From the NCBI RefSeq assembly GCF_018402035.1, contig NZ_JAGYJN010000004.1, positions 248,001 through 312,000 on the forward strand: a stretch of 64,000 bases of DNA, in the 5' to 3' direction. Every line of letters begins with the position of its first letter. Within the stretch, counting starts at the first letter, position 1. This DNA is from Roseicyclus sp. GTDB lineage: Bacteria; Pseudomonadota; Alphaproteobacteria; Rhodobacterales; Rhodobacteraceae. Of the stretch, positions 1-64,000 are shown piece by piece. Under the pieces are notes generated by a model, which was not told the DNA's origin, made no database searches, and saw nothing but the letters and a program-made list of their open reading frames with translations. The position numbers were made by a program, and so were the translations under genes.

Positions 1-441
1 GTGGGTGCGGTGCATATCGCGCAGGCCTTGGTGCCGATGGCGCGGATCGCGGGCCATGATGTGACGGTGATCGATCCGCGCCCGGCCTTTGGCTCGGCGG
101 CGCGTTTTGGCGATGTGGCGCTGGTCGATGATTGGCCCGACGAGGCCTTGGCTGCCCTTGGGCTGGACGCGCGCTCTGCGGTGGTGACGCTGACCCATGA
201 TCCAAAGCTCGACGATCCCGCGATCATGGCGGCGCTGAACAGCGATGTGTACTACCTTGGCTGTCTGGGGTCGACGCGGACCCATGCCAAGCGGGTGGCC
301 CGGCTGACGGAGGCGGGGTTTTCGCAGGCTGAGATCGGGCGCATCCATGCCCCTGTTGGTCTGGATATCGGGGCGCGCGGTCCGGGCGAGATCGCCGTGT
401 CGGTGCTGGCCCAGATCACCCAAAGGCTGCGGCGGGGATGA
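1..441 (+). CDS. XdhC family protein, C-terminal part (probably truncated by window start)
   Basis: ORF with DVTVIDPRPAFG...YYLGCLGSTRTHAKR...HAPVGLDIGARGPGEIAVSVLAQI, typical of XdhC/CoxI Rossmann domain; next to molybdenum hydroxylase genes. Confidence 0.85.
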   Translation: MGAVHIAQALVPMARIAGHDVTVIDPRPAFGSAARFGDVALVDDWPDEALAALGLDARSAVVTLTHDPKLDDPAIMAALNSDVYYLGCLGSTRTHAKRVARLTEAGFSQAEIGRIHAPVGLDIGARGPGEIAVSVLAQITQRLRRG

Positions 442-1451
442 AGTTCGGCCGTGTCACTTTGGCGCAAGCGCAGGGGGCGATCTTGGCCCATGCGATTGCC
501 TTGCCCGGTGGCAAGCTGAGCAAGGGGCGGGTCTTGGACGCCGATGATCTGGCGCAGCTGGCGCAGGCAGGTCTGGCCGAGGTGATCGTGGCGCGGCCGG
601 GGCCCGGCGATGTGCTGGAGGATGCGGCGGCGCGCCGCTTGGCTGCGGCGCTTGGTGCCTGATCCCGATGGGCAGGGTTTGCTTTACGAGCAAGCCTTTA
701 CCGGGCGGGTGAATATCCGCGCCACGGGGCCGGGGATCTTGGCGCTGGATCACGCGGCCATCGGGCGGCTCAATGCCATCGATCCGATGATCACCTTGGC
801 CACGCTTGCCCCCTATCAGCGGGTCGCGGCGGGCATGATGGTGGGAACGGTGAAGATCATCGCCTATGCCGTGCCGGGCGATGCGCTGGCGCAGGCTTGC
901 GCGGCCGGGGCGGGGGCGTTGCGGCGCTTGCCGCCGCAGGTGGGCCGCGTCGATCTGATCGTCACGCAGATCAGGGCCGCGGCGGGTGCGCGATGATGAC
1001 AAAGGGGTGCGCGCGGTCTGGGCGCGGGTCGCGCGGTTGGGGCTGGGACGAGGGGCAGACACGCGTTGTGCCCCATGCGGCCACCGCCATCGCGCAAGCT
1101 ATCGCGGCCAGCGATGCAGGGATGATCTTGGTGCTGACGGGCTCGGCCACCTCGGACATCGCCGATGTGATGCCGATGGGGTTGGTGGCGGCAGGCGGCG
1201 AGGTGATCCGCTTTGGCATGCCGGTCGATCCGGGCAATCTTTTGGTGCTGGGCCGCTTGGGCGCGCGCCCGGTCATTGGTCTTCCGGGATGTGCGCGCAG
1301 CCCGGCGCTGAACGGCGCTGATTGGGTGTTGGAGCGGCTGGCCTGCGGTGTTGCGTTAACGGGGGATGATATTGCCGCGATGGGGGTGGGGGGGCTCCTC
1401 AAGGAAATCCCGACCCGGCCACAACCGCGCGCGCGCCGTCCAGAGGGCTAG
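438..1451 (+). pseudogene. Molybdopterin-binding (MoCF-type) protein split across three frames
   Basis: ORFs 438-662, 610-996, 986-1321 and 897-1451 read as one protein when frames are joined (GKLSKGRVLDADDL / FTGRVNIRATGPGILALDHAAIGRLNAIDPMITLATLAPYQRV / LVLTGSATSDIADVMP...GMPVDPGNLLVLG...IGLPGCARSPALNGADWVLER). Confidence 0.75.
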
Positions 1452-1456
1452 GCCAA

Positions 1457-2018
1457 TCACCAAAAGGCGGGATTATCCAGCGGGGCCACGCAAGACAACG
1501 GGCCTTGGATCGGCGGCATGTTCGCACCCGTCAAGCTTTGGGCGATCCAGCCCATGGGTTGGGAAAGCGGATGCGGGGCGGGGAGCGTGTCGGTCGTGAC
1601 AGGGGCAAAGCCCGTGCGCCTATAAAAGGCCGGATCACCATAGGTCACGGCGATCTGGGCACCATCTTTGGCCAATCGGTCAAGCGCATGACGGATCAGC
1701 GCCTGGCCGATTCCCTAAGCCTTGCTGGTCGGTCGCAACGGCCATCGGTGAGAGCAGCATGATCCGATAGGCCGCTCGCGCATCGCGCAGGGGTGAGAAG
1801 ATGACCGCACCCACGGGTCTGTCGCCTTGCCACGCGGTGAAGGGGCGCAGCCCAGCATCAGGGCCAAGGGCGGTCATGGCGGCGACAAGGGCTGCGATGG
1901 CTTGACCCTCCTCCGGGCCTTCGGCGGCGGTGAAAACATCGCCAAAAAGGGCGATGATGCGCGCCTGCTGATTGGCGAAACCCTCCAAGATATGCAGGTC
2001 TGGATGATTGGCGGTCAT
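1457..2018 (-). pseudogene. GNAT family N-acetyltransferase, frameshifted near 1718
   Basis: MTANHPDLHILEGF...VATDQQGLG in one frame continues as (GIGQALIRHALDRL)AKDGAQIAVTYGDPAFYRRTGF in another; a single extra base restores a GNAT acetyl-CoA-loop-like sequence. Confidence 0.7.
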
Positions 2019-2177
2019 GCGTCCCTCATGTATCGTCGTGCCGCGGCAGTGATATCGGTCAGGCGTTGCGCCGGCAATCATCGCAGCCCAAAGGGTGGCG
2101 CGAAATGGGCCGCAAATTTCCCGTTTGCTTATGCGCGGTTCCGTGCTTGGATGGCGCCATAACCAAGGGAGGAACTG

Positions 2178-2663
2178 ATGACCCAGGTGACGATGACGGT
2201 GAACGGCAAGTCCGTTTCCGGCCAAGTTGAAGGCCGTACCTTGCTTGCTGAGTTTTTGCGCGAAGATCTTCGGCTGACCGGCACGCATATCGGTTGCGAC
2301 ACCAGCCAATGCGGGGCGTGCATTGTGCATGTGAATGGCAACGCGATCAAAAGCTGCACAGCACTTGCCGCCGATCTTGACGGGGCCGAAGTGCGCACGA
2401 TCGAGGGCATGGCCAATGCCGATGGCTCGCTTTCGGTGATCCAGCAGGCGTTTCAAGACCATCACGGGCTGCAGTGCGGCTTTTGCACGCCGGGCATGGT
2501 GATGACCGCCGCTGCGCTGTTGAAGGAAAACCCCAAGCCCTCCGAGGCCGAGATCCGCGCCTATCTGGAAGGCAATATCTGCCGCTGCACGGGATATCAT
2601 AACATCGTGAAAGCGATCATGGCCGCCAGCGGTCAGGATGTCTCGGCCATCGCGGCGGAATGA
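2178..2663 (+). CDS. coxS: Aerobic-type CO dehydrogenase / molybdenum hydroxylase small (2Fe-2S) subunit
   Basis: [16 protein letters not shown] and [11 protein letters not shown]...[13 protein letters not shown] double [2Fe-2S] motifs. Confidence 0.9.
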
Positions 2664-2794
2664 TTGCTGCGCTGCCCGCGGGGAGGCGGGCCGCGCGATC
2701 CGAGCTTTCACAAGCTTGATGGGGCCGATGCGGCCCCGACCCCGCATGACCATCGGGTGATGGGCCGGGGCGACATATCCAAGGGAGGACGACA

Positions 2795-5173
2795 ATGCCC
2801 AAAGATACTGGTATCGGCGCAAGATCGAAGCGGCGCGAGGATATACGCTTTTTGACAGGGCGCGGGGCCTATACCGACGATCTGGCCATGCAGGGTCAGC
2901 TTCACGCGGTGATGGTGCGCGCGAATGTGGCCCATGGGCGCATCGTGTCGATTGACACATCCGCCGCGCAGGCCATGCCCGGTGTGTTGGCGATTTTTAC
3001 CGGCGAGGATTTCGCCGATGTGGGTGGCAACCCGGCAGGCTGGCTGATCCATTCGCGCGACGGCTCGCCCATGCGCGAACCCAAGCGCCCCGTGCTGGCC
3101 CATGGCAAGGTGCGCCATGTGGGCGATGCTTATGCCGCTGTCGTGGCCGAAACCTATGAGCAGGCGCGCGATGCCGCCGAAGCGGTGGCCGCCGGCACCG
3201 AGATCGAAGAATTGCCCGCCATCGTCGATATGGCGGCGGCTGTCGCCAATGCCAGCAACCGCGTGCATGACGAGATCCCCGACAATCTGTGCTTTGACTG
3301 GGGCTGGATCGAGGATAACCGCGACGCGGTCGATGCCGCGATGAAGGCGGCCCCCATGTCACCACGCTGGAGTTGGTCAACAACCGTCTGGTCCCCAATG
3401 CGATGGAGCCGCGCGCCTCCATCGGGGAATTCAACCCCGGGACGGGCGACTATAAGCTGACCACCACCAGCCAGAACCCGCATCTGACCAAGCTGTTGGT
3501 ATGTGCCTTTGTGCTTGGTATCCCCGAGCACAAGCTGACGGTCGTCGCCCCCGACGTGGGCGGTGGTTTCGGCTCGAAGATCTATCACTACGGCGAAGAG
3601 GCGCTGGTTTTGGCCGCCGCCAAGAAGCTTGGCCGCCCAGTGCGCTGGACGGCGGAGCGGTCGGAAAGCTTTCTCACCGATGCCCATGGGCGCGACCATG
3701 TCACCACGATCGAGGTGGGCGCGACGCTGGATGGTGAGATCCTTGCGATCCGCACCAATACGCTGGCCAATGTCGGGGCGTATCTGTCGAATTTCTCGAC
3801 CGCGACGCCCACATTCCTGCATGGCACGCTGATGGCCGGGCCCTACAAGGTGCCGCATGTCTATGTGAACCTGAAGGCGGTCTTTACTAATACCGCACCT
3901 GTCGATGCCTATCGCGGGGCAGGCCGGCCCGAGGCGACCTATAGCCTTGAGCGGGCCATCGACAAGATGGCACGCGAGCTGAAGCTTGATCCGGTCGCTG
4001 TGCGGCGAAAGAACCTTTTGACGCCGGACCAGTTCCCCTACACCACCCCCGTTGGGCTGGTCTATGATGTCGGCAATTACCAAGCCACGCTCGACAAGGC
4101 TTTGGATATGGCCGATCTGGCGGGGTTCGAGGCGCGCGCGGCCAAAAGCCGGGCAGGAAGGCAAGCTGCGCGGTGTGGGTCTGTCCACTTGGATCGAGGC
4201 CTGCGGCATCGCGCCCTCGCATCTGGTGGGACAGCTGGGCAGCCGCGTGGGTCTATATGACGCCGCCACAGTGCGCGTCAGTGCGACCGGCACGATCCAG
4301 GTGATGACCGGCGCCCATAGCCATGGTCAGGGCCATGAGACGGTCTTTGCCCAAGTCGTGGCCGACAAGCTGGGCATCGCCGAAGCGGCGGTCGAGATCG
4401 TGCATGGCGATACCTCCAAGATCCCCTTCGGGATGGGCTCTTACGGGTCGCGTTCGCTGGCGGTCTGTGGCTCGGCGATGGACCGCGCGCTGGACAAGAT
4501 CATTGCCAAGGGCAAGAAGATCGCGGCCCATATGCTGGAAGCGGCCGAGGGTGACATCACCTTTGAAAACGGCAGCTTCTCGGTGACAGGCACCGACAAG
4601 GCGAAATCCTTTGGCGAGATCGCTTTCTCGGCTTACGTGCCGCATAACTACCCGCTCGAGACCCTCGAGCCGGGGCTGGAGGAGACGGCGTTTTACGATC
4701 CCAACAACTTCACCTATCCCGCCGGCGCCTATCTCTGCGAGGTCGAGATCGACCCCGACACCGGCAAAGTCACCATCTGTTCCTTCACCTGCGCCGATGA
4801 TTTCGGCAATGTGATGAACCCGATGGTCGTCGAGGGGCAGGTGCATGGCGGTGTTGCCCAAGGAATCGGTCAAGCCTTGGTCGAACATACGGCCTATGAT
4901 GAGAATGGTCAGCTTTTGACCGCGTCTTACATGGATTACGCCATGCCACGGGCCGATGATCTGCCGTTCTATCAGGTCGATCATTCCTGCGTCACACCCT
5001 GCAGCCATAACCCGCTTGGAGTGAAGGGCTGCGGCGAGGCGGGGGCCATCGGCTCGCCACCGGCGGTGGTCAATGCGGTCATCGATGCGCTGCACCGTGC
5101 GGGCATGGACCATGTGGATCATATCGATATGCCGCTGACGCCCGCGCGCGTCTGGGCCGCCATGCAAGCGTGA
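2795..5173 (+). pseudogene. coxL: Molybdenum hydroxylase large subunit (CoxL form II-like), two frameshifts in this sequence
   Basis: ORFs 2795-3460, 3373-4260 and 4052-5173 join into one protein; [23 protein letters not shown] and [19 protein letters not shown] present; frame changes near 3350 and 4159. Confidence 0.85.
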
Positions 5174-5182
5174 TCGGACAGG

Positions 5183-5234
5183 GGCGGGGGGCCAGCCCCC
5201 CGCACCCCCCGGGATATTTATGAAACGAAGAAGG
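5183..5234 (+). repeat. GC hairpin followed by dispersed intergenic motif (copy 1: gggatatttatgaaacgaagaagg)
   Basis: GCGGGGGG-CCAG-CCCCCCGC then gggatatttatgaaacgaagaagg, matching 33248-33280, 49745-49776 and 58874-58906. Confidence 0.8.
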
Positions 5235-5257
5235 GAAAGACCCTTCGGGAGGAATGG

Positions 5258-6049
5258 ATGTATAATTTCGAATTCGCCAAGGCCAAGACGATTGCCGATG
5301 CCGTCAAGGCATTGTCGTCAGGGGACGCCCAAGCGCTGGGCGGCGGGCAGACGCTGTTGCCGACGATGAAGCAGCGCCTTGCGGCACCGACCACGCTGGT
5401 CAGCCTCAACGCCATCCCCGAGATGATCGGGGTCTGCGTCAACGACGCGGGCGAGGTCTGCATCGGGGGGGCGACCACCCATGCCACAGTCGCGCGTGAA
5501 GCGGCGGCGCATTACCCTGCCTTGGCCGCACTTGCGAGCCATATCGGCGATCCGGCTGTGCGCAATCGCGGCACAATCGGTGGCTCCTTGGCCAATAACG
5601 ACCCGTCCGCCTGTTACCCGGCGGCGGCCTTGGGCTCGGGGGCGGTGATCAAGACCAATGCCCGCGACATCGCGGCGGATGATTATTTCCTTGGCATGTT
5701 CACCACCGCGCTGGACGAGGGCGAGATCATCACCGAGGTGCGCTTTCCCGTGCCGCAAAAGGCCAATTACCAGAAATTCGTCCAGCCCGCCTCGCGCTTT
5801 GCCTTGGTGGGGGTCTATGTGGCGAAATATGCGGGTGGCGTGCGCGTCGCGGTCACCGGCGCGGCCTCGGATGGGGTGTTCCGCTGGGCCGAGGCGGAGG
5901 CAGCGCTTTCAGCCGATTTCGCGGCCACGGCGCTTGATGCCTTGGCCGTGCCCGGCAATGACATGATCGCCGATCTACACGGCTCGGCCGATTACCGCGC
6001 GCATTTGGTCAAGGTGATGACCAAGCGCGCTGTGGCGGCCGCCGCCTGA
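5258..6049 (+). CDS. coxM: Molybdenum hydroxylase medium (FAD-binding) subunit
   Basis: MYNFEFAKAKTIADAVKALSS...LGGGQTLLPTMK...GDPAVRNRGTIGGSLANNDPSACYPAA. Confidence 0.9.
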   Translation: MYNFEFAKAKTIADAVKALSSGDAQALGGGQTLLPTMKQRLAAPTTLVSLNAIPEMIGVCVNDAGEVCIGGATTHATVAREAAAHYPALAALASHIGDPAVRNRGTIGGSLANNDPSACYPAAALGSGAVIKTNARDIAADDYFLGMFTTALDEGEIITEVRFPVPQKANYQKFVQPASRFALVGVYVAKYAGGVRVAVTGAASDGVFRWAEAEAALSADFAATALDALAVPGNDMIADLHGSADYRAHLVKVMTKRAVAAAA

Positions 6050-6075
6050 ATAGAGCGCCGGTCCGCGAGAAAACC

Positions 6076-6106
6076 AAAAGGCGCCGGGGCGATCCGGCGC
6101 CTTTTT
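6076..6106. terminator. Rho-independent, likely bidirectional terminator between coxM and glxA-like gene
   Basis: AAAAGGCGCCGG-GGCGAT-CCGGCGCCTTTTT. Confidence 0.85.
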
Positions 6107-6121
6107 GCATGGGCCAAACCT

Positions 6122-7100
6122 TCAGGCGTAAGCGGTCACCATCCGCGCGGCACGCGCCATTTTGCGCACAGCCGAGGGCGAAACGCCCAGCTTGTTGCTG
6201 ATGGCGCGCGAAAAGCCCGCCAATGTTTCGAACCCGCTGGCGCGTGCGATATCCGAGACAGGCATCGCGGTATGGCGCAGCAAATCCGCCCCATGGCGTA
6301 GGCGCAAGGTCAGGTAATGATCCGAAGGTCTGACCCCCAAAGCCCGTTCACAGCGCCCGCGCAGCGCCTTGCGGCTCATGCCAAGGCTTTCGGCCAAGTC
6401 GGTCAGCGCAAGTGGCGTTTCGAGATGGGCGCGCATGCGCGCCTCCATCTCGGCGATGATCGGATCGACGGGGGCCGCGGCCTCGGGGGTGTCGTCGGGC
6501 GCGGCACGTTGGGCTTTGCGGCGTTGCAAGCTTGCCGCTGGCCAGCCTACGCGCGACCTCTTGTGCCAAGGCGGGCGATGCGGCTTTTGCGACCCAAGCG
6601 CAGAGCGCCTCGCCGATTGCGGTCCCGCCTGCCACGGTAAGGCGACGATCATCAAGCGCATAGGGCCGGTCAAGCACCTCAATCGCGGGGAATTGGCGGT
6701 CATCGGCTGCATCTGGGCTGCGGCTGAGCACGGCTTGACGCCCGTTCAGCCAACCGATCTGCGCCAAGATCAGCGTGCCGGTTGCAACGCCGCCCAAACG
6801 CCCGCCTGCCGCCTCGATCCGTGAAAGAAAGGCCTGAAATCCGTTGGGGATGCGCGCAGGTACCGTATCGCCGCACAACACCAGCACTAGATCGACCGTC
6901 TCTGCTGCATCCCAATTGGGGCAGCCCGGCTCTACCAGTGCGGAATTGCAAGCGCGTACCGGCTGATGGCCGGGAATACGCATATCATAGGTGAAAAGCG
7001 GCTCTGGGCTGAGCCTATTGGCGGTGTCGAGCACGGCGCAGCCAAGCGCATAGGCCAACATTGGGAAACCGGGGAAAAGAACAAAACTCACATGTACCAT
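6122..7100 (-). pseudogene. GlxA/AraC-type transcriptional regulator (DJ-1/PfpI-like domain + AraC HTH), frameshifted near 6530
   Basis: MVHVSFVLFPGFPMLAYALGCAVLDTANRL... in one frame, RAHLETPLALTDLAESLGMSRKALRGRCERALGVRPSDHYLTLRL... in another. Confidence 0.8.
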
Positions 7101-7199
7101 GGCCGGAGGATGACGCAGCATTCGTGGCGGTTCAAGCCAAGTGAAGCGCAATCTCGGCCATGCGCGTCCTTGCTGCAACAGCGAGTGAGGGCAGGCGCA

Positions 7200-7231
7200 A
7201 AAAAGCAAAAGGCGCGCCGGTGGGGCGCGCC
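7200..7231 (-). terminator. Rho-independent terminator downstream of infC
   Basis: On minus strand GGCGCGCC-CCACC-GGCGCGCCTTTTGCTTTTTT. Confidence 0.75.
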
Positions 7232-7260
7232 GATCATGGCTGCTGGATCAAGGCGTGGCG

Positions 7261-7803
7261 CTATTTGGCCGAGCCGATCATCATCACCATCTGGCGTCCT
7301 TCCAGACGCGGTATGCTTTCGACCTTGCCCAGCCCTTCGACATCGGCGGCCACGCGCTCGAGCAATTCACGCCCAAGGTTTTGGTGCGCCATTTCGCGAC
7401 CACGAAAACGTAAGGTGACTTTTACCTTGTCGCCGTTTTCAAGAAACTTGGTCACGCTGCGCATCTTGACCTCGTAATCATGGGTGTCGGTGTTCGGACG
7501 GAACTTGACCTCCTTGATCTCGATGACTTTTTGCTTCTTGCGTGCCTCGGCCTCGCGTTTCTGGGTCTCGTATTTATACTTACCGAAATCCATGATCTTG
7601 CACACGGGCGGCTCTGCCGTGGGCGAAATTTCGACCAGATCCAGACCGGCCTGTTCGGCAAGCTCAAGAGCCCGGATCGGCGACAGAACACCGAGATTTT
7701 CCCCCTCTGCGCCGATCAGGCGGATCTCAGGGCAACGGATACGTTCATTCACGCGCGGGCCGGATTCACGGGATGGCGGCGCGTTATGGGGTCTGCGGGC
7801 TAT
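7261..7803 (-). CDS. infC: Translation initiation factor IF-3, probable AUA start codon
   Basis: GTG-initiated ORF (7752) extends 17 codons upstream as [17 protein letters not shown] to an ATA codon at 7803, preceded by AGGAGG with a 5-nt spacer. Confidence 0.9.
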
Positions 7804-7981
7804 GGGGGCCTCCTGAAGCTACCGAGATTTAGGCTGACAACCTAACTGTGCTGCCGGTTTCTTTCAAGGCGAATTGGCGCTTATATGCCGGAAAGCCATG
7901 GCTGCTGCATTGCGGCATTGCCAGAACGTCACGGCCATGCATAGGTGACAGCACGTTTAATCATCCAAAATGGAAGAGACC

Positions 7982-8461
7982 ATGAAACGCGTCATTATCA
8001 TTATCGTTGTCCTCGCGTCGCTGGGCATCGGCGGTTACTTTGTTGTGCAGACGCAAAATGCCAATGTCGAACGTGCCGCCGCCGAACAGGCTGCTGCTGA
8101 GGCCGCTGCTGCTGAGGCCGCTGCTGCCGCTGCCGCCGAACAGGCTGCCGCCGAGGCTGCCAAAGCTGCTGCTGCTGCCGAGGCCGCTGCTGCCGAAGCT
8201 GCTGCCGCGGTAACCAATGCCGCCCAAGACGCTGCTGCGGGCTTGGCGGATCAAGCTGTGCAGGCCCAAGATGCGCTCGCGGCCTTGTTCACTGTCGACG
8301 GCTTCGATTTCGATGCCGCAATCGCCGCATTGGCCGCAGCCGATATCCCGGCCTTGGCGCGCACTGCCGTGACAACGGCACTTGGCGCGGCGCGCGACAA
8401 CCCCGCGTTGTTGCCAACTGCCCTTGAGCAGGCGCGCAACCTGCTGGGCCTCGGCCAGTAA
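7982..8461 (+). CDS. Small membrane-anchored Ala/Glu-rich protein of unknown function
   Basis: MKRVIIIIVVLASLGIGGYFVV membrane anchor, then (A)nE repeats encoded by GCTGCTGCCGAG-like repeats, then non-repetitive C-terminus. Confidence 0.7.
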   Translation: MKRVIIIIVVLASLGIGGYFVVQTQNANVERAAAEQAAAEAAAAEAAAAAAAEQAAAEAAKAAAAAEAAAAEAAAAVTNAAQDAAAGLADQAVQAQDALAALFTVDGFDFDAAIAALAAADIPALARTAVTTALGAARDNPALLPTALEQARNLLGLGQ

Positions 8462-8479
8462 ATCCCGGCACCGAGATAA

Positions 8480-8517
8480 AAGCCCCCCTTGGCTTGGCCA
8501 AAGGGGGGCTTAATTTT
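8480..8517 (+). terminator. Rho-independent terminator after Ala-rich gene
   Basis: AAGCCCCCCTTGGC-TTG-GCCAAAGGGGGGCTT followed by AATTTT. Confidence 0.8.
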
Positions 8518-8528
8518 GCGATGTCTTG

Positions 8529-8597
8529 TCGCCCTTGCAAACGCTGCCTCGCCTGTTGCGCTGAATAAAGCGGACTGATCAAACGCGACACGCTCTA
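8529..8597 (-). repeat. MITE-like dispersed repeat, partial copy, overlapping fpr stop codon
   Basis: Minus strand TAGAGCGTGTCGCGTTTGATCAGTCCGCTTTATTCAGCGCAACAGGCGAGGCAGCGTTTGCAAGG; about 5 mismatches over 65 nt to 58920-58984. Confidence 0.85.
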
Positions 8598-9452
8598 GTC
8601 GAGAAAGGCCTTCTCGACCACATATTCGGCCGGGTTGGAATTGGCCCCTTCGCGCAGGCCATAGCCCTCGAGCATCGCCTTGATCTCAAGGTTGAAGGCC
8701 AGATTACCGCACACCATCGCGCGGTCGGTGTCCGGGGCAAGCGGGCCCACACCAAGATCGGCAAAAACCTCGCCCGAGCGCATCAGATCGGTGATCCGCC
8801 CCATCTTGGCGCTCTCTTCCCGCGTGGTGGTGGGGTAATAGCGCAGCTTGTCGGCAAACCCCTCGCCGATCAATTCGGCCAACATCTCGTCGGCCCGGAT
8901 CGCCTCGATCAGCCGCGCGCCATAGGTCAACTCGCCCAGCTCGCGGCAGGTATGGGTCAGGATCACCTCGTCGTAATCTTCATAAGTCTGCGGCTCGCGC
9001 AGAAGGCTTGCAAAAGGCGCAATGCCCGTGCCGGTGGCAAAAAGCCAAAGCCGCTTACCCGGCAAGAGCGCGTCATGCACCAATGTGCCAACAGGCTTGG
9101 GGCGCAAAATGATCGCATCACCGGGGCGGATATGCTGGAGTTTCGAGGTCAACGGCCCATTTGGCACCTTGATCGAATAGAACTCCAGCGCGTCATCCCA
9201 AGCGGGCGAGGCGATGGAATACGCCCGCATCAGCGGCTTTTGCTTGCCCGTCTCAGGGTCCGGATCGCCCATCAAGCCGATCATCACGAACTCGCCCGAC
9301 CGAAACCTCAGGCTTGCCGGCCGCGTGCAGCGGAACCGGAACAGCCGGTCGGTGTAATGCTCCACCTCGGTCACGATCTGCGTGTCGGGCAGGGTGGGTG
9401 TGGCGCGCGCTGCGGTGTTCTCGGTATCTTTCACGGGAGTGTGCTCGGTCAT
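8595..9452 (-). CDS. fpr: Ferredoxin--NADP reductase
   Basis: EFVMIGLMGD...RAYSIASPAWDDALEFYSIKVPNGPLTSKLQ...FATGTGIAPFASLLREPQTYE...VEKAFLD. Confidence 0.93.
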   Translation of the reverse strand: MTEHTPVKDTENTAARATPTLPDTQIVTEVEHYTDRLFRFRCTRPASLRFRSGEFVMIGLMGDPDPETGKQKPLMRAYSIASPAWDDALEFYSIKVPNGPLTSKLQHIRPGDAIILRPKPVGTLVHDALLPGKRLWLFATGTGIAPFASLLREPQTYEDYDEVILTHTCRELGELTYGARLIEAIRADEMLAELIGEGFADKLRYYPTTTREESAKMGRITDLMRSGEVFADLGVGPLAPDTDRAMVCGNLAFNLEIKAMLEGYGLREGANSNPAEYVVEKAFLD

Positions 9453-9522
9453 GTCATCTCAAGGGCGCGGTCTGGCCGCTACCCCCTCCATAAGCCTTGA
9501 TCTGGATCAGGGAAAGCTTTTG

Positions 9523-9948
9523 TCAGCCTTTCAGCCGCGCCTGATAGTCGCCTGCGCGCCAATCGGCGCGTGCCAACCACTGATCTTCGGGTTGGCGCGC
9601 GGCCATCGCGGGGGTGATTTCCACCTCGTCAAAGCCCGCGCGCCGCGCCATGGCATATTGATCGGCCAGCACATGGCCCGCCGCGCGCAGGCGCCCGCGA
9701 TAGCCCATCGCGCGCAGCCGCCGGGCGATGGTAAAGCCGCGCCCATCGGCAAAGCTGCCAAAACGGATGCGGATCAGCGTGATCCGGTCCAGATGCACGA
9801 CCAAGGCGTCGAGATCGGCCTGTGGCCCAAGATCGAGGGCCAGATGATCCCCGTGCAAATCCGCATCGGGTGGCAAGATCGCCCTGTCCCAATCATCGGT
9901 CGAAAAGCCCGTATCGCGCATGATGATCGCGGCGGCTGTGGTCTGCAT
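9523..9948 (-). CDS. DUF934 family protein
   Basis: IRIRFGSFADGRGFTIARRLRAMGYRGRLRAAGHVLADQYAMARRAGFDEVEI; adjacent to cysHI. Confidence 0.85.
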   Translation of the reverse strand: MQTTAAAIIMRDTGFSTDDWDRAILPPDADLHGDHLALDLGPQADLDALVVHLDRITLIRIRFGSFADGRGFTIARRLRAMGYRGRLRAAGHVLADQYAMARRAGFDEVEITPAMAARQPEDQWLARADWRAGDYQARLKG

Positions 9949-10027
9949 CTATTCACACTCCATCAAGGTTAACGCGCGCGCCCTTCAACTTTGCCGAAAA
10001 TACGCAAACGCAGTCTTTGTTGCCTAG

Positions 10028-10780
10028 TCACGAGGCCTGCCTGATCGGCGCGCGCACGATCCGTCCGTCGACGACATGGATACCGCATTCCTCCTTGGCG
10101 GCACCGCGCCAGCGCCCGGCACGCGGGTCTTCACCCGCTGCCACAGGCGTGGTGCAAGGCGCACAGCCGATGGAGGCATAACCGCGCGCCACAAGCGGGT
10201 GGCGGGGCAGGCGGTTGTTGGTCATATACTCGGCCAAATCCTCGCGCGCCCAATGGGCCAGCGGGTTGATCTTGATGCGCGCCTCGCCCTCGGCCTCGAA
10301 GAAGGCCAGCGCCGCGCGGCTGCCTGATTGAAAGCGTTTGCGCCCGGTGATCCATGCATCGAAAGGGGCGAGCGCATGGGCCAGCGGTTCGGTCTTGCGC
10401 AAGTTGCAGCAGGCGTCGGGGTTCTCACGATGCAGCCCCCCCTCGGGGTCATGGGCGGCAAGCTTGGTGCGGCTGGCGCGGATGACCCGCACATCGCCAA
10501 GCCCCAGATGGGCCGCCACCGCGCGTTGATAGCTGAGCGTTTCGTCAAACAGCATCTCGGTGTCCAAAAACAGCACCGGTGTGTCGCGGTCGATCACGGC
10601 CACCATATGCAACAAGACGACCGACTCTGCCCCAAAGCTTGAGACCATCGCGACCGATCCCGTGTCGGTATCGGCCAGCGCATGTTCCAACACGGCGATG
10701 GCCGAGTGATGGCGGTAGCGGCTGTTGAGCGCCGCCACACGCGTCGCCACACTGCCGAAATGGCTGATCTCAGGCGGCAT
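10028..10780 (-). CDS. cysH: Phosphoadenylyl-/adenylyl-sulfate reductase
   Basis: SSFGAESVVLLHMVA...ACCNLRKTEPL...WITGRKRFQSGSRA...GCAPCTTP...KEECGIH. Confidence 0.93.
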   Translation of the reverse strand: MPPEISHFGSVATRVAALNSRYRHHSAIAVLEHALADTDTGSVAMVSSFGAESVVLLHMVAVIDRDTPVLFLDTEMLFDETLSYQRAVAAHLGLGDVRVIRASRTKLAAHDPEGGLHRENPDACCNLRKTEPLAHALAPFDAWITGRKRFQSGSRAALAFFEAEGEARIKINPLAHWAREDLAEYMTNNRLPRHPLVARGYASIGCAPCTTPVAAGEDPRAGRWRGAAKEECGIHVVDGRIVRAPIRQAS

Positions 10781-12440
10781 CGGCCTCTGCCCCCCCAGCG
10801 CCATAGAGCGCGGCCTTGAAGGGTTCCATGCCGACCCGGCGATAGGCGGCAAGAAAGCTTTCCGCGCGTCCCATGCGTAAGCCCAGATAGGCGCGCAAAA
10901 TCCGCTCTATCGCGGGCACGATCTGGTCATAGGCAAAACCGGGGCCAGCACGCTCACCGATGACCGCATCAGGGCCACCATCGCCGCCCAGCGTGATCTG
11001 GTAGCTTTCCACCCCCGCCCGGTCGAGGCCCAAGATGCCGATATGGCCGACATGATGATGCCCGCAGGCATTGATGCAGCCCGAAATCTTGATCTTGAGC
11101 GGCCCGATATCGTGTTCGAGTTTCAAGGCGTCGAAATGCGTCGCAATCTCTTGCGCCACGGGGATCGAGCGCGCGGTCGCAAGCGCGCAGTAATCCATAC
11201 CGGGGCAGGCGATGATATCGGAAAGCAGCCCGATATTGGCCGTGGCCAGCCCCGCGCCCAAAAGCGCCTGATGCACGGCCTTCAGGTGGCGCTTGGGCAA
11301 ATGCGGCAAGACCACGTTTTGCTCATGGCTGATGCGGATTTCATCATGCGCATAATGCGCCGCCAAATCGGCGATAAGGCGCATCTGCGCCGAAGAGCAA
11401 TCGCCCGGTGTTGCGCCATGCGCCTTAAGGCTGATGGTCGCGATGGTGTAATCGGGGTGGCGATGGGGCGCGGTATTCGTGTCGACAAAGGCGCGAAAGA
11501 CTGGATCGGCTGCGTAATCGGCGGCAAAGCCTCCCACGCCTTGATCGCTGAACGCCGGTGGCGCGAAATGCGCCGTGATCTCGGCCAAAAGCGCCTGATC
11601 CACGCCGGAAAACAAGGGCTTGCGCGCGGCGAATTCGGCATTCACCTGCGCGCGGATGGCGTCGATACCTGTTTCATGGACCGTGATCTTGATGCGCGCC
11701 TTGTATTTATTGTCGCGCCGCCCGATCAGATTATAAACCGCCACGACCGCCTCCAGATAGGGCAAGAGATCGGCCATCGGCACGAATTCTGCCAAGATCT
11801 TGCCGATCATCGGCGTGCGGCCCAAGCCGCCCCCGACCAGCACAGCCGCGCCCAATGCGCCATCCCGCCGCACAAGGCGCAGGCCGATATCATGGGCCGC
11901 CGTCACCGCGCGGTCATCGGCATGGCCCGTGACCGCGACCTTGAACTTGCGTGGAAGGAACTGGAACTCGGGGTGGTCGGTCGACCATTGGCGGATCAAT
12001 TCCGCCACTGGGCGCGGATCGGCCACCTCGTCCTTGGCGGCACCGGCGAAATGATCGGCGGTCACGTTGCGGATGCAGTTGCCGCTGGTCTGGATCGCAT
12101 GCATGCCGACATCGGCCAAGGCCGCGAGCATATCGGGCACATCGCGCAATGCGGGCCAGTTGAACTGGATATTCTGGCGCGTGGTGAAATGGCCATAGCC
12201 CCGGTCCCAGCGGTCCGCGATCATCGCAAGCTGCCGCATTTGCGCGCCATTGAGCGTGCCGTAAGGGATCGCCACCCGCAGCATATAGGCATGCAGTTGC
12301 AAATAGAGCCCGTTCATCAGCCGCAGCGGTTTGAATTCCTCCTCGGTCAGTGATCCGTCGATGCGGCGCGCGACTTGGGTACGAAACTGCGCGACACGGT
12401 TGCGCAGGAAATCCGCGTCGAATTCGGAATAGCGATACAT
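10770..12440 (-). CDS. cysI: Nitrite/sulfite reductase hemoprotein
   Basis: YGHFTTRQNIQFNW...TSGNCIRNVTAD...CPGMDYCALA...KIKISGCINACGHHHVGHIGILG. Confidence 0.93.
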   Translation of the reverse strand: MYRYSEFDADFLRNRVAQFRTQVARRIDGSLTEEEFKPLRLMNGLYLQLHAYMLRVAIPYGTLNGAQMRQLAMIADRWDRGYGHFTTRQNIQFNWPALRDVPDMLAALADVGMHAIQTSGNCIRNVTADHFAGAAKDEVADPRPVAELIRQWSTDHPEFQFLPRKFKVAVTGHADDRAVTAAHDIGLRLVRRDGALGAAVLVGGGLGRTPMIGKILAEFVPMADLLPYLEAVVAVYNLIGRRDNKYKARIKITVHETGIDAIRAQVNAEFAARKPLFSGVDQALLAEITAHFAPPAFSDQGVGGFAADYAADPVFRAFVDTNTAPHRHPDYTIATISLKAHGATPGDCSSAQMRLIADLAAHYAHDEIRISHEQNVVLPHLPKRHLKAVHQALLGAGLATANIGLLSDIIACPGMDYCALATARSIPVAQEIATHFDALKLEHDIGPLKIKISGCINACGHHHVGHIGILGLDRAGVESYQITLGGDGGPDAVIGERAGPGFAYDQIVPAIERILRAYLGLRMGRAESFLAAYRRVGMEPFKAALYGAGGAEADAA

Positions 12441-12739
12441 CAGGCGCGCTCCTGCTTGCCATGGGCGTAGTTGGAGGGGCCGCGGGTGCGAAACACCTCG
12501 CGGAAATGGATCGGCTCGGGGCCTTTGGGGCCAGCCTTGGCATCGGCCAGATAGGCGCCCACCACCTCGTGGCCGCGCGCGGCCGCATCCAGCAGATGCA
12601 GCTCGGCTGTCGCCGCATCGGTGATCAAGAGCGCGCGGTCATGCTGCCGCGTCCATCCGCCATCGGGGGCAAGATAGACAACATCGCCCTCTAACAGCGC
12701 ATTGGCGGTCAGGACTTTCGGCGTAACGGTTGCGGACAT
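12440..12739 (-). CDS. DUF2849 domain-containing protein
   Basis: MSATVTPKVLTANALLEGDVVYLAPDGGWT...PIHFREVFRTRGPSNY; between cysG and cysI. Confidence 0.85.
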   Translation of the reverse strand: MSATVTPKVLTANALLEGDVVYLAPDGGWTRQHDRALLITDAATAELHLLDAAARGHEVVGAYLADAKAGPKGPEPIHFREVFRTRGPSNYAHGKQERA

Positions 12740-14133
12740 TAGGCGAACTCCTCGGACAATTGGGGCAGGGCGGCCTCGGCTGCGCGGGGCGCAAGCCCGT
12801 AAAGCAAGATCACAGGGCCGTTGCAGCCCGCCTCGGCCAGTGCATTGGGCAGGCGGGCAAGGGTCGTGGCGATGATGCGCGCATCTGGGCGGGATGCGTT
12901 TTCGACAGCCGTCACCGGGGTTTGCGGATCGGCCCCGTGCATCATCAGGCGGCCTTGGATGAACCGCGCGCCGCGTTTGCCCATGTAGATCGCGGCCACC
13001 GCGCCGGGGCGGGCAAGCCCGCGCCAATCTTGCTCGGCGAAACCTTGCATGTCATGCCCGGTGATCAACCGCAGCGCGCTATTGCGGTCGCGCTTGGTCA
13101 GGCTTTGGCCGATGCTTGCCGCCGCCGCACTCGCCGCCGTGATGCCCGGCACGACCGACCAATCGATGCCCGCTTGCACCAATGCCGCGATCTCTTCGTC
13201 GAGCCGTCCGAACACCGCTGGATCGCCACCTTTCAGCCGCACCACATGCGCGCCATGGGCCGCATGCTCCACCATCAGCGCGCAGATATCGCCCTGTGAC
13301 ATGGAGGGGCCAAAGCCCTCTTTGCCTGCATCGATGATCAGCGCCTCGCGCCGGGCAAGCTCAAGGATCGCTTGCGGCACCAGCCGGTCATGGATCACCA
13401 CATCGGCCCGGTCGAGCAGGCGACGCGCTTTCAGCGTCAACAGCTCCGGATCGCCGGGGCCAGCGCCCACCAGATCGACCCGTCCGGGTGCGGGGGCTGC
13501 CGCAAGATGGCGTGACAAAAGCGCTGAAAGCGCGGGTTCAAGGCCGCTTTCCCCTTCTTTTTCAATGACCTGCGGCGCGGTGTCGAAATAGAAATCTGCC
13601 CAGAAATCGCGCCGCTTGCGCCCCATCGGCAAAGCCTCGGCCAGTTTGCGAAACCCCTTGCCGACGCGAGCGGCCACGCCCAAGGAGGGGGGCAGCCGCG
13701 CCTCCAGATCGGCCTTGATCGCGCGCGCTAGCACTGGGGCCGCGCCCTCGGTGCCGATGGCGATAGTCACCGGGTCGCGATCGACGATGGCAGGCGTGAT
13801 GAATTGGCTGTCTTCCAGATTATCGACCAGATTGACCAAGGCGCCGTCGGCGCGCGCAAGTTTGGCCACGCGGCGATCCTCGACCGGGTCGTCACTGGCG
13901 GCATAGACCAGCGCCGCGCAAAGCGCGTCACCGGGGCCAAAGGCCCGGCTGATCAGCATGATTTTCCCATCAGCGGCCAAAGCCTGCAGCGCGGGGTCGG
14001 GTGCCTCGGTGATCACGCTCAGGCGCGCCGTGGTCTTGCGCAAGATGCGCAATTTGGCCAAGGCCGTCTCGCCACCGCCTGCGATGACGACACGGCGGCC
14101 TTGCAGGGCCAGAAAGATCGGGAAGTGGTCCAT
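12739..14133 (-). CDS. cysG: Siroheme synthase (uroporphyrin-III C-methyltransferase/dehydrogenase)
   Basis: MDHFPIFLALQGRRVVIAGGGETALAKLRIL...VDLVGAGPGDPELLTLKARRLL...VVRLKGGDPAVFGR. Confidence 0.93.
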   Translation of the reverse strand: MDHFPIFLALQGRRVVIAGGGETALAKLRILRKTTARLSVITEAPDPALQALAADGKIMLISRAFGPGDALCAALVYAASDDPVEDRRVAKLARADGALVNLVDNLEDSQFITPAIVDRDPVTIAIGTEGAAPVLARAIKADLEARLPPSLGVAARVGKGFRKLAEALPMGRKRRDFWADFYFDTAPQVIEKEGESGLEPALSALLSRHLAAAPAPGRVDLVGAGPGDPELLTLKARRLLDRADVVIHDRLVPQAILELARREALIIDAGKEGFGPSMSQGDICALMVEHAAHGAHVVRLKGGDPAVFGRLDEEIAALVQAGIDWSVVPGITAASAAAASIGQSLTKRDRNSALRLITGHDMQGFAEQDWRGLARPGAVAAIYMGKRGARFIQGRLMMHGADPQTPVTAVENASRPDARIIATTLARLPNALAEAGCNGPVILLYGLAPRAAEAALPQLSEEFA

Positions 14134-14274
14134 CGCGCGCTCCGACCAAGATTGGTTTCGCTATATTTAGAAAAATTTCCCAGTATTTGGCAGATACACC
14201 TTGCTGAAAGGGACATATGTTTTTACCAGTGCCGCGCAGATCAGATACCGTTCCGCCGCAAAGGGCCACCAAAG

Positions 14275-14736
14275 ATGACTGTCCAGATCGACGCGCTTGA
14301 CCGGAAAATTCTCGCAGCCCTGCAAGCGGATGCTTCGCGCTCACTCGATGATATCGCGCGCATCGTGGGCTCGTCCAAGACGCCGGTCTGGAACCGGATT
14401 CGCAAGCTGAAAGAGGCGGGCGTGATTGGCCAGCACACGGTCTTGCTCGATGCCGAAAAGCTGGGGTTCGAGGCGTGTTTTTTCGTGCTGATCCGCACCT
14501 CCGAACACGAGGCCGATTGGCAGCACCGTTTCCTCGCCGCGCTCAAAGCCCGCCCCGAGGTGATGGAGGCGCATCGCTTGGCAGGTGAGATTGATTATAT
14601 CCTCAAGGTCCGCGTGGCCAATGCGCGCGCCTATGACGTCTTTTACCAAGCCCTGATCTCGGAGGTGCGGATTTATAACGTGACCGCGCTGCTCTCGATG
14701 GAAGAGATCAAGGCCAGCCCGCTTTTGCCGCTATGA
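14275..14736 (+). CDS. Lrp/AsnC family transcriptional regulator
   Basis: DALDRKILAALQADASRSLDDIARIVGSSKTPVWNRIRKLKEAGVIGQHTVLLDAEKLGF; divergent from cysG. Confidence 0.9.
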   Translation: MTVQIDALDRKILAALQADASRSLDDIARIVGSSKTPVWNRIRKLKEAGVIGQHTVLLDAEKLGFEACFFVLIRTSEHEADWQHRFLAALKARPEVMEAHRLAGEIDYILKVRVANARAYDVFYQALISEVRIYNVTALLSMEEIKASPLLPL

Positions 14737-14767
14737 CCAAGGCATTGGCCCAAGGGGCGGGGTGCGG

Positions 14768-15553
14768 ATGAGCGCGATCTTGCAACAGCATTTGCCAACC
14801 ATCCCATGGTTGGTGCCCGCCCTTGCGCGGCTGCCGGGGGTCTTGCCGCTGAGCATGGCGGATTGGCTGGTGGTCGATGAAGCCTTTGACGGTCAAATGG
14901 CGCTGCGCGATCAGCTTTTGGCGGAACGCCCGGATGCGGTCTATGCGATGACACCGGGGGCCGACGCAGCGGCGGAGGAACTTTTGGCCCTGATCCTTGA
15001 CCATCTAGGGCCGGGATATCAGCGGCAGGGCGATCAGGTGATCCGCCCCGATGGTGTGGCGGTGGCCCTTGATGGGGCGCCGCCCCTGATCACCGCCGCG
15101 CGACTGGTGCAAGAGGATCTGTGCATCCATCAGCCCGGCCCAAATGGTGAGCATGTGCTGACGGCTGCGGTGTTGTGCTTTCCCGCAAGCTGGCGTTTGG
15201 ACGAGAAAATCGGCCGTCCGCTCAGCGCGATCCATGCCCCGGTGGCGGCCTATGACGCACAGATGGCCGCGCGGGTGCAGCGGCTTTTCGATGCGATACG
15301 CCCCGAGCGCCCCTTATGGCGGCAAAACGCGCTGATCTATGCCGACCCCGCGCTGCACCAACCAAGGCGCGAGGCCACTCCGCGCCGCGATGCTCCCGGC
15401 ACGGGCCGCTATTTGCGGTCGGAAAAACAATGCTTTGTGCGGCTGGAGAACACCGACGCGGTGGTGTTTTCGATCCACACTTATCTTGTGCCGCTCACCG
15501 CACTGCCCGCGCAAGCGCGCGCTGGGCTGGCCCAAATCCACAGCGTGCTTTGA
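14768..15553 (+). CDS. DUF3445 family (heme-dependent oxidative N-demethylase-like) protein
   Basis: CFPASWRLDEKIGRPLSAIHAPVAAYD...RYLRSEKQCFVRLENTDAVVFSIHTYLV. Confidence 0.8.
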   Translation: MSAILQQHLPTIPWLVPALARLPGVLPLSMADWLVVDEAFDGQMALRDQLLAERPDAVYAMTPGADAAAEELLALILDHLGPGYQRQGDQVIRPDGVAVALDGAPPLITAARLVQEDLCIHQPGPNGEHVLTAAVLCFPASWRLDEKIGRPLSAIHAPVAAYDAQMAARVQRLFDAIRPERPLWRQNALIYADPALHQPRREATPRRDAPGTGRYLRSEKQCFVRLENTDAVVFSIHTYLVPLTALPAQARAGLAQIHSVL

Positions 15554-15557
15554 CCGC

Positions 15558-16628
15558 CTATCCCCGGAAATGCTTGGAGAGCTTTAGCCCTTGGCCTTGA
15601 TAGTTCGAGGCGATGGTGGTGCCGTAAAGCGTGCGCGGCGCATCGGCCATGCGTTCATAGACCAGCCGTCCCACCACCTGCCCATGTTCCAAGACAAAGG
15701 GCGCTTCGTGACAGCGCACCTCAAGCACGCCGCGTGCAGGCACGCCATGGCCAAAGCCGGGGTCGAAAAACCCCGCGTAATGCACGCGAAACTCACCCAC
15801 CATGGCCAGATAGGGTGACATTTCGGCGGCGCAGTCGGGCGGGATCGTCACCGCCTCGCGGCTGACGAGAATATAAAAGGCACCCGGGTCAAGGATGATG
15901 CGCCCATCTTCGCCGCGCACCTCTTCCCAGAAATCCGCGATCTCATGCGCGCCGATCTGGGTCAGGTCGATGACGCCTGTATGCGGCTTGGCGCGGTAGC
16001 CCACGATGCCCTTGGCCGTGGGTGTCAGATCGACGGAAAAGCCCAAACCCTCGTCGATGACGGCCACACCATCGACCAGCGGTGTCTCAGCGTGGCGCGC
16101 GGCGAGTTCGGCGTCTGACAAGACCGCTTGGCCGCGCCGAAAGCGGATTTGGTTTAGCCGCAGCCCCGGCGCCACCTTGACCGAGAAGGAGCGCGGGCAA
16201 ATCTCGGCATAAAGCGGGCCTGTGTAGCCTGCGGGGATGCGGTCAAACTCCGTGCCGCCATCCGCGATCACCCGCGTCAGGCAATCGACGCGACCCGTGG
16301 AGCTTTTGGCATTGCACACCGCCGTCACATCATCGGGGAGCGCCAGCCCCTCCATCAAGGGCACGACATAGACACAGCCCTTTTCCAGCACGGCCCCTTG
16401 GGTCAGGTCCATCCGGTGCATCTCGAATTCCGCGATGCGGTCGGCCACAGACCGTCCAGCCCCCGCAAGGAACGAGGCGCGCACGCGGTAGGCGATGGTC
16501 CCCAAGCGTAGATCAAGGCTGGCCGGTTGCACCTGTCCCGCATCGGGGATGTCGCAACGGATGGCCCCGCCTGCGATCATCGCCTCAATCGCGGTATCGG
16601 GCAAAACCCCTTGGCGTTTATCTGTCAT
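15558..16628 (-). CDS. dcd: 2'-deoxycytidine 5'-triphosphate deaminase (long DCD-like form)
   Basis: MTDKRQGVLPDTAIEAMI...QPASLDLRLGTIAYRVRASFL...NAKSSTGRVDCLTRVIADG. Confidence 0.85.
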   Translation of the reverse strand: MTDKRQGVLPDTAIEAMIAGGAIRCDIPDAGQVQPASLDLRLGTIAYRVRASFLAGAGRSVADRIAEFEMHRMDLTQGAVLEKGCVYVVPLMEGLALPDDVTAVCNAKSSTGRVDCLTRVIADGGTEFDRIPAGYTGPLYAEICPRSFSVKVAPGLRLNQIRFRRGQAVLSDAELAARHAETPLVDGVAVIDEGLGFSVDLTPTAKGIVGYRAKPHTGVIDLTQIGAHEIADFWEEVRGEDGRIILDPGAFYILVSREAVTIPPDCAAEMSPYLAMVGEFRVHYAGFFDPGFGHGVPARGVLEVRCHEAPFVLEHGQVVGRLVYERMADAPRTLYGTTIASNYQGQGLKLSKHFRG

Positions 16629-16651
16629 CTGGCCAATCCCTGTTTTGCCCA

Positions 16652-16690
16652 AGAAAAAACCGCCCGCGCCGTCGGCGCAAGGGCGGTTTT
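16652..16690 (-). terminator. Rho-independent terminator downstream of tRNA-Pro
   Basis: Minus strand AAAACCGCCC...GGGCGGTTTTTTCTT. Confidence 0.8.
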
Positions 16691-16719
16691 CACGGGCACC
16701 CCCCAAAGCGGGGAGGTGA

Positions 16720-16796
16720 TGGTCGGGCTAGCAGGACTTGAACCTGCGACCTTCCGTCCCCCAGACGGACGCGCTACCAGGCTGCGCTATAGCCCG
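16720..16796 (-). tRNA. tRNA-Pro(GGG), CCA encoded
   Basis: Minus strand CGGGCTATAGCGCAGCCTGGTAGCGCGTCCGTCTGGGGGACGGAAGGTCGCAGGTTCGAATCCTGCTAGCCCGACCA; cloverleaf, anticodon loop CTGGGGG. Confidence 0.95.
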
Positions 16797-16838
16797 CCGT
16801 GCAGTCCTTCTAGCGATTTCCCCGGGGGGCGCAAGGGG

Positions 16839-17426
16839 TCAGGCAGGCGCTTGTTCGCGCATCTTCGCACGCAGCACGACCAGTGCCGAAACAAGGCGGG
16901 TCCGTGTCGTGGGTGACAGCGCCGCAGGATCGGCGGCGATGGCCGCCAAGCGGGCTAGGCTGTCTTGTATGGTCGCAATATCGCGTGGCGCGGGTACCGT
17001 GGCGGGTGCGGTATCGGTTTGCGCGGCTTCGATGTGCAGCGCCGCGCCTTCTTGCTGGCTATCCACGATCCAATCTGCCGTGGGATCATCCCCGTCGATA
17101 CTGGCCGACAGGTCAAGCGGCGGCGACAGCGCGGCGACAGCGCCAATCCCGCTTTCGCGGATCATGCGCTGCACGCCTCGGATCGTCAGGCCGCGATCAT
17201 GTAGCAAGACCTTGATACCGCCTACCAATTCCATATCGGATGGGCGGTAATAGCGCCGCCCGCCCGCGCGCTTGACCGGCTTGATCTGTGGAAACTTCGA
17301 TTCCCAAAATCGTAGGACATGCGCTGCCACGCCCAACCATTCCGCCACTTCGCGGATCGTTCGAAAGGCTTGCGACGATTTCGTCATGGCGGATTTGGCC
17401 TGCCTTCTTGGCTTAGCTGCGATCAA
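16839..17426 (-). CDS. MerR family transcriptional regulator
   Basis: [51 protein letters not shown]. Confidence 0.9.
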
Positions 17427-17456
17427 GTTGCACGCCGCATGGGCGCGCGCAGGGGG

Positions 17457-17759
17457 TTAGCCGCGGTTGCCCGCTGCGACCCTGTCCTTCATCAGATGCG
17501 AGGGGCGGAAGGTCAGCACGCGGCGCGGGCTAATCGGTACCTCTTCGCCGGTCTTGGGGTTGCGGCCGACGCGGGCGGTCTTGGCGCGCACCGAAAACGT
17601 GCCAAAGGACGAGATCTTGACCTGCTCACCCTCGGCCAGCGCATCGGACATCAATTCCAACACCCGTTCGACCAATTGCGCGCTTTCGTTTCGCGACAGG
17701 CCCACCGCGCGGAACACCGCCTCAGATAGGTCCATGCGTGTCAGTGTGTTATCACTCAT
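17457..17759 (-). CDS. ihfA: Integration host factor subunit alpha
   Basis: [71 protein letters not shown]. Confidence 0.95.
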
Positions 17760-17854
17760 GCCTTGCGTCTCCCCAAAGTTGCCCGAGGATGGATCAAGGC
17801 AATGCGCGAGTCAATCGAGAGGCTTGAAACAAGGCGTTTATCTGCCGCTTTTGG

Positions 17855-18826
17855 CTACCAGCGGATGACCACGGCACCCCATGCAAGGCCACCGCCGATC
17901 GCCTCGCAAACCAACAGATCGCCGCGCTTGATCTGGCCGCGACCCACGCCGACCGACAGGGCCAGCGGGATGGAGGCGGCCGAGGTATTGCCGTGATCTT
18001 GCACCGTCACCACGACCCGGTCCATGCCCACGCCCATCTTTTGCGCCGTGCGGGTGATGATGCGCAGATTGGCCTGATGGGGCACGATCCAATCGACAGC
18101 ATCGGCACCAACACCGGCCCGGTCCAAGGCGCGATGGGCGGTTTCGGCAAGCTTTTCAACAGCATGGCGGAAAACCTCGCGGCCCTCCATGCGCAGCACG
18201 CCGGTGGTCTGCGAGGATGAGACGCCACCATCGACATAAAGCAGATCACGGTAGCGCCCGTCGGAATTGAGATCGGTCGACAAGATGCCGCGATCATCGG
18301 ATTGGCCCGTGCCATCTTGCGCCTCGAGCAAAAGCGCGCCCGCACCATCGCCGAAAAGCACGCAGGTGCCACGGTCGGTCCAATCCATGATCCGGCTGAA
18401 TGTCTCGGCCCCGATCACCATCACCCGGCGCGCTTGGCCCGCGATGATCAGCGCATTGGCATTGGCCAGCGCAAAAACGAATCCCGCGCAGACCGCCTGC
18501 ACATCAAAGGCGAATCCCCGCTCCATCCCCAAGCCCGCCTGCACCATCGTGGCGCAGGAGGGAAAGGTCAGATCCGGCGTCGAGGTCGCGACGATGATCG
18601 CGTCGATATCATTGGCCGTCAGCCCCGCCATATCGAGGGCTGCGCGCGCTGCCGCGATGGCCATTTGGCTGGTCGTCTCGCCATCGGCGGCGAAATGACG
18701 CCGTTCGATGCCCGAGCGGTCGCGAATCCATTCATCGGTGGTGTCGAGTGTCTTTTCAAACTCGGCGTTCGCAACGACGCGAGTGGGCAGGTAGTGACCG
18801 ATGCCGATGGGAACTGCGCGGATCAT
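17855..18826 (-). CDS. fabH: 3-oxoacyl-ACP synthase III
   Basis: GIGHYLPTRVVANAEFEKTLDTTDEWIRDRSGIERRHFA...VCAGFVFALA...PHQANLRI. Confidence 0.95.
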   Translation of the reverse strand: MIRAVPIGIGHYLPTRVVANAEFEKTLDTTDEWIRDRSGIERRHFAADGETTSQMAIAAARAALDMAGLTANDIDAIIVATSTPDLTFPSCATMVQAGLGMERGFAFDVQAVCAGFVFALANANALIIAGQARRVMVIGAETFSRIMDWTDRGTCVLFGDGAGALLLEAQDGTGQSDDRGILSTDLNSDGRYRDLLYVDGGVSSSQTTGVLRMEGREVFRHAVEKLAETAHRALDRAGVGADAVDWIVPHQANLRIITRTAQKMGVGMDRVVVTVQDHGNTSAASIPLALSVGVGRGQIKRGDLLVCEAIGGGLAWGAVVIRW

Positions 18827-19920
18827 GATTGTCCTGCCTCTGCCTGCATGGCCGCGGCGGCGGCCTGTTCGGCCGCGGCGATGCGCGCGGCAAGTCGTTC
18901 GTGAAAGCCCGCAGCAGCAAGCCGCTCGGCCAGTTTGATGGCCGCGGCCACCCCTGTCGCATCGGCTGAGCCATGCGATTTGACCACCGTACCGTTCAGG
19001 CCCAGAAATACCCCGCCATTCACCCGGCGCGGGTCGATCCGTTTGGAGAGCCGCTTGAGCGAGGGATAGGCCAAAACGGCGGCCATGCGGCTAAGGATTG
19101 AATAGGAAAACGCCTCGCGCATGCGTTCGCTGATCAGCCGCGCGGTGCCTTCGCCGGTTTTCAGCGCGACATTGCCGGTAAACCCATCGGTCACGATCAC
19201 ATCCACCTTGGCCGATGGAAGGTCGCTGCCCTCGACAAAGCCCACGAATTCGAAATCGGCGGCATGGCTGACGCGTTCAATCAATTCGGCGGCGAATTTC
19301 AACTCGGCCCGGCCCTTGTGTTCCTCGGTCCCGACATTGAGCAGGCCGACACGCGGGCGGGCAAGGTCAAGGCCGTTGCGCGCATAGCTTGCGCCCATCA
19401 GCGCATATTGCAGCAAATCGCCCGCATCGGCGCGGATATCGGCGCCGACATCCAGCATCACGTTAAACCCCTTGGGGTTGCGTGAGGGCCAAAGACAGGC
19501 GATGGCGGGGCGGTTCACCCCCTCGATCTTGCGCAGCCGCAGCATCGACAGCGCCATGAGCGCGCCGGTATTGCCACAGCTGACGGCGGCACCGGCCTCG
19601 CCCGAGCGGACGGCCTCGACGCAGGACCACATGGAGGTGTCTTTGCCATGCCGCACGACATGCGATGGCTTGGCATCCATGGTCACAACGCCATCGGTAT
19701 GGCGGATTTCACAGCGGTCGGAAAGCGCGCGACGGCGCTCGACCAAGCGTTCAAGCTCGGGGCGATTGCCATGCACGATGAAACGAATGGCCGGGTTTTT
19801 GGCTGCGAATTTCGCCATGCCTGCGATCACGACCGCAGGGCCGAGATCGCTACCCATCGCATCGATGGAAAGGACGGGTCCGGCGTTCGCCTTTACCGTC
19901 AATGCATTACCATCGCCCAT
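18823..19920 (-). CDS. plsX: Phosphate acyltransferase PlsX
   Basis: LSIDAMGSDLGPAVVIAGMAKFAAKNP...VSCGNTGALMALSMLRLRKIEGVNRPAIA. Confidence 0.95.
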   Translation of the reverse strand: MGDGNALTVKANAGPVLSIDAMGSDLGPAVVIAGMAKFAAKNPAIRFIVHGNRPELERLVERRRALSDRCEIRHTDGVVTMDAKPSHVVRHGKDTSMWSCVEAVRSGEAGAAVSCGNTGALMALSMLRLRKIEGVNRPAIACLWPSRNPKGFNVMLDVGADIRADAGDLLQYALMGASYARNGLDLARPRVGLLNVGTEEHKGRAELKFAAELIERVSHAADFEFVGFVEGSDLPSAKVDVIVTDGFTGNVALKTGEGTARLISERMREAFSYSILSRMAAVLAYPSLKRLSKRIDPRRVNGGVFLGLNGTVVKSHGSADATGVAAAIKLAERLAAAGFHERLAARIAAAEQAAAAAMQAEAGQS

Positions 19921-19958
19921 ACGCCCGATCGCCTTGTCGCCTCGGGGTTGCCGCAGGC

Positions 19959-20165
19959 TCAGGCCGCGTCTTCGTCGAGATCGACTTCGCTTGCCTGCGC
20001 GACGACCTGACGGTCGTTATAGGTGCCGCAGGAGGGGCACACGTGATGCGGGCGCTTGAGCTCACCGCAAGAGGGGCACTCGTTGGGGTTGGCGGCGACC
20101 AACGCATCATGGGCGCGGCGCATGCCGCGGCGGGAGCGCGTCACTCGGTTCTGGGGGACAGCCAT
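19959..20165 (-). CDS. rpmF: 50S ribosomal protein L32
   Basis: [55 protein letters not shown]. Confidence 0.97.
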
Positions 20166-20385
20166 GTCACAACCTCAATGTCTTGGGGGCGATCGCTTGG
20201 CGGCCCGCCCGGTCCTATCAAATCTCAATTGCTCGACCGCCTATCGGCATCCCACCGCGCGGCTTTTGGCCTCGCGCCGGAAGGGTCGAACGCGGCAGAT
20301 CGCGCGCGCCCGCAGCCGGGGTCGAATGAGGCCGGGAACATACCCGGATTCCGGGGCGGCGCAAGACCTTTTCGCCGATGCGCCA

Positions 20386-20943
20386 TTAGCGGTCTTTTTC
20401 AGGGTCATCTTGGCCGGCCAGCTTGTCGCGCAGCGCGGCTAAACCGGCCAAGGGCTTGGCTGCCTCATCATCAAGGGGCGCGACACCCGGCGGCGCGAAA
20501 CGCGCCTGTGCAAGCGCGGCGCCGGGCGCACGGGGATATAACGGCAAGGCAAGCGCCAAGGCCTCGGCCATGAGCGTGGCCAAATCCAAGATCTCGGGCA
20601 GCGGCTCGAGCGTATCATCGTCGGGGATCTCGGCCTCATCGCCCTCGGGCTGGGGCATATTCGCCAAAAAGCGGCGCGTGACCGGGTCGTCGATGCGCGT
20701 TGTCACGGGCTCGGCTGTCACGACACAAGGCTGGACCACGGTCGCGCCCAATGTCGCCTGCAGCGCCCAGTCGCGCTTGCCCTCGGCCACCAAACTGCCA
20801 GCAAATCGCAGCTTGCGCAGCGCGAGCAATCCGAATTCAGCGGCAAGTGCTGCGCGCGCCGGTGCATCGGGGGCAAGATCAAAGCTAAACGCCGCAGAGC
20901 GGGGCAGGCGGGCGAGGACGATTTTTTCTGAGGTGTCGGCCAT
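20386..20943 (-). CDS. YceD/DUF177 family protein
   Basis: CVVTAEPVTTRIDDPVTRRFL...GDEAEIPDDDTLEPLPEILDLATLMAEALALALPLYPRAPGA; upstream of rpmF. Confidence 0.85.
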   Translation of the reverse strand: MADTSEKIVLARLPRSAAFSFDLAPDAPARAALAAEFGLLALRKLRFAGSLVAEGKRDWALQATLGATVVQPCVVTAEPVTTRIDDPVTRRFLANMPQPEGDEAEIPDDDTLEPLPEILDLATLMAEALALALPLYPRAPGAALAQARFAPPGVAPLDDEAAKPLAGLAALRDKLAGQDDPEKDR

Positions 20944-21068
20944 GGCGCGCCCTCCTCGTGGCGCAGTCGTCTTCTTGCCCTATGGGCATGGGTCGGTTAA
21001 GCCGATAGAAAGCTTTCGGTCGCGGCGCAAGGGTGGCGCGATCACGGCGCACAGGCAAGAGGGTGGTC

Positions 21069-21527
21069 ATGCGAGAGCACGCGCGCGCAATACGCAAAGG
21101 TCTGATCGGTCTGGCGCTTGCGCTGTCATTGGCCGCATGCGACGCGACATTCGACAATCATGGCTATGTGCCGCCCGCCGAAGCGCTGGAACAGGTGCAG
21201 ATCGGCGCGAGCCGTGATGCGGTGATCGCGGCCATCGGCACGCCGGGTGCCGCAGGCGTGATGCGCGACGAAGCGTGGCTATATACAGCCTACCGGATTC
21301 GCTCGCTGGGTGTTCGTGCGCCGCAAATCATGGAGCGGCAGTTGCTTGCGATCTCTTTCGACGCCAACGGTCGGGTCAGCAATGTCGAAGAATTTGGGCT
21401 GGAAGATGGGCGTGTCGTGCAATTGTCGCGCCGCGTGACGACAAGCTCGGTGCGCGAAGTAACCTTCTTTGGTCAATTGCTTGGCAATTTCGGCCGGATC
21501 AACATCGGTGAGGCGCTGGACAACTAA
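21069..21527 (+). CDS. bamE: Outer membrane protein assembly factor BamE (SmpA/OmlA lipoprotein)
   Basis: Lipobox LSLAACD; EALEQVQIGASRDAVIAAIGTPG. Confidence 0.85.
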   Translation: MREHARAIRKGLIGLALALSLAACDATFDNHGYVPPAEALEQVQIGASRDAVIAAIGTPGAAGVMRDEAWLYTAYRIRSLGVRAPQIMERQLLAISFDANGRVSNVEEFGLEDGRVVQLSRRVTTSSVREVTFFGQLLGNFGRINIGEALDN

Positions 21528-21635
21528 AGCTGCTTCTTGTCGTGAGATGGTCATGCACGCATCATAGCATGCGGCGCATATCCCGGTATGATCGGCCGGG
21601 ATAGACTGCGATCGACGGGGCAGGAGCGTGTCGTG

Positions 21636-22373
21636 ATGTTGGATCTGGCAAAAGGGCGCTACCGCGCGCGGATCGCGGTGAGTGGCGATGATCTTGAAGC
21701 GGCCCAGCGCTTGCGCACCTTGGCCTTTCGCGGCCCCGATGCCGAGCGTCTGGACCGCGATGATTTCGATGAGACCTGCACCCATGTTTTGATCGAGGAT
21801 ATCGGTTCAGGCGCGCTGGTGTGCTGTTTCCGCCTGTTGCGGCTGGGTTCGGGTGCCGAGATCGGGCGCAGCTATTCGGCACAATTCTATGAATTATCGG
21901 CGCTCGCCGCCTTCGACGGGCCGATGGTCGAGATGGGGCGCTTTTGCATCCATCCCGATTGGCATGATCCCGATATTCTGCGGCTGGCATGGGGCGCGAT
22001 GACAGCGCTGGTTGATCGCGACGGGGTCGAGATGCTGTTTGGCTGCTCATCCTTTCACGGCACCGAGGCGCGCGATTATTCGGACGCTTTCGCGCTGTTG
22101 CGCGACCGCCATATCGCGCCCAAGCGTTGGTTGCCGCGCGTCAAGGCACCGGCCGTTTTCCGATACGCTGCGCGCCTGCGGCGCAAGCCCGACCTCAAGC
22201 GCGCGCAGGCCAAGATGCCACCCTTGCTGCGCACCTATTTGATGATGGGGGGCTGGGTCAGCGATCACGCGGTCATCGACCGCGATCTTGATACACTCCA
22301 TGTCTTCACGGGGCTTGAGATCCGTGCCGTGCCGCCGGGCCGCGCGCGGCTCTTGCGCGCGGTGGCGGGGTAG
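21636..22373 (+). CDS. olsB: GNAT/OlsB-type ornithine N-acyltransferase-like protein
   Basis: LRTLAFRG...DDFDETCTHVLIED...VEMGRFCIHPDW...FGCSSFHGTEARDYSDAFALLRDRHIAP...PPLLRTYLMMGGWVSDHAVIDRDLDTLHVFTGLE. Confidence 0.8.
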   Translation: MLDLAKGRYRARIAVSGDDLEAAQRLRTLAFRGPDAERLDRDDFDETCTHVLIEDIGSGALVCCFRLLRLGSGAEIGRSYSAQFYELSALAAFDGPMVEMGRFCIHPDWHDPDILRLAWGAMTALVDRDGVEMLFGCSSFHGTEARDYSDAFALLRDRHIAPKRWLPRVKAPAVFRYAARLRRKPDLKRAQAKMPPLLRTYLMMGGWVSDHAVIDRDLDTLHVFTGLEIRAVPPGRARLLRAVAG

Positions 22374-22391
22374 GGCGGGGTCGGGCTGGCT

Positions 22392-23660
22392 TCAGCCCGC
22401 CAGCACCACCAGCGCATGGCGCTTTTTGCCCGCCGATAGCTTGATCGGTTGGGCCAGATCGGCCGCAGTGATCATCTGGCCCGCATCGGTCAGACCTTCG
22501 TCATTCATCCGCGCGCCACCCTCGGCGATCAGGCGCTTGGCCTCTTTGCCCGAGGCGGCAAGCCCCGCCCGCGTGATCAACTGTGCGACCGAGATGCCAT
22601 CGGCGACCTCTGCGGCGCTGAGGGTGAGCGTCGGCAAATCATCACCTGCACCGCCGCGCTCAAACACTTCGCGCGCCGTCGCCTCGGCTGTGGCGGCCGC
22701 CTCGGCCCCGTGCAGCAGCGTTGTTACCTCATTGGCAAGGATGATCTTGGCCGCGTTGATCTCGGACCCTGCAAGCGCGCCAAGGCGGTCGCATTCGGCC
22801 ACCGGCAATTCGGTATAGAGCTTCAAGAAACGCCCCACATCGGCATCGGTGGTGTTGCGCCAGAACTGCCAGAACTCATAGGGCGATAGCATGTCACCAT
22901 CGAGCCAGATGGCCCCGCCTTGGGATTTGCCCATCTTGCGCCCATCCGAGGTGGTCAAAAGCGGTGTGGTCAGCCCGAAAATTTGTGCATCCACCACCCG
23001 GCGGGTCAGGTCGATCCCGTTGACGATATTGCCCCATTGATCCGAGCCGCCCATTTGAAGCACGCAGCCCTCGCGGCGGTAAAGCTCAAGGAAATCGTAA
23101 GCCTGCAAGATCATGTAATTGAATTCGAGAAAGCTGAGGCTTTGCTCGCGGTCCAGCCGCGATTTCACGCTTTCAAACGACAGCATCCGGTTGACCGAGA
23201 AATGCCGCCCGATATCGCGCAGGAACTCAAGATAGTTCAGCCCATCAAGCCATTCGGCATTGTTCAGCATAGTGGCGTCGGTCTTACCCCCGCCATAGCC
23301 GAGATAGCGGCCAAACACGCGCTGCATGCCTGCGATATTGGCGTCGATCTGGTCAGGCGTCAAAAGCGGGCGCTCATCGGCGCGAAAGCTGGGATCGCCC
23401 ACCTTGGTCGTGCCGCCACCCATCAATGTGATCGGGCGGTTGCCGGTTTTTTGCCACCAGCGCAAAAGCATGATGTTGAGCAGATGGCCCACATGCAGCG
23501 ATTTGGCGGTCGCGTCATATCCGATATAGCAGGTGACAGGCCCTTTGATCAGCGCGTCATCAAGGCTTTGCAGATCGGTACAATCGGCCAAAAAGCCACG
23601 CGCGATGATCTCGCGCAGGAAATCCGATTTGGGCTGGTAGGTCATCGGGCTCCGGTCCAT
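22392..23660 (-). CDS. tyrS: Tyrosine--tRNA ligase
   Basis: [50 protein letters not shown]...[13 protein letters not shown]. Confidence 0.97.
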
Positions 23661-23731
23661 GCTTATGTTCTATGTGGGGCGAGGCTATAGCGGGCGTGAC
23701 GGTGAAGGGAAAGAGTGACCAGAGCCATGTG

Positions 23732-24808
23732 ATGCGCGTGGCGGGTGCAATGTCGGGCACCTCGATGGATGGTGTGGATCTGGCCGTGATCGATACCGAC
23801 GGTGTGGCGGTCATGGGGTTTGGCGAAAGCCGCTACCGCCCCTATCACCCCGAGGAACGCGCCACGATCCGCGCAAGCCTTGGCCGCTGGCCCGGCGAAG
23901 CGGGGGTGGCTGATGCCGCGCGCGTGGTCGAAGACGCCCATCTGGAGGTGCTGGCGGGCTTGGGCGATATCGCGGCCTTTGGCTTTCACGGCCAGACATT
24001 GGCCCATGACCCAGCGGGCGGGCGCACCCATCAAGCGGGCGATGGCGCGCGGATCGCGGCGGTGATCGGGGTGACGACAGTGTGGGATTTTCGGTCCAAC
24101 GATATGCAATTGGGCGGGCAGGGCGCGCCCTTGGCCCCGTTCTATCACTGGGCCTTGGCCCGCTTTATCGGGGCGATAGGGCCTGTGGCCTTTCTCAATC
24201 TGGGCGGTGTGGGCAATATCACTTGGGTCGATCCACAGATGGATGCGCCGGAGCTGCCCGGTGCATGCTTGGCCTTTGACACGGGCCCTGCCAATGCGCC
24301 CATCGATGATCTGATCTTTGCCCGGCGCGGCCAGCGATTTGACCAAGACGGGGTTTTGACCCTGCAGGGCCGGGTCGATGCCGAAACGGTGGCCGTGTTT
24401 CTCGATGATGCCTATTTCCGCCGGATGCCGCCCAAATCGCTTGATCGTGATGCCTTTCCCGATCTGGGCGCTTGGGTGGCGGGAATGGATGATGCCGATG
24501 CGGTCGCGACCTTGGCCGCCTGTGCGGCGGGCGCGGTGTCGCAGGCGATGATGCATCTGCCCAAGGCCCCCGCGCAGGTTTATGTCACTGGCGGCGGGCG
24601 GCATAATCCGGGGTTGATGGAGATGCTTGCAGCGGCACTCGACCGCCCCGTATCGCCGGTCGAGGCGGTGGGGCTTGATGGCGATATGCTCGAGGCGCAG
24701 GCTTTCGCTTATCTGGCGGCGCGTGTGCTTCTCGGTCTGCCGACCTCGGCGCCGGGAACCACCGGGGTGGCCGCCCCCGTTGGCGGTGGGCGGGTGAGCC
24801 GGGTGTGA
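23732..24808 (+). CDS. anmK: Anhydro-N-acetylmuramic acid kinase
   Basis: [21 protein letters not shown]...[13 protein letters not shown]...[12 protein letters not shown]. Confidence 0.95.
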
Positions 24809-24872
24809 GAGCAAGCATGGGGGCTCTGCCCCCAAACCCCCGGAGTATTTTTGAAGCAAAGATGGACAGGGA

Positions 24873-25772
24873 TTAGGCGCGGCCTGTCCGCGCATTGCGG
24901 ATCAGCGTGACCGTGTAAAGGATGAGTGCAGCCCATATCAGCGGAAAGGCCACGGCGCGGGCGGGGCCGAAGGGTTCGTTAAAGATAAAAACCGCGATCA
25001 GAAAGATCATCGTCGGCGCGATATATTGCAACAGGCCGATGGTCGAAAGCCGTAAGCCCTTGGCGCCATTGGCGTAAAGCATCAGCGGAACCGCCGTGAC
25101 CGCCCCCGTGCCAATCAACAGCGCCGTATCTTGCCAACTCCCTGCGAAGAATTGGCCGCTTGGGCCAAGCCAAGCGAGATAGGCCAGCGCCAGCGGGCAA
25201 AGCAGCAAAACCTCGAGTAAGAAACCCTGATTGGGGCCGATGGGAAGCGTTTTGCGCAAAAAGCCATAGATGCCGAAGGTCGTCATCAAGACCAGCGCCA
25301 CCCAAGGCAGAACGCTCGCCGAGATCGTCAAGATCGCCACGGCAAGACCGGCCAGCCCCACGGCCACCCATTGCGCCCGGGCCAGCTTCTCGCGCAGCAA
25401 GATCGCGCCCAAAGCCACGGAGAACAGCGGGTTGATGTAATAGCCCAAGGCTGCATCAAGCGCGCGGTCATTGGCGATGGCCCAGACATAAACACCCCAA
25501 TTGACCGAGATGAGCGCAGCGGTCACCGCCGCCATGCCTACCATGCGCGGGGTCTTGAGTGCGCGCATCACATCGCCCGTGCGCCCCAGCGCGATCAAGA
25601 TCAGCCCAGCAATGGGCACCGACCACAAGATGCGGTGGGCGATAATCTCGACCGGGGGGATATGGGTGATCGCCTTCATATAAAGCGGTAAAAACCCCCA
25701 CATCAGATAGGCCGAGACCGCGTAGGCAAAGCCTGCGCCTGTGTCGCCGGTCTGGGGAGCTTGTGCGGTCAT
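24873..25772 (-). CDS. rarD: EamA family transporter RarD
   Basis: GFAYAVSAYLMWGFLPLYMKAITHIPPVEIIAHRILWSVP...SVNWGVYVWAI...LGYYINPLFSVALG. Confidence 0.92.
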   Translation of the reverse strand: MTAQAPQTGDTGAGFAYAVSAYLMWGFLPLYMKAITHIPPVEIIAHRILWSVPIAGLILIALGRTGDVMRALKTPRMVGMAAVTAALISVNWGVYVWAIANDRALDAALGYYINPLFSVALGAILLREKLARAQWVAVGLAGLAVAILTISASVLPWVALVLMTTFGIYGFLRKTLPIGPNQGFLLEVLLLCPLALAYLAWLGPSGQFFAGSWQDTALLIGTGAVTAVPLMLYANGAKGLRLSTIGLLQYIAPTMIFLIAVFIFNEPFGPARAVAFPLIWAALILYTVTLIRNARTGRA

Positions 25773-25822
25773 ACCCGTGACCTAGCCCATCGCGCGGGCG
25801 GCGGCGAGGGCGATCTGCACGC

Positions 25823-26238
25823 CTATCCGCGCGCGATGTCAAAGCCTGGTGGCGCAAGCGTGAAGCCCGCGAAATCGAACCCCGGCGAGACGGTGCAAGA
25901 GACGAGCGTGTAATCGCCCGTCGTGCGCGCGGCCTGCCAATGGTTCTCGGGCACGATGATCTGTGGTGCGCCCGCGCCCAGATCGGGGGTCAGTAAATGA
26001 TCGGTGGCCGGACCGTGATCCGTAGCCGAGAGCGACAGGATCAGCGGCGCGCCCGCGTGGTAGAGCCAGATCTCGGTCGCGTCGACCTTGTGCCAATGGC
26101 TGGCCTGCCCTGCTTTGAGCAGAAAATAGATGCAGGTGCCCACAGGGCGGCCTTGGTTCTCGGCCACCCATGTCTGGCGGTAAAAGCCGCCCTCGGGATG
26201 GGGGGCGAGGTTCAGATGGGCGATGATATCGTCAGCGG

Positions 26239-26242
<4 letters not shown>
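25823..26242 (-). CDS. Cupin domain (DUF985-type) protein
   Basis: LNLAPHPEGGFYRQTW...YFLLKAGQASHWHKVDATEIWLYHAGAPL...CTVSPGFDFAGFTL. Confidence 0.9.
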
Positions 26243-28283
<2,041 letters not shown>

Positions 28284-29153
28284 TCAAGCGGTTAGCCGCG
28301 CCTGCCGCTCGCGCCATAGGCTGTAAAGCCCCGTGGCGATGACGATGGCCACACCAAACAGCGTGAGGGTGTCGATGCTTTCGTCAAAGACGACCACGGC
28401 GATGAAAAAGGCAAAGACCAGCCGCGTGTAGCGAAACGGCGTGACCGCCGCGATCTCACCCACGCGCATGGCGGCGGTGATCGCGAAATAGGCGACCATG
28501 CCCAAAAGGATGGACGCCGGGATGGAGAGCCCGATCATCACGCTGGGCCAGACCCAACCGCCCGAGACGATCAAGACGGCGCCACCTGCAATCGCGAGTG
28601 CGGCAAAGCTGTAGCTGGCCAAAAGCGGGGTCGGCACGGATTTGGGCACAGGCCGCGTCGCCAGATCGCGCAACGACAGGCCGATGGCGGCGGCCACCGC
28701 GTAAAGAATATCGGGATCAAAGCTTTCGGCACCGGGGCGCAAAATCAAAAGCACCCCCGCCAAGCCGATGGCAATGGCCAGCCAGCGCCGCCAGCCGACC
28801 TTTTCGCCCAAGAAAATCGCTGCGCCCAGCGTCACCAACAGCGGATTGGCTTGGATCACCGCCGAAAGTGTGGACAACGGAATACGCGAAAGCGCGATGA
28901 CGAAACAGACGGTCGCAAAAACCTCGGCCAGATTGCGCAGCATGACGGGGCGCATGAGCAAGACGGGGCTGAGCCATTGATGCCCCTGCATCCGCGCCCA
29001 AAGCCCGAACAAGACCGCACCACCCGTGCCAAACAAAAACAAGATTTGCCAAACGGGCATTTCACGCGCGGCAAAGACCATGAACATATCGGTCAGTGCA
29101 AAGGCGAGCATGGCCAGCGTCATCCACGCCATGCCTTTGAGATTATCCATCAT
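28284..29153 (-). CDS. DMT/EamA family transporter
   Basis: 10-TM pattern with duplicated EamA domains (VIQANPLLVTLGAAIFLGEKVGWRRWLAIAIGLAGVLLILRPG). Confidence 0.88.
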   Translation of the reverse strand: MMDNLKGMAWMTLAMLAFALTDMFMVFAAREMPVWQILFLFGTGGAVLFGLWARMQGHQWLSPVLLMRPVMLRNLAEVFATVCFVIALSRIPLSTLSAVIQANPLLVTLGAAIFLGEKVGWRRWLAIAIGLAGVLLILRPGAESFDPDILYAVAAAIGLSLRDLATRPVPKSVPTPLLASYSFAALAIAGGAVLIVSGGWVWPSVMIGLSIPASILLGMVAYFAITAAMRVGEIAAVTPFRYTRLVFAFFIAVVVFDESIDTLTLFGVAIVIATGLYSLWRERQARLTA

Positions 29154-29274
29154 CGCTGCCTTTTTCGACCCTCGCCTATGGCTTAGCCTGCGGGCCGGGG
29201 CGATGAAAGCACCAAGATGGCAGCTTCACCTTTCCCCGAATACGCAGGCGCGGTGTCAGCCACGCGCAGCCGTC

Positions 29275-29688
29275 TTAGCCCTTGCGGATCGGCACGCCGT
29301 AAAGCTCGAGCTTATGGCCCTTGAGCCGATAGCCCAGCTTGGCGGCGATCTTTTCTTGCAGCGCCTCGATCTCGGGGTCGACGAATTCGATCACTTCACC
29401 GGAATGCATATCGATCAGATGGTCGTGGTGATCGCGCTCGGCATCCTCGTAGCGCGCGCGGCCATCGCCAAACTCTAACCGCTCCAGAATACCCGATTCC
29501 TCGAATAGTTTGACAGTGCGATAGACCGTGGCAATCGAGATGCGCGGATCGCGGGCGCTGGCGCGAATATAGAGCTCTTCCACATCGGGGTGGTCGGTGG
29601 CGGCCTCCAACACCTGTGCGATCACGCGGCGCTGTTCGGTCATGCGCAGGCCCTTGGCCTCACAGCGCGCCTCGATCGTGTCGTTCAT
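29275..29688 (-). CDS. Fur family transcriptional regulator (Fur/Mur-like)
   Basis: GLRMTEQRRVIAQVLEAATDHPDVEELYIRASARDPRISIATVYRTVKLFEESGILERLEFGDGRARYE...HHDHLIDMHSGEVIEF. Confidence 0.9.
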   Translation of the reverse strand: MNDTIEARCEAKGLRMTEQRRVIAQVLEAATDHPDVEELYIRASARDPRISIATVYRTVKLFEESGILERLEFGDGRARYEDAERDHHDHLIDMHSGEVIEFVDPEIEALQEKIAAKLGYRLKGHKLELYGVPIRKG

Positions 29689-29790
29689 GCACAGCCCTCG
29701 GGGATTGCGGATCTCGGTGGATGGTTTACGGGATTTGTACGCGCGAGAAAAGACGCGACCGCCATGGCGGCGCGCGCAAGGGGACACGCC

Positions 29791-30681
29791 ATGCCGGCCA
29801 AGGACAGGATCGATGCCTTTGGGGCCGTGGCGCTGACGGGGTTCGCGGCATTGCTGGCGTTCAACCAAGTCGTGATCGCGGTGGTCAATGAGGGGCTTCA
29901 GCCGGTGTTTTTCGCGGCCTTGCGCTCGGCGGGTGGGCTGATTTGCCTCTTGGCATGGATGCGGGTCCGCGCCATCCCGCTCAGCCTGCCGCAAGGCACG
30001 GTTTTGCCGGGGCTGGCCATGGGGGCCTGTTTCGCGGTCGAGTTCATCTGTCTTTTCGTCGCGCTCGATCTGACCACGGTCACACGCTCGGCCATCATCT
30101 TTTATTCCATGCCACTTTGGCTGGCGCTGATCGGCCATGTCGTGATCCCGGGCGAGCGGATCACCGGGCAAAAAGGGGCAGGATTGCTGCTGGCTTTCGC
30201 GGGCGTTGTCTTGGCGCTGGTGCTGCGCGGCGGGTCAGAGGGGGCGGGATCGCTTATTGGCGATCTTTGCGCGCTTGTGGCGGCCATCGCATGGGCGGGG
30301 ATCGCGGTATTGGCCAAGGCCTCGCGCCTGCGCGATGTGCGCCCCGAGATGCAGCTGGTTTGGCAATTGGCGGTCTCGGTGCCGCTCTTGGCGGTGGCGG
30401 CTTTCGCTTTTGGGCCGTTTTTGCGCGACCCAAGTTGGATCCATTGGGCGGGGTTAGGGTTTCAGATCGTGGTGATCGTCTCGGCGGGGTTCTTGGCTTG
30501 GCTGTGGCTTTTGTCGATCTACCCCTCGGCGTCCGTTGCGGCGTTCAGCTTTTTGTCGCCTGTCTTCGGCGTGGGCTTGGGCTGGTTATTGCTGGGCGAA
30601 AGCGTCGGGGGCGGGATCTTGTTGGCCTTGGCGCTGGTGGTGGCGGGGCTGATCATGATCAACCGACCCGCGCGCGGCTGA
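29791..30681 (+). CDS. DMT/EamA family transporter
   Basis: TM-rich; EFICLFVALDLTTVTRSAIIFYSMPLWLALIGHVVIPGERITGQKGAGLLLAFAGVVLAL. Confidence 0.88.
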   Translation: MPAKDRIDAFGAVALTGFAALLAFNQVVIAVVNEGLQPVFFAALRSAGGLICLLAWMRVRAIPLSLPQGTVLPGLAMGACFAVEFICLFVALDLTTVTRSAIIFYSMPLWLALIGHVVIPGERITGQKGAGLLLAFAGVVLALVLRGGSEGAGSLIGDLCALVAAIAWAGIAVLAKASRLRDVRPEMQLVWQLAVSVPLLAVAAFAFGPFLRDPSWIHWAGLGFQIVVIVSAGFLAWLWLLSIYPSASVAAFSFLSPVFGVGLGWLLLGESVGGGILLALALVVAGLIMINRPARG

Positions 30682-30692
30682 TGGGGCGGGGT

Positions 30693-30716
30693 GCGATTAT
30701 TCGTACGAATAATCGC
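30693..30716. repeat. Perfect 24-bp palindrome GCGATTATTCGTACGAATAATCGC (copy 1)
   Basis: Identical to 40521-40544; between convergent genes. Confidence 0.95.
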
Positions 30717-30757
30717 GCACGCAGGCCCGATTTGCGCCTTTTTCGAACGATGAGGGC

Positions 30758-32200
30758 TCAGGTGCCACAGAAGGTGGCCGTGACGCGTTCGCCTTCGCTG
30801 GGCGGCTGTGCATATGCGGCCAAGGCTGGATCTTCGTCGTAGGGCATCGCCAATGCCGCCATGAGCCGTTCAAAAGCTGCAAAATCATCCGAAATCGCGG
30901 CTGCAATCGCTTCTTCGACGCGGTGATTGCGCGGGATGCGCGCGGGGTTGGCGCCCTGCATCGCCGCGATCCGGTCAACCGCGGCCCGCGGCTCTGTGGC
31001 AAGCCGTTCGTGCCAGCGCGCAAGCCACGGATCAAGGGCTGTAGGGTCGATGAGCTGATCGCGCGCGCTGCGCGGATCGGGGCCAGAGAGCGCGCGAAAC
31101 GTATTGGTGAAATCGGCACTATTCGCGGCCATGATCGCCAAAAGATCGCGCGCGAGCACGCCATCCCCCTCGGCCTGTGTGGCAAGGCCGAGCTTTGCGC
31201 GCAACACGCCGTCCCATGCTGCATCGAAGCGGTCCGAAAAGCCGTTGATCGCAGCGGTGAAGCTGTCGATCCCCGCCTCGCGGTCGGGGATCAGCGGCAA
31301 AAGTGCCGTGGCCAACTGCGCAAGGTTCCAGACTGCGATCTGGGGTTGGTTGGCATAGGCGTAGCGGCCGAACTGGTCGATCGAGGAAAACACCGTGTCG
31401 GGGTGGTATTCATCCATGAAGGCGCAGGGGCCGTAATCGATCGTCTCGCCCGACAACGTCATATTGTCGGTGTTCATCACGCCATGGATAAAGCCCAAGC
31501 CCATCCATTGCGCGATCAGCCGCGCCTGCGCGGCGATGACGGCATCGAGCAGGCCAAGGGGGCCGTCGGCGGCGGGATAGTGGCGCGCGATGGTGTAATC
31601 GCAGAGCGCCGCGAGCGCCTCGGTATCGCGGCGGGCGGCGAAATACTGGAAGGTGCCGATCCGGATGTGGGAGGCGGCCACGCGGGTGAAAACCGCGCCG
31701 GGCAAGGCGCGCTCGCGCAGCACGATCTCGCCCGTCGTGACGGCGGCCAGCGCGCGGGTCGTGGGCACGCCCAAAGCCGCCATCGCCTCGGAGATGATAT
31801 ACTCGCGCAAGACCGGCCCCAATGCTGCGCGCCCATCGCCCATGCGGCTATAAGGCGTGCGCCCCGATCCTTTGAGCTGAATATCAAAGCGCGCACCATC
31901 GGGGGCCAGAACCTCGCCCAAAAGGATGGCACGCCCATCGCCCAGTTGCGGCGACCAGCCGCCGAACTGGTGGCCGGCATAGACTTGGGCCAAGGGATCG
32001 GCCCCGTGGGGCAGGGCGTTGCCCGAAAAAATCTGGGCGATCTCGGCTGCATCATCGGGCAGGGTGATGCCCAAACGGGCCGCAAGCGCATGATTGACCG
32101 CAATCAGCCGCGGGGCTGCAACCGTGGCAGGGGCTTGCCGCGTGAAGAAACGCTCGGGCAGGCGTGCGTAGCTGCAGTCGAAGGGGAATTGTGCGGTCAT
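30758..32200 (-). CDS. selO: Protein adenylyltransferase SelO (YdiU)
   Basis: [23 protein letters not shown]...[35 protein letters not shown]...[27 protein letters not shown]. Confidence 0.95.
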
Positions 32201-32252
32201 GGGCTATCCTTTGGCCAAGCACGATAGGCGCGATCAGCCTTGAGGGAAAGGG

Positions 32253-33191
32253 TCAGAGCCGCGCGAGGCGTTGGGTGAGCAGCGCATAAAAACCCGCCGC
32301 ATCGACATCACCCATGAAGATCGCATTCTTGGGCCGCTTGGTCACACCCCACCAATCGGCGACCGTCATGCCGCGCGTGAGCGCTGAGGTGGTCTCGATC
32401 TCGACATTGATATGTCGGCCGGTGAAAAGCGCAGGCGCCAAGAGATAGGCGATGACGCAGGGGTCATGCAGCGGCGCGCCCTCGGCCCCATATTTCGCCA
32501 TGTCGAAGCGCTCGAAGAAATCGGTCCATGAGGCCACGGCATGGGCCACGGGGCTGCCTATGGCGCGGATCGCGTCGATCCTTGGCCGGGTAGTCAGCAC
32601 CTTATGGGTGACATCAAGTGGCATAACCACGAGCGGCACGCCGGATTGAAACACGATTTCAGCAGCTTCCGGGTCGACATAGATGTTGAATTCGGCAGCA
32701 GGCGTGATGTTGCCCACTTCGAAATAGGCGCCGCCCATCAAGACGATCTTGTTCACGCGGGCCATGATGTCGGGGGCGTGGGTGAAGGCTGTGGCGATAT
32801 TGGTCAGCGGGCCGAGTGGGCAGAGCGTAACACTGCCCGGTGCTTCCGCGCGCAGCGTGTCGATGATGAAATCGACCGCGTGCCTGTCTTGCAGCGGCAT
32901 GGTGGGATCGGGCAGCGCGATGCCATCAAGCCCGGTCTTGCCATGCACATGCTCGGCGGTGACAAGCGGCTGCACCAACGGCCTGTCACAGCCTGCAAAG
33001 ACCGCGATATCGGGCCGCCCCGCCAATTCGCAGATGATGCGCGCATTCTTCTCCGTCAGCGCAAGCGGCACATTGCCCGCGACCGTGGTGATGCCCAGCA
33101 CCGCGATTTCATCTGGGCTGGCCAAGGCCAAAAGGATCGCCACGGCGTCGTCTTGGCCGGGGTCCGTGTCGATGATGATCTTGGCTGTCAT
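32253..33191 (-). CDS. Inosine-uridine preferring nucleoside hydrolase
   Basis: IIIDTDPGQDDAVAILLALASP...LCPLGPLTNIATAF...IVLMGGAYFEVGNITPAAEFNIYVDPEAAEIV. Confidence 0.93.
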   Translation of the reverse strand: MTAKIIIDTDPGQDDAVAILLALASPDEIAVLGITTVAGNVPLALTEKNARIICELAGRPDIAVFAGCDRPLVQPLVTAEHVHGKTGLDGIALPDPTMPLQDRHAVDFIIDTLRAEAPGSVTLCPLGPLTNIATAFTHAPDIMARVNKIVLMGGAYFEVGNITPAAEFNIYVDPEAAEIVFQSGVPLVVMPLDVTHKVLTTRPRIDAIRAIGSPVAHAVASWTDFFERFDMAKYGAEGAPLHDPCVIAYLLAPALFTGRHINVEIETTSALTRGMTVADWWGVTKRPKNAIFMGDVDAAGFYALLTQRLARL

Positions 33192-33247
33192 TTTGCCTTG
33201 CTCCGCAGGTTGCGGCAGGTTTCACCGAAGGGGCAGAAACTTCAATG

Positions 33248-33280
33248 CCTCCGGCGGGGATATTTATGAAACGAAGAAGG
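33248..33280 (+). repeat. Dispersed intergenic motif (copy 3: cctccggcggggatatttatgaaacgaagaaggg)
   Basis: Near-identical to 5205-5234, 49745-49776 (inverted) and 58874-58906. Confidence 0.8.
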
Positions 33281-33290
33281 GCTTAGAAGC

Positions 33291-33320
33291 ACAAAGGCCG
33301 CCCGGTGGGGCGGCCTTTGG
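33291..33320. terminator. Hairpin terminator downstream of gltA
   Basis: AAAGGCCGCC-CGGTGG-GGCGGCCTTT. Confidence 0.75.
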
Positions 33321-33338
33321 TTGGTTTTTGCGCCGGGT

Positions 33339-34634
33339 TCAGCGGTTCTCGATCTCGACATAGTCGCGCAGCGTCTCGCCCATATAAAGCTGACGCGGGC
33401 GGCCGATCTTCATCGCGGGATCGGCAAGCTGTTCTTTCCACTGCGAAATCCAGCCGACCGTGCGCGAGACGGCGAAGATCGGCGTGAACATCGCGGTGGG
33501 GAAACCCATCGCCTCGAGGATGATGCCGGAATAGAAATCGACATTTGGGAAGAGCTTTTTTTCGATGAAATACTCGTCTTGCACCGCGATACGCTCCAAC
33601 TCCTTGGCGATCTGGAGGAGCGGGTTGTTTTCCACGCCCAAGAGATCGAGCACCTCATCGGCGGATTTCTTCATCACCGTCGCGCGGGGGTCGAAGTTTT
33701 TATAGACGCGGTGACCAAAGCCCATCAGGCGGAAGGGGTCGTTCTTGTCCTTGGCGCGCGCGATGAATTCGGGGATGCGCGCGGGATGGCCGATTTCCTT
33801 GAGCATCTCGAGGCAGGCTTGGTTGGCACCGCCATGGGCCGGACCCCAAAGGCAGGCGATGCCAGCGGCGATACAGGCGAAGGGATTGGCACCTGAGGAA
33901 GAGGCCAGACGCACCGTCGAGGTGGAGGCGTTTTGCTCATGGTCAGCATGCAGCGTGAAGATGCGGTCCATCGCGCGGGCCAGAACCGGGTCGACGACGT
34001 AATCCTCGGCAGGCACCGCAAAGCACATGCGCAGGAAATTCGAGGCGTAATCCAGATCGTTGCGCGGATAAACGAAGGGCTGACCGATCGAATATTTATA
34101 GGCCATGGCCGCGATAGTCGGCATCTTGGCGATCAGGCGGTGGGATGCGATCTCGCGCTGGTGGGCGTCGTTGATGTCGGTGCTGTCGTGATAGAAGGCC
34201 GACATGGCGCCCACGACGCCGACCATGGTGGCCATCGGATGCGCATCGCGGCGGAAGCCACGGAAGAAATTGTGCATCTGTTCGTGGATCATCGTGTGAC
34301 GCGTGATCGTGGTTTCGAACTTTTCCAGCTCGGCTGCCGAGGGCAGTTCGCCGTAAAGCAGCAGGTAGCAAACCTCGAGGTAATGGGATTTCTCGGCCAG
34401 CTGGTCGATGGGATAGCCGCGGTGCATCAACTCGCCCTTGTCACCATCGATGAAAGTGATGGCGCTGTCGCAGGCAGAGGTCGAGGTGAAGCCCGGATCA
34501 TGGGTGAACACGCCCGCTTGCGCATAGAGCTTGGTGATGTCGATGACATCGGGCCCAGCGGTCGGCGAGTGGATCGGCAATTCATAGGTCTTGCCATCGA
34601 TCGTCAGGCTGGCGGTGCGTGTCGGATGTGCCAT
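33339..34634 (-). CDS. gltA: Citrate synthase
   Basis: [53 protein letters not shown]...[14 protein letters not shown]. Confidence 0.97.
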
Positions 34635-34742
34635 GGTCGTCCCCTTTTCATCGTGGCCGGGCGCAGACCAACGGGCCGCACACGGAGAAATCGGATGCCG
34701 ATCTTGCGAACGGTCCCCTTTGGTCTTGTGCCGCCCGCCGAT

Positions 34743-36158
34743 TTAGCCGTCGCGGGTGGCTGCCTCGGTCAGCCGTGCAAGGGTTTCCTCGCGGCCGATG
34801 ACGAGCATCATGTCGAAGACGCTGGGCGTTACGCTGCGCCCGGCAAGGGCGGCCCTGAGCGGGCCTGCGAGCTTGCCGAATTTGAGCCCATGCGCCTCGG
34901 CACCTTGGGCGAGCGTCGTCTCTAGCGTGTCACGTTCCCAGCTAGCATTCTGCAACTGCGACGTCAATTCAAGCAGTATACCACGGGATACCGGGTCGAG
35001 ATGGGCCGCCGCCGCCGCATCGGGGATAATGGGGCGCGCAGCCAATGCAAATTGGCCTTTTTCCAAAATCTCGGGCAAGGATTTCGCCCGATCCTTGAGG
35101 CAATACATCGCATGGGCGAGCAGATCATGCTGCGCTTGCGAAAGGGCGGGCTGGCCGGTGAGGGCAAGATAGCCCGTGATCTCATCCATCAGCGCGCTGT
35201 CATCCATCTGGGCGATATGCCAGCCCGCGACGCTTTCGAGTTTCTTCAGGTCAAGACGGGCAGGCGCGCGCCCGATCCCGCCCAGATCGAACCATGCCAG
35301 CGCTTGGGCGTCGGTGAACAGCTCGTCGTCGCCATGGCTCCAACCCAGCCTTGTCAGGTAGTTGCGCATCGCCGCTGCGGGCACGCCCATTTCGGCATAT
35401 TCCATCACCCCGGTCGCGCCGTGGCGCTTGGACAGTTTCTTGCCATCGGGGCCGTGGATGAGCGGGATATGCGCCCAAACCGGCTCGGCCCAGCCCATGG
35501 CGCGGTAAATCTGCGCTTGGCGCGCGGCATTGTTGAGATGGTCATCGCCCCGGATCACATGGGTGACACCCATGTCGACATCATCGACCACCACGGCCAG
35601 CATATAGGTGGGCGTGCCATCCGAGCGCAGCATGACCATATCGTCGAGCTGGTCGTTGCGGAAGGTGACCGTACCCTGCACCGCATCGTTGATCACCGTC
35701 TCACCGTCGCGCGGCGCCTTGAGGCGGATTGCAAAAGGCGCATCGGGGTGCGTGGCGTCAGCGGCGTCGCGCCATGGGCTATGATAAAGGGTCGAGCGCC
35801 CCGCGGCGCGGGCTGCCTCACGAAAGGCTTCGATCTCGTCTTGGGGGGCGAAGCATTTATAGGCATGGCCGCGGGCCAGCATCTCATGGGCGACCTCGGC
35901 ATGGCGGGGGACGCGGGCGAATTGGCTGACGGCCTCACCATCCCAATCAAGCCCAAGCCAGCGCATGCCGTCGAGAATGGCCTCGGTCGCCTCAGGGGTC
36001 GAGCGGGCGCGGTCGGTATCTTCGATCCGGAGCAGGAATCGGCCACCGCGCGCGCGGGCATAAAGCCAGTTGAACAGCGCGGTGCGCGCGGTGCCGATAT
36101 GCATGATGCCCGTGGGCGAGGGGGCGATGCGGGTCACGATCTGTTGCGGCTGGGCCAT
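34743..36158 (-). CDS. gltX: Glutamate--tRNA ligase
   Basis: [46 protein letters not shown]...[15 protein letters not shown]. Confidence 0.97.
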
Positions 36159-36223
36159 CTTGTTCCTTTTCGCGCCTGACGCGGGCTTGCAGGGCCGCGC
36201 ATGGCGTTAACCAGTTGGAAACC

Positions 36224-38467
36224 ATGTCGGGGCTAGGCTCGGGCACGGGTTTACGCATCACAAGGGGCGCTGACAAGGCGGTGACCGATCTGGGCGATAT
36301 CGCGCCCCCGCAGCGGTGGGGGCCATGGGCCGTTGCGCGCGCCTTGGGCGGGCTATCGGTGGGCTGGGCCGGGCAGCGCGGGGCCTTGATGCCGTGGTCG
36401 GCGGTCATGCTGGGGCTTGGCGTCGCCCTCTACTTTGCCCTGCCGTGGGAGCCAAGCCGCGCAGGTTTTGCCGCCACGGCCCTTGTCATGATCTTGGCGG
36501 TGGCAAGCGCGATCCGCTGGCGGGCAGGGATCGGGCCGCTTTTTGTCGGCGTGGCGATGATGGCCTTGGGTGTGCTGGCGGCGGGTTATCGCAGCCATAG
36601 CTTGGCCCAGCCGGTGCTCACCTTTCGCTACTATGGCCCGATCGAGGGGCGGGTGGTCGGCATCGACCGCTCTAGCACGGACGCCGTGCGGCTGACGCTC
36701 GATCAGGTCAGGCTTGATGATCTGCCGCCTGCGCGCACGCCCCATCGCGTACGCGTCTCGCTCCATGGTGATGCCGGTGCAAAGGCCCCGCCGCCCGGTG
36801 CGGTCATCATGCTGACCGGCCATCTCTCGGCCCCCGCCGGTGCGGCCGAACCGGGCGGCTTTGATTTTCAGCATTATGCGTATTTCCTGTCGCTGGGTGG
36901 TGTTGGCTATACCCGCAGCCCGGTGGTGCTTTTGGCGCGGCCTGATCCGACCGAGGGGCGGCTTTTTGCCTTGCGCATGCGGATCTCGGCCGAAATCCAG
37001 ATGCGGATCGCGGGTCAACCGGGGGCTTTTGCCGCCGCTGTGCTGACCGGGGATCGCTCGGGGCTGGAGGCGGGGCCGACACAGGCGATGCGGGACGCCA
37101 ATATCGCCCATCTCTTGGCCATTTCCGGGCTGCATATGGGGCTATTGACGGGTTTTGTGTACGCCGCATTGCGTTTTCTCTTGGCGTTGATCCCGGTTCT
37201 GGCGCTGCGTTATCCGATCCGCAAATGGGCGGCCTTGGGCGCGCTATGTGTGGGCGCGTTCTATCTTGCGCTTTCGGGGGGGAATGTCGCGACGGAACGC
37301 GCCTTTATCCAAGTGGCGGTGATGTTTGCGGCCGTGATGCTGGACAGGCGCGCGATCACCATGCGGTCGGTCGCGATGGCCGCAATCGTGGTGCTGCTCA
37401 ACCGGCCCGAAACGCTGTTGTCACCGGGGTTTCAGATGTCATTTGCTGCAACAGCGGCCCTTGTCGGTGCTTTTGCAGCGTTGCGTGGCTGGCCCACAGG
37501 CATGGCTGTGCCGAGCTGGGCAAAGGGGGCTTTTGCGGTGGTCGTATCCTCCGTCGTGGCGGGGGCGGCAACGGCCCCTTTTGCGGCGGCGCATTTCAAC
37601 CAGATTGCCGCCTATGGGCTGATCGCAAATCTGCTGAGCGTGCCGGTGATGGGCAGCATCATCATGCCCGGCGCGGTGATCGCGGCCTTGCTGACGCCCA
37701 TTGGTCTGGCGGCCCCGGTTTGGGCAGTGTTGGAGTGGGGGTTGATCTGGATCTTGGCCGTGGCCGAGGTGATCGCCGCATGGCCCGGTGCGGTGCGCCC
37801 GGTGCAGACGCCGCCGGTTTGGATGTTGGGGGCGGTCACGCTGGCCGCGATATGGGTCTTGTTGTGGCAGGGGCCATTGCGTTGGCTGGGCGTTTTGCCA
37901 TTGGCCATGGCGCTTGGCCTGTGGAACAGCGCGGCGCGGCCTGCCATCTTGATCGCGGATACGGGCGGTCTGGTCGGCGTCATGGCCGACGGCGCGCGTG
38001 CGCTCAGCCGGGCGCGCGGCGATGGCTTCGTGGCCGGTGTCTGGCTTGAGAATGATGGTGACCGCGCAGACCAAGCCGCCGCTGCCGCCCGCCCGCTCTG
38101 GCAGGCAGAGGGCGAGGGGATGGCGGCCCAGATCGACGGGCTGCGCCTATGGCATGGTTCGGGCCAGCGCGCGCTTGCCCAAGCGCAAAGCGCCTGCGCC
38201 AACTACGATATTGTCATCCTTGGCCAACCCGCCCCTGCAGCACTGACCCACGCGCGGGTGGAACTGGCACCGCCGTATCACGCGGGCCAAGCCCTGTTGC
38301 CGCTGTCGGATGCGCATTGCCTGCTTTTCGATGGGCCAAGCCTTGCCTTGTCGGGCGCGCTGGCGCTCACGCCGGCCGAGGGGGCGGTGATCGTCACCAG
38401 CGCAGCCATGGGCCAAGGTGCGCGACCTTGGTCACCGCCCACACGGCAGGGCGCGCGCGCTCAATAG
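36224..38467 (+). CDS. comEC: ComEC/Rec2 family competence protein
   Basis: [51 protein letters not shown]...[28 protein letters not shown]. Confidence 0.93.
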
Positions 38468-39144
38468 CTGCGGATCAGACCGACAAGCTTGCCCTGCACG
38501 CTGACCTGATCCTCGCGGAAAACGCGGGTTTCATAGGCGGGATTTGCCGCCTCTAGCGCGATCATGCCTGCCTTGCGGCGGAGCCGCTTCAGCGTCGCCT
38601 CGTGACCTTCGACAAGGGCCACGACGATATCGCCATTCTGCGCCACCGCACCATCCTCGATCACGACGATATCACCATCATTGATCCCCGCCTCGATCAT
38701 CGAGTCGCCCTTGACCTCGAGCGCGTAATGGTTGCGCCCCGTGCGTAGCATTTGCTGGGGGACCGCGACATGGCTTGCCACCTCCGAGATCGCCTCGATG
38801 GGAGTGCCTGCGGCAATGCGGCCCATGACCGGCAATTCCATAGCGGCGGCTGTGACCGGCATGGCGCCACGGGGCGGATCGACCCGGTCACCCTTGATCA
38901 CGCGGGGCGCAAAGCCCGATTTTTCCATCGCCTCGGGCATTTTGAGGATTTCGACCGCGCGCGCGCGATGGGCCAAGCGCCGGATAAAGCCGCGCTCCTC
39001 CAAAGCGGTGATCAGCCGGTGAATGCCCGATTTCGAGCGCAGATCCAGCGCATCTTTCATCTCGTCGAAAGAAGGGGGGACACCGTCGCGCTGCACGCGC
39101 GCATGGATGAATTCCAAAAGATCACGCTGCTTGCGGGTCAGCAT
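38461..39144 (-). CDS. lexA: LexA repressor
   Basis: [66 protein letters not shown]...[18 protein letters not shown]. Confidence 0.97.
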
Positions 39145-39190
39145 CGGCTCATACTCCTCGCTTGGGTGATGCGGCGCGTGCCGCGACCAT

Positions 39191-39216
39191 GTTCGGTTTA
39201 TGTTCTACCCCTGTTC
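39191..39216. promoter_or_regulatory. Tandem LexA boxes GTTC-N7-GTTC-N7-GTTC
   Basis: GTTCggtttatGTTCtacccctGTTC, 47 nt upstream of the lexA start; matches the alphaproteobacterial LexA box GTTCN7GTTC twice. Confidence 0.85.
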
Positions 39217-39234
39217 CCGCTCCGTGTCAACGAA

Positions 39235-40434
39235 TCACGGATAGGATGTGCCAAGCGGGATATGTTCGACCAAATCGCCAGCCGCGCGCGGCCCGTCATT
39301 GGCCGGGCGCACGAGCAAGGCCGTGGCCCCCGACAAGAGCGATAGCCGCGCGGAATCCTGACTATCAAAGGGGGTGATGCGCGGATAATCTGCACCATCC
39401 ACGATCTGGGCGCGCATGTAATGGGCGCGCGGTCCATTGGCGGGCATATCGCAGCCCAGTCGCGCCAGCGGATAGGTATCGGCGCGCGGGGGCAAGCCCT
39501 GCATCGCGCGCAGCATGGGGAGCATGAAAATCATCCCGCAAACCATGGCTGAAACGGGATTTCCCGGCAGACCCAGCATGGGCGTATCACCCAATCGCCC
39601 CGCCATCAGCGGTTTGCCCGGCCGCATCGCGACCTTGTAGAAGGCCTGTTCCATCCCCAGTTCGGCGGCGACCCCGGCCACAAGGTCGTGATCGCCGACC
39701 GAGGCGCCGCCGATGGTCACGATCAGATCGGCACCGGCCGCCAATCCGAAAACCTGCTTTAGGCTGTCGCGATTATCACGCGCGATGGGCAAGATCCGCG
39801 CGCGCCCACCTTCGGCTTCGATCATCGCTTTCAGCCCATAGCTGTTGGAGGTGATGATCTGATCGGCACCCGGCGCTTGGCCGGGGCTGACCAATTCATC
39901 CCCTGTTGCAATCAGCGCCACCTCGGGTTTGCGAAAGACGCTTAGCCGCGGCGCATTCATCGCGGCGCAAAGCGCGATATCGCCGGGCGATAATCGGCGC
40001 GGGGCGAGCAGCCTGTCGCCGATGCGAAAATCGCCACCTGCGGGGCGGATATTGTCGCCGGGTTCGAGGGTGTTGCCCAAAACGATCATCTCGCCCGTGG
40101 CGGTGACATCTTCTTGGATCACAATACAATCGGCCCCATCGGGCAGGGGCGCGCCGGTGAAGATGCGCACAGCCTGACCCGGTGCGACCCGGCCTTGCCA
40201 AGCCCGGCCTGCGGGGGCGCTGCCCACCACGCGCAGCTGGGCGCCGGGCAGGCGGTCATCCATCCGCATCGCATAGCCATCCATCGCCGAGGCGGCGAAA
40301 GGTGGCTGATCGCGCAGCGCAATCACATCGCGGGCCAAGACGCGGCCCCCGGCCATCTCAAGCGCGACCTGCTCATGGGCCAAGGGCTGGACCAAGGCCA
40401 AACAGGCCGCACGTGCCGCCGCGACCGAGATCAT
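39235..40434 (-). CDS. moeA: Molybdopterin molybdenumtransferase
   Basis: MISVAAARAACLALVQPLAHEQVALEMAGGRVLARDVIALRDQPPFAASAMDGYAMR...TIGGASVGDHDLV...GLPGNPVSAMV. Confidence 0.96.
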   Translation of the reverse strand: MISVAAARAACLALVQPLAHEQVALEMAGGRVLARDVIALRDQPPFAASAMDGYAMRMDDRLPGAQLRVVGSAPAGRAWQGRVAPGQAVRIFTGAPLPDGADCIVIQEDVTATGEMIVLGNTLEPGDNIRPAGGDFRIGDRLLAPRRLSPGDIALCAAMNAPRLSVFRKPEVALIATGDELVSPGQAPGADQIITSNSYGLKAMIEAEGGRARILPIARDNRDSLKQVFGLAAGADLIVTIGGASVGDHDLVAGVAAELGMEQAFYKVAMRPGKPLMAGRLGDTPMLGLPGNPVSAMVCGMIFMLPMLRAMQGLPPRADTYPLARLGCDMPANGPRAHYMRAQIVDGADYPRITPFDSQDSARLSLLSGATALLVRPANDGPRAAGDLVEHIPLGTSYP

Positions 40435-40520
40435 GCGGCACACCCTTTTTTCGCGTCACCTTTCCGCAAATACGCCGCCCGCTCGCGCCACGCCCGCATG
40501 CGTGCACCGCGAGGTGCCAT

Positions 40521-40544
40521 GCGATTATTCGTACGAATAATCGC
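40521..40544. repeat. Perfect 24-bp palindrome GCGATTATTCGTACGAATAATCGC (copy 2)
   Basis: Identical to 30693-30716; 6 nt downstream of the moaC stop codon. Confidence 0.95.
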
Positions 40545-40549
40545 AGCCA

Positions 40550-41029
40550 TCATTGCGCGGCCTCGAAGCGACCGGATTTGCCGCCATCTTTCAACACCAC
40601 GCGGATGCCGCCGATCTCGATGGTTTTCTCGGCGGCTTTGAGCATGTCATGCACCGTCAACGCTGCAACCGACACGGCCGTCAGCGCCTCCATCTCGACA
40701 CCTGTCTGGCCGGTCGTCTTGACGGTCGCGGTGATGCGAACGCCCGGCAAATCGGCGTCAGGCACCAGATCAAGTGTGACCTTGGTGATCGCCAGCGGAT
40801 GGCAAAGCGGGATCAGTTCAGCGGTTTTCTTGGCCCCCATGATGCCCGCCAGCCGCGCGATGCCCAAGACATCGCCCTTTTTCGCCGTACCCGCCGTGAC
40901 CAGCGCCAAGGTCTCTGGGCGCATGCGCACCCAACCCTCGGCCACAGCCACGCGGTCGGTGACGGGTTTGTCCGAGACATCGACCATATGGGCTTGGCCT
41001 GCGGCGTCGAAATGGGTCAACTCGGCCAT
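40550..41029 (-). CDS. moaC: Cyclic pyranopterin monophosphate synthase MoaC
   Basis: [33 protein letters not shown]...[18 protein letters not shown]...[23 protein letters not shown]. Confidence 0.97.
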
Positions 41030-41032
41030 CGC

Positions 41033-41833
41033 TTACACCCCCAAAGGATCGGCCAAGATCGCGGCCGTGGCGGCCGTCACATCGGCCTGTCGCATTAAGC
41101 TTTCCCCGATCAAGAACGAGCGCGCGCCTGTGCGCGCCATCCGCGCCAGATCGGCGGGGGTGAACAACCCCGATTCCGAGATCACCATGCGGTCGCGTGG
41201 CACCCGTTGGGCCAGCCGCTCGGTCGTGGCAAGATCGGTGACAAAGGTGTTGAGATCGCGGTTGTTGATCCCGATCAGCGAACTTTTGAGGGCAAGCGCG
41301 CGGTCAAGCTCGGCGTCGTCATGCACCTCGATCAGCGCGTCCATCCCCCAATGGGCGGCGGCATCCTCTAGCTCGGCGGCCTGCCCATCGCTGACCGAGG
41401 CCATGATGATCAAGATGCAATCGGCCCCCCAAGCGCGCGCCTCGGCCACTTGATAGGTGTCATAAAGAAAATCCTTGCGCAGGCAGGGCAAGCCCGAGGC
41501 CGCACGCGCCCGGCTGAGGTATTCGGGCTTTCCCTGAAAGCTCGGCGTGTCGGTCAAGACCGACAGGCAAGTCGCGCCACCCGCCTCATAGGCTTTGGCC
41601 AGCACGGGCGGGTCGAAATCGGCGCGGATCAGCCCCTTGGAGGGGCTGGCCTTCTTGATCTCGGCAATCAGCCCGTATCCGCTTTGCTCTGCTTGACGAA
41701 GCGCGCCACCAAAGGGGCGGACGCGGGGGGCGGCATGGGCGGCCTCTTCGACCTGCGACAATGGGCGGGCCGCTTTGGCGGCGGCGATCTCGTCAAGCTT
41801 ATAGGCTTTGATCTTGTCCAGAATGGTCGCCAT
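41033..41833 (-). CDS. trpC: Indole-3-glycerol phosphate synthase
   Basis: [21 protein letters not shown]...[31 protein letters not shown]...IGINNRDL. Confidence 0.97.
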
Positions 41834-41838
41834 GATCC

Positions 41839-42855
41839 TCAGGCCCCTTGTGTAATGGCGGCAAGCTTTTCGACCGCGCGTTTGGCGGCCCCGCTGTCGA
41901 GGCTTTGGCGCGCAATCTCGACGCCCGCTTTCAGATCATCCGCGCGCTCGGCCACGACCAAGGCGGCGGCCGCATTGAGCAGCACCGCGTCACGGTAAGC
42001 CCCCGGCGCGCCATCGAGAAGCGCGCGCAAGGCTTGCGCATTCTCAGCCGGTGTGCCGCCCAGAATATCGCGGAACGGATGGACGGGCAGGCCCGCCTCC
42101 TCTGGATGGACCTCGCGCGGTTTGATCTTGCCGTCTTTCAGCACCGCCACCGATGTGGTGCCGGAGATCGAGATCTCATCCGTTCCGTCCGACCCATGCA
42201 CAAGCCACGCAGCCTCAGACCCCAGCGCTTGCAGGGTTTCGGCCATCGGAAAGATCAGGTCGATGGCGAAAGCGCCGGTCAACTGCCGTTTGACGCCTGC
42301 GGGATTGGTCAGCGGCCCCAAGATGTTGAAGATCGTCTTTGATCCAAGCTCTTGGCGCACGGGCATGACATGTTTCATCGCCGGGTGATGCATCGGTGCC
42401 ATCATGAAACCGATCCCCGCCTCGGCAATGGCGCGCTCAACCACGGCGGGGGTGACCATCACATTGATGCCCAACTCTCCCAGCGCGTCCGCCGCCCCGG
42501 ATTTCGAGCTGAGATTGCGGTTGCCATGTTTGGCCACCGGCACGCCCGCACCCGCCACGACAAAGGCCGTGGCCGTCGAGATATTGAGCGTGCCCATCCC
42601 GTCGCCACCCGTGCCCACGATATCCATCGCCCCTGGGGGCGCGGTCACGGGGATGCAATTATCGCGCATCACTTGGGCAGCGGCGGCATATTCGGCCACA
42701 GATTCGCCGCGCGCGCGCATCGCCATCAACAGCCCGCCGATCTGGGCTGGGGTGGCGGTGCCTGCGAATAATTCCTCAAACGCCGCCTCGGCCTGTGCGC
42801 GCGACAACGGCCCTTCGGCGGCGGCATAGATCAGTGGCTTCATCGCGTCGCTCAT
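41839..42855 (-). CDS. trpD: Anthranilate phosphoribosyltransferase
   Basis: [51 protein letters not shown]. Confidence 0.97.
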
Positions 42856-43439
42856 GCGGGGACCAATCCTTTTGCCATATCGAGGAAATTCTTCAGCATC
42901 GCATGCCCGTGCTGCGAGCGGATGCTTTCGGGGTGAAACTGTACCCCTTCGATGGGCAGGCTGCGATGGCGCAGCCCCATGATCGTGCCATCGGCCAGTT
43001 CCGCCGTCACCTCTAACTCTGCCGGAAGGCTGGGGCGATCAACAACCAGCGAATGATAGCGCGTAGCCAAAAGCGGCGAGGGCAGGCCTTTGAACATGCC
43101 TTTGCCTTGATGGAGGATCTCGCCCATCTTGCCATGCACAATTTCCGTGTGCCGCTGCACGCGTCCGCCGAAAGCCTCGCCAATCGTTTGATGCCCAAGG
43201 CACACGCCCAAGAGCGGCACGCCAGCACCGGCGGCGGCGCGTGTCAGGGGAAGGCAAATCCCCGCCTGCGCCGGATCGCAAGGTCCGGGCGAGAGCACGA
43301 TGGCCGAAGGCTTGAGCGCCATGGCTTCTTGCACCGTGATCTGGTCGTTGCGCACGACATGCGCCGCGGCCCCAAGCTCGCCCAGGTAATGGACGAGATT
43401 CCAGGTGAAGCTGTCGTAGTTGTCGATGAGCAGCAGCAT
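42852..43439 (-). CDS. trpG: Anthranilate/aminodeoxychorismate synthase glutamine amidotransferase subunit
   Basis: [24 protein letters not shown]...[12 protein letters not shown]...[17 protein letters not shown]...VQFHPESI. Confidence 0.96.
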
Positions 43440-43596
43440 GGCTAAGCCTCGCAAGCGGGCGAAAAGGGGGTGAAGGCGGCGCGCCTCCGGGCTATACATG
43501 TTTCAAAGCCAGCGGGGGCGGTCAAGCGCAAGACAATCGTTGGCAAAACGGGCATCAGGGGCAATCGACGCGCCCCGCGGGGCGAAAGAGGGTGAT

Positions 43597-45012
43597 ATGG
43601 GTCGCGGTATTGTAGGTGGTTTGATCTGGGGCATGATCGTATCGGGCGTGATATTGGCGGCGGTCTCGCTCAGCTTGCCCTTGCCCGAGCGTGCAGAAAC
43701 CGGCCAACCGGCACCCACCGCTGCCAGTGATCCTGTTCCAGAACCGCAGCTTGCCCCCGTCCCAAGCGATGCGCCCGCGCCGCAAGCAAGCAGCACAGAT
43801 GCAATTCAAGCGCCCCAGATCGCGCCGCCAAAGGCCGACGAGGCCACCGCCGCACCTGTGAACATCACGCCGGAACCACCTGCGCCTGCCATCATGCCCG
43901 AGGTTGTGCCTGAACCAGCGCAGCTCTCGGCAACCCCGCCTGCCGATACGGTCGCAGCCCTCCTCGTGCCGCTCGAACCGCAGCTTTCGGCGCAAGCGCC
44001 CAGCATGCCCAGTCGTGATATGCAGGGCGAACAAGCCCTTTTGGTCCCTGTGCCAGAGGCGCTGATGACGCAGACCCAAGATGCCAGCCCCGCCGCCATC
44101 GATCATGCGCTGCCTATCGCCCCTGTCCCCGAGTTAGCACCCCTACCTGCGCCTATTGCGCAAGCAGCACCAAGGGGCTTGCCCAATCCCGCGCCGCTGC
44201 GCGTTTTGCCGCAAGTCGCACCGCCCATGGCGGCAACGCCTGATCCCATGGCACCGCCCGCAGCGCCCGAATTGCCGCCCCCCGCACCCAGCACAGACCT
44301 TGCGCCGCCCGCATCAGACACCGCAGTCAAAGGTGCCTTGGATCGCAATGCTGTGGCCTTTGAGGCCGATCCCGCCCGCCCGCTGATGTCGATCATCTTG
44401 ATCGACGATCCTAATGGCCCCCTGAGTGCAGAGGTTCTGGCCCAAATCACCTTTCCGATGAGTTTTGCCATCGATCCGCAACGACCCGATGCAGAGCTGC
44501 GCGCAAACCAACTGCGCGAGGCTGGTTTCGAGGTGCTGATTCTGGCCGCCGCCGCGATCCCTGAGGGCGCGCGCCCCAGCGATGTCGCCGTCTCGCTGGC
44601 CGCAGCCCAGCAGGTCATGCCGCAAGCCGTCGCCATGATCGACAGCCCAGACAGCCGGATACAGGCCGACCGCCCGGTGCTTGAGGCCGTGATCGCGGGC
44701 TTGGTCGATAGCGGCCATGGGTTTGTGGCATTCCCCCGCAACCTTAATGCGGCTGAACAAAGCGCGCGGCGTGACGGCGTGCCAGCGGCCACCGCCTTTC
44801 GGCTGCTCGATGATGCCGATCAAAGCGCCCCGGTGATCACACGCTATCTTGACCGCGCGTCCTTTGCCGCTGGCCAAGAGGGCGCGGTGATCGTGGTGGG
44901 GCAAAGCCGCCCTGACACCGTCACGGCTGTGTTTTCATGGGCGCTAGGCGGACGGGCCGAAGGGGTGATGCTTGCCCCTGTCTCGGCGGTCTTAAGGCGC
45001 GCGTCGCGCTGA
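43597..45012 (+). CDS. Divergent polysaccharide deacetylase (YibQ-like) with long Pro/Ala-rich linker
   Basis: N-terminal TM; Pro/Ala linker; LMSIILIDDPNGPLSAEVLAQITFPMSFAIDPQRPDA...GFVAFPRNLNAAEQSARRDGVPA. Confidence 0.85.
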   Translation: MGRGIVGGLIWGMIVSGVILAAVSLSLPLPERAETGQPAPTAASDPVPEPQLAPVPSDAPAPQASSTDAIQAPQIAPPKADEATAAPVNITPEPPAPAIMPEVVPEPAQLSATPPADTVAALLVPLEPQLSAQAPSMPSRDMQGEQALLVPVPEALMTQTQDASPAAIDHALPIAPVPELAPLPAPIAQAAPRGLPNPAPLRVLPQVAPPMAATPDPMAPPAAPELPPPAPSTDLAPPASDTAVKGALDRNAVAFEADPARPLMSIILIDDPNGPLSAEVLAQITFPMSFAIDPQRPDAELRANQLREAGFEVLILAAAAIPEGARPSDVAVSLAAAQQVMPQAVAMIDSPDSRIQADRPVLEAVIAGLVDSGHGFVAFPRNLNAAEQSARRDGVPAATAFRLLDDADQSAPVITRYLDRASFAAGQEGAVIVVGQSRPDTVTAVFSWALGGRAEGVMLAPVSAVLRRASR

Positions 45013-45048
45013 CGCGCAGGCGTAAGAAAACTGCAGTTTTTCGCCGCC

Positions 45049-46560
45049 CTAACGGTTCGTGCGCCCCGAAAACAGCCCCGCATCTGCCGCCGCGCGGCGG
45101 ATCGCGCGGGATTTATTGACGGTTTCTTGGAACTCGGCCTCGGGGTCGCTGTCATAGACCACGCCGCCACCGGCTTGGATGTAAAGCTTGCCATCCTTCA
45201 GCACGGCGGTGCGCAGCGCGATACACATATCCATGTCGCCGCCTGCGCTGAAATAGCCCACGCCGCCGCCATAAACGCCGCGTTTTTCGGGCTCCAACTC
45301 GTCGATGATCTCCATCGCGCGGACCTTGGGCGCGCCTGAAACGGTACCAGCGGGCAGACCCGCCAAAAGGGCCGAAAGCGCGTCTTCGCCCTCGCGCAAT
45401 TCGCCCACCACGTTCGAGACGATATGCATCACATGAGAGTAACGCTCGACGATGAATTCCTCGGTCGGGCGCACGGTGCCGATCTTGGCGACGCGCCCCA
45501 CATCGTTGCGCCCCAAATCCAAAAGCATCAGATGCTCGGCCAGTTCTTTTTGATCTGACAACAGATCGGCCTCAAGCGCGCGATCCTCTTCCGGGGTGGC
45601 GCCACGCGGCCTTGTGCCTGCGATGGGGCGGATCGTGACCTCGCCGCCAAAGACCCGCACCAAGATCTCGGGCGAGGCACCGACCACTTGGAAGGGGCCG
45701 AAATTGAAAAAGAACATAAAGGGCGAGGGGTTGGTGCGCCTGAGCGCGCGATAAAGCGCAAAGGGCGGTTCGGGGAAATCTTGCGTCCAGCGCTGCGAGG
45801 GGACGACCTGAAAGATATCGCCCGCGCGGATGTAATCCTTGGCGCGTTCGACAGCCGCCAGATAATCGGCATGGGCGAAATTCGACACAGGCTCGGGCAG
45901 GGGGCGCATCTCGCCCATTTCGCGGGCGGCGCTGGCAGGCGCGCGTTCCAGATCGCGCAGCGCGTCTGACACACGCTCGGCCGCCTGCGCATAGGCCGCG
46001 CGCGCCGATAGCCCCGAGGACACCCATGCAGGCGAGACCACCGTCACCTCGCCCTTGACCCCATCGAGCACCGCGATGATCGAGGGGCGCATCAACACCG
46101 CATCCGGCAGGTCCAGCGGATCGGGGTTCACATTGGGCAGATGCTCGACCAGCCGGATCATGTCATAGCCCAGATAGCCAAACAGCCCCGCCGCCGCCGC
46201 AGGCAGATCATCGGGCATGTCGATGGCCGATTCCGCCAAGAGCGCGCGCAGCGCCGTCAAGGGTGCGTCCGCGCATGGCAAGAACGCCTCGCGGTCATAG
46301 CGCGCGGTGCGGTTCAACCGGCTGGTTTGGCCGTGGCATTCCCAGATCAGATCGGGCTTGCAGCCGATGATTGAATAGCGCCCGCGCACCTCGCCGCCGG
46401 TCACGGATTCAAGGATAAAGCTGTCGCGCCCCGCATCGGTGAGTTTCATCATCACCGAGACGGGGGTGTCCAGATCGGCTGTCAGCCGCGCATGCACAAG
46501 CTGGTTTTGGCCCTTGGCCCAACCCGCCTCAAAGGCTGCGAAATCGGAAATCTGGGCCAT
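45049..46560 (-). CDS. trpE: Anthranilate synthase component I
   Basis: DLIWECHGQ...FQVVPSQRWTQDFPEPPFALYRALRRTNPSPFMFFFNFGPFQVVGASPEILVRVFGGEVTIRPIAGTRPRG. Confidence 0.97.
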   Translation of the reverse strand: MAQISDFAAFEAGWAKGQNQLVHARLTADLDTPVSVMMKLTDAGRDSFILESVTGGEVRGRYSIIGCKPDLIWECHGQTSRLNRTARYDREAFLPCADAPLTALRALLAESAIDMPDDLPAAAAGLFGYLGYDMIRLVEHLPNVNPDPLDLPDAVLMRPSIIAVLDGVKGEVTVVSPAWVSSGLSARAAYAQAAERVSDALRDLERAPASAAREMGEMRPLPEPVSNFAHADYLAAVERAKDYIRAGDIFQVVPSQRWTQDFPEPPFALYRALRRTNPSPFMFFFNFGPFQVVGASPEILVRVFGGEVTIRPIAGTRPRGATPEEDRALEADLLSDQKELAEHLMLLDLGRNDVGRVAKIGTVRPTEEFIVERYSHVMHIVSNVVGELREGEDALSALLAGLPAGTVSGAPKVRAMEIIDELEPEKRGVYGGGVGYFSAGGDMDMCIALRTAVLKDGKLYIQAGGGVVYDSDPEAEFQETVNKSRAIRRAAADAGLFSGRTNR

Positions 46561-48413
46561 CAGGGAAACTGCGCATGCACGGCGTTGATCACCGCTTGAT
46601 CAAGGCGGATACCCGCCTCGGCCTGAAGCGCTTGACCATAGGCCTCGAACACATCTTGGGCTTGGGTCTGGGCTATCGCTTGGCCAAGCACTTGCACCAA
46701 GATCTGCGTGTTGGGATCGTCGCGCGCGGCGGGGTTGATCGCGTCAAGCTGTGCGACCAGCGCGCGATCAGCACCCGGCACCAAGACGACATCGCCCAGC
46801 GCGCCAAGTTGAAACAGCTGCGCCACCAGCGTGGGCGGCGCATCGGGGATAAAGCCCTGCCTGCGAATGTCGCGCTCGATCGCGACTTGGCCCAATTCTT
46901 CCAGTGTCGCGCCTTGGGCAAGCAGACTCATCAGCGCTTCGGCGCGCGCGTTGATGGCGGCGCGGATCGCGTCCGCCCGCCAATCGGCGCGCACATCCGC
47001 GCGCACTTCTGCCAGCGGCGGCAGGGTGGGCGGCACAATCGCATCAAGCCTGATCGCGAAAAGCCCCCCATCCGACAGCGTGAGCAATTCAGGAAAATCG
47101 CTCTCATCCACCGCCATGGCTGCTTCGCGGAAGGCATCATAGGCCGCGATCCCATCCTCAGAGGTGGGGGAATAATCGATGCGGCCCAAAACCAGCTCGG
47201 TCGCCTCGGCCAGTTCTTCAAGCGTCAGCCCTTCGGCCAGGAGGTCGTCGACCGGGTCGCGCAGATCATCGATGGCGCGCCGCGCGGCCTCGGCGGCCAA
47301 TTCTGCACGCAGTTCTTCCTCGGCCTCTTCAAAGGTGATTTCCGAGGCGTCGAGCACCGCGTTCACCCGAAACAGCGCTGGCCCAAGTGGCGTGGGTGCC
47401 GGGCCGATAATCTCGCGGTCTTGATCGGCGAAAATCAGTGCCGCCGCCTCGGGCAGCAGGTCGTCGCGCGTGACCTCGCCCAGATCGACATCCTCGAAAC
47501 TCAGGCCCCGCTCTTCCAAGATCGCATCAAAACCCGTCTCACCGGCCATGATCGCGTCAAGGGCTAGCTGCGCCTGCGCGGTATCGGCAAAGACCAGCTG
47601 TTCCAACAAGCGCCGCTCGGGCTGGCGGTAAAGTGCTGCGCGGTCGTCGTAAAGCGCGCGCAAGGACGCCTCATCGACCGGGACCGTATCCATCAGCATC
47701 GCGGGCGTGACCCAAGCATAGGTGATGGCGCGCGCCTCGGGCCGGGTGAAACGCGCAGGGTTCGCGGCGTAATGATCTTCCAGATCAGCAGTATTGGGCA
47801 GCGGCACACCCTCGGGCAGATCGGCTTCGGTCACGATCAACAAGCGCGCATCGCGGGTTTCGGCCTGATAGGCGACCAGCGCCTCGGTAATGGTCTGGTC
47901 GGGCGCGATGCCGCCGATAACTGCTGCCTGTAACAGCGCGCGCGCCGTATCCTCGCGCACCTCTTGCTCAAACTCAGCAGGCGAAAGGCCGTTTTGGCGC
48001 AAGGTGAATTCATAGCTTTCGCGGTCAAACGCCCCATCAAGCCCTTGGAAAGCGGCAATCTGTGTGATCTGGCGCGCGACCTCCGTGTCGCCAACCGACA
48101 GGCCCATCATCTCTGCCTCGTTGACCAGTGCCGCGCGCGCCACCAGCGATTGCAACACGGCCTGATCCACGCCTTGGGCGCGCAAGGTGGCCAAGGTCAC
48201 GGGCTGGCCGGTCTGCGCGATCCGGGCGCGGATTTCTTGATCGAGCGCGCGTGCGTAATCCTCGGCCGAGATCTCGACATCGCCCACCGCGCCAACGCGG
48301 CTTGCCCCGCCCGAGAAAGAGCCGATGCCAAACCCCGCCAAGGCGATGAACAGCAAGCCCAGAATAATCCAGACAAAAAGGTTCGAGGCCTTCTTCATAG
48401 CCGTTTTTGCCAT
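46560..48413 (-). CDS. Peptidylprolyl isomerase, PpiD/SurA-like membrane-anchored
   Basis: MKKASNLFVWIILGLLFIALAGFGIGSFSGGASRVGAVGDVEISAEDYARALDQEI...; ATGA overlap with trpE start. Confidence 0.88.
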   Translation of the reverse strand: MAKTAMKKASNLFVWIILGLLFIALAGFGIGSFSGGASRVGAVGDVEISAEDYARALDQEIRARIAQTGQPVTLATLRAQGVDQAVLQSLVARAALVNEAEMMGLSVGDTEVARQITQIAAFQGLDGAFDRESYEFTLRQNGLSPAEFEQEVREDTARALLQAAVIGGIAPDQTITEALVAYQAETRDARLLIVTEADLPEGVPLPNTADLEDHYAANPARFTRPEARAITYAWVTPAMLMDTVPVDEASLRALYDDRAALYRQPERRLLEQLVFADTAQAQLALDAIMAGETGFDAILEERGLSFEDVDLGEVTRDDLLPEAAALIFADQDREIIGPAPTPLGPALFRVNAVLDASEITFEEAEEELRAELAAEAARRAIDDLRDPVDDLLAEGLTLEELAEATELVLGRIDYSPTSEDGIAAYDAFREAAMAVDESDFPELLTLSDGGLFAIRLDAIVPPTLPPLAEVRADVRADWRADAIRAAINARAEALMSLLAQGATLEELGQVAIERDIRRQGFIPDAPPTLVAQLFQLGALGDVVLVPGADRALVAQLDAINPAARDDPNTQILVQVLGQAIAQTQAQDVFEAYGQALQAEAGIRLDQAVINAVHAQFP

Positions 48414-48519
48414 GTTGCACTGGTCCTTCCGCTGGCTGGTTGCGCCTTGTCCGGGCGCATCGGGTCGCAGGGTTGATTACGCGCTTGGGCGCGGCGCGGC
48501 AAGGGCTGCGGGGCGGCCT

Positions 48520-49707
48520 TTAGGGATCGAGACCTGCCAAACGGTCGACCACCTGCACCAGCCCCGCTTGATCGGCATTGGCAAAGGCGATGCGCAGCGT
48601 CGCCTCGGCCTGTCCCGTGCCCCCTGCCGCGCGGCTTGGCCCAAACATAGTGCCCGGCAAAACCAGCAAAGCTGCATCCGCGACAATGCGTTGGGCCAGT
48701 ACGTCCGAGGCTAATGCAAATGGGTGCTGCACATAGGCGAAATAGGCCCCACAGCCCAAAAGCCGCCAATCGGGCAGCCGCGCGAATTCGCGCGTGACCG
48801 TATCGCGGCGCGCCAAGATTTCGGCCCGTTCACCGGCCAGCCATTGCCCAAGGTTGCGCATCCCCCAAAGCGCGCCGATCTGGCCGATCTGTGGCGGGCA
48901 AATCGCGACGGTATCGAGGAATTTCTCCACCTCCGCCAAGCGCGCGGGGGCGGCCATGATCGCGCCCACCCTGTGGCCGGTCAGCCGGTAAGCCTTGGAA
49001 AAGGAATAAAGATGAATAAGCGTCTGGTCCCAATCGGGATCGGCAAAAAGATCATGCGGCGCGCCCGCGCCGGAATGAAAATCGCGGTAAGTCTCATCCA
49101 CGATCAGCGCGATCTTGTGGCGCTGCGCCAGATCGAAAAAGGCGCGCAAAAGGGGCGCGGGGTATTCGACGCCTGCGGGGTTATTGGGGCTGATCAGCAC
49201 GATGGCGCGTGTGCGCGGCGTGATGAGGGTTGCTGCGCGCTCTGGATCGGGCAAAAGATCATCGCCCGTGGGCAAATAGACGGCGCGCACCCCCTCCATA
49301 TCAAGCCACATCTTGTGGTTGAAATAAAAGGGCAGGGGCAAGATCACCTCATCACCCGCACCCGCCAGCGTCGACATCGCCGCCGTAAAGGCTTGGTTGC
49401 ATCCCGCCGTGATCGCCACTTGGTCGCGGCTTATCGCACCACCATAGCAAGCCGACCATTGCTGGGCCAATTCGGCGCGCAATGCGTCCATGCCCAGAAC
49501 CGGGCCGTAAAGATGGCTTGTGGGATCATTGATCATCGCCTCGGCCATGGCGCGCACCAGACCTTCGGGCGGGGGATCGACTGGGGCGGCTTGGCTCAGG
49601 TTGATCAGCGGGCGCGCAGCCGAGAATTGCTGCCCCGCGATCCAGCGCCGCGCCTCCATCACCGGGGGGGCGAAGGTTTTCACATAGGTCGGATTGATCG
49701 GTTCCAT
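48520..49707 (-). CDS. Class I/II pyridoxal-phosphate aminotransferase
   Basis: LINLSQAAPVDPPPEGLVRAMAEAM...ITAGCNQAFTAAM...LISPNNPAGVEYP...LYSFSKAYRLTGHRVGAIMA. Confidence 0.93.
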   Translation of the reverse strand: MEPINPTYVKTFAPPVMEARRWIAGQQFSAARPLINLSQAAPVDPPPEGLVRAMAEAMINDPTSHLYGPVLGMDALRAELAQQWSACYGGAISRDQVAITAGCNQAFTAAMSTLAGAGDEVILPLPFYFNHKMWLDMEGVRAVYLPTGDDLLPDPERAATLITPRTRAIVLISPNNPAGVEYPAPLLRAFFDLAQRHKIALIVDETYRDFHSGAGAPHDLFADPDWDQTLIHLYSFSKAYRLTGHRVGAIMAAPARLAEVEKFLDTVAICPPQIGQIGALWGMRNLGQWLAGERAEILARRDTVTREFARLPDWRLLGCGAYFAYVQHPFALASDVLAQRIVADAALLVLPGTMFGPSRAAGGTGQAEATLRIAFANADQAGLVQVVDRLAGLDP

Positions 49708-49744
49708 GCCTGCCCCAGCGCCGCCTGATGCGCGGCGTCCCCTG

Positions 49745-49776
49745 CTTCTTCGTTTCTGAAATATCCCCGCCGGAGG
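49745..49776 (-). repeat. Dispersed intergenic motif (copy 4, inverted: cctccggcggggatatttcagaaacgaagaag)
   Basis: Reverse complement matches copies at 5205, 33248 and 58874. Confidence 0.8.
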
Positions 49777-49839
49777 CCACCGCCAGCGGCCAGAGGCACG
49801 GGCCGCGCTATGACGCGCTATGCCCGCGATACGCCTTGA

Positions 49840-50349
49840 TCAAAAGGGAATTTCGTCATCCACATCGGCGCCGCCGCCAAAGCCCGGGCCCGATGGCCCG
49901 CCGCGGTCATCAGGATAGCCGCCACCGCGATCATCGCCGTAGCCGCCGCCCTGACCGCCGACATAGCCACCGCCCGCACCGCCGCCGCCGCCTTCGCCAC
50001 GCCCATCAAGCATGGTCAATTCGCTGCGATAGGGGCGCAGCGCGATCTCGGTCGTGTAGCGCTCTTGGCCGGATTGGTCTTGCCATTTGCGGGTTTCAAG
50101 CTGGCCCTCAAGATAGATTTTCGAGCCTTTCTTGAGATATTGCTCGGCCACGCGGACCAGCGGCTCGGAATAGATCGCCACGCGATGCCATTCCGTGCGC
50201 TCCTTGCGCTCGCCCGTGTTGCGGTCTTTCCATGTTTCGCTTGTCGCGATGTTCAGATTGCAGACCTTGCCACCCGACGGAAAGCTGCGCACCTCGGGGT
50301 CGCGGCCCAGATTACCGATCAAGATGACCTTGTTGACAGATCCAGCCAT
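49840..50349 (-). CDS. ssb: Single-stranded DNA-binding protein
   Basis: [59 protein letters not shown]...DVDDEIPF. Confidence 0.97.
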
Positions 50350-50536
50350 GTCATTCTCCCCCAGTTCGTTTCACGATCTCGCCCGGCGCGCCCTGCTGTA
50401 TCCGAGTCATCCCGGTCGCGCGCCCGCTCGCTTAGATCACCCGAACTTGGTCAAGGAAAGATTAATTGCGCGGCCATGACAACTGCGCGGGTCGCGCATG
50501 GCTGGAAATTTCTCACCGTTTGGCCTATGGCCAGAC

Positions 50537-51136
50537 ATGAGCACCATTGATGTGGAACCGATGCGTCCTGTCTTGTTATCCCTTGTGGTCCTTGTGGTCT
50601 TTTGTGTGATGGCCGCACCCGCCCCCCTCAGCGCCGAAGCAATGGCGCGTTTCGGACGCGCGCTGGGCGTGATCGATGCGCGCGCTGCCACCCAATACGC
50701 CGGATCGGCCCGGCTGCGCCCGGATTTCGATGCAAGCGGTGATGCCATCCCGCGATTCGCGGGGAGCTATTCTGGACCTTGGCTCGAGCTGGCGCGCGCC
50801 GCCGCCCGACGTCATGGTATCCCTGAGGATTTGTTCTTGCGGCTGGTGCAGCAAGAATCCGGCTGGAACCCTGAGGCTGTCAGTCACAAGGGCGCGATCG
50901 GGCTTGCGCAACTCATGCCGGGGACCGCGCAATTGCTTGGCGTCGATCCGCGCGATCCCGTCGCCAATCTCGAGGGTGGCGCGCGCTATTTGGCGATGCA
51001 GTTTCGCGATTTCCGCCGCTGGGATCTTGCCTTGGCGGCTTATAATGCCGGGCCAGAGGCGGTGCGCACACATGGCGGCATCCCGCCCTTTGCCGAGACG
51101 CGCGATTACTTGCGGATCATTCTCGGGAATAGCTAG
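50537..51136 (+). CDS. Lytic transglycosylase domain protein
   Basis: [63 protein letters not shown]...[12 protein letters not shown]. Confidence 0.93.
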
Positions 51137-51148
51137 GGGGTGGCGCCA

Positions 51149-51170
51149 CGATCCTTCGTATGAAGGATCG
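51149..51170. repeat. Hairpin CGATCCTTC-GTAT-GAAGGATCG
   Basis: 9-bp perfect stem, 4-nt loop, between convergent slt-like gene and ilvN. Confidence 0.8.
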
Positions 51171-51176
51171 CATCAT

Positions 51177-51200
51177 GCGAAAATTCGTACGAATTTTCGC
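51177..51200. repeat. Perfect 24-bp palindrome GCGAAAATTCGTACGAATTTTCGC (copy 3 of family)
   Basis: Shares centre ATTCGTACGAAT with 30693 and 40521; directly abuts ilvN stop codon (51201-51203). Confidence 0.95.
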
Positions 51201-51761
51201 TCAGACCCCGCGCGCGATGGCCGCCACACCCGTGCGAGCCAGCCGCACCTCGCCCAAGGGGCGCATCAATTCGCAAAATGCATCGACCTTTTCCGGGGTG
51301 CCGGTGATCTCGAAGACAAAGCTTTGCAGGGTCGAATCGACCACATTGGCGCGGAAAATCTCGGCAATGCGCAGCGCCTCGACCCGGGATTCGCCCTTGG
51401 CGATCACCTTGATCAACGCCAACTCGCGGCTGACAAAGGGGCCTTCGACCGTCAAATCCTGTACTTCATGGACGGGTACCATGCGCTCAAGCTGCATCTT
51501 GATCTGGTTGATCACCTGCGGCGTGCCCGAGGTCACGATGGTGATACGCGAGCGGTGACCGCTATGGTCCACCTCGGCCACGGTCAGGCTTTCGATATTA
51601 TAGCCCCGTCCCGCGAAAAGACCGATCACGCGCGCCAAAACGCCCGGTTCGTTCTCGACCAGAACGGCAAGTGTATGGGTTTCGATCACGTCCGACATAT
51701 GGCTGCGCAGGTCATAGGCCGAATGGCTGGAGGAGCCTTTTTCGATATTGAGCGGGGACAT
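51201..51761 (-). CDS. ilvN: Acetolactate synthase small subunit
   Basis: HTLAVLVENEPGVLARVIGLFAGRGYNIESLTVAEVDHSGHRSRITIVTSGTPQVINQIKMQLERMVPVHEVQDLT. Confidence 0.96.
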   Translation of the reverse strand: MSPLNIEKGSSSHSAYDLRSHMSDVIETHTLAVLVENEPGVLARVIGLFAGRGYNIESLTVAEVDHSGHRSRITIVTSGTPQVINQIKMQLERMVPVHEVQDLTVEGPFVSRELALIKVIAKGESRVEALRIAEIFRANVVDSTLQSFVFEITGTPEKVDAFCELMRPLGEVRLARTGVAAIARGV

Positions 51762-51845
51762 GAGACAGACATCCTGAATGATTGCGAAAGGCGCAAGCGC
51801 CCGGGAAAGCGGCGGGGCGCAGACCGCGCGCCCCGCACACCAAAA

Positions 51846-53600
51846 TTACACCAAAACCGATCCCTTGGCGTCGATCACACCCTTGGTATCGGCCTCGCCC
51901 AAGAGCATTTCGTTATGCGCCTTGCCCGATGGGATCATGGGAAAGCAGTTCTCGTGCTTTTCGACCAAGCAATCGAAAATAACCGGCCCGTCATAGTCGA
52001 GCATTTCCATGATCGCATCGTCGAGATCCTTGGGATCTTTGCACAAGATACCCTTGGCACCAAAGGCCTCGGCCAGCTTGACGAAATCGGGCAGCGCCTC
52101 GGACCAGCTATGGCTGTAGCGCTCACCATGCAGCAATTCTTGCCACTGGCGCACCATCCCTAGACGTTCATTGTTGAGGATGAATTGCTTGACGGGCAGG
52201 CGATATTGAATGGCTGTGCCCATTTCTTGCATGTTCATCAGCCAAGATGCCTCGCCCGCGACATTGATCACCAGCGCGTCGGGATGGGCCACCTGCACCC
52301 CGATGGAGGCAGGGGTGCCGTAACCCATCGTGCCAAGCCCGCCTGAGGTCATCCAGCGGTTGGGGTCTTCGAACCCAAGGAATTGGGCAGCCCACATCTG
52401 GTGTTGGCCCACTTCAGTGCAGATGTAGCGGTCGCGCCCAAGGGTCAGCGCCTCGAGGCGTTCAAGCGCGTATTGCGGTTTGATGGTGGTGGTCGAATTG
52501 GTGTAGCGCAGGCATTTGACCGCGCGCCATTCCTCGATCTGGTCCCACCATTTCTTGACCGCGACCGCCTTGGTCTTGGCCCCGCGTGCCTTCCAGACGC
52601 GCAGCACCTCCTCCAGAACATGGGTCACATCGCCGATGATCGGGAAATCGGCGTGGATCACCTTGTTAATCGACGAAGGGTCGATATCGACATGCGCCTT
52701 AAGGCTGCCCGGGCTGAAATCGGCAATGCGCCCGGTGATCCGGTCATCGAAACGCGCCCCGATGTTGATCATCAGATCGCAGCCATGCATCGCAAGATTG
52801 GCCTCGTAAAGCCCGTGCATGCCCAGCATGCCCAGCCAGTTCTTGCCCGAGGCCGGGTAGCAGCCCAAGCCCATCAAGGTGGAGGTGATGGGGAAATCGG
52901 TCGCCGCCACCAATTCGCGCAGAATTTCGCTGGCGCGGGGGCCGGAATTGATCACGCCGCCGCCAGTGTAGAAAACCGGACGTTCGGCATTCTCCATCGC
53001 TTCGACCAAAGCCTCGATCATTACCGGATCGCCGATCAGGCGTGGCTGGTAATGCGCAGTGCGCGCTTGCGGTTTTTCGACATAGGTGCCGGTTGCGAAT
53101 TGCACATCCTTGGGAATGTCGACCAGCACGGGGCCGGGGCGGCCATGGGTGGCGATGTGAAAGGCCTGATGGATCGTATCGGCCAGCTTGTCGGTCTCTT
53201 TGACCAGCCAGTTCATCTTGGTGCAGGGCCGCGTGATGCCGACGGTATCGGCCTCTTGAAAGGCGTCCGAGCCGATCATGAAGGTCGGCACCTGACCCGT
53301 CAGCACCACCAAAGGGATCGAATCCATCAAGGCATCGACCAGACCCGTGACCGCATTGGTCGCACCGGGGCCAGAGGTGACAAGCACAACGCCGGGCTTG
53401 CCGGTCGAACGTGCATAGCCTTCGGCGGCGTGGACGGCACCTTGTTCATGGCGCACGAGGATGTGCTGGATGCCGTTTTGCTGGAAAATCTCGTCATAAA
53501 TCGGCAGGACAGCGCCGCCGGGATAGCCGAATACGACATCAACGCCCTGATCCTTCAGCGCCTCGACCACCATTTTCGCTCCGGTCATCTGCCGTGTCAT
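51846..53600 (-). CDS. ilvI: Acetolactate synthase large subunit
   Basis: MTGAKMVVEALKDQGVDVVFGYPGGAVLPIYDEIFQQNGIQHILVRHEQGAVHAAEGYARSTGKPGVVLVTSGPGATNAVTG. Confidence 0.97.
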   Translation of the reverse strand: MTRQMTGAKMVVEALKDQGVDVVFGYPGGAVLPIYDEIFQQNGIQHILVRHEQGAVHAAEGYARSTGKPGVVLVTSGPGATNAVTGLVDALMDSIPLVVLTGQVPTFMIGSDAFQEADTVGITRPCTKMNWLVKETDKLADTIHQAFHIATHGRPGPVLVDIPKDVQFATGTYVEKPQARTAHYQPRLIGDPVMIEALVEAMENAERPVFYTGGGVINSGPRASEILRELVAATDFPITSTLMGLGCYPASGKNWLGMLGMHGLYEANLAMHGCDLMINIGARFDDRITGRIADFSPGSLKAHVDIDPSSINKVIHADFPIIGDVTHVLEEVLRVWKARGAKTKAVAVKKWWDQIEEWRAVKCLRYTNSTTTIKPQYALERLEALTLGRDRYICTEVGQHQMWAAQFLGFEDPNRWMTSGGLGTMGYGTPASIGVQVAHPDALVINVAGEASWLMNMQEMGTAIQYRLPVKQFILNNERLGMVRQWQELLHGERYSHSWSEALPDFVKLAEAFGAKGILCKDPKDLDDAIMEMLDYDGPVIFDCLVEKHENCFPMIPSGKAHNEMLLGEADTKGVIDAKGSVLV

Positions 53601-53663
53601 CGACGTCGTCCTTCTGTTTTACGCGTTGTTTCTTGTTCATGCCGCGGTGGTGAAAGTACTGGC

Positions 53664-53695
53664 AAAAAAAAGCCCCCGGCGGGTTCTCCGAGGGC
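53664..53695 (-). terminator. Terminator in ilvI 5' leader (putative attenuator)
   Basis: Minus strand GCCCTCGG-AGAACCCG-CCGGGGGC-TTTTTTT, 64 nt upstream of the ilvI start codon. Confidence 0.7.
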
Positions 53696-54214
53696 GCATG
53701 GTCTACCTATAAGGTTGTCGTCACCGACCCATGCGCATTTGCCCTACGATATCTACGAAGCAGTCCATGACATGCCCCCCGCGGTGAAATTGTTGCATGA
53801 CACTAGGAACGCCGCGTTGCGGCGTCAACAGCCAAATTACGAAAATGTCGCCAGAACGCGCGGCTGCGCAACGAATCGAAACTTGTTGACGAAATGAAAT
53901 AATATCACTGCGCGGGCATTCGGCCACAGGGTTTGCAACCATGGGATGAAATGGGCCCCCAGCGTCAGGGGAACGAGGTCAGTAGCAGGCGACGCAAGTC
54001 GAACTTTTCTGCGTGCGATGCTTAACAGTTAAGCGTTTTTCCCCGTTAGGGACGATTTTGGTAAGAGATTTTTACAAAAATCGGAAGTTGAGTGCGAAAA
54101 CTTGTTTGCTGATGGGTTTTGCTTCGCTAGGGTGGCAAGACTTGTGGTCTTTGCCACTGTCGCCGCGATCCGAGGGGGGTCGTGGCCAACTCCATACTAC
54201 GGGGAGGATACCGA

Positions 54215-55300
54215 ATGGATCGTCGTTCTTTTCTGAGAACGTCCGCACTTGGCGGCACCGCCGCCGCTGCCGCCACGCTGGCCGCACCGGCTTATGCACA
54301 GGGCAATCGCACGCTGACACTTGTCACCTCGGTGCCTGATGGGTTTGCGGTGTTTGACGACGCGGCACAGCTCGCAATCACCTACATCACTGCCATGACC
54401 GATGGGCAGTTGAGCTTCAACAAGATGCCCGCCGGCAGCTTGGTGGGCGCGTTCGAAGTGTTCGACGCCGTTTCGTCCGGACAGGCCGACGTTTATCACT
54501 CGGCAGAATACTATTTCCTCAATCAGCATCCCGCTTTTGCATTCTTCACCGCAGTGCCCTTCGGCATGACGGCGCAGGAGATGGCAAACTGGTATTATCG
54601 CCGGGGCGGTCAGGAACTGCACGACAATCTGTCGTCCTTGTTCGGCCTCAAGCCGCTGATGTGCGGACAAACGGCGATGCAGCCCGGCGGCTGGTTCAAC
54701 AAAGAAATCAACTCTGTTGATGATTTGCAGGGGCTGCGGTTCCGTATGCCGGGTCAGGGCGGTCAGGTTTTGGGTCGTCTGGGTGCTTCGGTACAAAACA
54801 TTCCCGGTGGTGAAATCTATCAGGCACTTGCCTCGAACCAAATCGACGGTGCGGAGTGGATTGGTCCCTACGCAGACGAGCGGATGGGCTTCCAGGAAGT
54901 GACCAAGACCTACTACGCCGCTGGTTTCCACGAGCCGGGCTCGACCCTGTCCTTGGTCTTCAACCAGCAGATCTGGGAATCACTGACGCCGACGCAGCAG
55001 ACCATTTGTAAGGTCGCCTGCGAGGCTGCACACGCACAGAACACTGCTCTGTCGCTTGCTGAAAATGGTGCAGCGCTTGCCCGCTTGCAGTCTGTCGGCG
55101 TGCAGGTTCGCCAGTTCCCCGCTGACGTCTGGGATGCCTTCGGCCGTGCGTCGCTGGAAGTCCGGAATGAGAACATGGGCGACCCGATCTATGCCGAGAT
55201 CGCCAACAGCGTCTTTGCGTCCATTACGGAATCCTCGGGCTGGTACGAGATTGCAGATGGCGAATTCATGCGCCAGCGCAACCGTGTGAACGCGGGCTGA
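54215..55300 (+). CDS. dctP: TRAP transporter solute-binding protein, DctP family (Tat-type signal)
   Basis: MDRRSFLRTSALGGTAAAAATLAAPAYAQ; KMPAGSLVGAFEVFDAVSSGQADVYHSAEYYF...GLRFRMPGQGGQVLGRLGASVQNIPGGEIYQAL. Confidence 0.93.
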   Translation: MDRRSFLRTSALGGTAAAAATLAAPAYAQGNRTLTLVTSVPDGFAVFDDAAQLAITYITAMTDGQLSFNKMPAGSLVGAFEVFDAVSSGQADVYHSAEYYFLNQHPAFAFFTAVPFGMTAQEMANWYYRRGGQELHDNLSSLFGLKPLMCGQTAMQPGGWFNKEINSVDDLQGLRFRMPGQGGQVLGRLGASVQNIPGGEIYQALASNQIDGAEWIGPYADERMGFQEVTKTYYAAGFHEPGSTLSLVFNQQIWESLTPTQQTICKVACEAAHAQNTALSLAENGAALARLQSVGVQVRQFPADVWDAFGRASLEVRNENMGDPIYAEIANSVFASITESSGWYEIADGEFMRQRNRVNAG

Positions 55301-55320
55301 TCTAGCCAAGACCAACAGTG

Positions 55321-55351
55321 TCCTGCCCAGCACAGATTGTGCTGGGCAGGA
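55321..55351 (+). other. Strong intercistronic stem-loop between dctP and dctQ
   Basis: TCCTGCCCAGCACA-GAT-TGTGCTGGGCAGGA, 14-bp perfect stem, no U-tract directly after. Confidence 0.85.
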
Positions 55352-55417
55352 TGCACCTTTTCGCGATCCGAGACTTGACGCGCCCCAAAGTGGGCTTGCG
55401 TGCCGGGGGACCACCGC

Positions 55418-56317
55418 ATGATCGATTTCATCTTGTGGGCGCTGCAAAACATCGCAATGGCGCCTTACAATCTGTTCCTTGCCATCACCAACCCGGGCAG
55501 TTGGCTGAATTGGGCCGATCCCCAATCGGTGATGCGCTTCATCTATTACGGCGCCTCGGTTGAACTGTTTTTTGTCGCTATCACCATCTTTATCTTGATC
55601 ACCGCGCTGGGCATGGCCTGGAACCGCGAGATCTTGTGGTGGGGTGTGCGCATTCTTGAGAGTGTGGCCAACACGGTCGGCCGCACCGCCGCTTGGGCGG
55701 GCCTTTTGATGGTGTTCGTCCAAGTGATTATCGTGTTCTTGCAGCGGATTTTCCGGGTTGCCCAGATCCAGCTCGGGCCATTTGGCACCGCATTTGTGCA
55801 AGACCTGAGCTGGTGGGCTGAAAGCCTGAAATTCCACAATGCCTTGGTCGTCTGCCTCTGCGTCTCCTACACTTTTGTGCAGGGCGGCCATGTGCGCGTT
55901 GACCTTGTGTATTCGGCGGTAAAATTCCGCACCAAGAAGATGATCGACATGTTCGGTTGCTTGTTCTTCATGCTGCCGATGGTCACGATCACATATCTTT
56001 ATTCTTGGTTCTTCATGTGGCGCCACCTGATGACGCCAACGGTCACTTCGACCAGCGATATTGATCGCATGCTGATGCAGTCGCGCATCTTCAAATGGAA
56101 CGTCGAGACCATCGGGTTTAGCCCAAATGGCTTTAACGCTTATTTCTTGTTCAAAGTCTTGATCGTGCTGTTCTGCGTTTTGGTCTTTTTGCAGGCGATT
56201 GCCTTCTTCTGGCGCTCTTATCTGGAGTGGCGCGAGGGCGAAGACAGTGCCGGCAAATACCTCGACCGGGACAAGTTGGATGATGAAGGCGAGGCTTTGC
56301 CACACGCCGCCCACTAA
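55418..56317 (+). CDS. dctQ: TRAP transporter small permease (extended, ~299 aa)
   Basis: TM-rich; ILESVANTVGRTAAWAGLLMVFVQVIIVFLQRIF...GGHVRVDLVYSAVKFRTKKMID. Confidence 0.88.
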   Translation: MIDFILWALQNIAMAPYNLFLAITNPGSWLNWADPQSVMRFIYYGASVELFFVAITIFILITALGMAWNREILWWGVRILESVANTVGRTAAWAGLLMVFVQVIIVFLQRIFRVAQIQLGPFGTAFVQDLSWWAESLKFHNALVVCLCVSYTFVQGGHVRVDLVYSAVKFRTKKMIDMFGCLFFMLPMVTITYLYSWFFMWRHLMTPTVTSTSDIDRMLMQSRIFKWNVETIGFSPNGFNAYFLFKVLIVLFCVLVFLQAIAFFWRSYLEWREGEDSAGKYLDRDKLDDEGEALPHAAH

Positions 56318-56383
56318 CAAAGCTCCGGTAATTCGGGACAAAGACACGTAAGCGCGCGCGCTTAGCCAAGGGGACGAGAGAGC

Positions 56384-58735
56384 ATGCTTTTCGGATTGGA
56401 TGGGGTCGAGATCGGTCTGGTGATCGTCTTCCTCACGCTCTTCGCTGGGATCATGACCGGTTTTCCGGTGGCCTTTGCCATCGGCGGTGCCGGGATGATC
56501 TCATTTGCCATCATCGCGGCACTCGATAGTGCGGGGTTGCTGATCCACGAAGCCATCGACAGCGGTTCGGCGGAATACGCAGCGCTTGTGGCCGAAGGGG
56601 TAATCAGGGAGTCGATCTCGGTCTTCCGCTACCCCGATTTGCCAACGGTCGAGGTGGCGCTGTTTCCGGGTGGTTGGGAACAGGCGATGGAGCGCAATCT
56701 GTCCTTCATGGTTAACCGCATGAACGAGCGCGTGATCGCTGGTCAATCCATCGAGACGCTTCTGGCCGTGTTGATGTTCGTGATGATGGGCATCGTGCTG
56801 GAGCGCTCGAAAATCGCCGAAGATCTTTTGACCACCATGGCGCGGGTGTTTGGCCCGCTGCCCGGCGGCTTGGCCGTGTCGATCGTGATCGTGGGTGCCT
56901 TTTTGGCGGCCTCGACCGGGATCGTGGGCGCGACCGTGGTAACGATGGGCTTGCTTGCGCTGCCCACCATGCTGCGCAACAACTATTCGCCAGAACTGGC
57001 AACCGGCGTCATCGCGGCCTCGGGGACGCTGGGCCAGATTATCCCGCCGTCCATCGTGATCGTTTTGCTCGGCACGCTGGTGGGCGATCTTTACGCTACC
57101 GGCCAAGAGACGCGCGCCCAGCTTGCGGGCTGTACCGACGCGCTGACCTATCTGGCCAAGCCCGCGGTTTTGTCGGTCGGCACGCTCTTCCAAGCGGCTC
57201 TGTTGCCTGGTCTGTTCCTTGCGCTTCTCTACGGGATCTACGCCTTTGGCTTTGCACTTTGGAAACCGGCAAGCGCGCCGCCTGTTGCGGTCAGCGGTAG
57301 CTCTGGCGAGCCTGTGACGCGCAACGAGGCGCTGACATGGTACCTCGCGGCACCTGTGGCCTTGATCTTGGCCGTTGTGCTGGGTGCGGGCGGCGGTGTG
57401 ATCGGTAGCCAAGCGATCTCGGTCTCGGACTATGCCGAACGCGAGAATGAAGCGATGCTGCGCACCGCTGTCTCGGAGCAGTGCCAAGCCTCGATGATCG
57501 ATCTGCATGGTCAAGAGCGGTGGGATGCCTCTGTCGCGCAGCGCGCGGCAATGGCCGCAGCCGGGGATACCGGTGAAGTTGTGCTTTTGACCGACGAAGA
57601 GCGCGCAGCCGCGCTTGATAACGCGTTGGCTAATGCCGCGCCGATCGGCAGTGGCGTGGCGACGATCTTTACCATGTTGGCGCTTTTGTTGATCCTCGCG
57701 CGTGGTGTCTCACCCTCGTCCAACCCTGCGCCGCTGATTGCGGGCGGTGTGGGTGTGGTGCTGGCGCTGATTTGCGACATCATGTTCATCGGTCCGTTGA
57801 CCGGCAACGGCGCAACCTTCCTGATCTTGGCCATCCCGTTCTTCATCGCGCTTTACGGGGCACGCGTGGCGGTGATGCGCCTGTCGCAAAACGAGTTGTT
57901 GCGCGTGGTCTTCCCACCGCTCGTGCTGATCGTGGCAGTGCTGGGCTCGATCTTGGGCGGGATCACCAATCCGACGCCTGCTGCCGCCCTCGGCGCGGCG
58001 GGTGCGATCATGCTGGCGGCATATCGCAAGCTGAAAGAAGAGAATGGCAAATCCAAGATCATCATCTGGGCCAGCTTTGCGCTGGTGATCATGATCTTGT
58101 TCGGCGTGAATTTCGATCTGCGCGTCACGCGCGCAGTCGTGCCGGTGGAAGATTGGATCGCCTTTTTCATCGCCCAGATCGCCTATCACTTTGCCTTCTT
58201 CGGCCTTCTGTTCAGCGCTTGGGTGCTGTTCCGCACCAATATTCTCAGCCCCGTGGTGCGCGAGACGGCCAAGGTGACATCGATGGTGTTCACCATCCTG
58301 ATCGGCTCGCAATTGCTGAACCTTGTGTTGATCTCCTTTGGGGGCGAGCATCACATTCAGCAATACCTGCGCAGCTTCGACAACGAGCTGGTCGTGTTCT
58401 TTGTGGTGATGGCGATCTTGTTTATCTTGGGGTTCGTGCTCGATTTCCTCGAGATCATCTACATCGTGATCCCCATCGTGGGGCCGGTGATCTATGGCGG
58501 TACGCTTGACCCGGCATGGGTGACGATCATGATCGCGATCAACTTGCAGACCTCGTTCCTGACGCCGCCCTTTGGATTTGCCCTGTTCTACCTGCGTGGC
58601 GTGGCGCCAAGCAGCGTGACGACAGGCCATATCTATCGTGGGGTCATCCCCTTCGTGGGGATCCAAGTCTTGTGCTTGGTCTTGCTTTACATGTTCCCGG
58701 GGATTGTCACGATCCTGCCGCGTTTGCTGGGGTAG
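56384..58735 (+). CDS. dctM: TRAP transporter large permease, unusually long (783 aa)
   Basis: GFPVAFAIGGAGMISFA...FVMMGIVLERSKIAEDLLTTMARVFGPLPGGLAVSIVIVGAFLAASTGIVGATVVTMGLLALPTMLRNNYSPELATGVIAASGTLGQIIPPSIVIVLLG...FLDFLEIIYIVIPIVGPV...QTSFLTPPFGFALFYLRG. Confidence 0.93.
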   Translation: MLFGLDGVEIGLVIVFLTLFAGIMTGFPVAFAIGGAGMISFAIIAALDSAGLLIHEAIDSGSAEYAALVAEGVIRESISVFRYPDLPTVEVALFPGGWEQAMERNLSFMVNRMNERVIAGQSIETLLAVLMFVMMGIVLERSKIAEDLLTTMARVFGPLPGGLAVSIVIVGAFLAASTGIVGATVVTMGLLALPTMLRNNYSPELATGVIAASGTLGQIIPPSIVIVLLGTLVGDLYATGQETRAQLAGCTDALTYLAKPAVLSVGTLFQAALLPGLFLALLYGIYAFGFALWKPASAPPVAVSGSSGEPVTRNEALTWYLAAPVALILAVVLGAGGGVIGSQAISVSDYAERENEAMLRTAVSEQCQASMIDLHGQERWDASVAQRAAMAAAGDTGEVVLLTDEERAAALDNALANAAPIGSGVATIFTMLALLLILARGVSPSSNPAPLIAGGVGVVLALICDIMFIGPLTGNGATFLILAIPFFIALYGARVAVMRLSQNELLRVVFPPLVLIVAVLGSILGGITNPTPAAALGAAGAIMLAAYRKLKEENGKSKIIIWASFALVIMILFGVNFDLRVTRAVVPVEDWIAFFIAQIAYHFAFFGLLFSAWVLFRTNILSPVVRETAKVTSMVFTILIGSQLLNLVLISFGGEHHIQQYLRSFDNELVVFFVVMAILFILGFVLDFLEIIYIVIPIVGPVIYGGTLDPAWVTIMIAINLQTSFLTPPFGFALFYLRGVAPSSVTTGHIYRGVIPFVGIQVLCLVLLYMFPGIVTILPRLLG

Positions 58736-58760
58736 GGGAGCAAGCCATATTGTGATGACG

Positions 58761-58790
58761 ACGGGGGGCCATGGCCCCCCGTTTTCATTT
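58761..58790 (+). terminator. Rho-independent terminator of TRAP operon
   Basis: Perfect palindrome ACGGGGGGCCATGGCCCCCCGT followed by TTTCATTT. Confidence 0.85.
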
Positions 58791-58873
58791 CCCTGCATGG
58801 TGATGATGCGTGTTTCTCATCACAAGGCAGGGGGGCTGTCTGCCCCCCTCTGGCCGCGGGACGCGGCCATTCA

Positions 58874-58906
58874 CCCCCCGAGGATATTTATGAAACGAAG
58901 AAGATG
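58874..58906 (+). repeat. Dispersed intergenic motif (copy 5: ccccccgaggatatttatgaaacgaagaagatg)
   Basis: Matches copies at 5205, 33248 and 49745. Confidence 0.8.
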
Positions 58907-58919
58907 CAGGGGTCGCGAT

Positions 58920-59035
58920 TAGGGCGTGTTGCGTTTGATCAGTCCGCGATATTCACCGCAACAGGCGAGGCAGCGTTTGCAAGGCATAACGCGTTCGCCT
59001 GTTGCGGTGAATGCGATAGAACGCGACACGCTCTA
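58920..59035. mobile_element. MITE-like element with terminal inverted repeats flanked by TA, long internal hairpin
   Basis: TA-GGGCGTGTTGCGTT...AACGCGACACGCTC-TA; internal 18-bp inverted repeat ATTCACCGCAACAGGCGA/TCGCCTGTTGCGGTGAAT; ~92% identical half-copy at 8529-8597. Confidence 0.75.
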
Positions 59036-59851
59036 GTCATCCGCGCGCATGTCGGGCAGGGTGATCTGGGCCACCTGCTGCGCGATGGGTTCCACTGACA
59101 AGGGGTGGACATGGTTGGAATAGCTGGTTGGATCGCCCAAAGGCTTCCACTGGCTATCCGCATAGACCTCGATCGCGGGAAAGCGGGCCTTGTAGCCCAT
59201 CTTGGTCGAGCCGGGCACCCAATAGCCCAGATAGACATAAGGCAGCCCCGCCTCGCGCGCGAGGGTCACATGGTCGAGGATCACATGGGTGCCAAGGCTA
59301 TCGGCACCCCGGTCAGGATCGAAGAAGGAATAGACGAGGCTAAGTCCGTCATCGAGAATATCGGTCAAGCATACGGCGACCAGCGTCTCATCGGGGTCGC
59401 GATACTCGATCACGCGCGAACGCACGGGTGTTTCTTCGATCATCGCGGCAAATTCGAAGACATCCATATCGGCCATGCCACCATCGGCGTGGCGGGCATC
59501 AAGATAGCGGCGAAACAACTCATATTGCGCCTCGGTCGCCCAAGCTGAGCGTGAGATGCGCGAAAGCCCTGCATTGCGGCGCAAGATGCGGCGGTGCGGG
59601 CGCAGTGGCGTGAAATCGGCCACGCGAATGCGTGCCGACAGGCATGCCGCACAATCCGCGCAAGATGGCCGGTAGAGCACGTTTTGCGACCTGCGGAAGC
59701 CCTGCTTGGACAAGGCATTGTTAAGCTTTTCCGCCTGTTCACCTTGCAATGCGGTAAACAGCTTGCGTTCCCGACGCCCATCGAGATACGGGCACTTTTG
59801 CGGTGCCGTGACATAGAATTGTGTCGCAATGGGCAGTGTGTGGCGCATCAA
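59033..59851 (-). CDS. bpt: Arginyl/leucyl-tRNA--protein transferase (Bpt/Ate family)
   Basis: [16 protein letters not shown]...[23 protein letters not shown]...[54 protein letters not shown]. Confidence 0.93.
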
Positions 59852-59948
59852 CGAAAAGCGGCCGGGGCCGGTCCAAACCTCTGATCTTGAAATTGCACCA
59901 GCGGCCGCGGCAGTCGCAACAGGTTTTTTTGGGTGAAGTAGTGAATAC

Positions 59949-60395
59949 TCAGCGCGGACGGTTCATTGCGACCGTGCCAAGCAGCAGATCATGCAAGCCT
60001 TGGTGGCGCGCACCGATGGCCATCATCAAGATCGAGATCACCTGCAACACCATAAAGCCCATCGCAACCATGAACAAAAGCGTATGCAAAACGGCCTCGC
60101 CACGTGACAGCCGCGCAGCGGTCGGGCCACGCAGCTCGATTGCCATCAAACGCATGCCATAGGTCGCCGAGCCCGTGGCAATCGTCGCGCTGCGATAGAT
60201 CAGATCGACCGCGATATAGACCAAGGGCCAGACCCACCACAGCAAGCTGAGCGTCAAAAGGCCCAGCGTGAATGTGATCGCCGTCACGATGATGACATCA
60301 ACAAGCCAAGCAATCAGGCGCTTGGCCGGGACACCATCATAGAACAGATGGTCATGATCGGGATCGGGCAGGGCGTTGGGCATGGTCACGGACAT
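59949..60395 (-). CDS. RDD family membrane protein
   Basis: [31 protein letters not shown]...[22 protein letters not shown]. Confidence 0.88.
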
Positions 60396-60423
60396 GGCGA
60401 GATTCCATCGGTTTTGAAAGCAA

Positions 60424-60469
60424 AAACCACCATCCCACGCGCGCTTTTGGTCGCGCGGGATGGTGGTTG
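60424..60469. terminator. Long hairpin between DUF2852 gene and RDD gene
   Basis: AACCACCATCCC...GGGATGGTGGTT with inner CGCGCG stem. Confidence 0.65.
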
Positions 60470-60471
60470 AT

Positions 60472-60903
60472 TTAGGTGGCGACAGTGTCGGGCGCTGTTG
60501 CCGCCTTACGCGCATCGGCGCGGTCTTGCAGGAATTGATCGAATTCCGCCTTGTCCTTGGCTTCGCGTAGACGGTGCAAGAAGGCCTCAAATGCGTCTTG
60601 CTCCTCTTGCAGGCGGCGCAGCGTATCGGCCTTGTAGGCATCGAAGGCGGCATTGCCTGTGCTGCGGTTGACGGTTTGGCCAAACCGGGCGTCACGGCGT
60701 TTGGTGCAAGATGTGCTGAACATGCGTTTACTCCAGATCATATAGGCAAGAAGCGCGAGGCCCGCAGGCCAGAACAAGATGAAGGCAAGTACCATGACGG
60801 CGATCCATGCGCCCTTGCCCTTGTCGTCGAGCCATGCCTCGCTGCGCGAGAACCAGTTCCCACCCTCGGATCGGGGAGGGGGCGCGGTCAGTGTCGATGT
60901 CAT
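60472..60903 (-). CDS. DUF2852 domain-containing membrane protein
   Basis: AWLDDKGKGAWIAVMVLAFILFWPAGLALLAYMIWSKRMF...RLQEEQDAFEAFLHRLREAKDKAEFDQFL. Confidence 0.85.
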   Translation of the reverse strand: MTSTLTAPPPRSEGGNWFSRSEAWLDDKGKGAWIAVMVLAFILFWPAGLALLAYMIWSKRMFSTSCTKRRDARFGQTVNRSTGNAAFDAYKADTLRRLQEEQDAFEAFLHRLREAKDKAEFDQFLQDRADARKAATAPDTVAT

Positions 60904-61074
60904 CGGGTGGTCCTTTCGCTCAAGATGTTAATGTTAATCACATTCACAAAAATGGGCAGGCTGTGGCGAAATGCAAGAGCGCAGCACGAAAAAAGTGAAA
61001 CGACTTAACATAGGCGCGGGCATCACGCTTTTACCTTGCGCTTGCGCATGGCCTTGGGCTATCCCGCGCCGCAC

Positions 61075-61164
61075 GGACAGTTGGCCGAGTGGTCGAAGGC
61101 GCACGCCTGGAAAGTGTGTAGGCGGGGAACCGTCTCGAGGGTTCGAATCCCTCACTGTCCGCCA
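61075..61164 (+). tRNA. tRNA-Ser(GGA), CCA encoded
   Basis: GGACAGTTGGCCGAGTGGTCGAAGGCGCACGCCTGGAAAGTGTGTAGGCGGGGAACCGTCTCGAGGGTTCGAATCCCTCACTGTCCGCCA; long variable arm; anticodon GGA. Confidence 0.96.
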
Positions 61165-61332
61165 TTAAACCTTCTTCAAGCACATGAGATCATTATCCTT
61201 CATCTGGAAACGCGTTTCTATGTGTTTGTAGTATGGTCATTTTCTCGCCAAATTTGCTTCAGCGGGTATCAACGGATATCATTCAAGGTCACATCTGATG
61301 TGGGTCCGGGTGTGGGCCTGGTGGAGCTTCGC

Positions 61333-62571
61333 ATGCTGACAGAGACGCGCGCGAAAAGAATCAAGACCAGCGACAAGCCATTGGCTGATGGCACGGTCGT
61401 GGGCCTTCGATTGCTGCCGGGCACTATGAACGGGCGAGGTAAATGGCAGCTACGGTTCACTTCCCCTGAGACTGGTGCGCGGCGCGATATGGGCTTTGGC
61501 GTGTATCCGGACGTATCCATCTTATCCGCGCGTGAGCGGGCTTCAGAGGCTCGGAAACAGATTGCCGCGGGTATCGACCCGATCGAAGAGGCCGAGCGAC
61601 AGCAGGACGAGGCTGCGTGCGCAGTGCGAATTCCGACCTTCGAAGAGGCTGCCAAGTCGGTCTTCGAGGAACATAAAGCAAGTTGGTCGAATGGTAAGCA
61701 TGTTGACCAGTGGATAAACACACTGACGACCTATGCCTTCCCCATGATTGGTCAGCGCAATGTCGACACCCTCAAGCCCGCAGACTTCGCGAATGTCATT
61801 AGGCCTATCTGGTCTTCGAGGGCTGAGACCGCTCGGCGTGTGAAGCAACGTTGTCATGCAGTAATGAAGTGGTGTTGGGGCAAGGAATATGTGCAGGGCA
61901 ACCCGGTCGATATGGTGGATATGCTCTTGCCCAAGCAAAGCGCTTCGGCGCGGGTTTCAATACATCATCCAGCGATGCCATGGCGAATTTTACCACAGTT
62001 CATGCAAGAGATCGTGCGCGCCGGTGACGATGTCACCCGACACCTATTGGAGTTTACAATCCTGACGGCGGCCCGCTCGGGTGAGGCGCGTGGTATGGTG
62101 TGGAACGAGGTCGATCTCTCGACTGCCACGTGGATTGTGCCTGCGCACCGGATGAAGGCCAAGGCGGTACACCGCGTCCCACTGTCCAGTCGAGCGGTTG
62201 AGCTCTTGGAAAAGCGGCGTACGCTGGCGAAACATCCTAAGTTGGTTTTCCCCTCTCCGAGAGGGGCTGTGTTGACCGATATGGCGCTGACGAAATTCCT
62301 GCGGACCCACAAGGCGGTGAGTGATGTGCCGGGGCGGGTTGCCACAGCCCATGGGTTTCGGTCGTCGTTCAGAGATTGGGCGAGTGAAACGGGTGTGGCG
62401 CGCGATGTCGCTGAGCGCGCGCTTGCGCACACGATCCGCAACGCGGTTGAGGCGGCGTATCACCGGACGGACCTGCTGGAACAACGGCGCAGCGTCATGG
62501 AGGTATGGGCAGCGCATGTTACGGGGGCGGCAGCTGGAGAGGATGTGGTGGCGTTGGTTGGGAGGGCTTGA
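61333..62571 (+). CDS. int: P4-type tyrosine recombinase/integrase
   Basis: LTETRAKRIKTSDKPLADG N-terminal arm-binding domain; catalytic LTAARSGEARGM, HGFRSSFRDWA, AYHRTDLLEQR. Confidence 0.95.
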   Translation: MLTETRAKRIKTSDKPLADGTVVGLRLLPGTMNGRGKWQLRFTSPETGARRDMGFGVYPDVSILSARERASEARKQIAAGIDPIEEAERQQDEAACAVRIPTFEEAAKSVFEEHKASWSNGKHVDQWINTLTTYAFPMIGQRNVDTLKPADFANVIRPIWSSRAETARRVKQRCHAVMKWCWGKEYVQGNPVDMVDMLLPKQSASARVSIHHPAMPWRILPQFMQEIVRAGDDVTRHLLEFTILTAARSGEARGMVWNEVDLSTATWIVPAHRMKAKAVHRVPLSSRAVELLEKRRTLAKHPKLVFPSPRGAVLTDMALTKFLRTHKAVSDVPGRVATAHGFRSSFRDWASETGVARDVAERALAHTIRNAVEAAYHRTDLLEQRRSVMEVWAAHVTGAAAGEDVVALVGRA

Positions 62572-62573
62572 GC

Positions 62574-62978
62574 ATGTACAAAACAAAAGCAGAACGGAAG
62601 GCCAGAGAGCGTGAACTTGCAGCTGAGCGGGCGGCATGGAACCGGCAATTCAGCGTTGAGATGCCTGAGCACGTACTGGGCATGATGGGCTCGCCGTCGG
62701 AATTGCGGGACGCGCTGTCTGACGCAGGCACGGCCCATGCTTGGAATGGGGTTAGGTTTGATAAGGCAACCGGCGAGCCCTTTCGAAACGCCATGCCCAG
62801 TGATCTGGGGGCAAACGTCGAGCGGCAGGAGGCAGCGCAGCTAACGGCGGAGGAACTGCGGCGCAAGTACTCTGCACTCTGGCACGTCCGTGGAGGTGCC
62901 AAGCAGATAGCTGCCGCTGAAGGGATCGGCCTATCAACAGTCTATGCGCACATGAAGCGGCTGCGAATGCTGAAGTAA
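62574..62978 (+). CDS. Hypothetical protein with C-terminal HTH-like segment
   Basis: ORF 2 nt after int stop; RRKYSALWHVRGGAKQIAAAEGIGLSTVYAHMKRLRML. Confidence 0.7.
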   Translation: MYKTKAERKARERELAAERAAWNRQFSVEMPEHVLGMMGSPSELRDALSDAGTAHAWNGVRFDKATGEPFRNAMPSDLGANVERQEAAQLTAEELRRKYSALWHVRGGAKQIAAAEGIGLSTVYAHMKRLRMLK

Positions 62979-63052
62979 GTTTCTAGGGCCACACGGTGCC
63001 CGCCCTAAGGCTGTGCACAAGTGGTGTCATCCAAACGCAACTGGAGGGCACC

Positions 63053-63268
63053 ATGGCCATACCGCAAAGACTTGAATCACTTTCCAGCATGCCTGCCGAG
63101 GCACTGGTTTCTGCAAAAGAACTGTCGATCCTCTCAGGGCGAAGCCGCGCATCGCTATGGCGCGATGTCCTGGCTGGCCGGTTGCCCCAGCCCATTGCTA
63201 TCGGACCACAGGCGCGCCGTTGGCGGGTTGAGGATGTCCGTGCCTACCTGAAAGGGGGGGCGGCATGA
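63053..63268 (+). CDS. AlpA-like HTH transcriptional regulator/excisionase
   Basis: LVSAKELSILSGRSRASLWRDVLAGRLPQPIAIGPQARRWRVEDVRAYLKGGAA. Confidence 0.88.
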   Translation: MAIPQRLESLSSMPAEALVSAKELSILSGRSRASLWRDVLAGRLPQPIAIGPQARRWRVEDVRAYLKGGAA

Positions 63269-64000
63269 GCCAGACAGTTCCACCTGAAGCGCAAGCTCGG
63301 GAGTTTCTCAAGATGATCGACCCTGAAGCAAATAGCTTCTGCTTCCGTGTGCTGCCTGACAACGAGGCTAGCCCCGTCTGGGAGAAAAACTTCAATGGAA
63401 AATTTGGGTTGATATTGCCGCAGTTACAGCGGGCAAACCGCGCAGGTGGCGGTGCCTTTGTCGTGGTCAATGAAGGCGGGCAGAAAAAGAGCGAAATAAC
63501 TCAGGTGAGGGCGGTGTTCGCAGATACCGACGGTGCACCGGTAGAACCCATAATAGACGCGCTGAAGCCTCACATGGTCGTAGAAAGCTCACCGGGGAAC
63601 TATCATGTCTATTGGTTTGTTGCAGACTTCCCTTTGGCTCAGTTCAAACCAGTGCAGTTGGCTATCGCGACACAATTCGGGACGGACGAAAGCGTTAACG
63701 ACCTATCGCGGGTGATGCGGATGCCGGGATTTTATCACAACAAGAACGAACCGTTTCTGTCGAGCATAGTTGCGTTGAATTCGGGGTTGCCACGTTACAA
63801 ACTGGACGAAGTTGTCACGGGATTAGACCTCCAGCTCACGCCACCTGCCGAAGATCATCAGTCGTCGGAATGGAATGGGACTGGCAAAACTGATGCGCCA
63901 CCAATTGCAGAAGTCGAGAAGGCGCTGACATATCTGAACCCTTTTGTGCGCCGCGGTAGATGGGTACGAAACATTCTGGCCCTTGCTCATGATTACGGAG
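63265..64000 (+). CDS. RepB-family primase-like replication protein (runs off window end)
   Basis: Own translation from ATG 63265: MSQTVPPEAQAREFLKMIDPEANSFCFRVL...VRAVFADTDGAP...MVVESSPGNYHVYWFV...TDESVNDLSRVMRMPGFYHNKNEPF; not in ORF track because no stop in window. Confidence 0.75.
   Translation, partial: MSQTVPPEAQAREFLKMIDPEANSFCFRVLPDNEASPVWEKNFNGKFGLILPQLQRANRAGGGAFVVVNEGGQKKSEITQVRAVFADTDGAPVEPIIDALKPHMVVESSPGNYHVYWFVADFPLAQFKPVQLAIATQFGTDESVNDLSRVMRMPGFYHNKNEPFLSSIVALNSGLPRYKLDEVVTGLDLQLTPPAEDHQSSEWNGTGKTDAPPIAEVEKALTYLNPFVRRGRWVRNILALAHDYG

Follow-up and report, generated by a model that had tools for sequence, protein, structure and literature searches.

A 14-bp direct repeat, the same sequence as TGGCGGTGAGGGGG, is present in the islands OI-43, OI-48, and SRL-PAI at serW/serX, and excision between the repeats has been observed (PMC3064760). 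VPI-2 of Vibrio cholerae is a tRNA-Ser island as well, and its excision requires an AlpA-type factor (PMC3014918). Among the phage satellites, PICI carry int, alpA, and pri-rep (PMC6092414). PICMI carry int, a small gene that overlaps or is contiguous with int, alpA, and a primase, and they have no capsid-remodelling genes (PMC10803314).

The locus described here is from Roseicyclus sp. (G000). The draft genome is 3.03 Mb in 89 contigs and is 92% complete. The window, the whole stretch of DNA that was analysed, is 64,000 nucleotides long (G000:C34:248001-312000). The contig reaches 319,046, so that 7 kb can be read past the window (L003 is C34:308001-319046, and a window position is the L003 position plus 60000). 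The rightward extension proposed in the initial annotation brought in a helicase, small genes, an HGGxSTG protein, a DUF4331 and cytochrome c pair, and an IS1380 remnant. Taken together, the locus is very probably the left end (attL) of a genomic island that is 9.5 kb or longer and was inserted at the 3' end of tRNA-Ser(GGA) by site-specific recombination, with the mechanism proposed below. The features are as follows.

61075-61164, plus strand: intact tRNA-Ser(GGA) (ARAGORN), the integration target, on the attL side
61151-61164, plus strand: predicted att core CTCACTGTCCGCCA, the last 14 nt of the tRNA
61299-61320, plus strand: two TGTGGG repeats, 12 nt apart, just 5' of int; probable integrase arm-type sites
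61333-62571, plus strand: tyrosine integrase (int), 412 aa, of the SRL-PAI/OI-48-type lineage, ATG at 61333, with Arm-DNA-bind_3, Phage_int_M, and Phage_integrase (Pfam)
62574-62978, plus strand: 134-aa protein with a weak C-terminal HTH (HTH_23), ATG 2 nt past the int stop
63053-63268, plus strand: AlpA-like small DNA-binding protein, probable recombination directionality factor (PHROG 66, excisionase, E 9e-6)
63265-64071 (the window ends at 64000), plus strand: RepB-type primase, RepB_primase and PriCT_2 (Pfam)
64061-65359 (L003:4061-5359), plus strand: AAA_25 helicase, in the next frame and overlapping the primase
L003:5651-5911: 86-aa small protein
L003:5941-6258: 105-aa small protein
L003:6259-6483: 74-aa membrane-like protein
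L003:6558-6914, minus strand: HGGxSTG protein (NF041373)
L003:7115-7330: recombinase-like fragment ORF
L003:7447-8733, minus strand: DUF4331 protein
L003:8737-10626, minus strand: di-haem cytochrome c peroxidase, 629 aa, with a RoxA-like motif (NF040606, E 6e-155)
L003:10651-11046: end (remnant) of a transposase, inside which the contig stops; we take it to be IS1380-type, and it is 82-87% identical to copies in the related genomes G032 and G505

An intact tRNA-Ser followed by a P4-type integrase reading away from it had already been described, and both were recovered by ARAGORN and by the Pfam domains. The tight packing of the same-strand genes was also confirmed, in the 2 nt between int and the next ATG and in the ATGA by which the AlpA-like gene and the primase (ATG at 63265) overlap. 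A third point, the lower GC, holds in part. The element has a GC of 0.57 and the first 52 kb of the window 0.63. However, GC is almost as low in the 9 kb on the left side of the tRNA, so it does not mark the boundary of the element. Positions 52000-61074 have a GC of 0.58, though the 2 kb nearest to the tRNA is conserved host DNA.

The distribution of the genes among relatives points to a variable site. On the left, 2.1 kb of flank up to and including the tRNA is kept at 71-84% identity in 12 of 12 congeners, and the homology ends at or near the 3' end of tRNA-Ser(GGA). The right flanks, readable in nine congeners, are of about six unrelated types. In none of these nine are the integrase, HTH, AlpA, primase, helicase, or small genes found at the site, which is not what is expected of a fixed region with the same genes in all relatives, the alternative that the initial annotation had named. 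The only DNA match to the right side of the Roseicyclus locus is an IS1380 piece in G007. The helicase was found in one of 397 genomes of the family, G000 itself, and has no homologue in phage or plasmid records. The cytochrome was likewise found only in G000 among the 61 genomes searched, and is absent from the 60 relatives at E 1e-80. The conserved left flank, the varied right flanks, and the sporadic genes indicate a variable insertion site with accessory genes. A clean empty site (attB) could not be defined in the relatives, as their right flanks are so varied. A partial 52% helicase match in a Rhodospirillales MAG (L064) was uninformative, as that contig otherwise carries unrelated genes.

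Repeats of the tRNA 3' end were found in related elements. The core predicted here is identical to the 14-nt stretch that flanks the G075 element as an exact direct repeat at its own tRNA-Ser(GGA). In both G075 and G271, the last 14 nt of tRNA-Ser are repeated exactly beside int, each time with the sequence of the element's own isoacceptor. In G638, two 14-nt cores lie 14.4 kb apart, and the IMG/VR contig L167 has the 14-nt core opposite its tRNA-Ser(CGA). Shuffled loci give about zero such repeats. A pair of TGTGGG repeats, 12-13 nt apart and at most 60 nt from int, is present in eight of nine members of the lineage; 0.05-0.35 single hexamers are expected per 250 nt.

No second copy of the core that could serve as attR was found in the draft of the organism itself (26-mer with 3 mismatches, 16-mer with 2, and 14-mer with 1). 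A match on contig C1 was rejected as another tRNA-Ser and one on C56 as tRNA-Ser(GCU). A match on C12 was also rejected, since it has one mismatch, is at about chance level, and has no tRNA context. The contig breaks at an IS sequence, and the missing attR is therefore read as missing data and not as a refutation. With the att repeats of the relatives, the conserved left flank, and the sporadic genes, the earlier proposal of a tRNA-Ser-anchored integrative element is well supported. We read the locus as a genuine integrative island, targeted to tRNA-Ser and sporadic in its distribution, whose early module is of the satellite type.

Related elements are in G505, G032, and G638, whose integrases are 86, 78, and 54% identical to the one in Roseicyclus. 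The element in G505 (L092) is the closest and is complete, with 11,426 bp (11.4 kb) at tRNA-Ser(UGA) (5108-5197), and the 3' half of the tRNA is repeated perfectly over 47 nt, at 5151-5197 and 16577-16623. It can serve as the reference element for the lineage. The element in G032 (L048) is at tRNA-Ser(GCU). The gap between tRNA and int is 168, 168, and 167 nt in the three elements at three tRNA-Ser genes (GGA, GCU, and UGA). The AlpA-like protein has homologues at the same position, 68, 48, and 41% identical in G505, G032, and G638. The Roseicyclus protein has no Pfam match of its own, and its label is based on the PHROG 66 match and on these homologues, which have weak or near-threshold matches to Phage_AlpA/HTH_17. 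The 105-aa protein also has homologues, with 68% identity in G505 by local BLAST (72% by alignment) and 36% over 61 aa in G032 (E 1e-14 in a one-sequence comparison). No homologue of the 134-aa HTH gene was found in G505, G032, or G638. A search of the PDB gave nothing useful for the AlpA-like protein, the 105-aa gene, or the helicase; a Tor inhibition protein was matched at only E 0.5.

The replication genes of G000, G505, and G032 differ in kind. G505 has a 794-aa PriCT_1/DUF3987 protein and G032 a VapE-type 841-aa primase. In these three, int, AlpA, and the small gene are kept, and the primases between them are unrelated. Closely related integrases thus keep AlpA and a small partner gene as the primase is replaced wholesale. 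The cargo differs as well. In G505 it includes an FkbM methyltransferase and an IS630-like gene, and an IS1380 piece lies about 0.3 kb short of the intact attR; in G032 there are trypsin-like and SH3 genes.

In an integrase tree built by a quick method, G000, G505, and G032 form one clade (support 100), nested in a supported clade with other islands and an E. coli integrase. The latter (pB39_V, locus L084) is 53% identical to that of Roseicyclus, adjoins ycdU, and has TGGCGGTGAGGGGG upstream of int. The core is direct relative to int in G000, G505, and G032, and inverted in G075, G271, G638, and L167. Because the three lie among islands with an inverted core, one change of orientation within the lineage is the simplest reading.

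The excision of OI-43, OI-48, and SRL-PAI and the AlpA-type factor of VPI-2 are the basis, by analogy, for the mechanism proposed here. The integrase would act on a core of about 14 nt, made up of the final bases of the tRNA, and recombine the copy on a circular form with that on the chromosome; the tRNA would stay intact. The twin TGTGGG repeats 5' of int are likely bound by the integrase as arm sites, and the AlpA-like protein is most likely the excisionase. From their domains, the RepB-type primase and the AAA_25 helicase would most likely prime and unwind the excised circle for replication. The element is probably moved by a helper, since the readable part has no transfer or capsid genes. 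The helper could be a phage, as for PICI/PICMI-type satellites, or a conjugative element, as for the relative that bears a relaxase.

The cargo can be partly inferred from the genes at the right end. The DUF4331 protein and the di-haem cytochrome c peroxidase both have signal-like N termini and are probably exported, and the visible cargo is probably a periplasmic redox function rather than defence. A literature search on this pair found no paper. The locus had been regarded as the likeliest place for a new system, which is unsupported so far, as the visible cargo is this redox pair and PADLOC gave no match among ten proteins of the element. Two members of the lineage whose replication genes differ both have HGGxSTG-domain proteins (NF041373), here at L003:6558-6914 (minus strand) and at L093:7312-7620.

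Other elements were seen in the relatives. G638 (L098, G638:C10:356001-375900) has a 14.4-kb element at 1513-15938 with int, AlpA, a VapE-type primase, an HGGxSTG protein, a LysE-like exporter, and an RND-like efflux pump; a second integrase-like gene at its far core is an apparent tandem insertion. G075 (L080, G075:C12:456501-476400) has a 15.2-kb element at about 957-16147 with 14-nt cores, tRNA-Ser(GGA), an integrase, and a MobA/VirD2-type relaxase. Other proteins of this element resemble what we take, from reading the sequences, to be a type I-E CRISPR-Cas set with a repeat-like array. G271 (L076, G271:C42:1-16500) has a 13-kb element at tRNA-Ser(GCU) that lies between 14-nt cores and carries a type I restriction system (HsdR and HsdM). 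In G200 (L074, G200:C2:1001-20800, at 1-5390), a KAP P-loop protein (PADLOC PDC-S49) lies beside a SIR2-domain Dsr1-like protein, 3' of the same integrase lineage. The congener G003 (L055, G003:C165:10900-16247) has another island right of the same tRNA-Ser(GGA) site, with genes that by eye are presumably DUF5131-like (phage Gp37/68-type) and three-Cys-motif partner protein-like. Since type I restriction genes, a CRISPR-Cas-like set, and genes of the Dsr1/SIR2 type are carried by its members, the lineage is a useful anchor in the search for defence islands.

A less likely but possible reading is that the element is a dead remnant, which no longer moves and has lost its attR. PriCT_2 is split between the primase and helicase frames, and its match grows from profile position 46 to 62 when the frames are joined. 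The replication gene may thus be broken. The junction could be a split whose two parts are translationally coupled, or there could be a frameshift, in the gene or the assembly. The recombinase-fragment ORF, the IS1380 at the contig end, and the lack of an attR in the draft would also fit a remnant. However, the reading frames of int, the HTH gene, AlpA, the primase, and the helicase are each uninterrupted. The primase stop (L003:4069-4071) overlaps the start of the helicase (ATG at 4061), and GGAGG, a good ribosome-binding site, is just 5' of that ATG. The complete element in G505 likewise has its IS1380 piece beside an intact attR.

The satellite-like early module had been noted before, and the gene content and order agree with it. 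It is nevertheless unlikely that the element is a true phage satellite, in which phage infection would induce AlpA and the island would excise, replicate by its own primase-helicase, and be packaged in helper capsids, either through a DNA motif (PICMI-like) or with capsid genes past the contig end (as in a capsid-forming PICI). The order of int, a small gene touching int, alpA, and primase fits PICMI and PICI (PMC10803314, PMC6092414), L167 has int, alpA, and RepB/AAA_25 followed by a capsid-to-TerL set, and G505 bears the PICMI model genes int, HTH_17/AlpA, and DUF3987. However, the visible 9.9 kb has no gene for packaging, capsid, portal, terminase, or helper interference, and psu, delta, and sid are also absent from this part of an element that is cut by the contig end. 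No close relative was found in IMG/VR scans with the helicase, integrase, and primase or in phage records with the helicase. The integrase groups with bacterial islands and not with capsid-carrying contigs, and a minimal make-up is not what the cargo-rich relatives show.

It is also improbable that the locus is an integrative mobilizable element that conjugation would move, with a relaxase or oriT past the contig end. G075 shares the integrase lineage and the tRNA-Ser(GGA) isoacceptor, and its relaxase lies between the att cores; yet the two integrases share just 44% identity, and the G075 core is in inverted orientation to int. The visible 9.9 kb in Roseicyclus has no relaxase, coupling protein, or T4SS, and no relaxase was recognised by inspection among the ORFs of the complete G505 element. 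It is more doubtful again that G000, G505, and G032 are an unrecognised alphaproteobacterial family of tRNA-Ser satellites, with one integration and excision chassis (int, AlpA, and the small gene after the primase) and an exchanged whole replication module (RepB and AAA_25, DUF3987, or VapE), that travel in phage particles without capsid genes of their own.

The preferred reading, an island at tRNA-Ser(GGA), can be compared with the known systems. P4-like satellites have an alpha-type primase (PF03288), which the Roseicyclus element does not have; it has RepB_primase with PriCT_2 and a separate AAA_25 helicase instead. L167, which came from an IMG/VR scan with the integrase alignment, is closer. 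We take it to be a capsid-forming PICI. It shares the tRNA-Ser site (CGA), the 14-nt core, and the order of int (43% identical), alpA, and RepB primase/AAA_25, and the primase part of its fused RepB-AAA_25 protein is 39% identical. After these genes come HK97 capsid, S78 protease, portal, HNH, and TerL, all within 10.7 kb, a layout that is that of a capsid-forming PICI (family name from PMC11389934). Nine further IMG/VR contigs with related integrases have most of this capsid set, none of which is in the visible part of the Roseicyclus element. The primase and helicase are fused in L167 and separate in Roseicyclus, and the integrases are in different clades.

PICMI of the Vibrionaceae also have int, a small gene next to it, alpA, and a primase, and no capsid genes, as in the visible part here. 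Their site is fis and their primase is DUF3987/DUF5906, whereas tRNA-Ser and RepB/AAA_25 are found in Roseicyclus, in a larger element with cargo and an alphaproteobacterial host. The full PICMI gene set of int, AlpA, and a DUF3987/DUF5906 primase is found in G505 and not in G000. VPI-2, too, lies at a tRNA-Ser and has a tyrosine integrase together with an AlpA-type recombination directionality factor (PMC3014918), but it is much larger (57 kb) and forms a non-replicative circle.

SRL-PAI, OI-43, and OI-48 share a 53% identical integrase in one supported clade, the tRNA-Ser 3' end as target, the 14-bp core, and an AlpA family gene. The E. coli type and most relatives have int at the far end, with the core in inverted orientation to it, and the cargo is unrelated to that of Roseicyclus. 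In contrast, G000, G505, and G032 have int directly 3' of the intact tRNA and reading away from it. The lineage of integrases that has been studied in islands of E. coli and Shigella is now extended into an alphaproteobacterial family.
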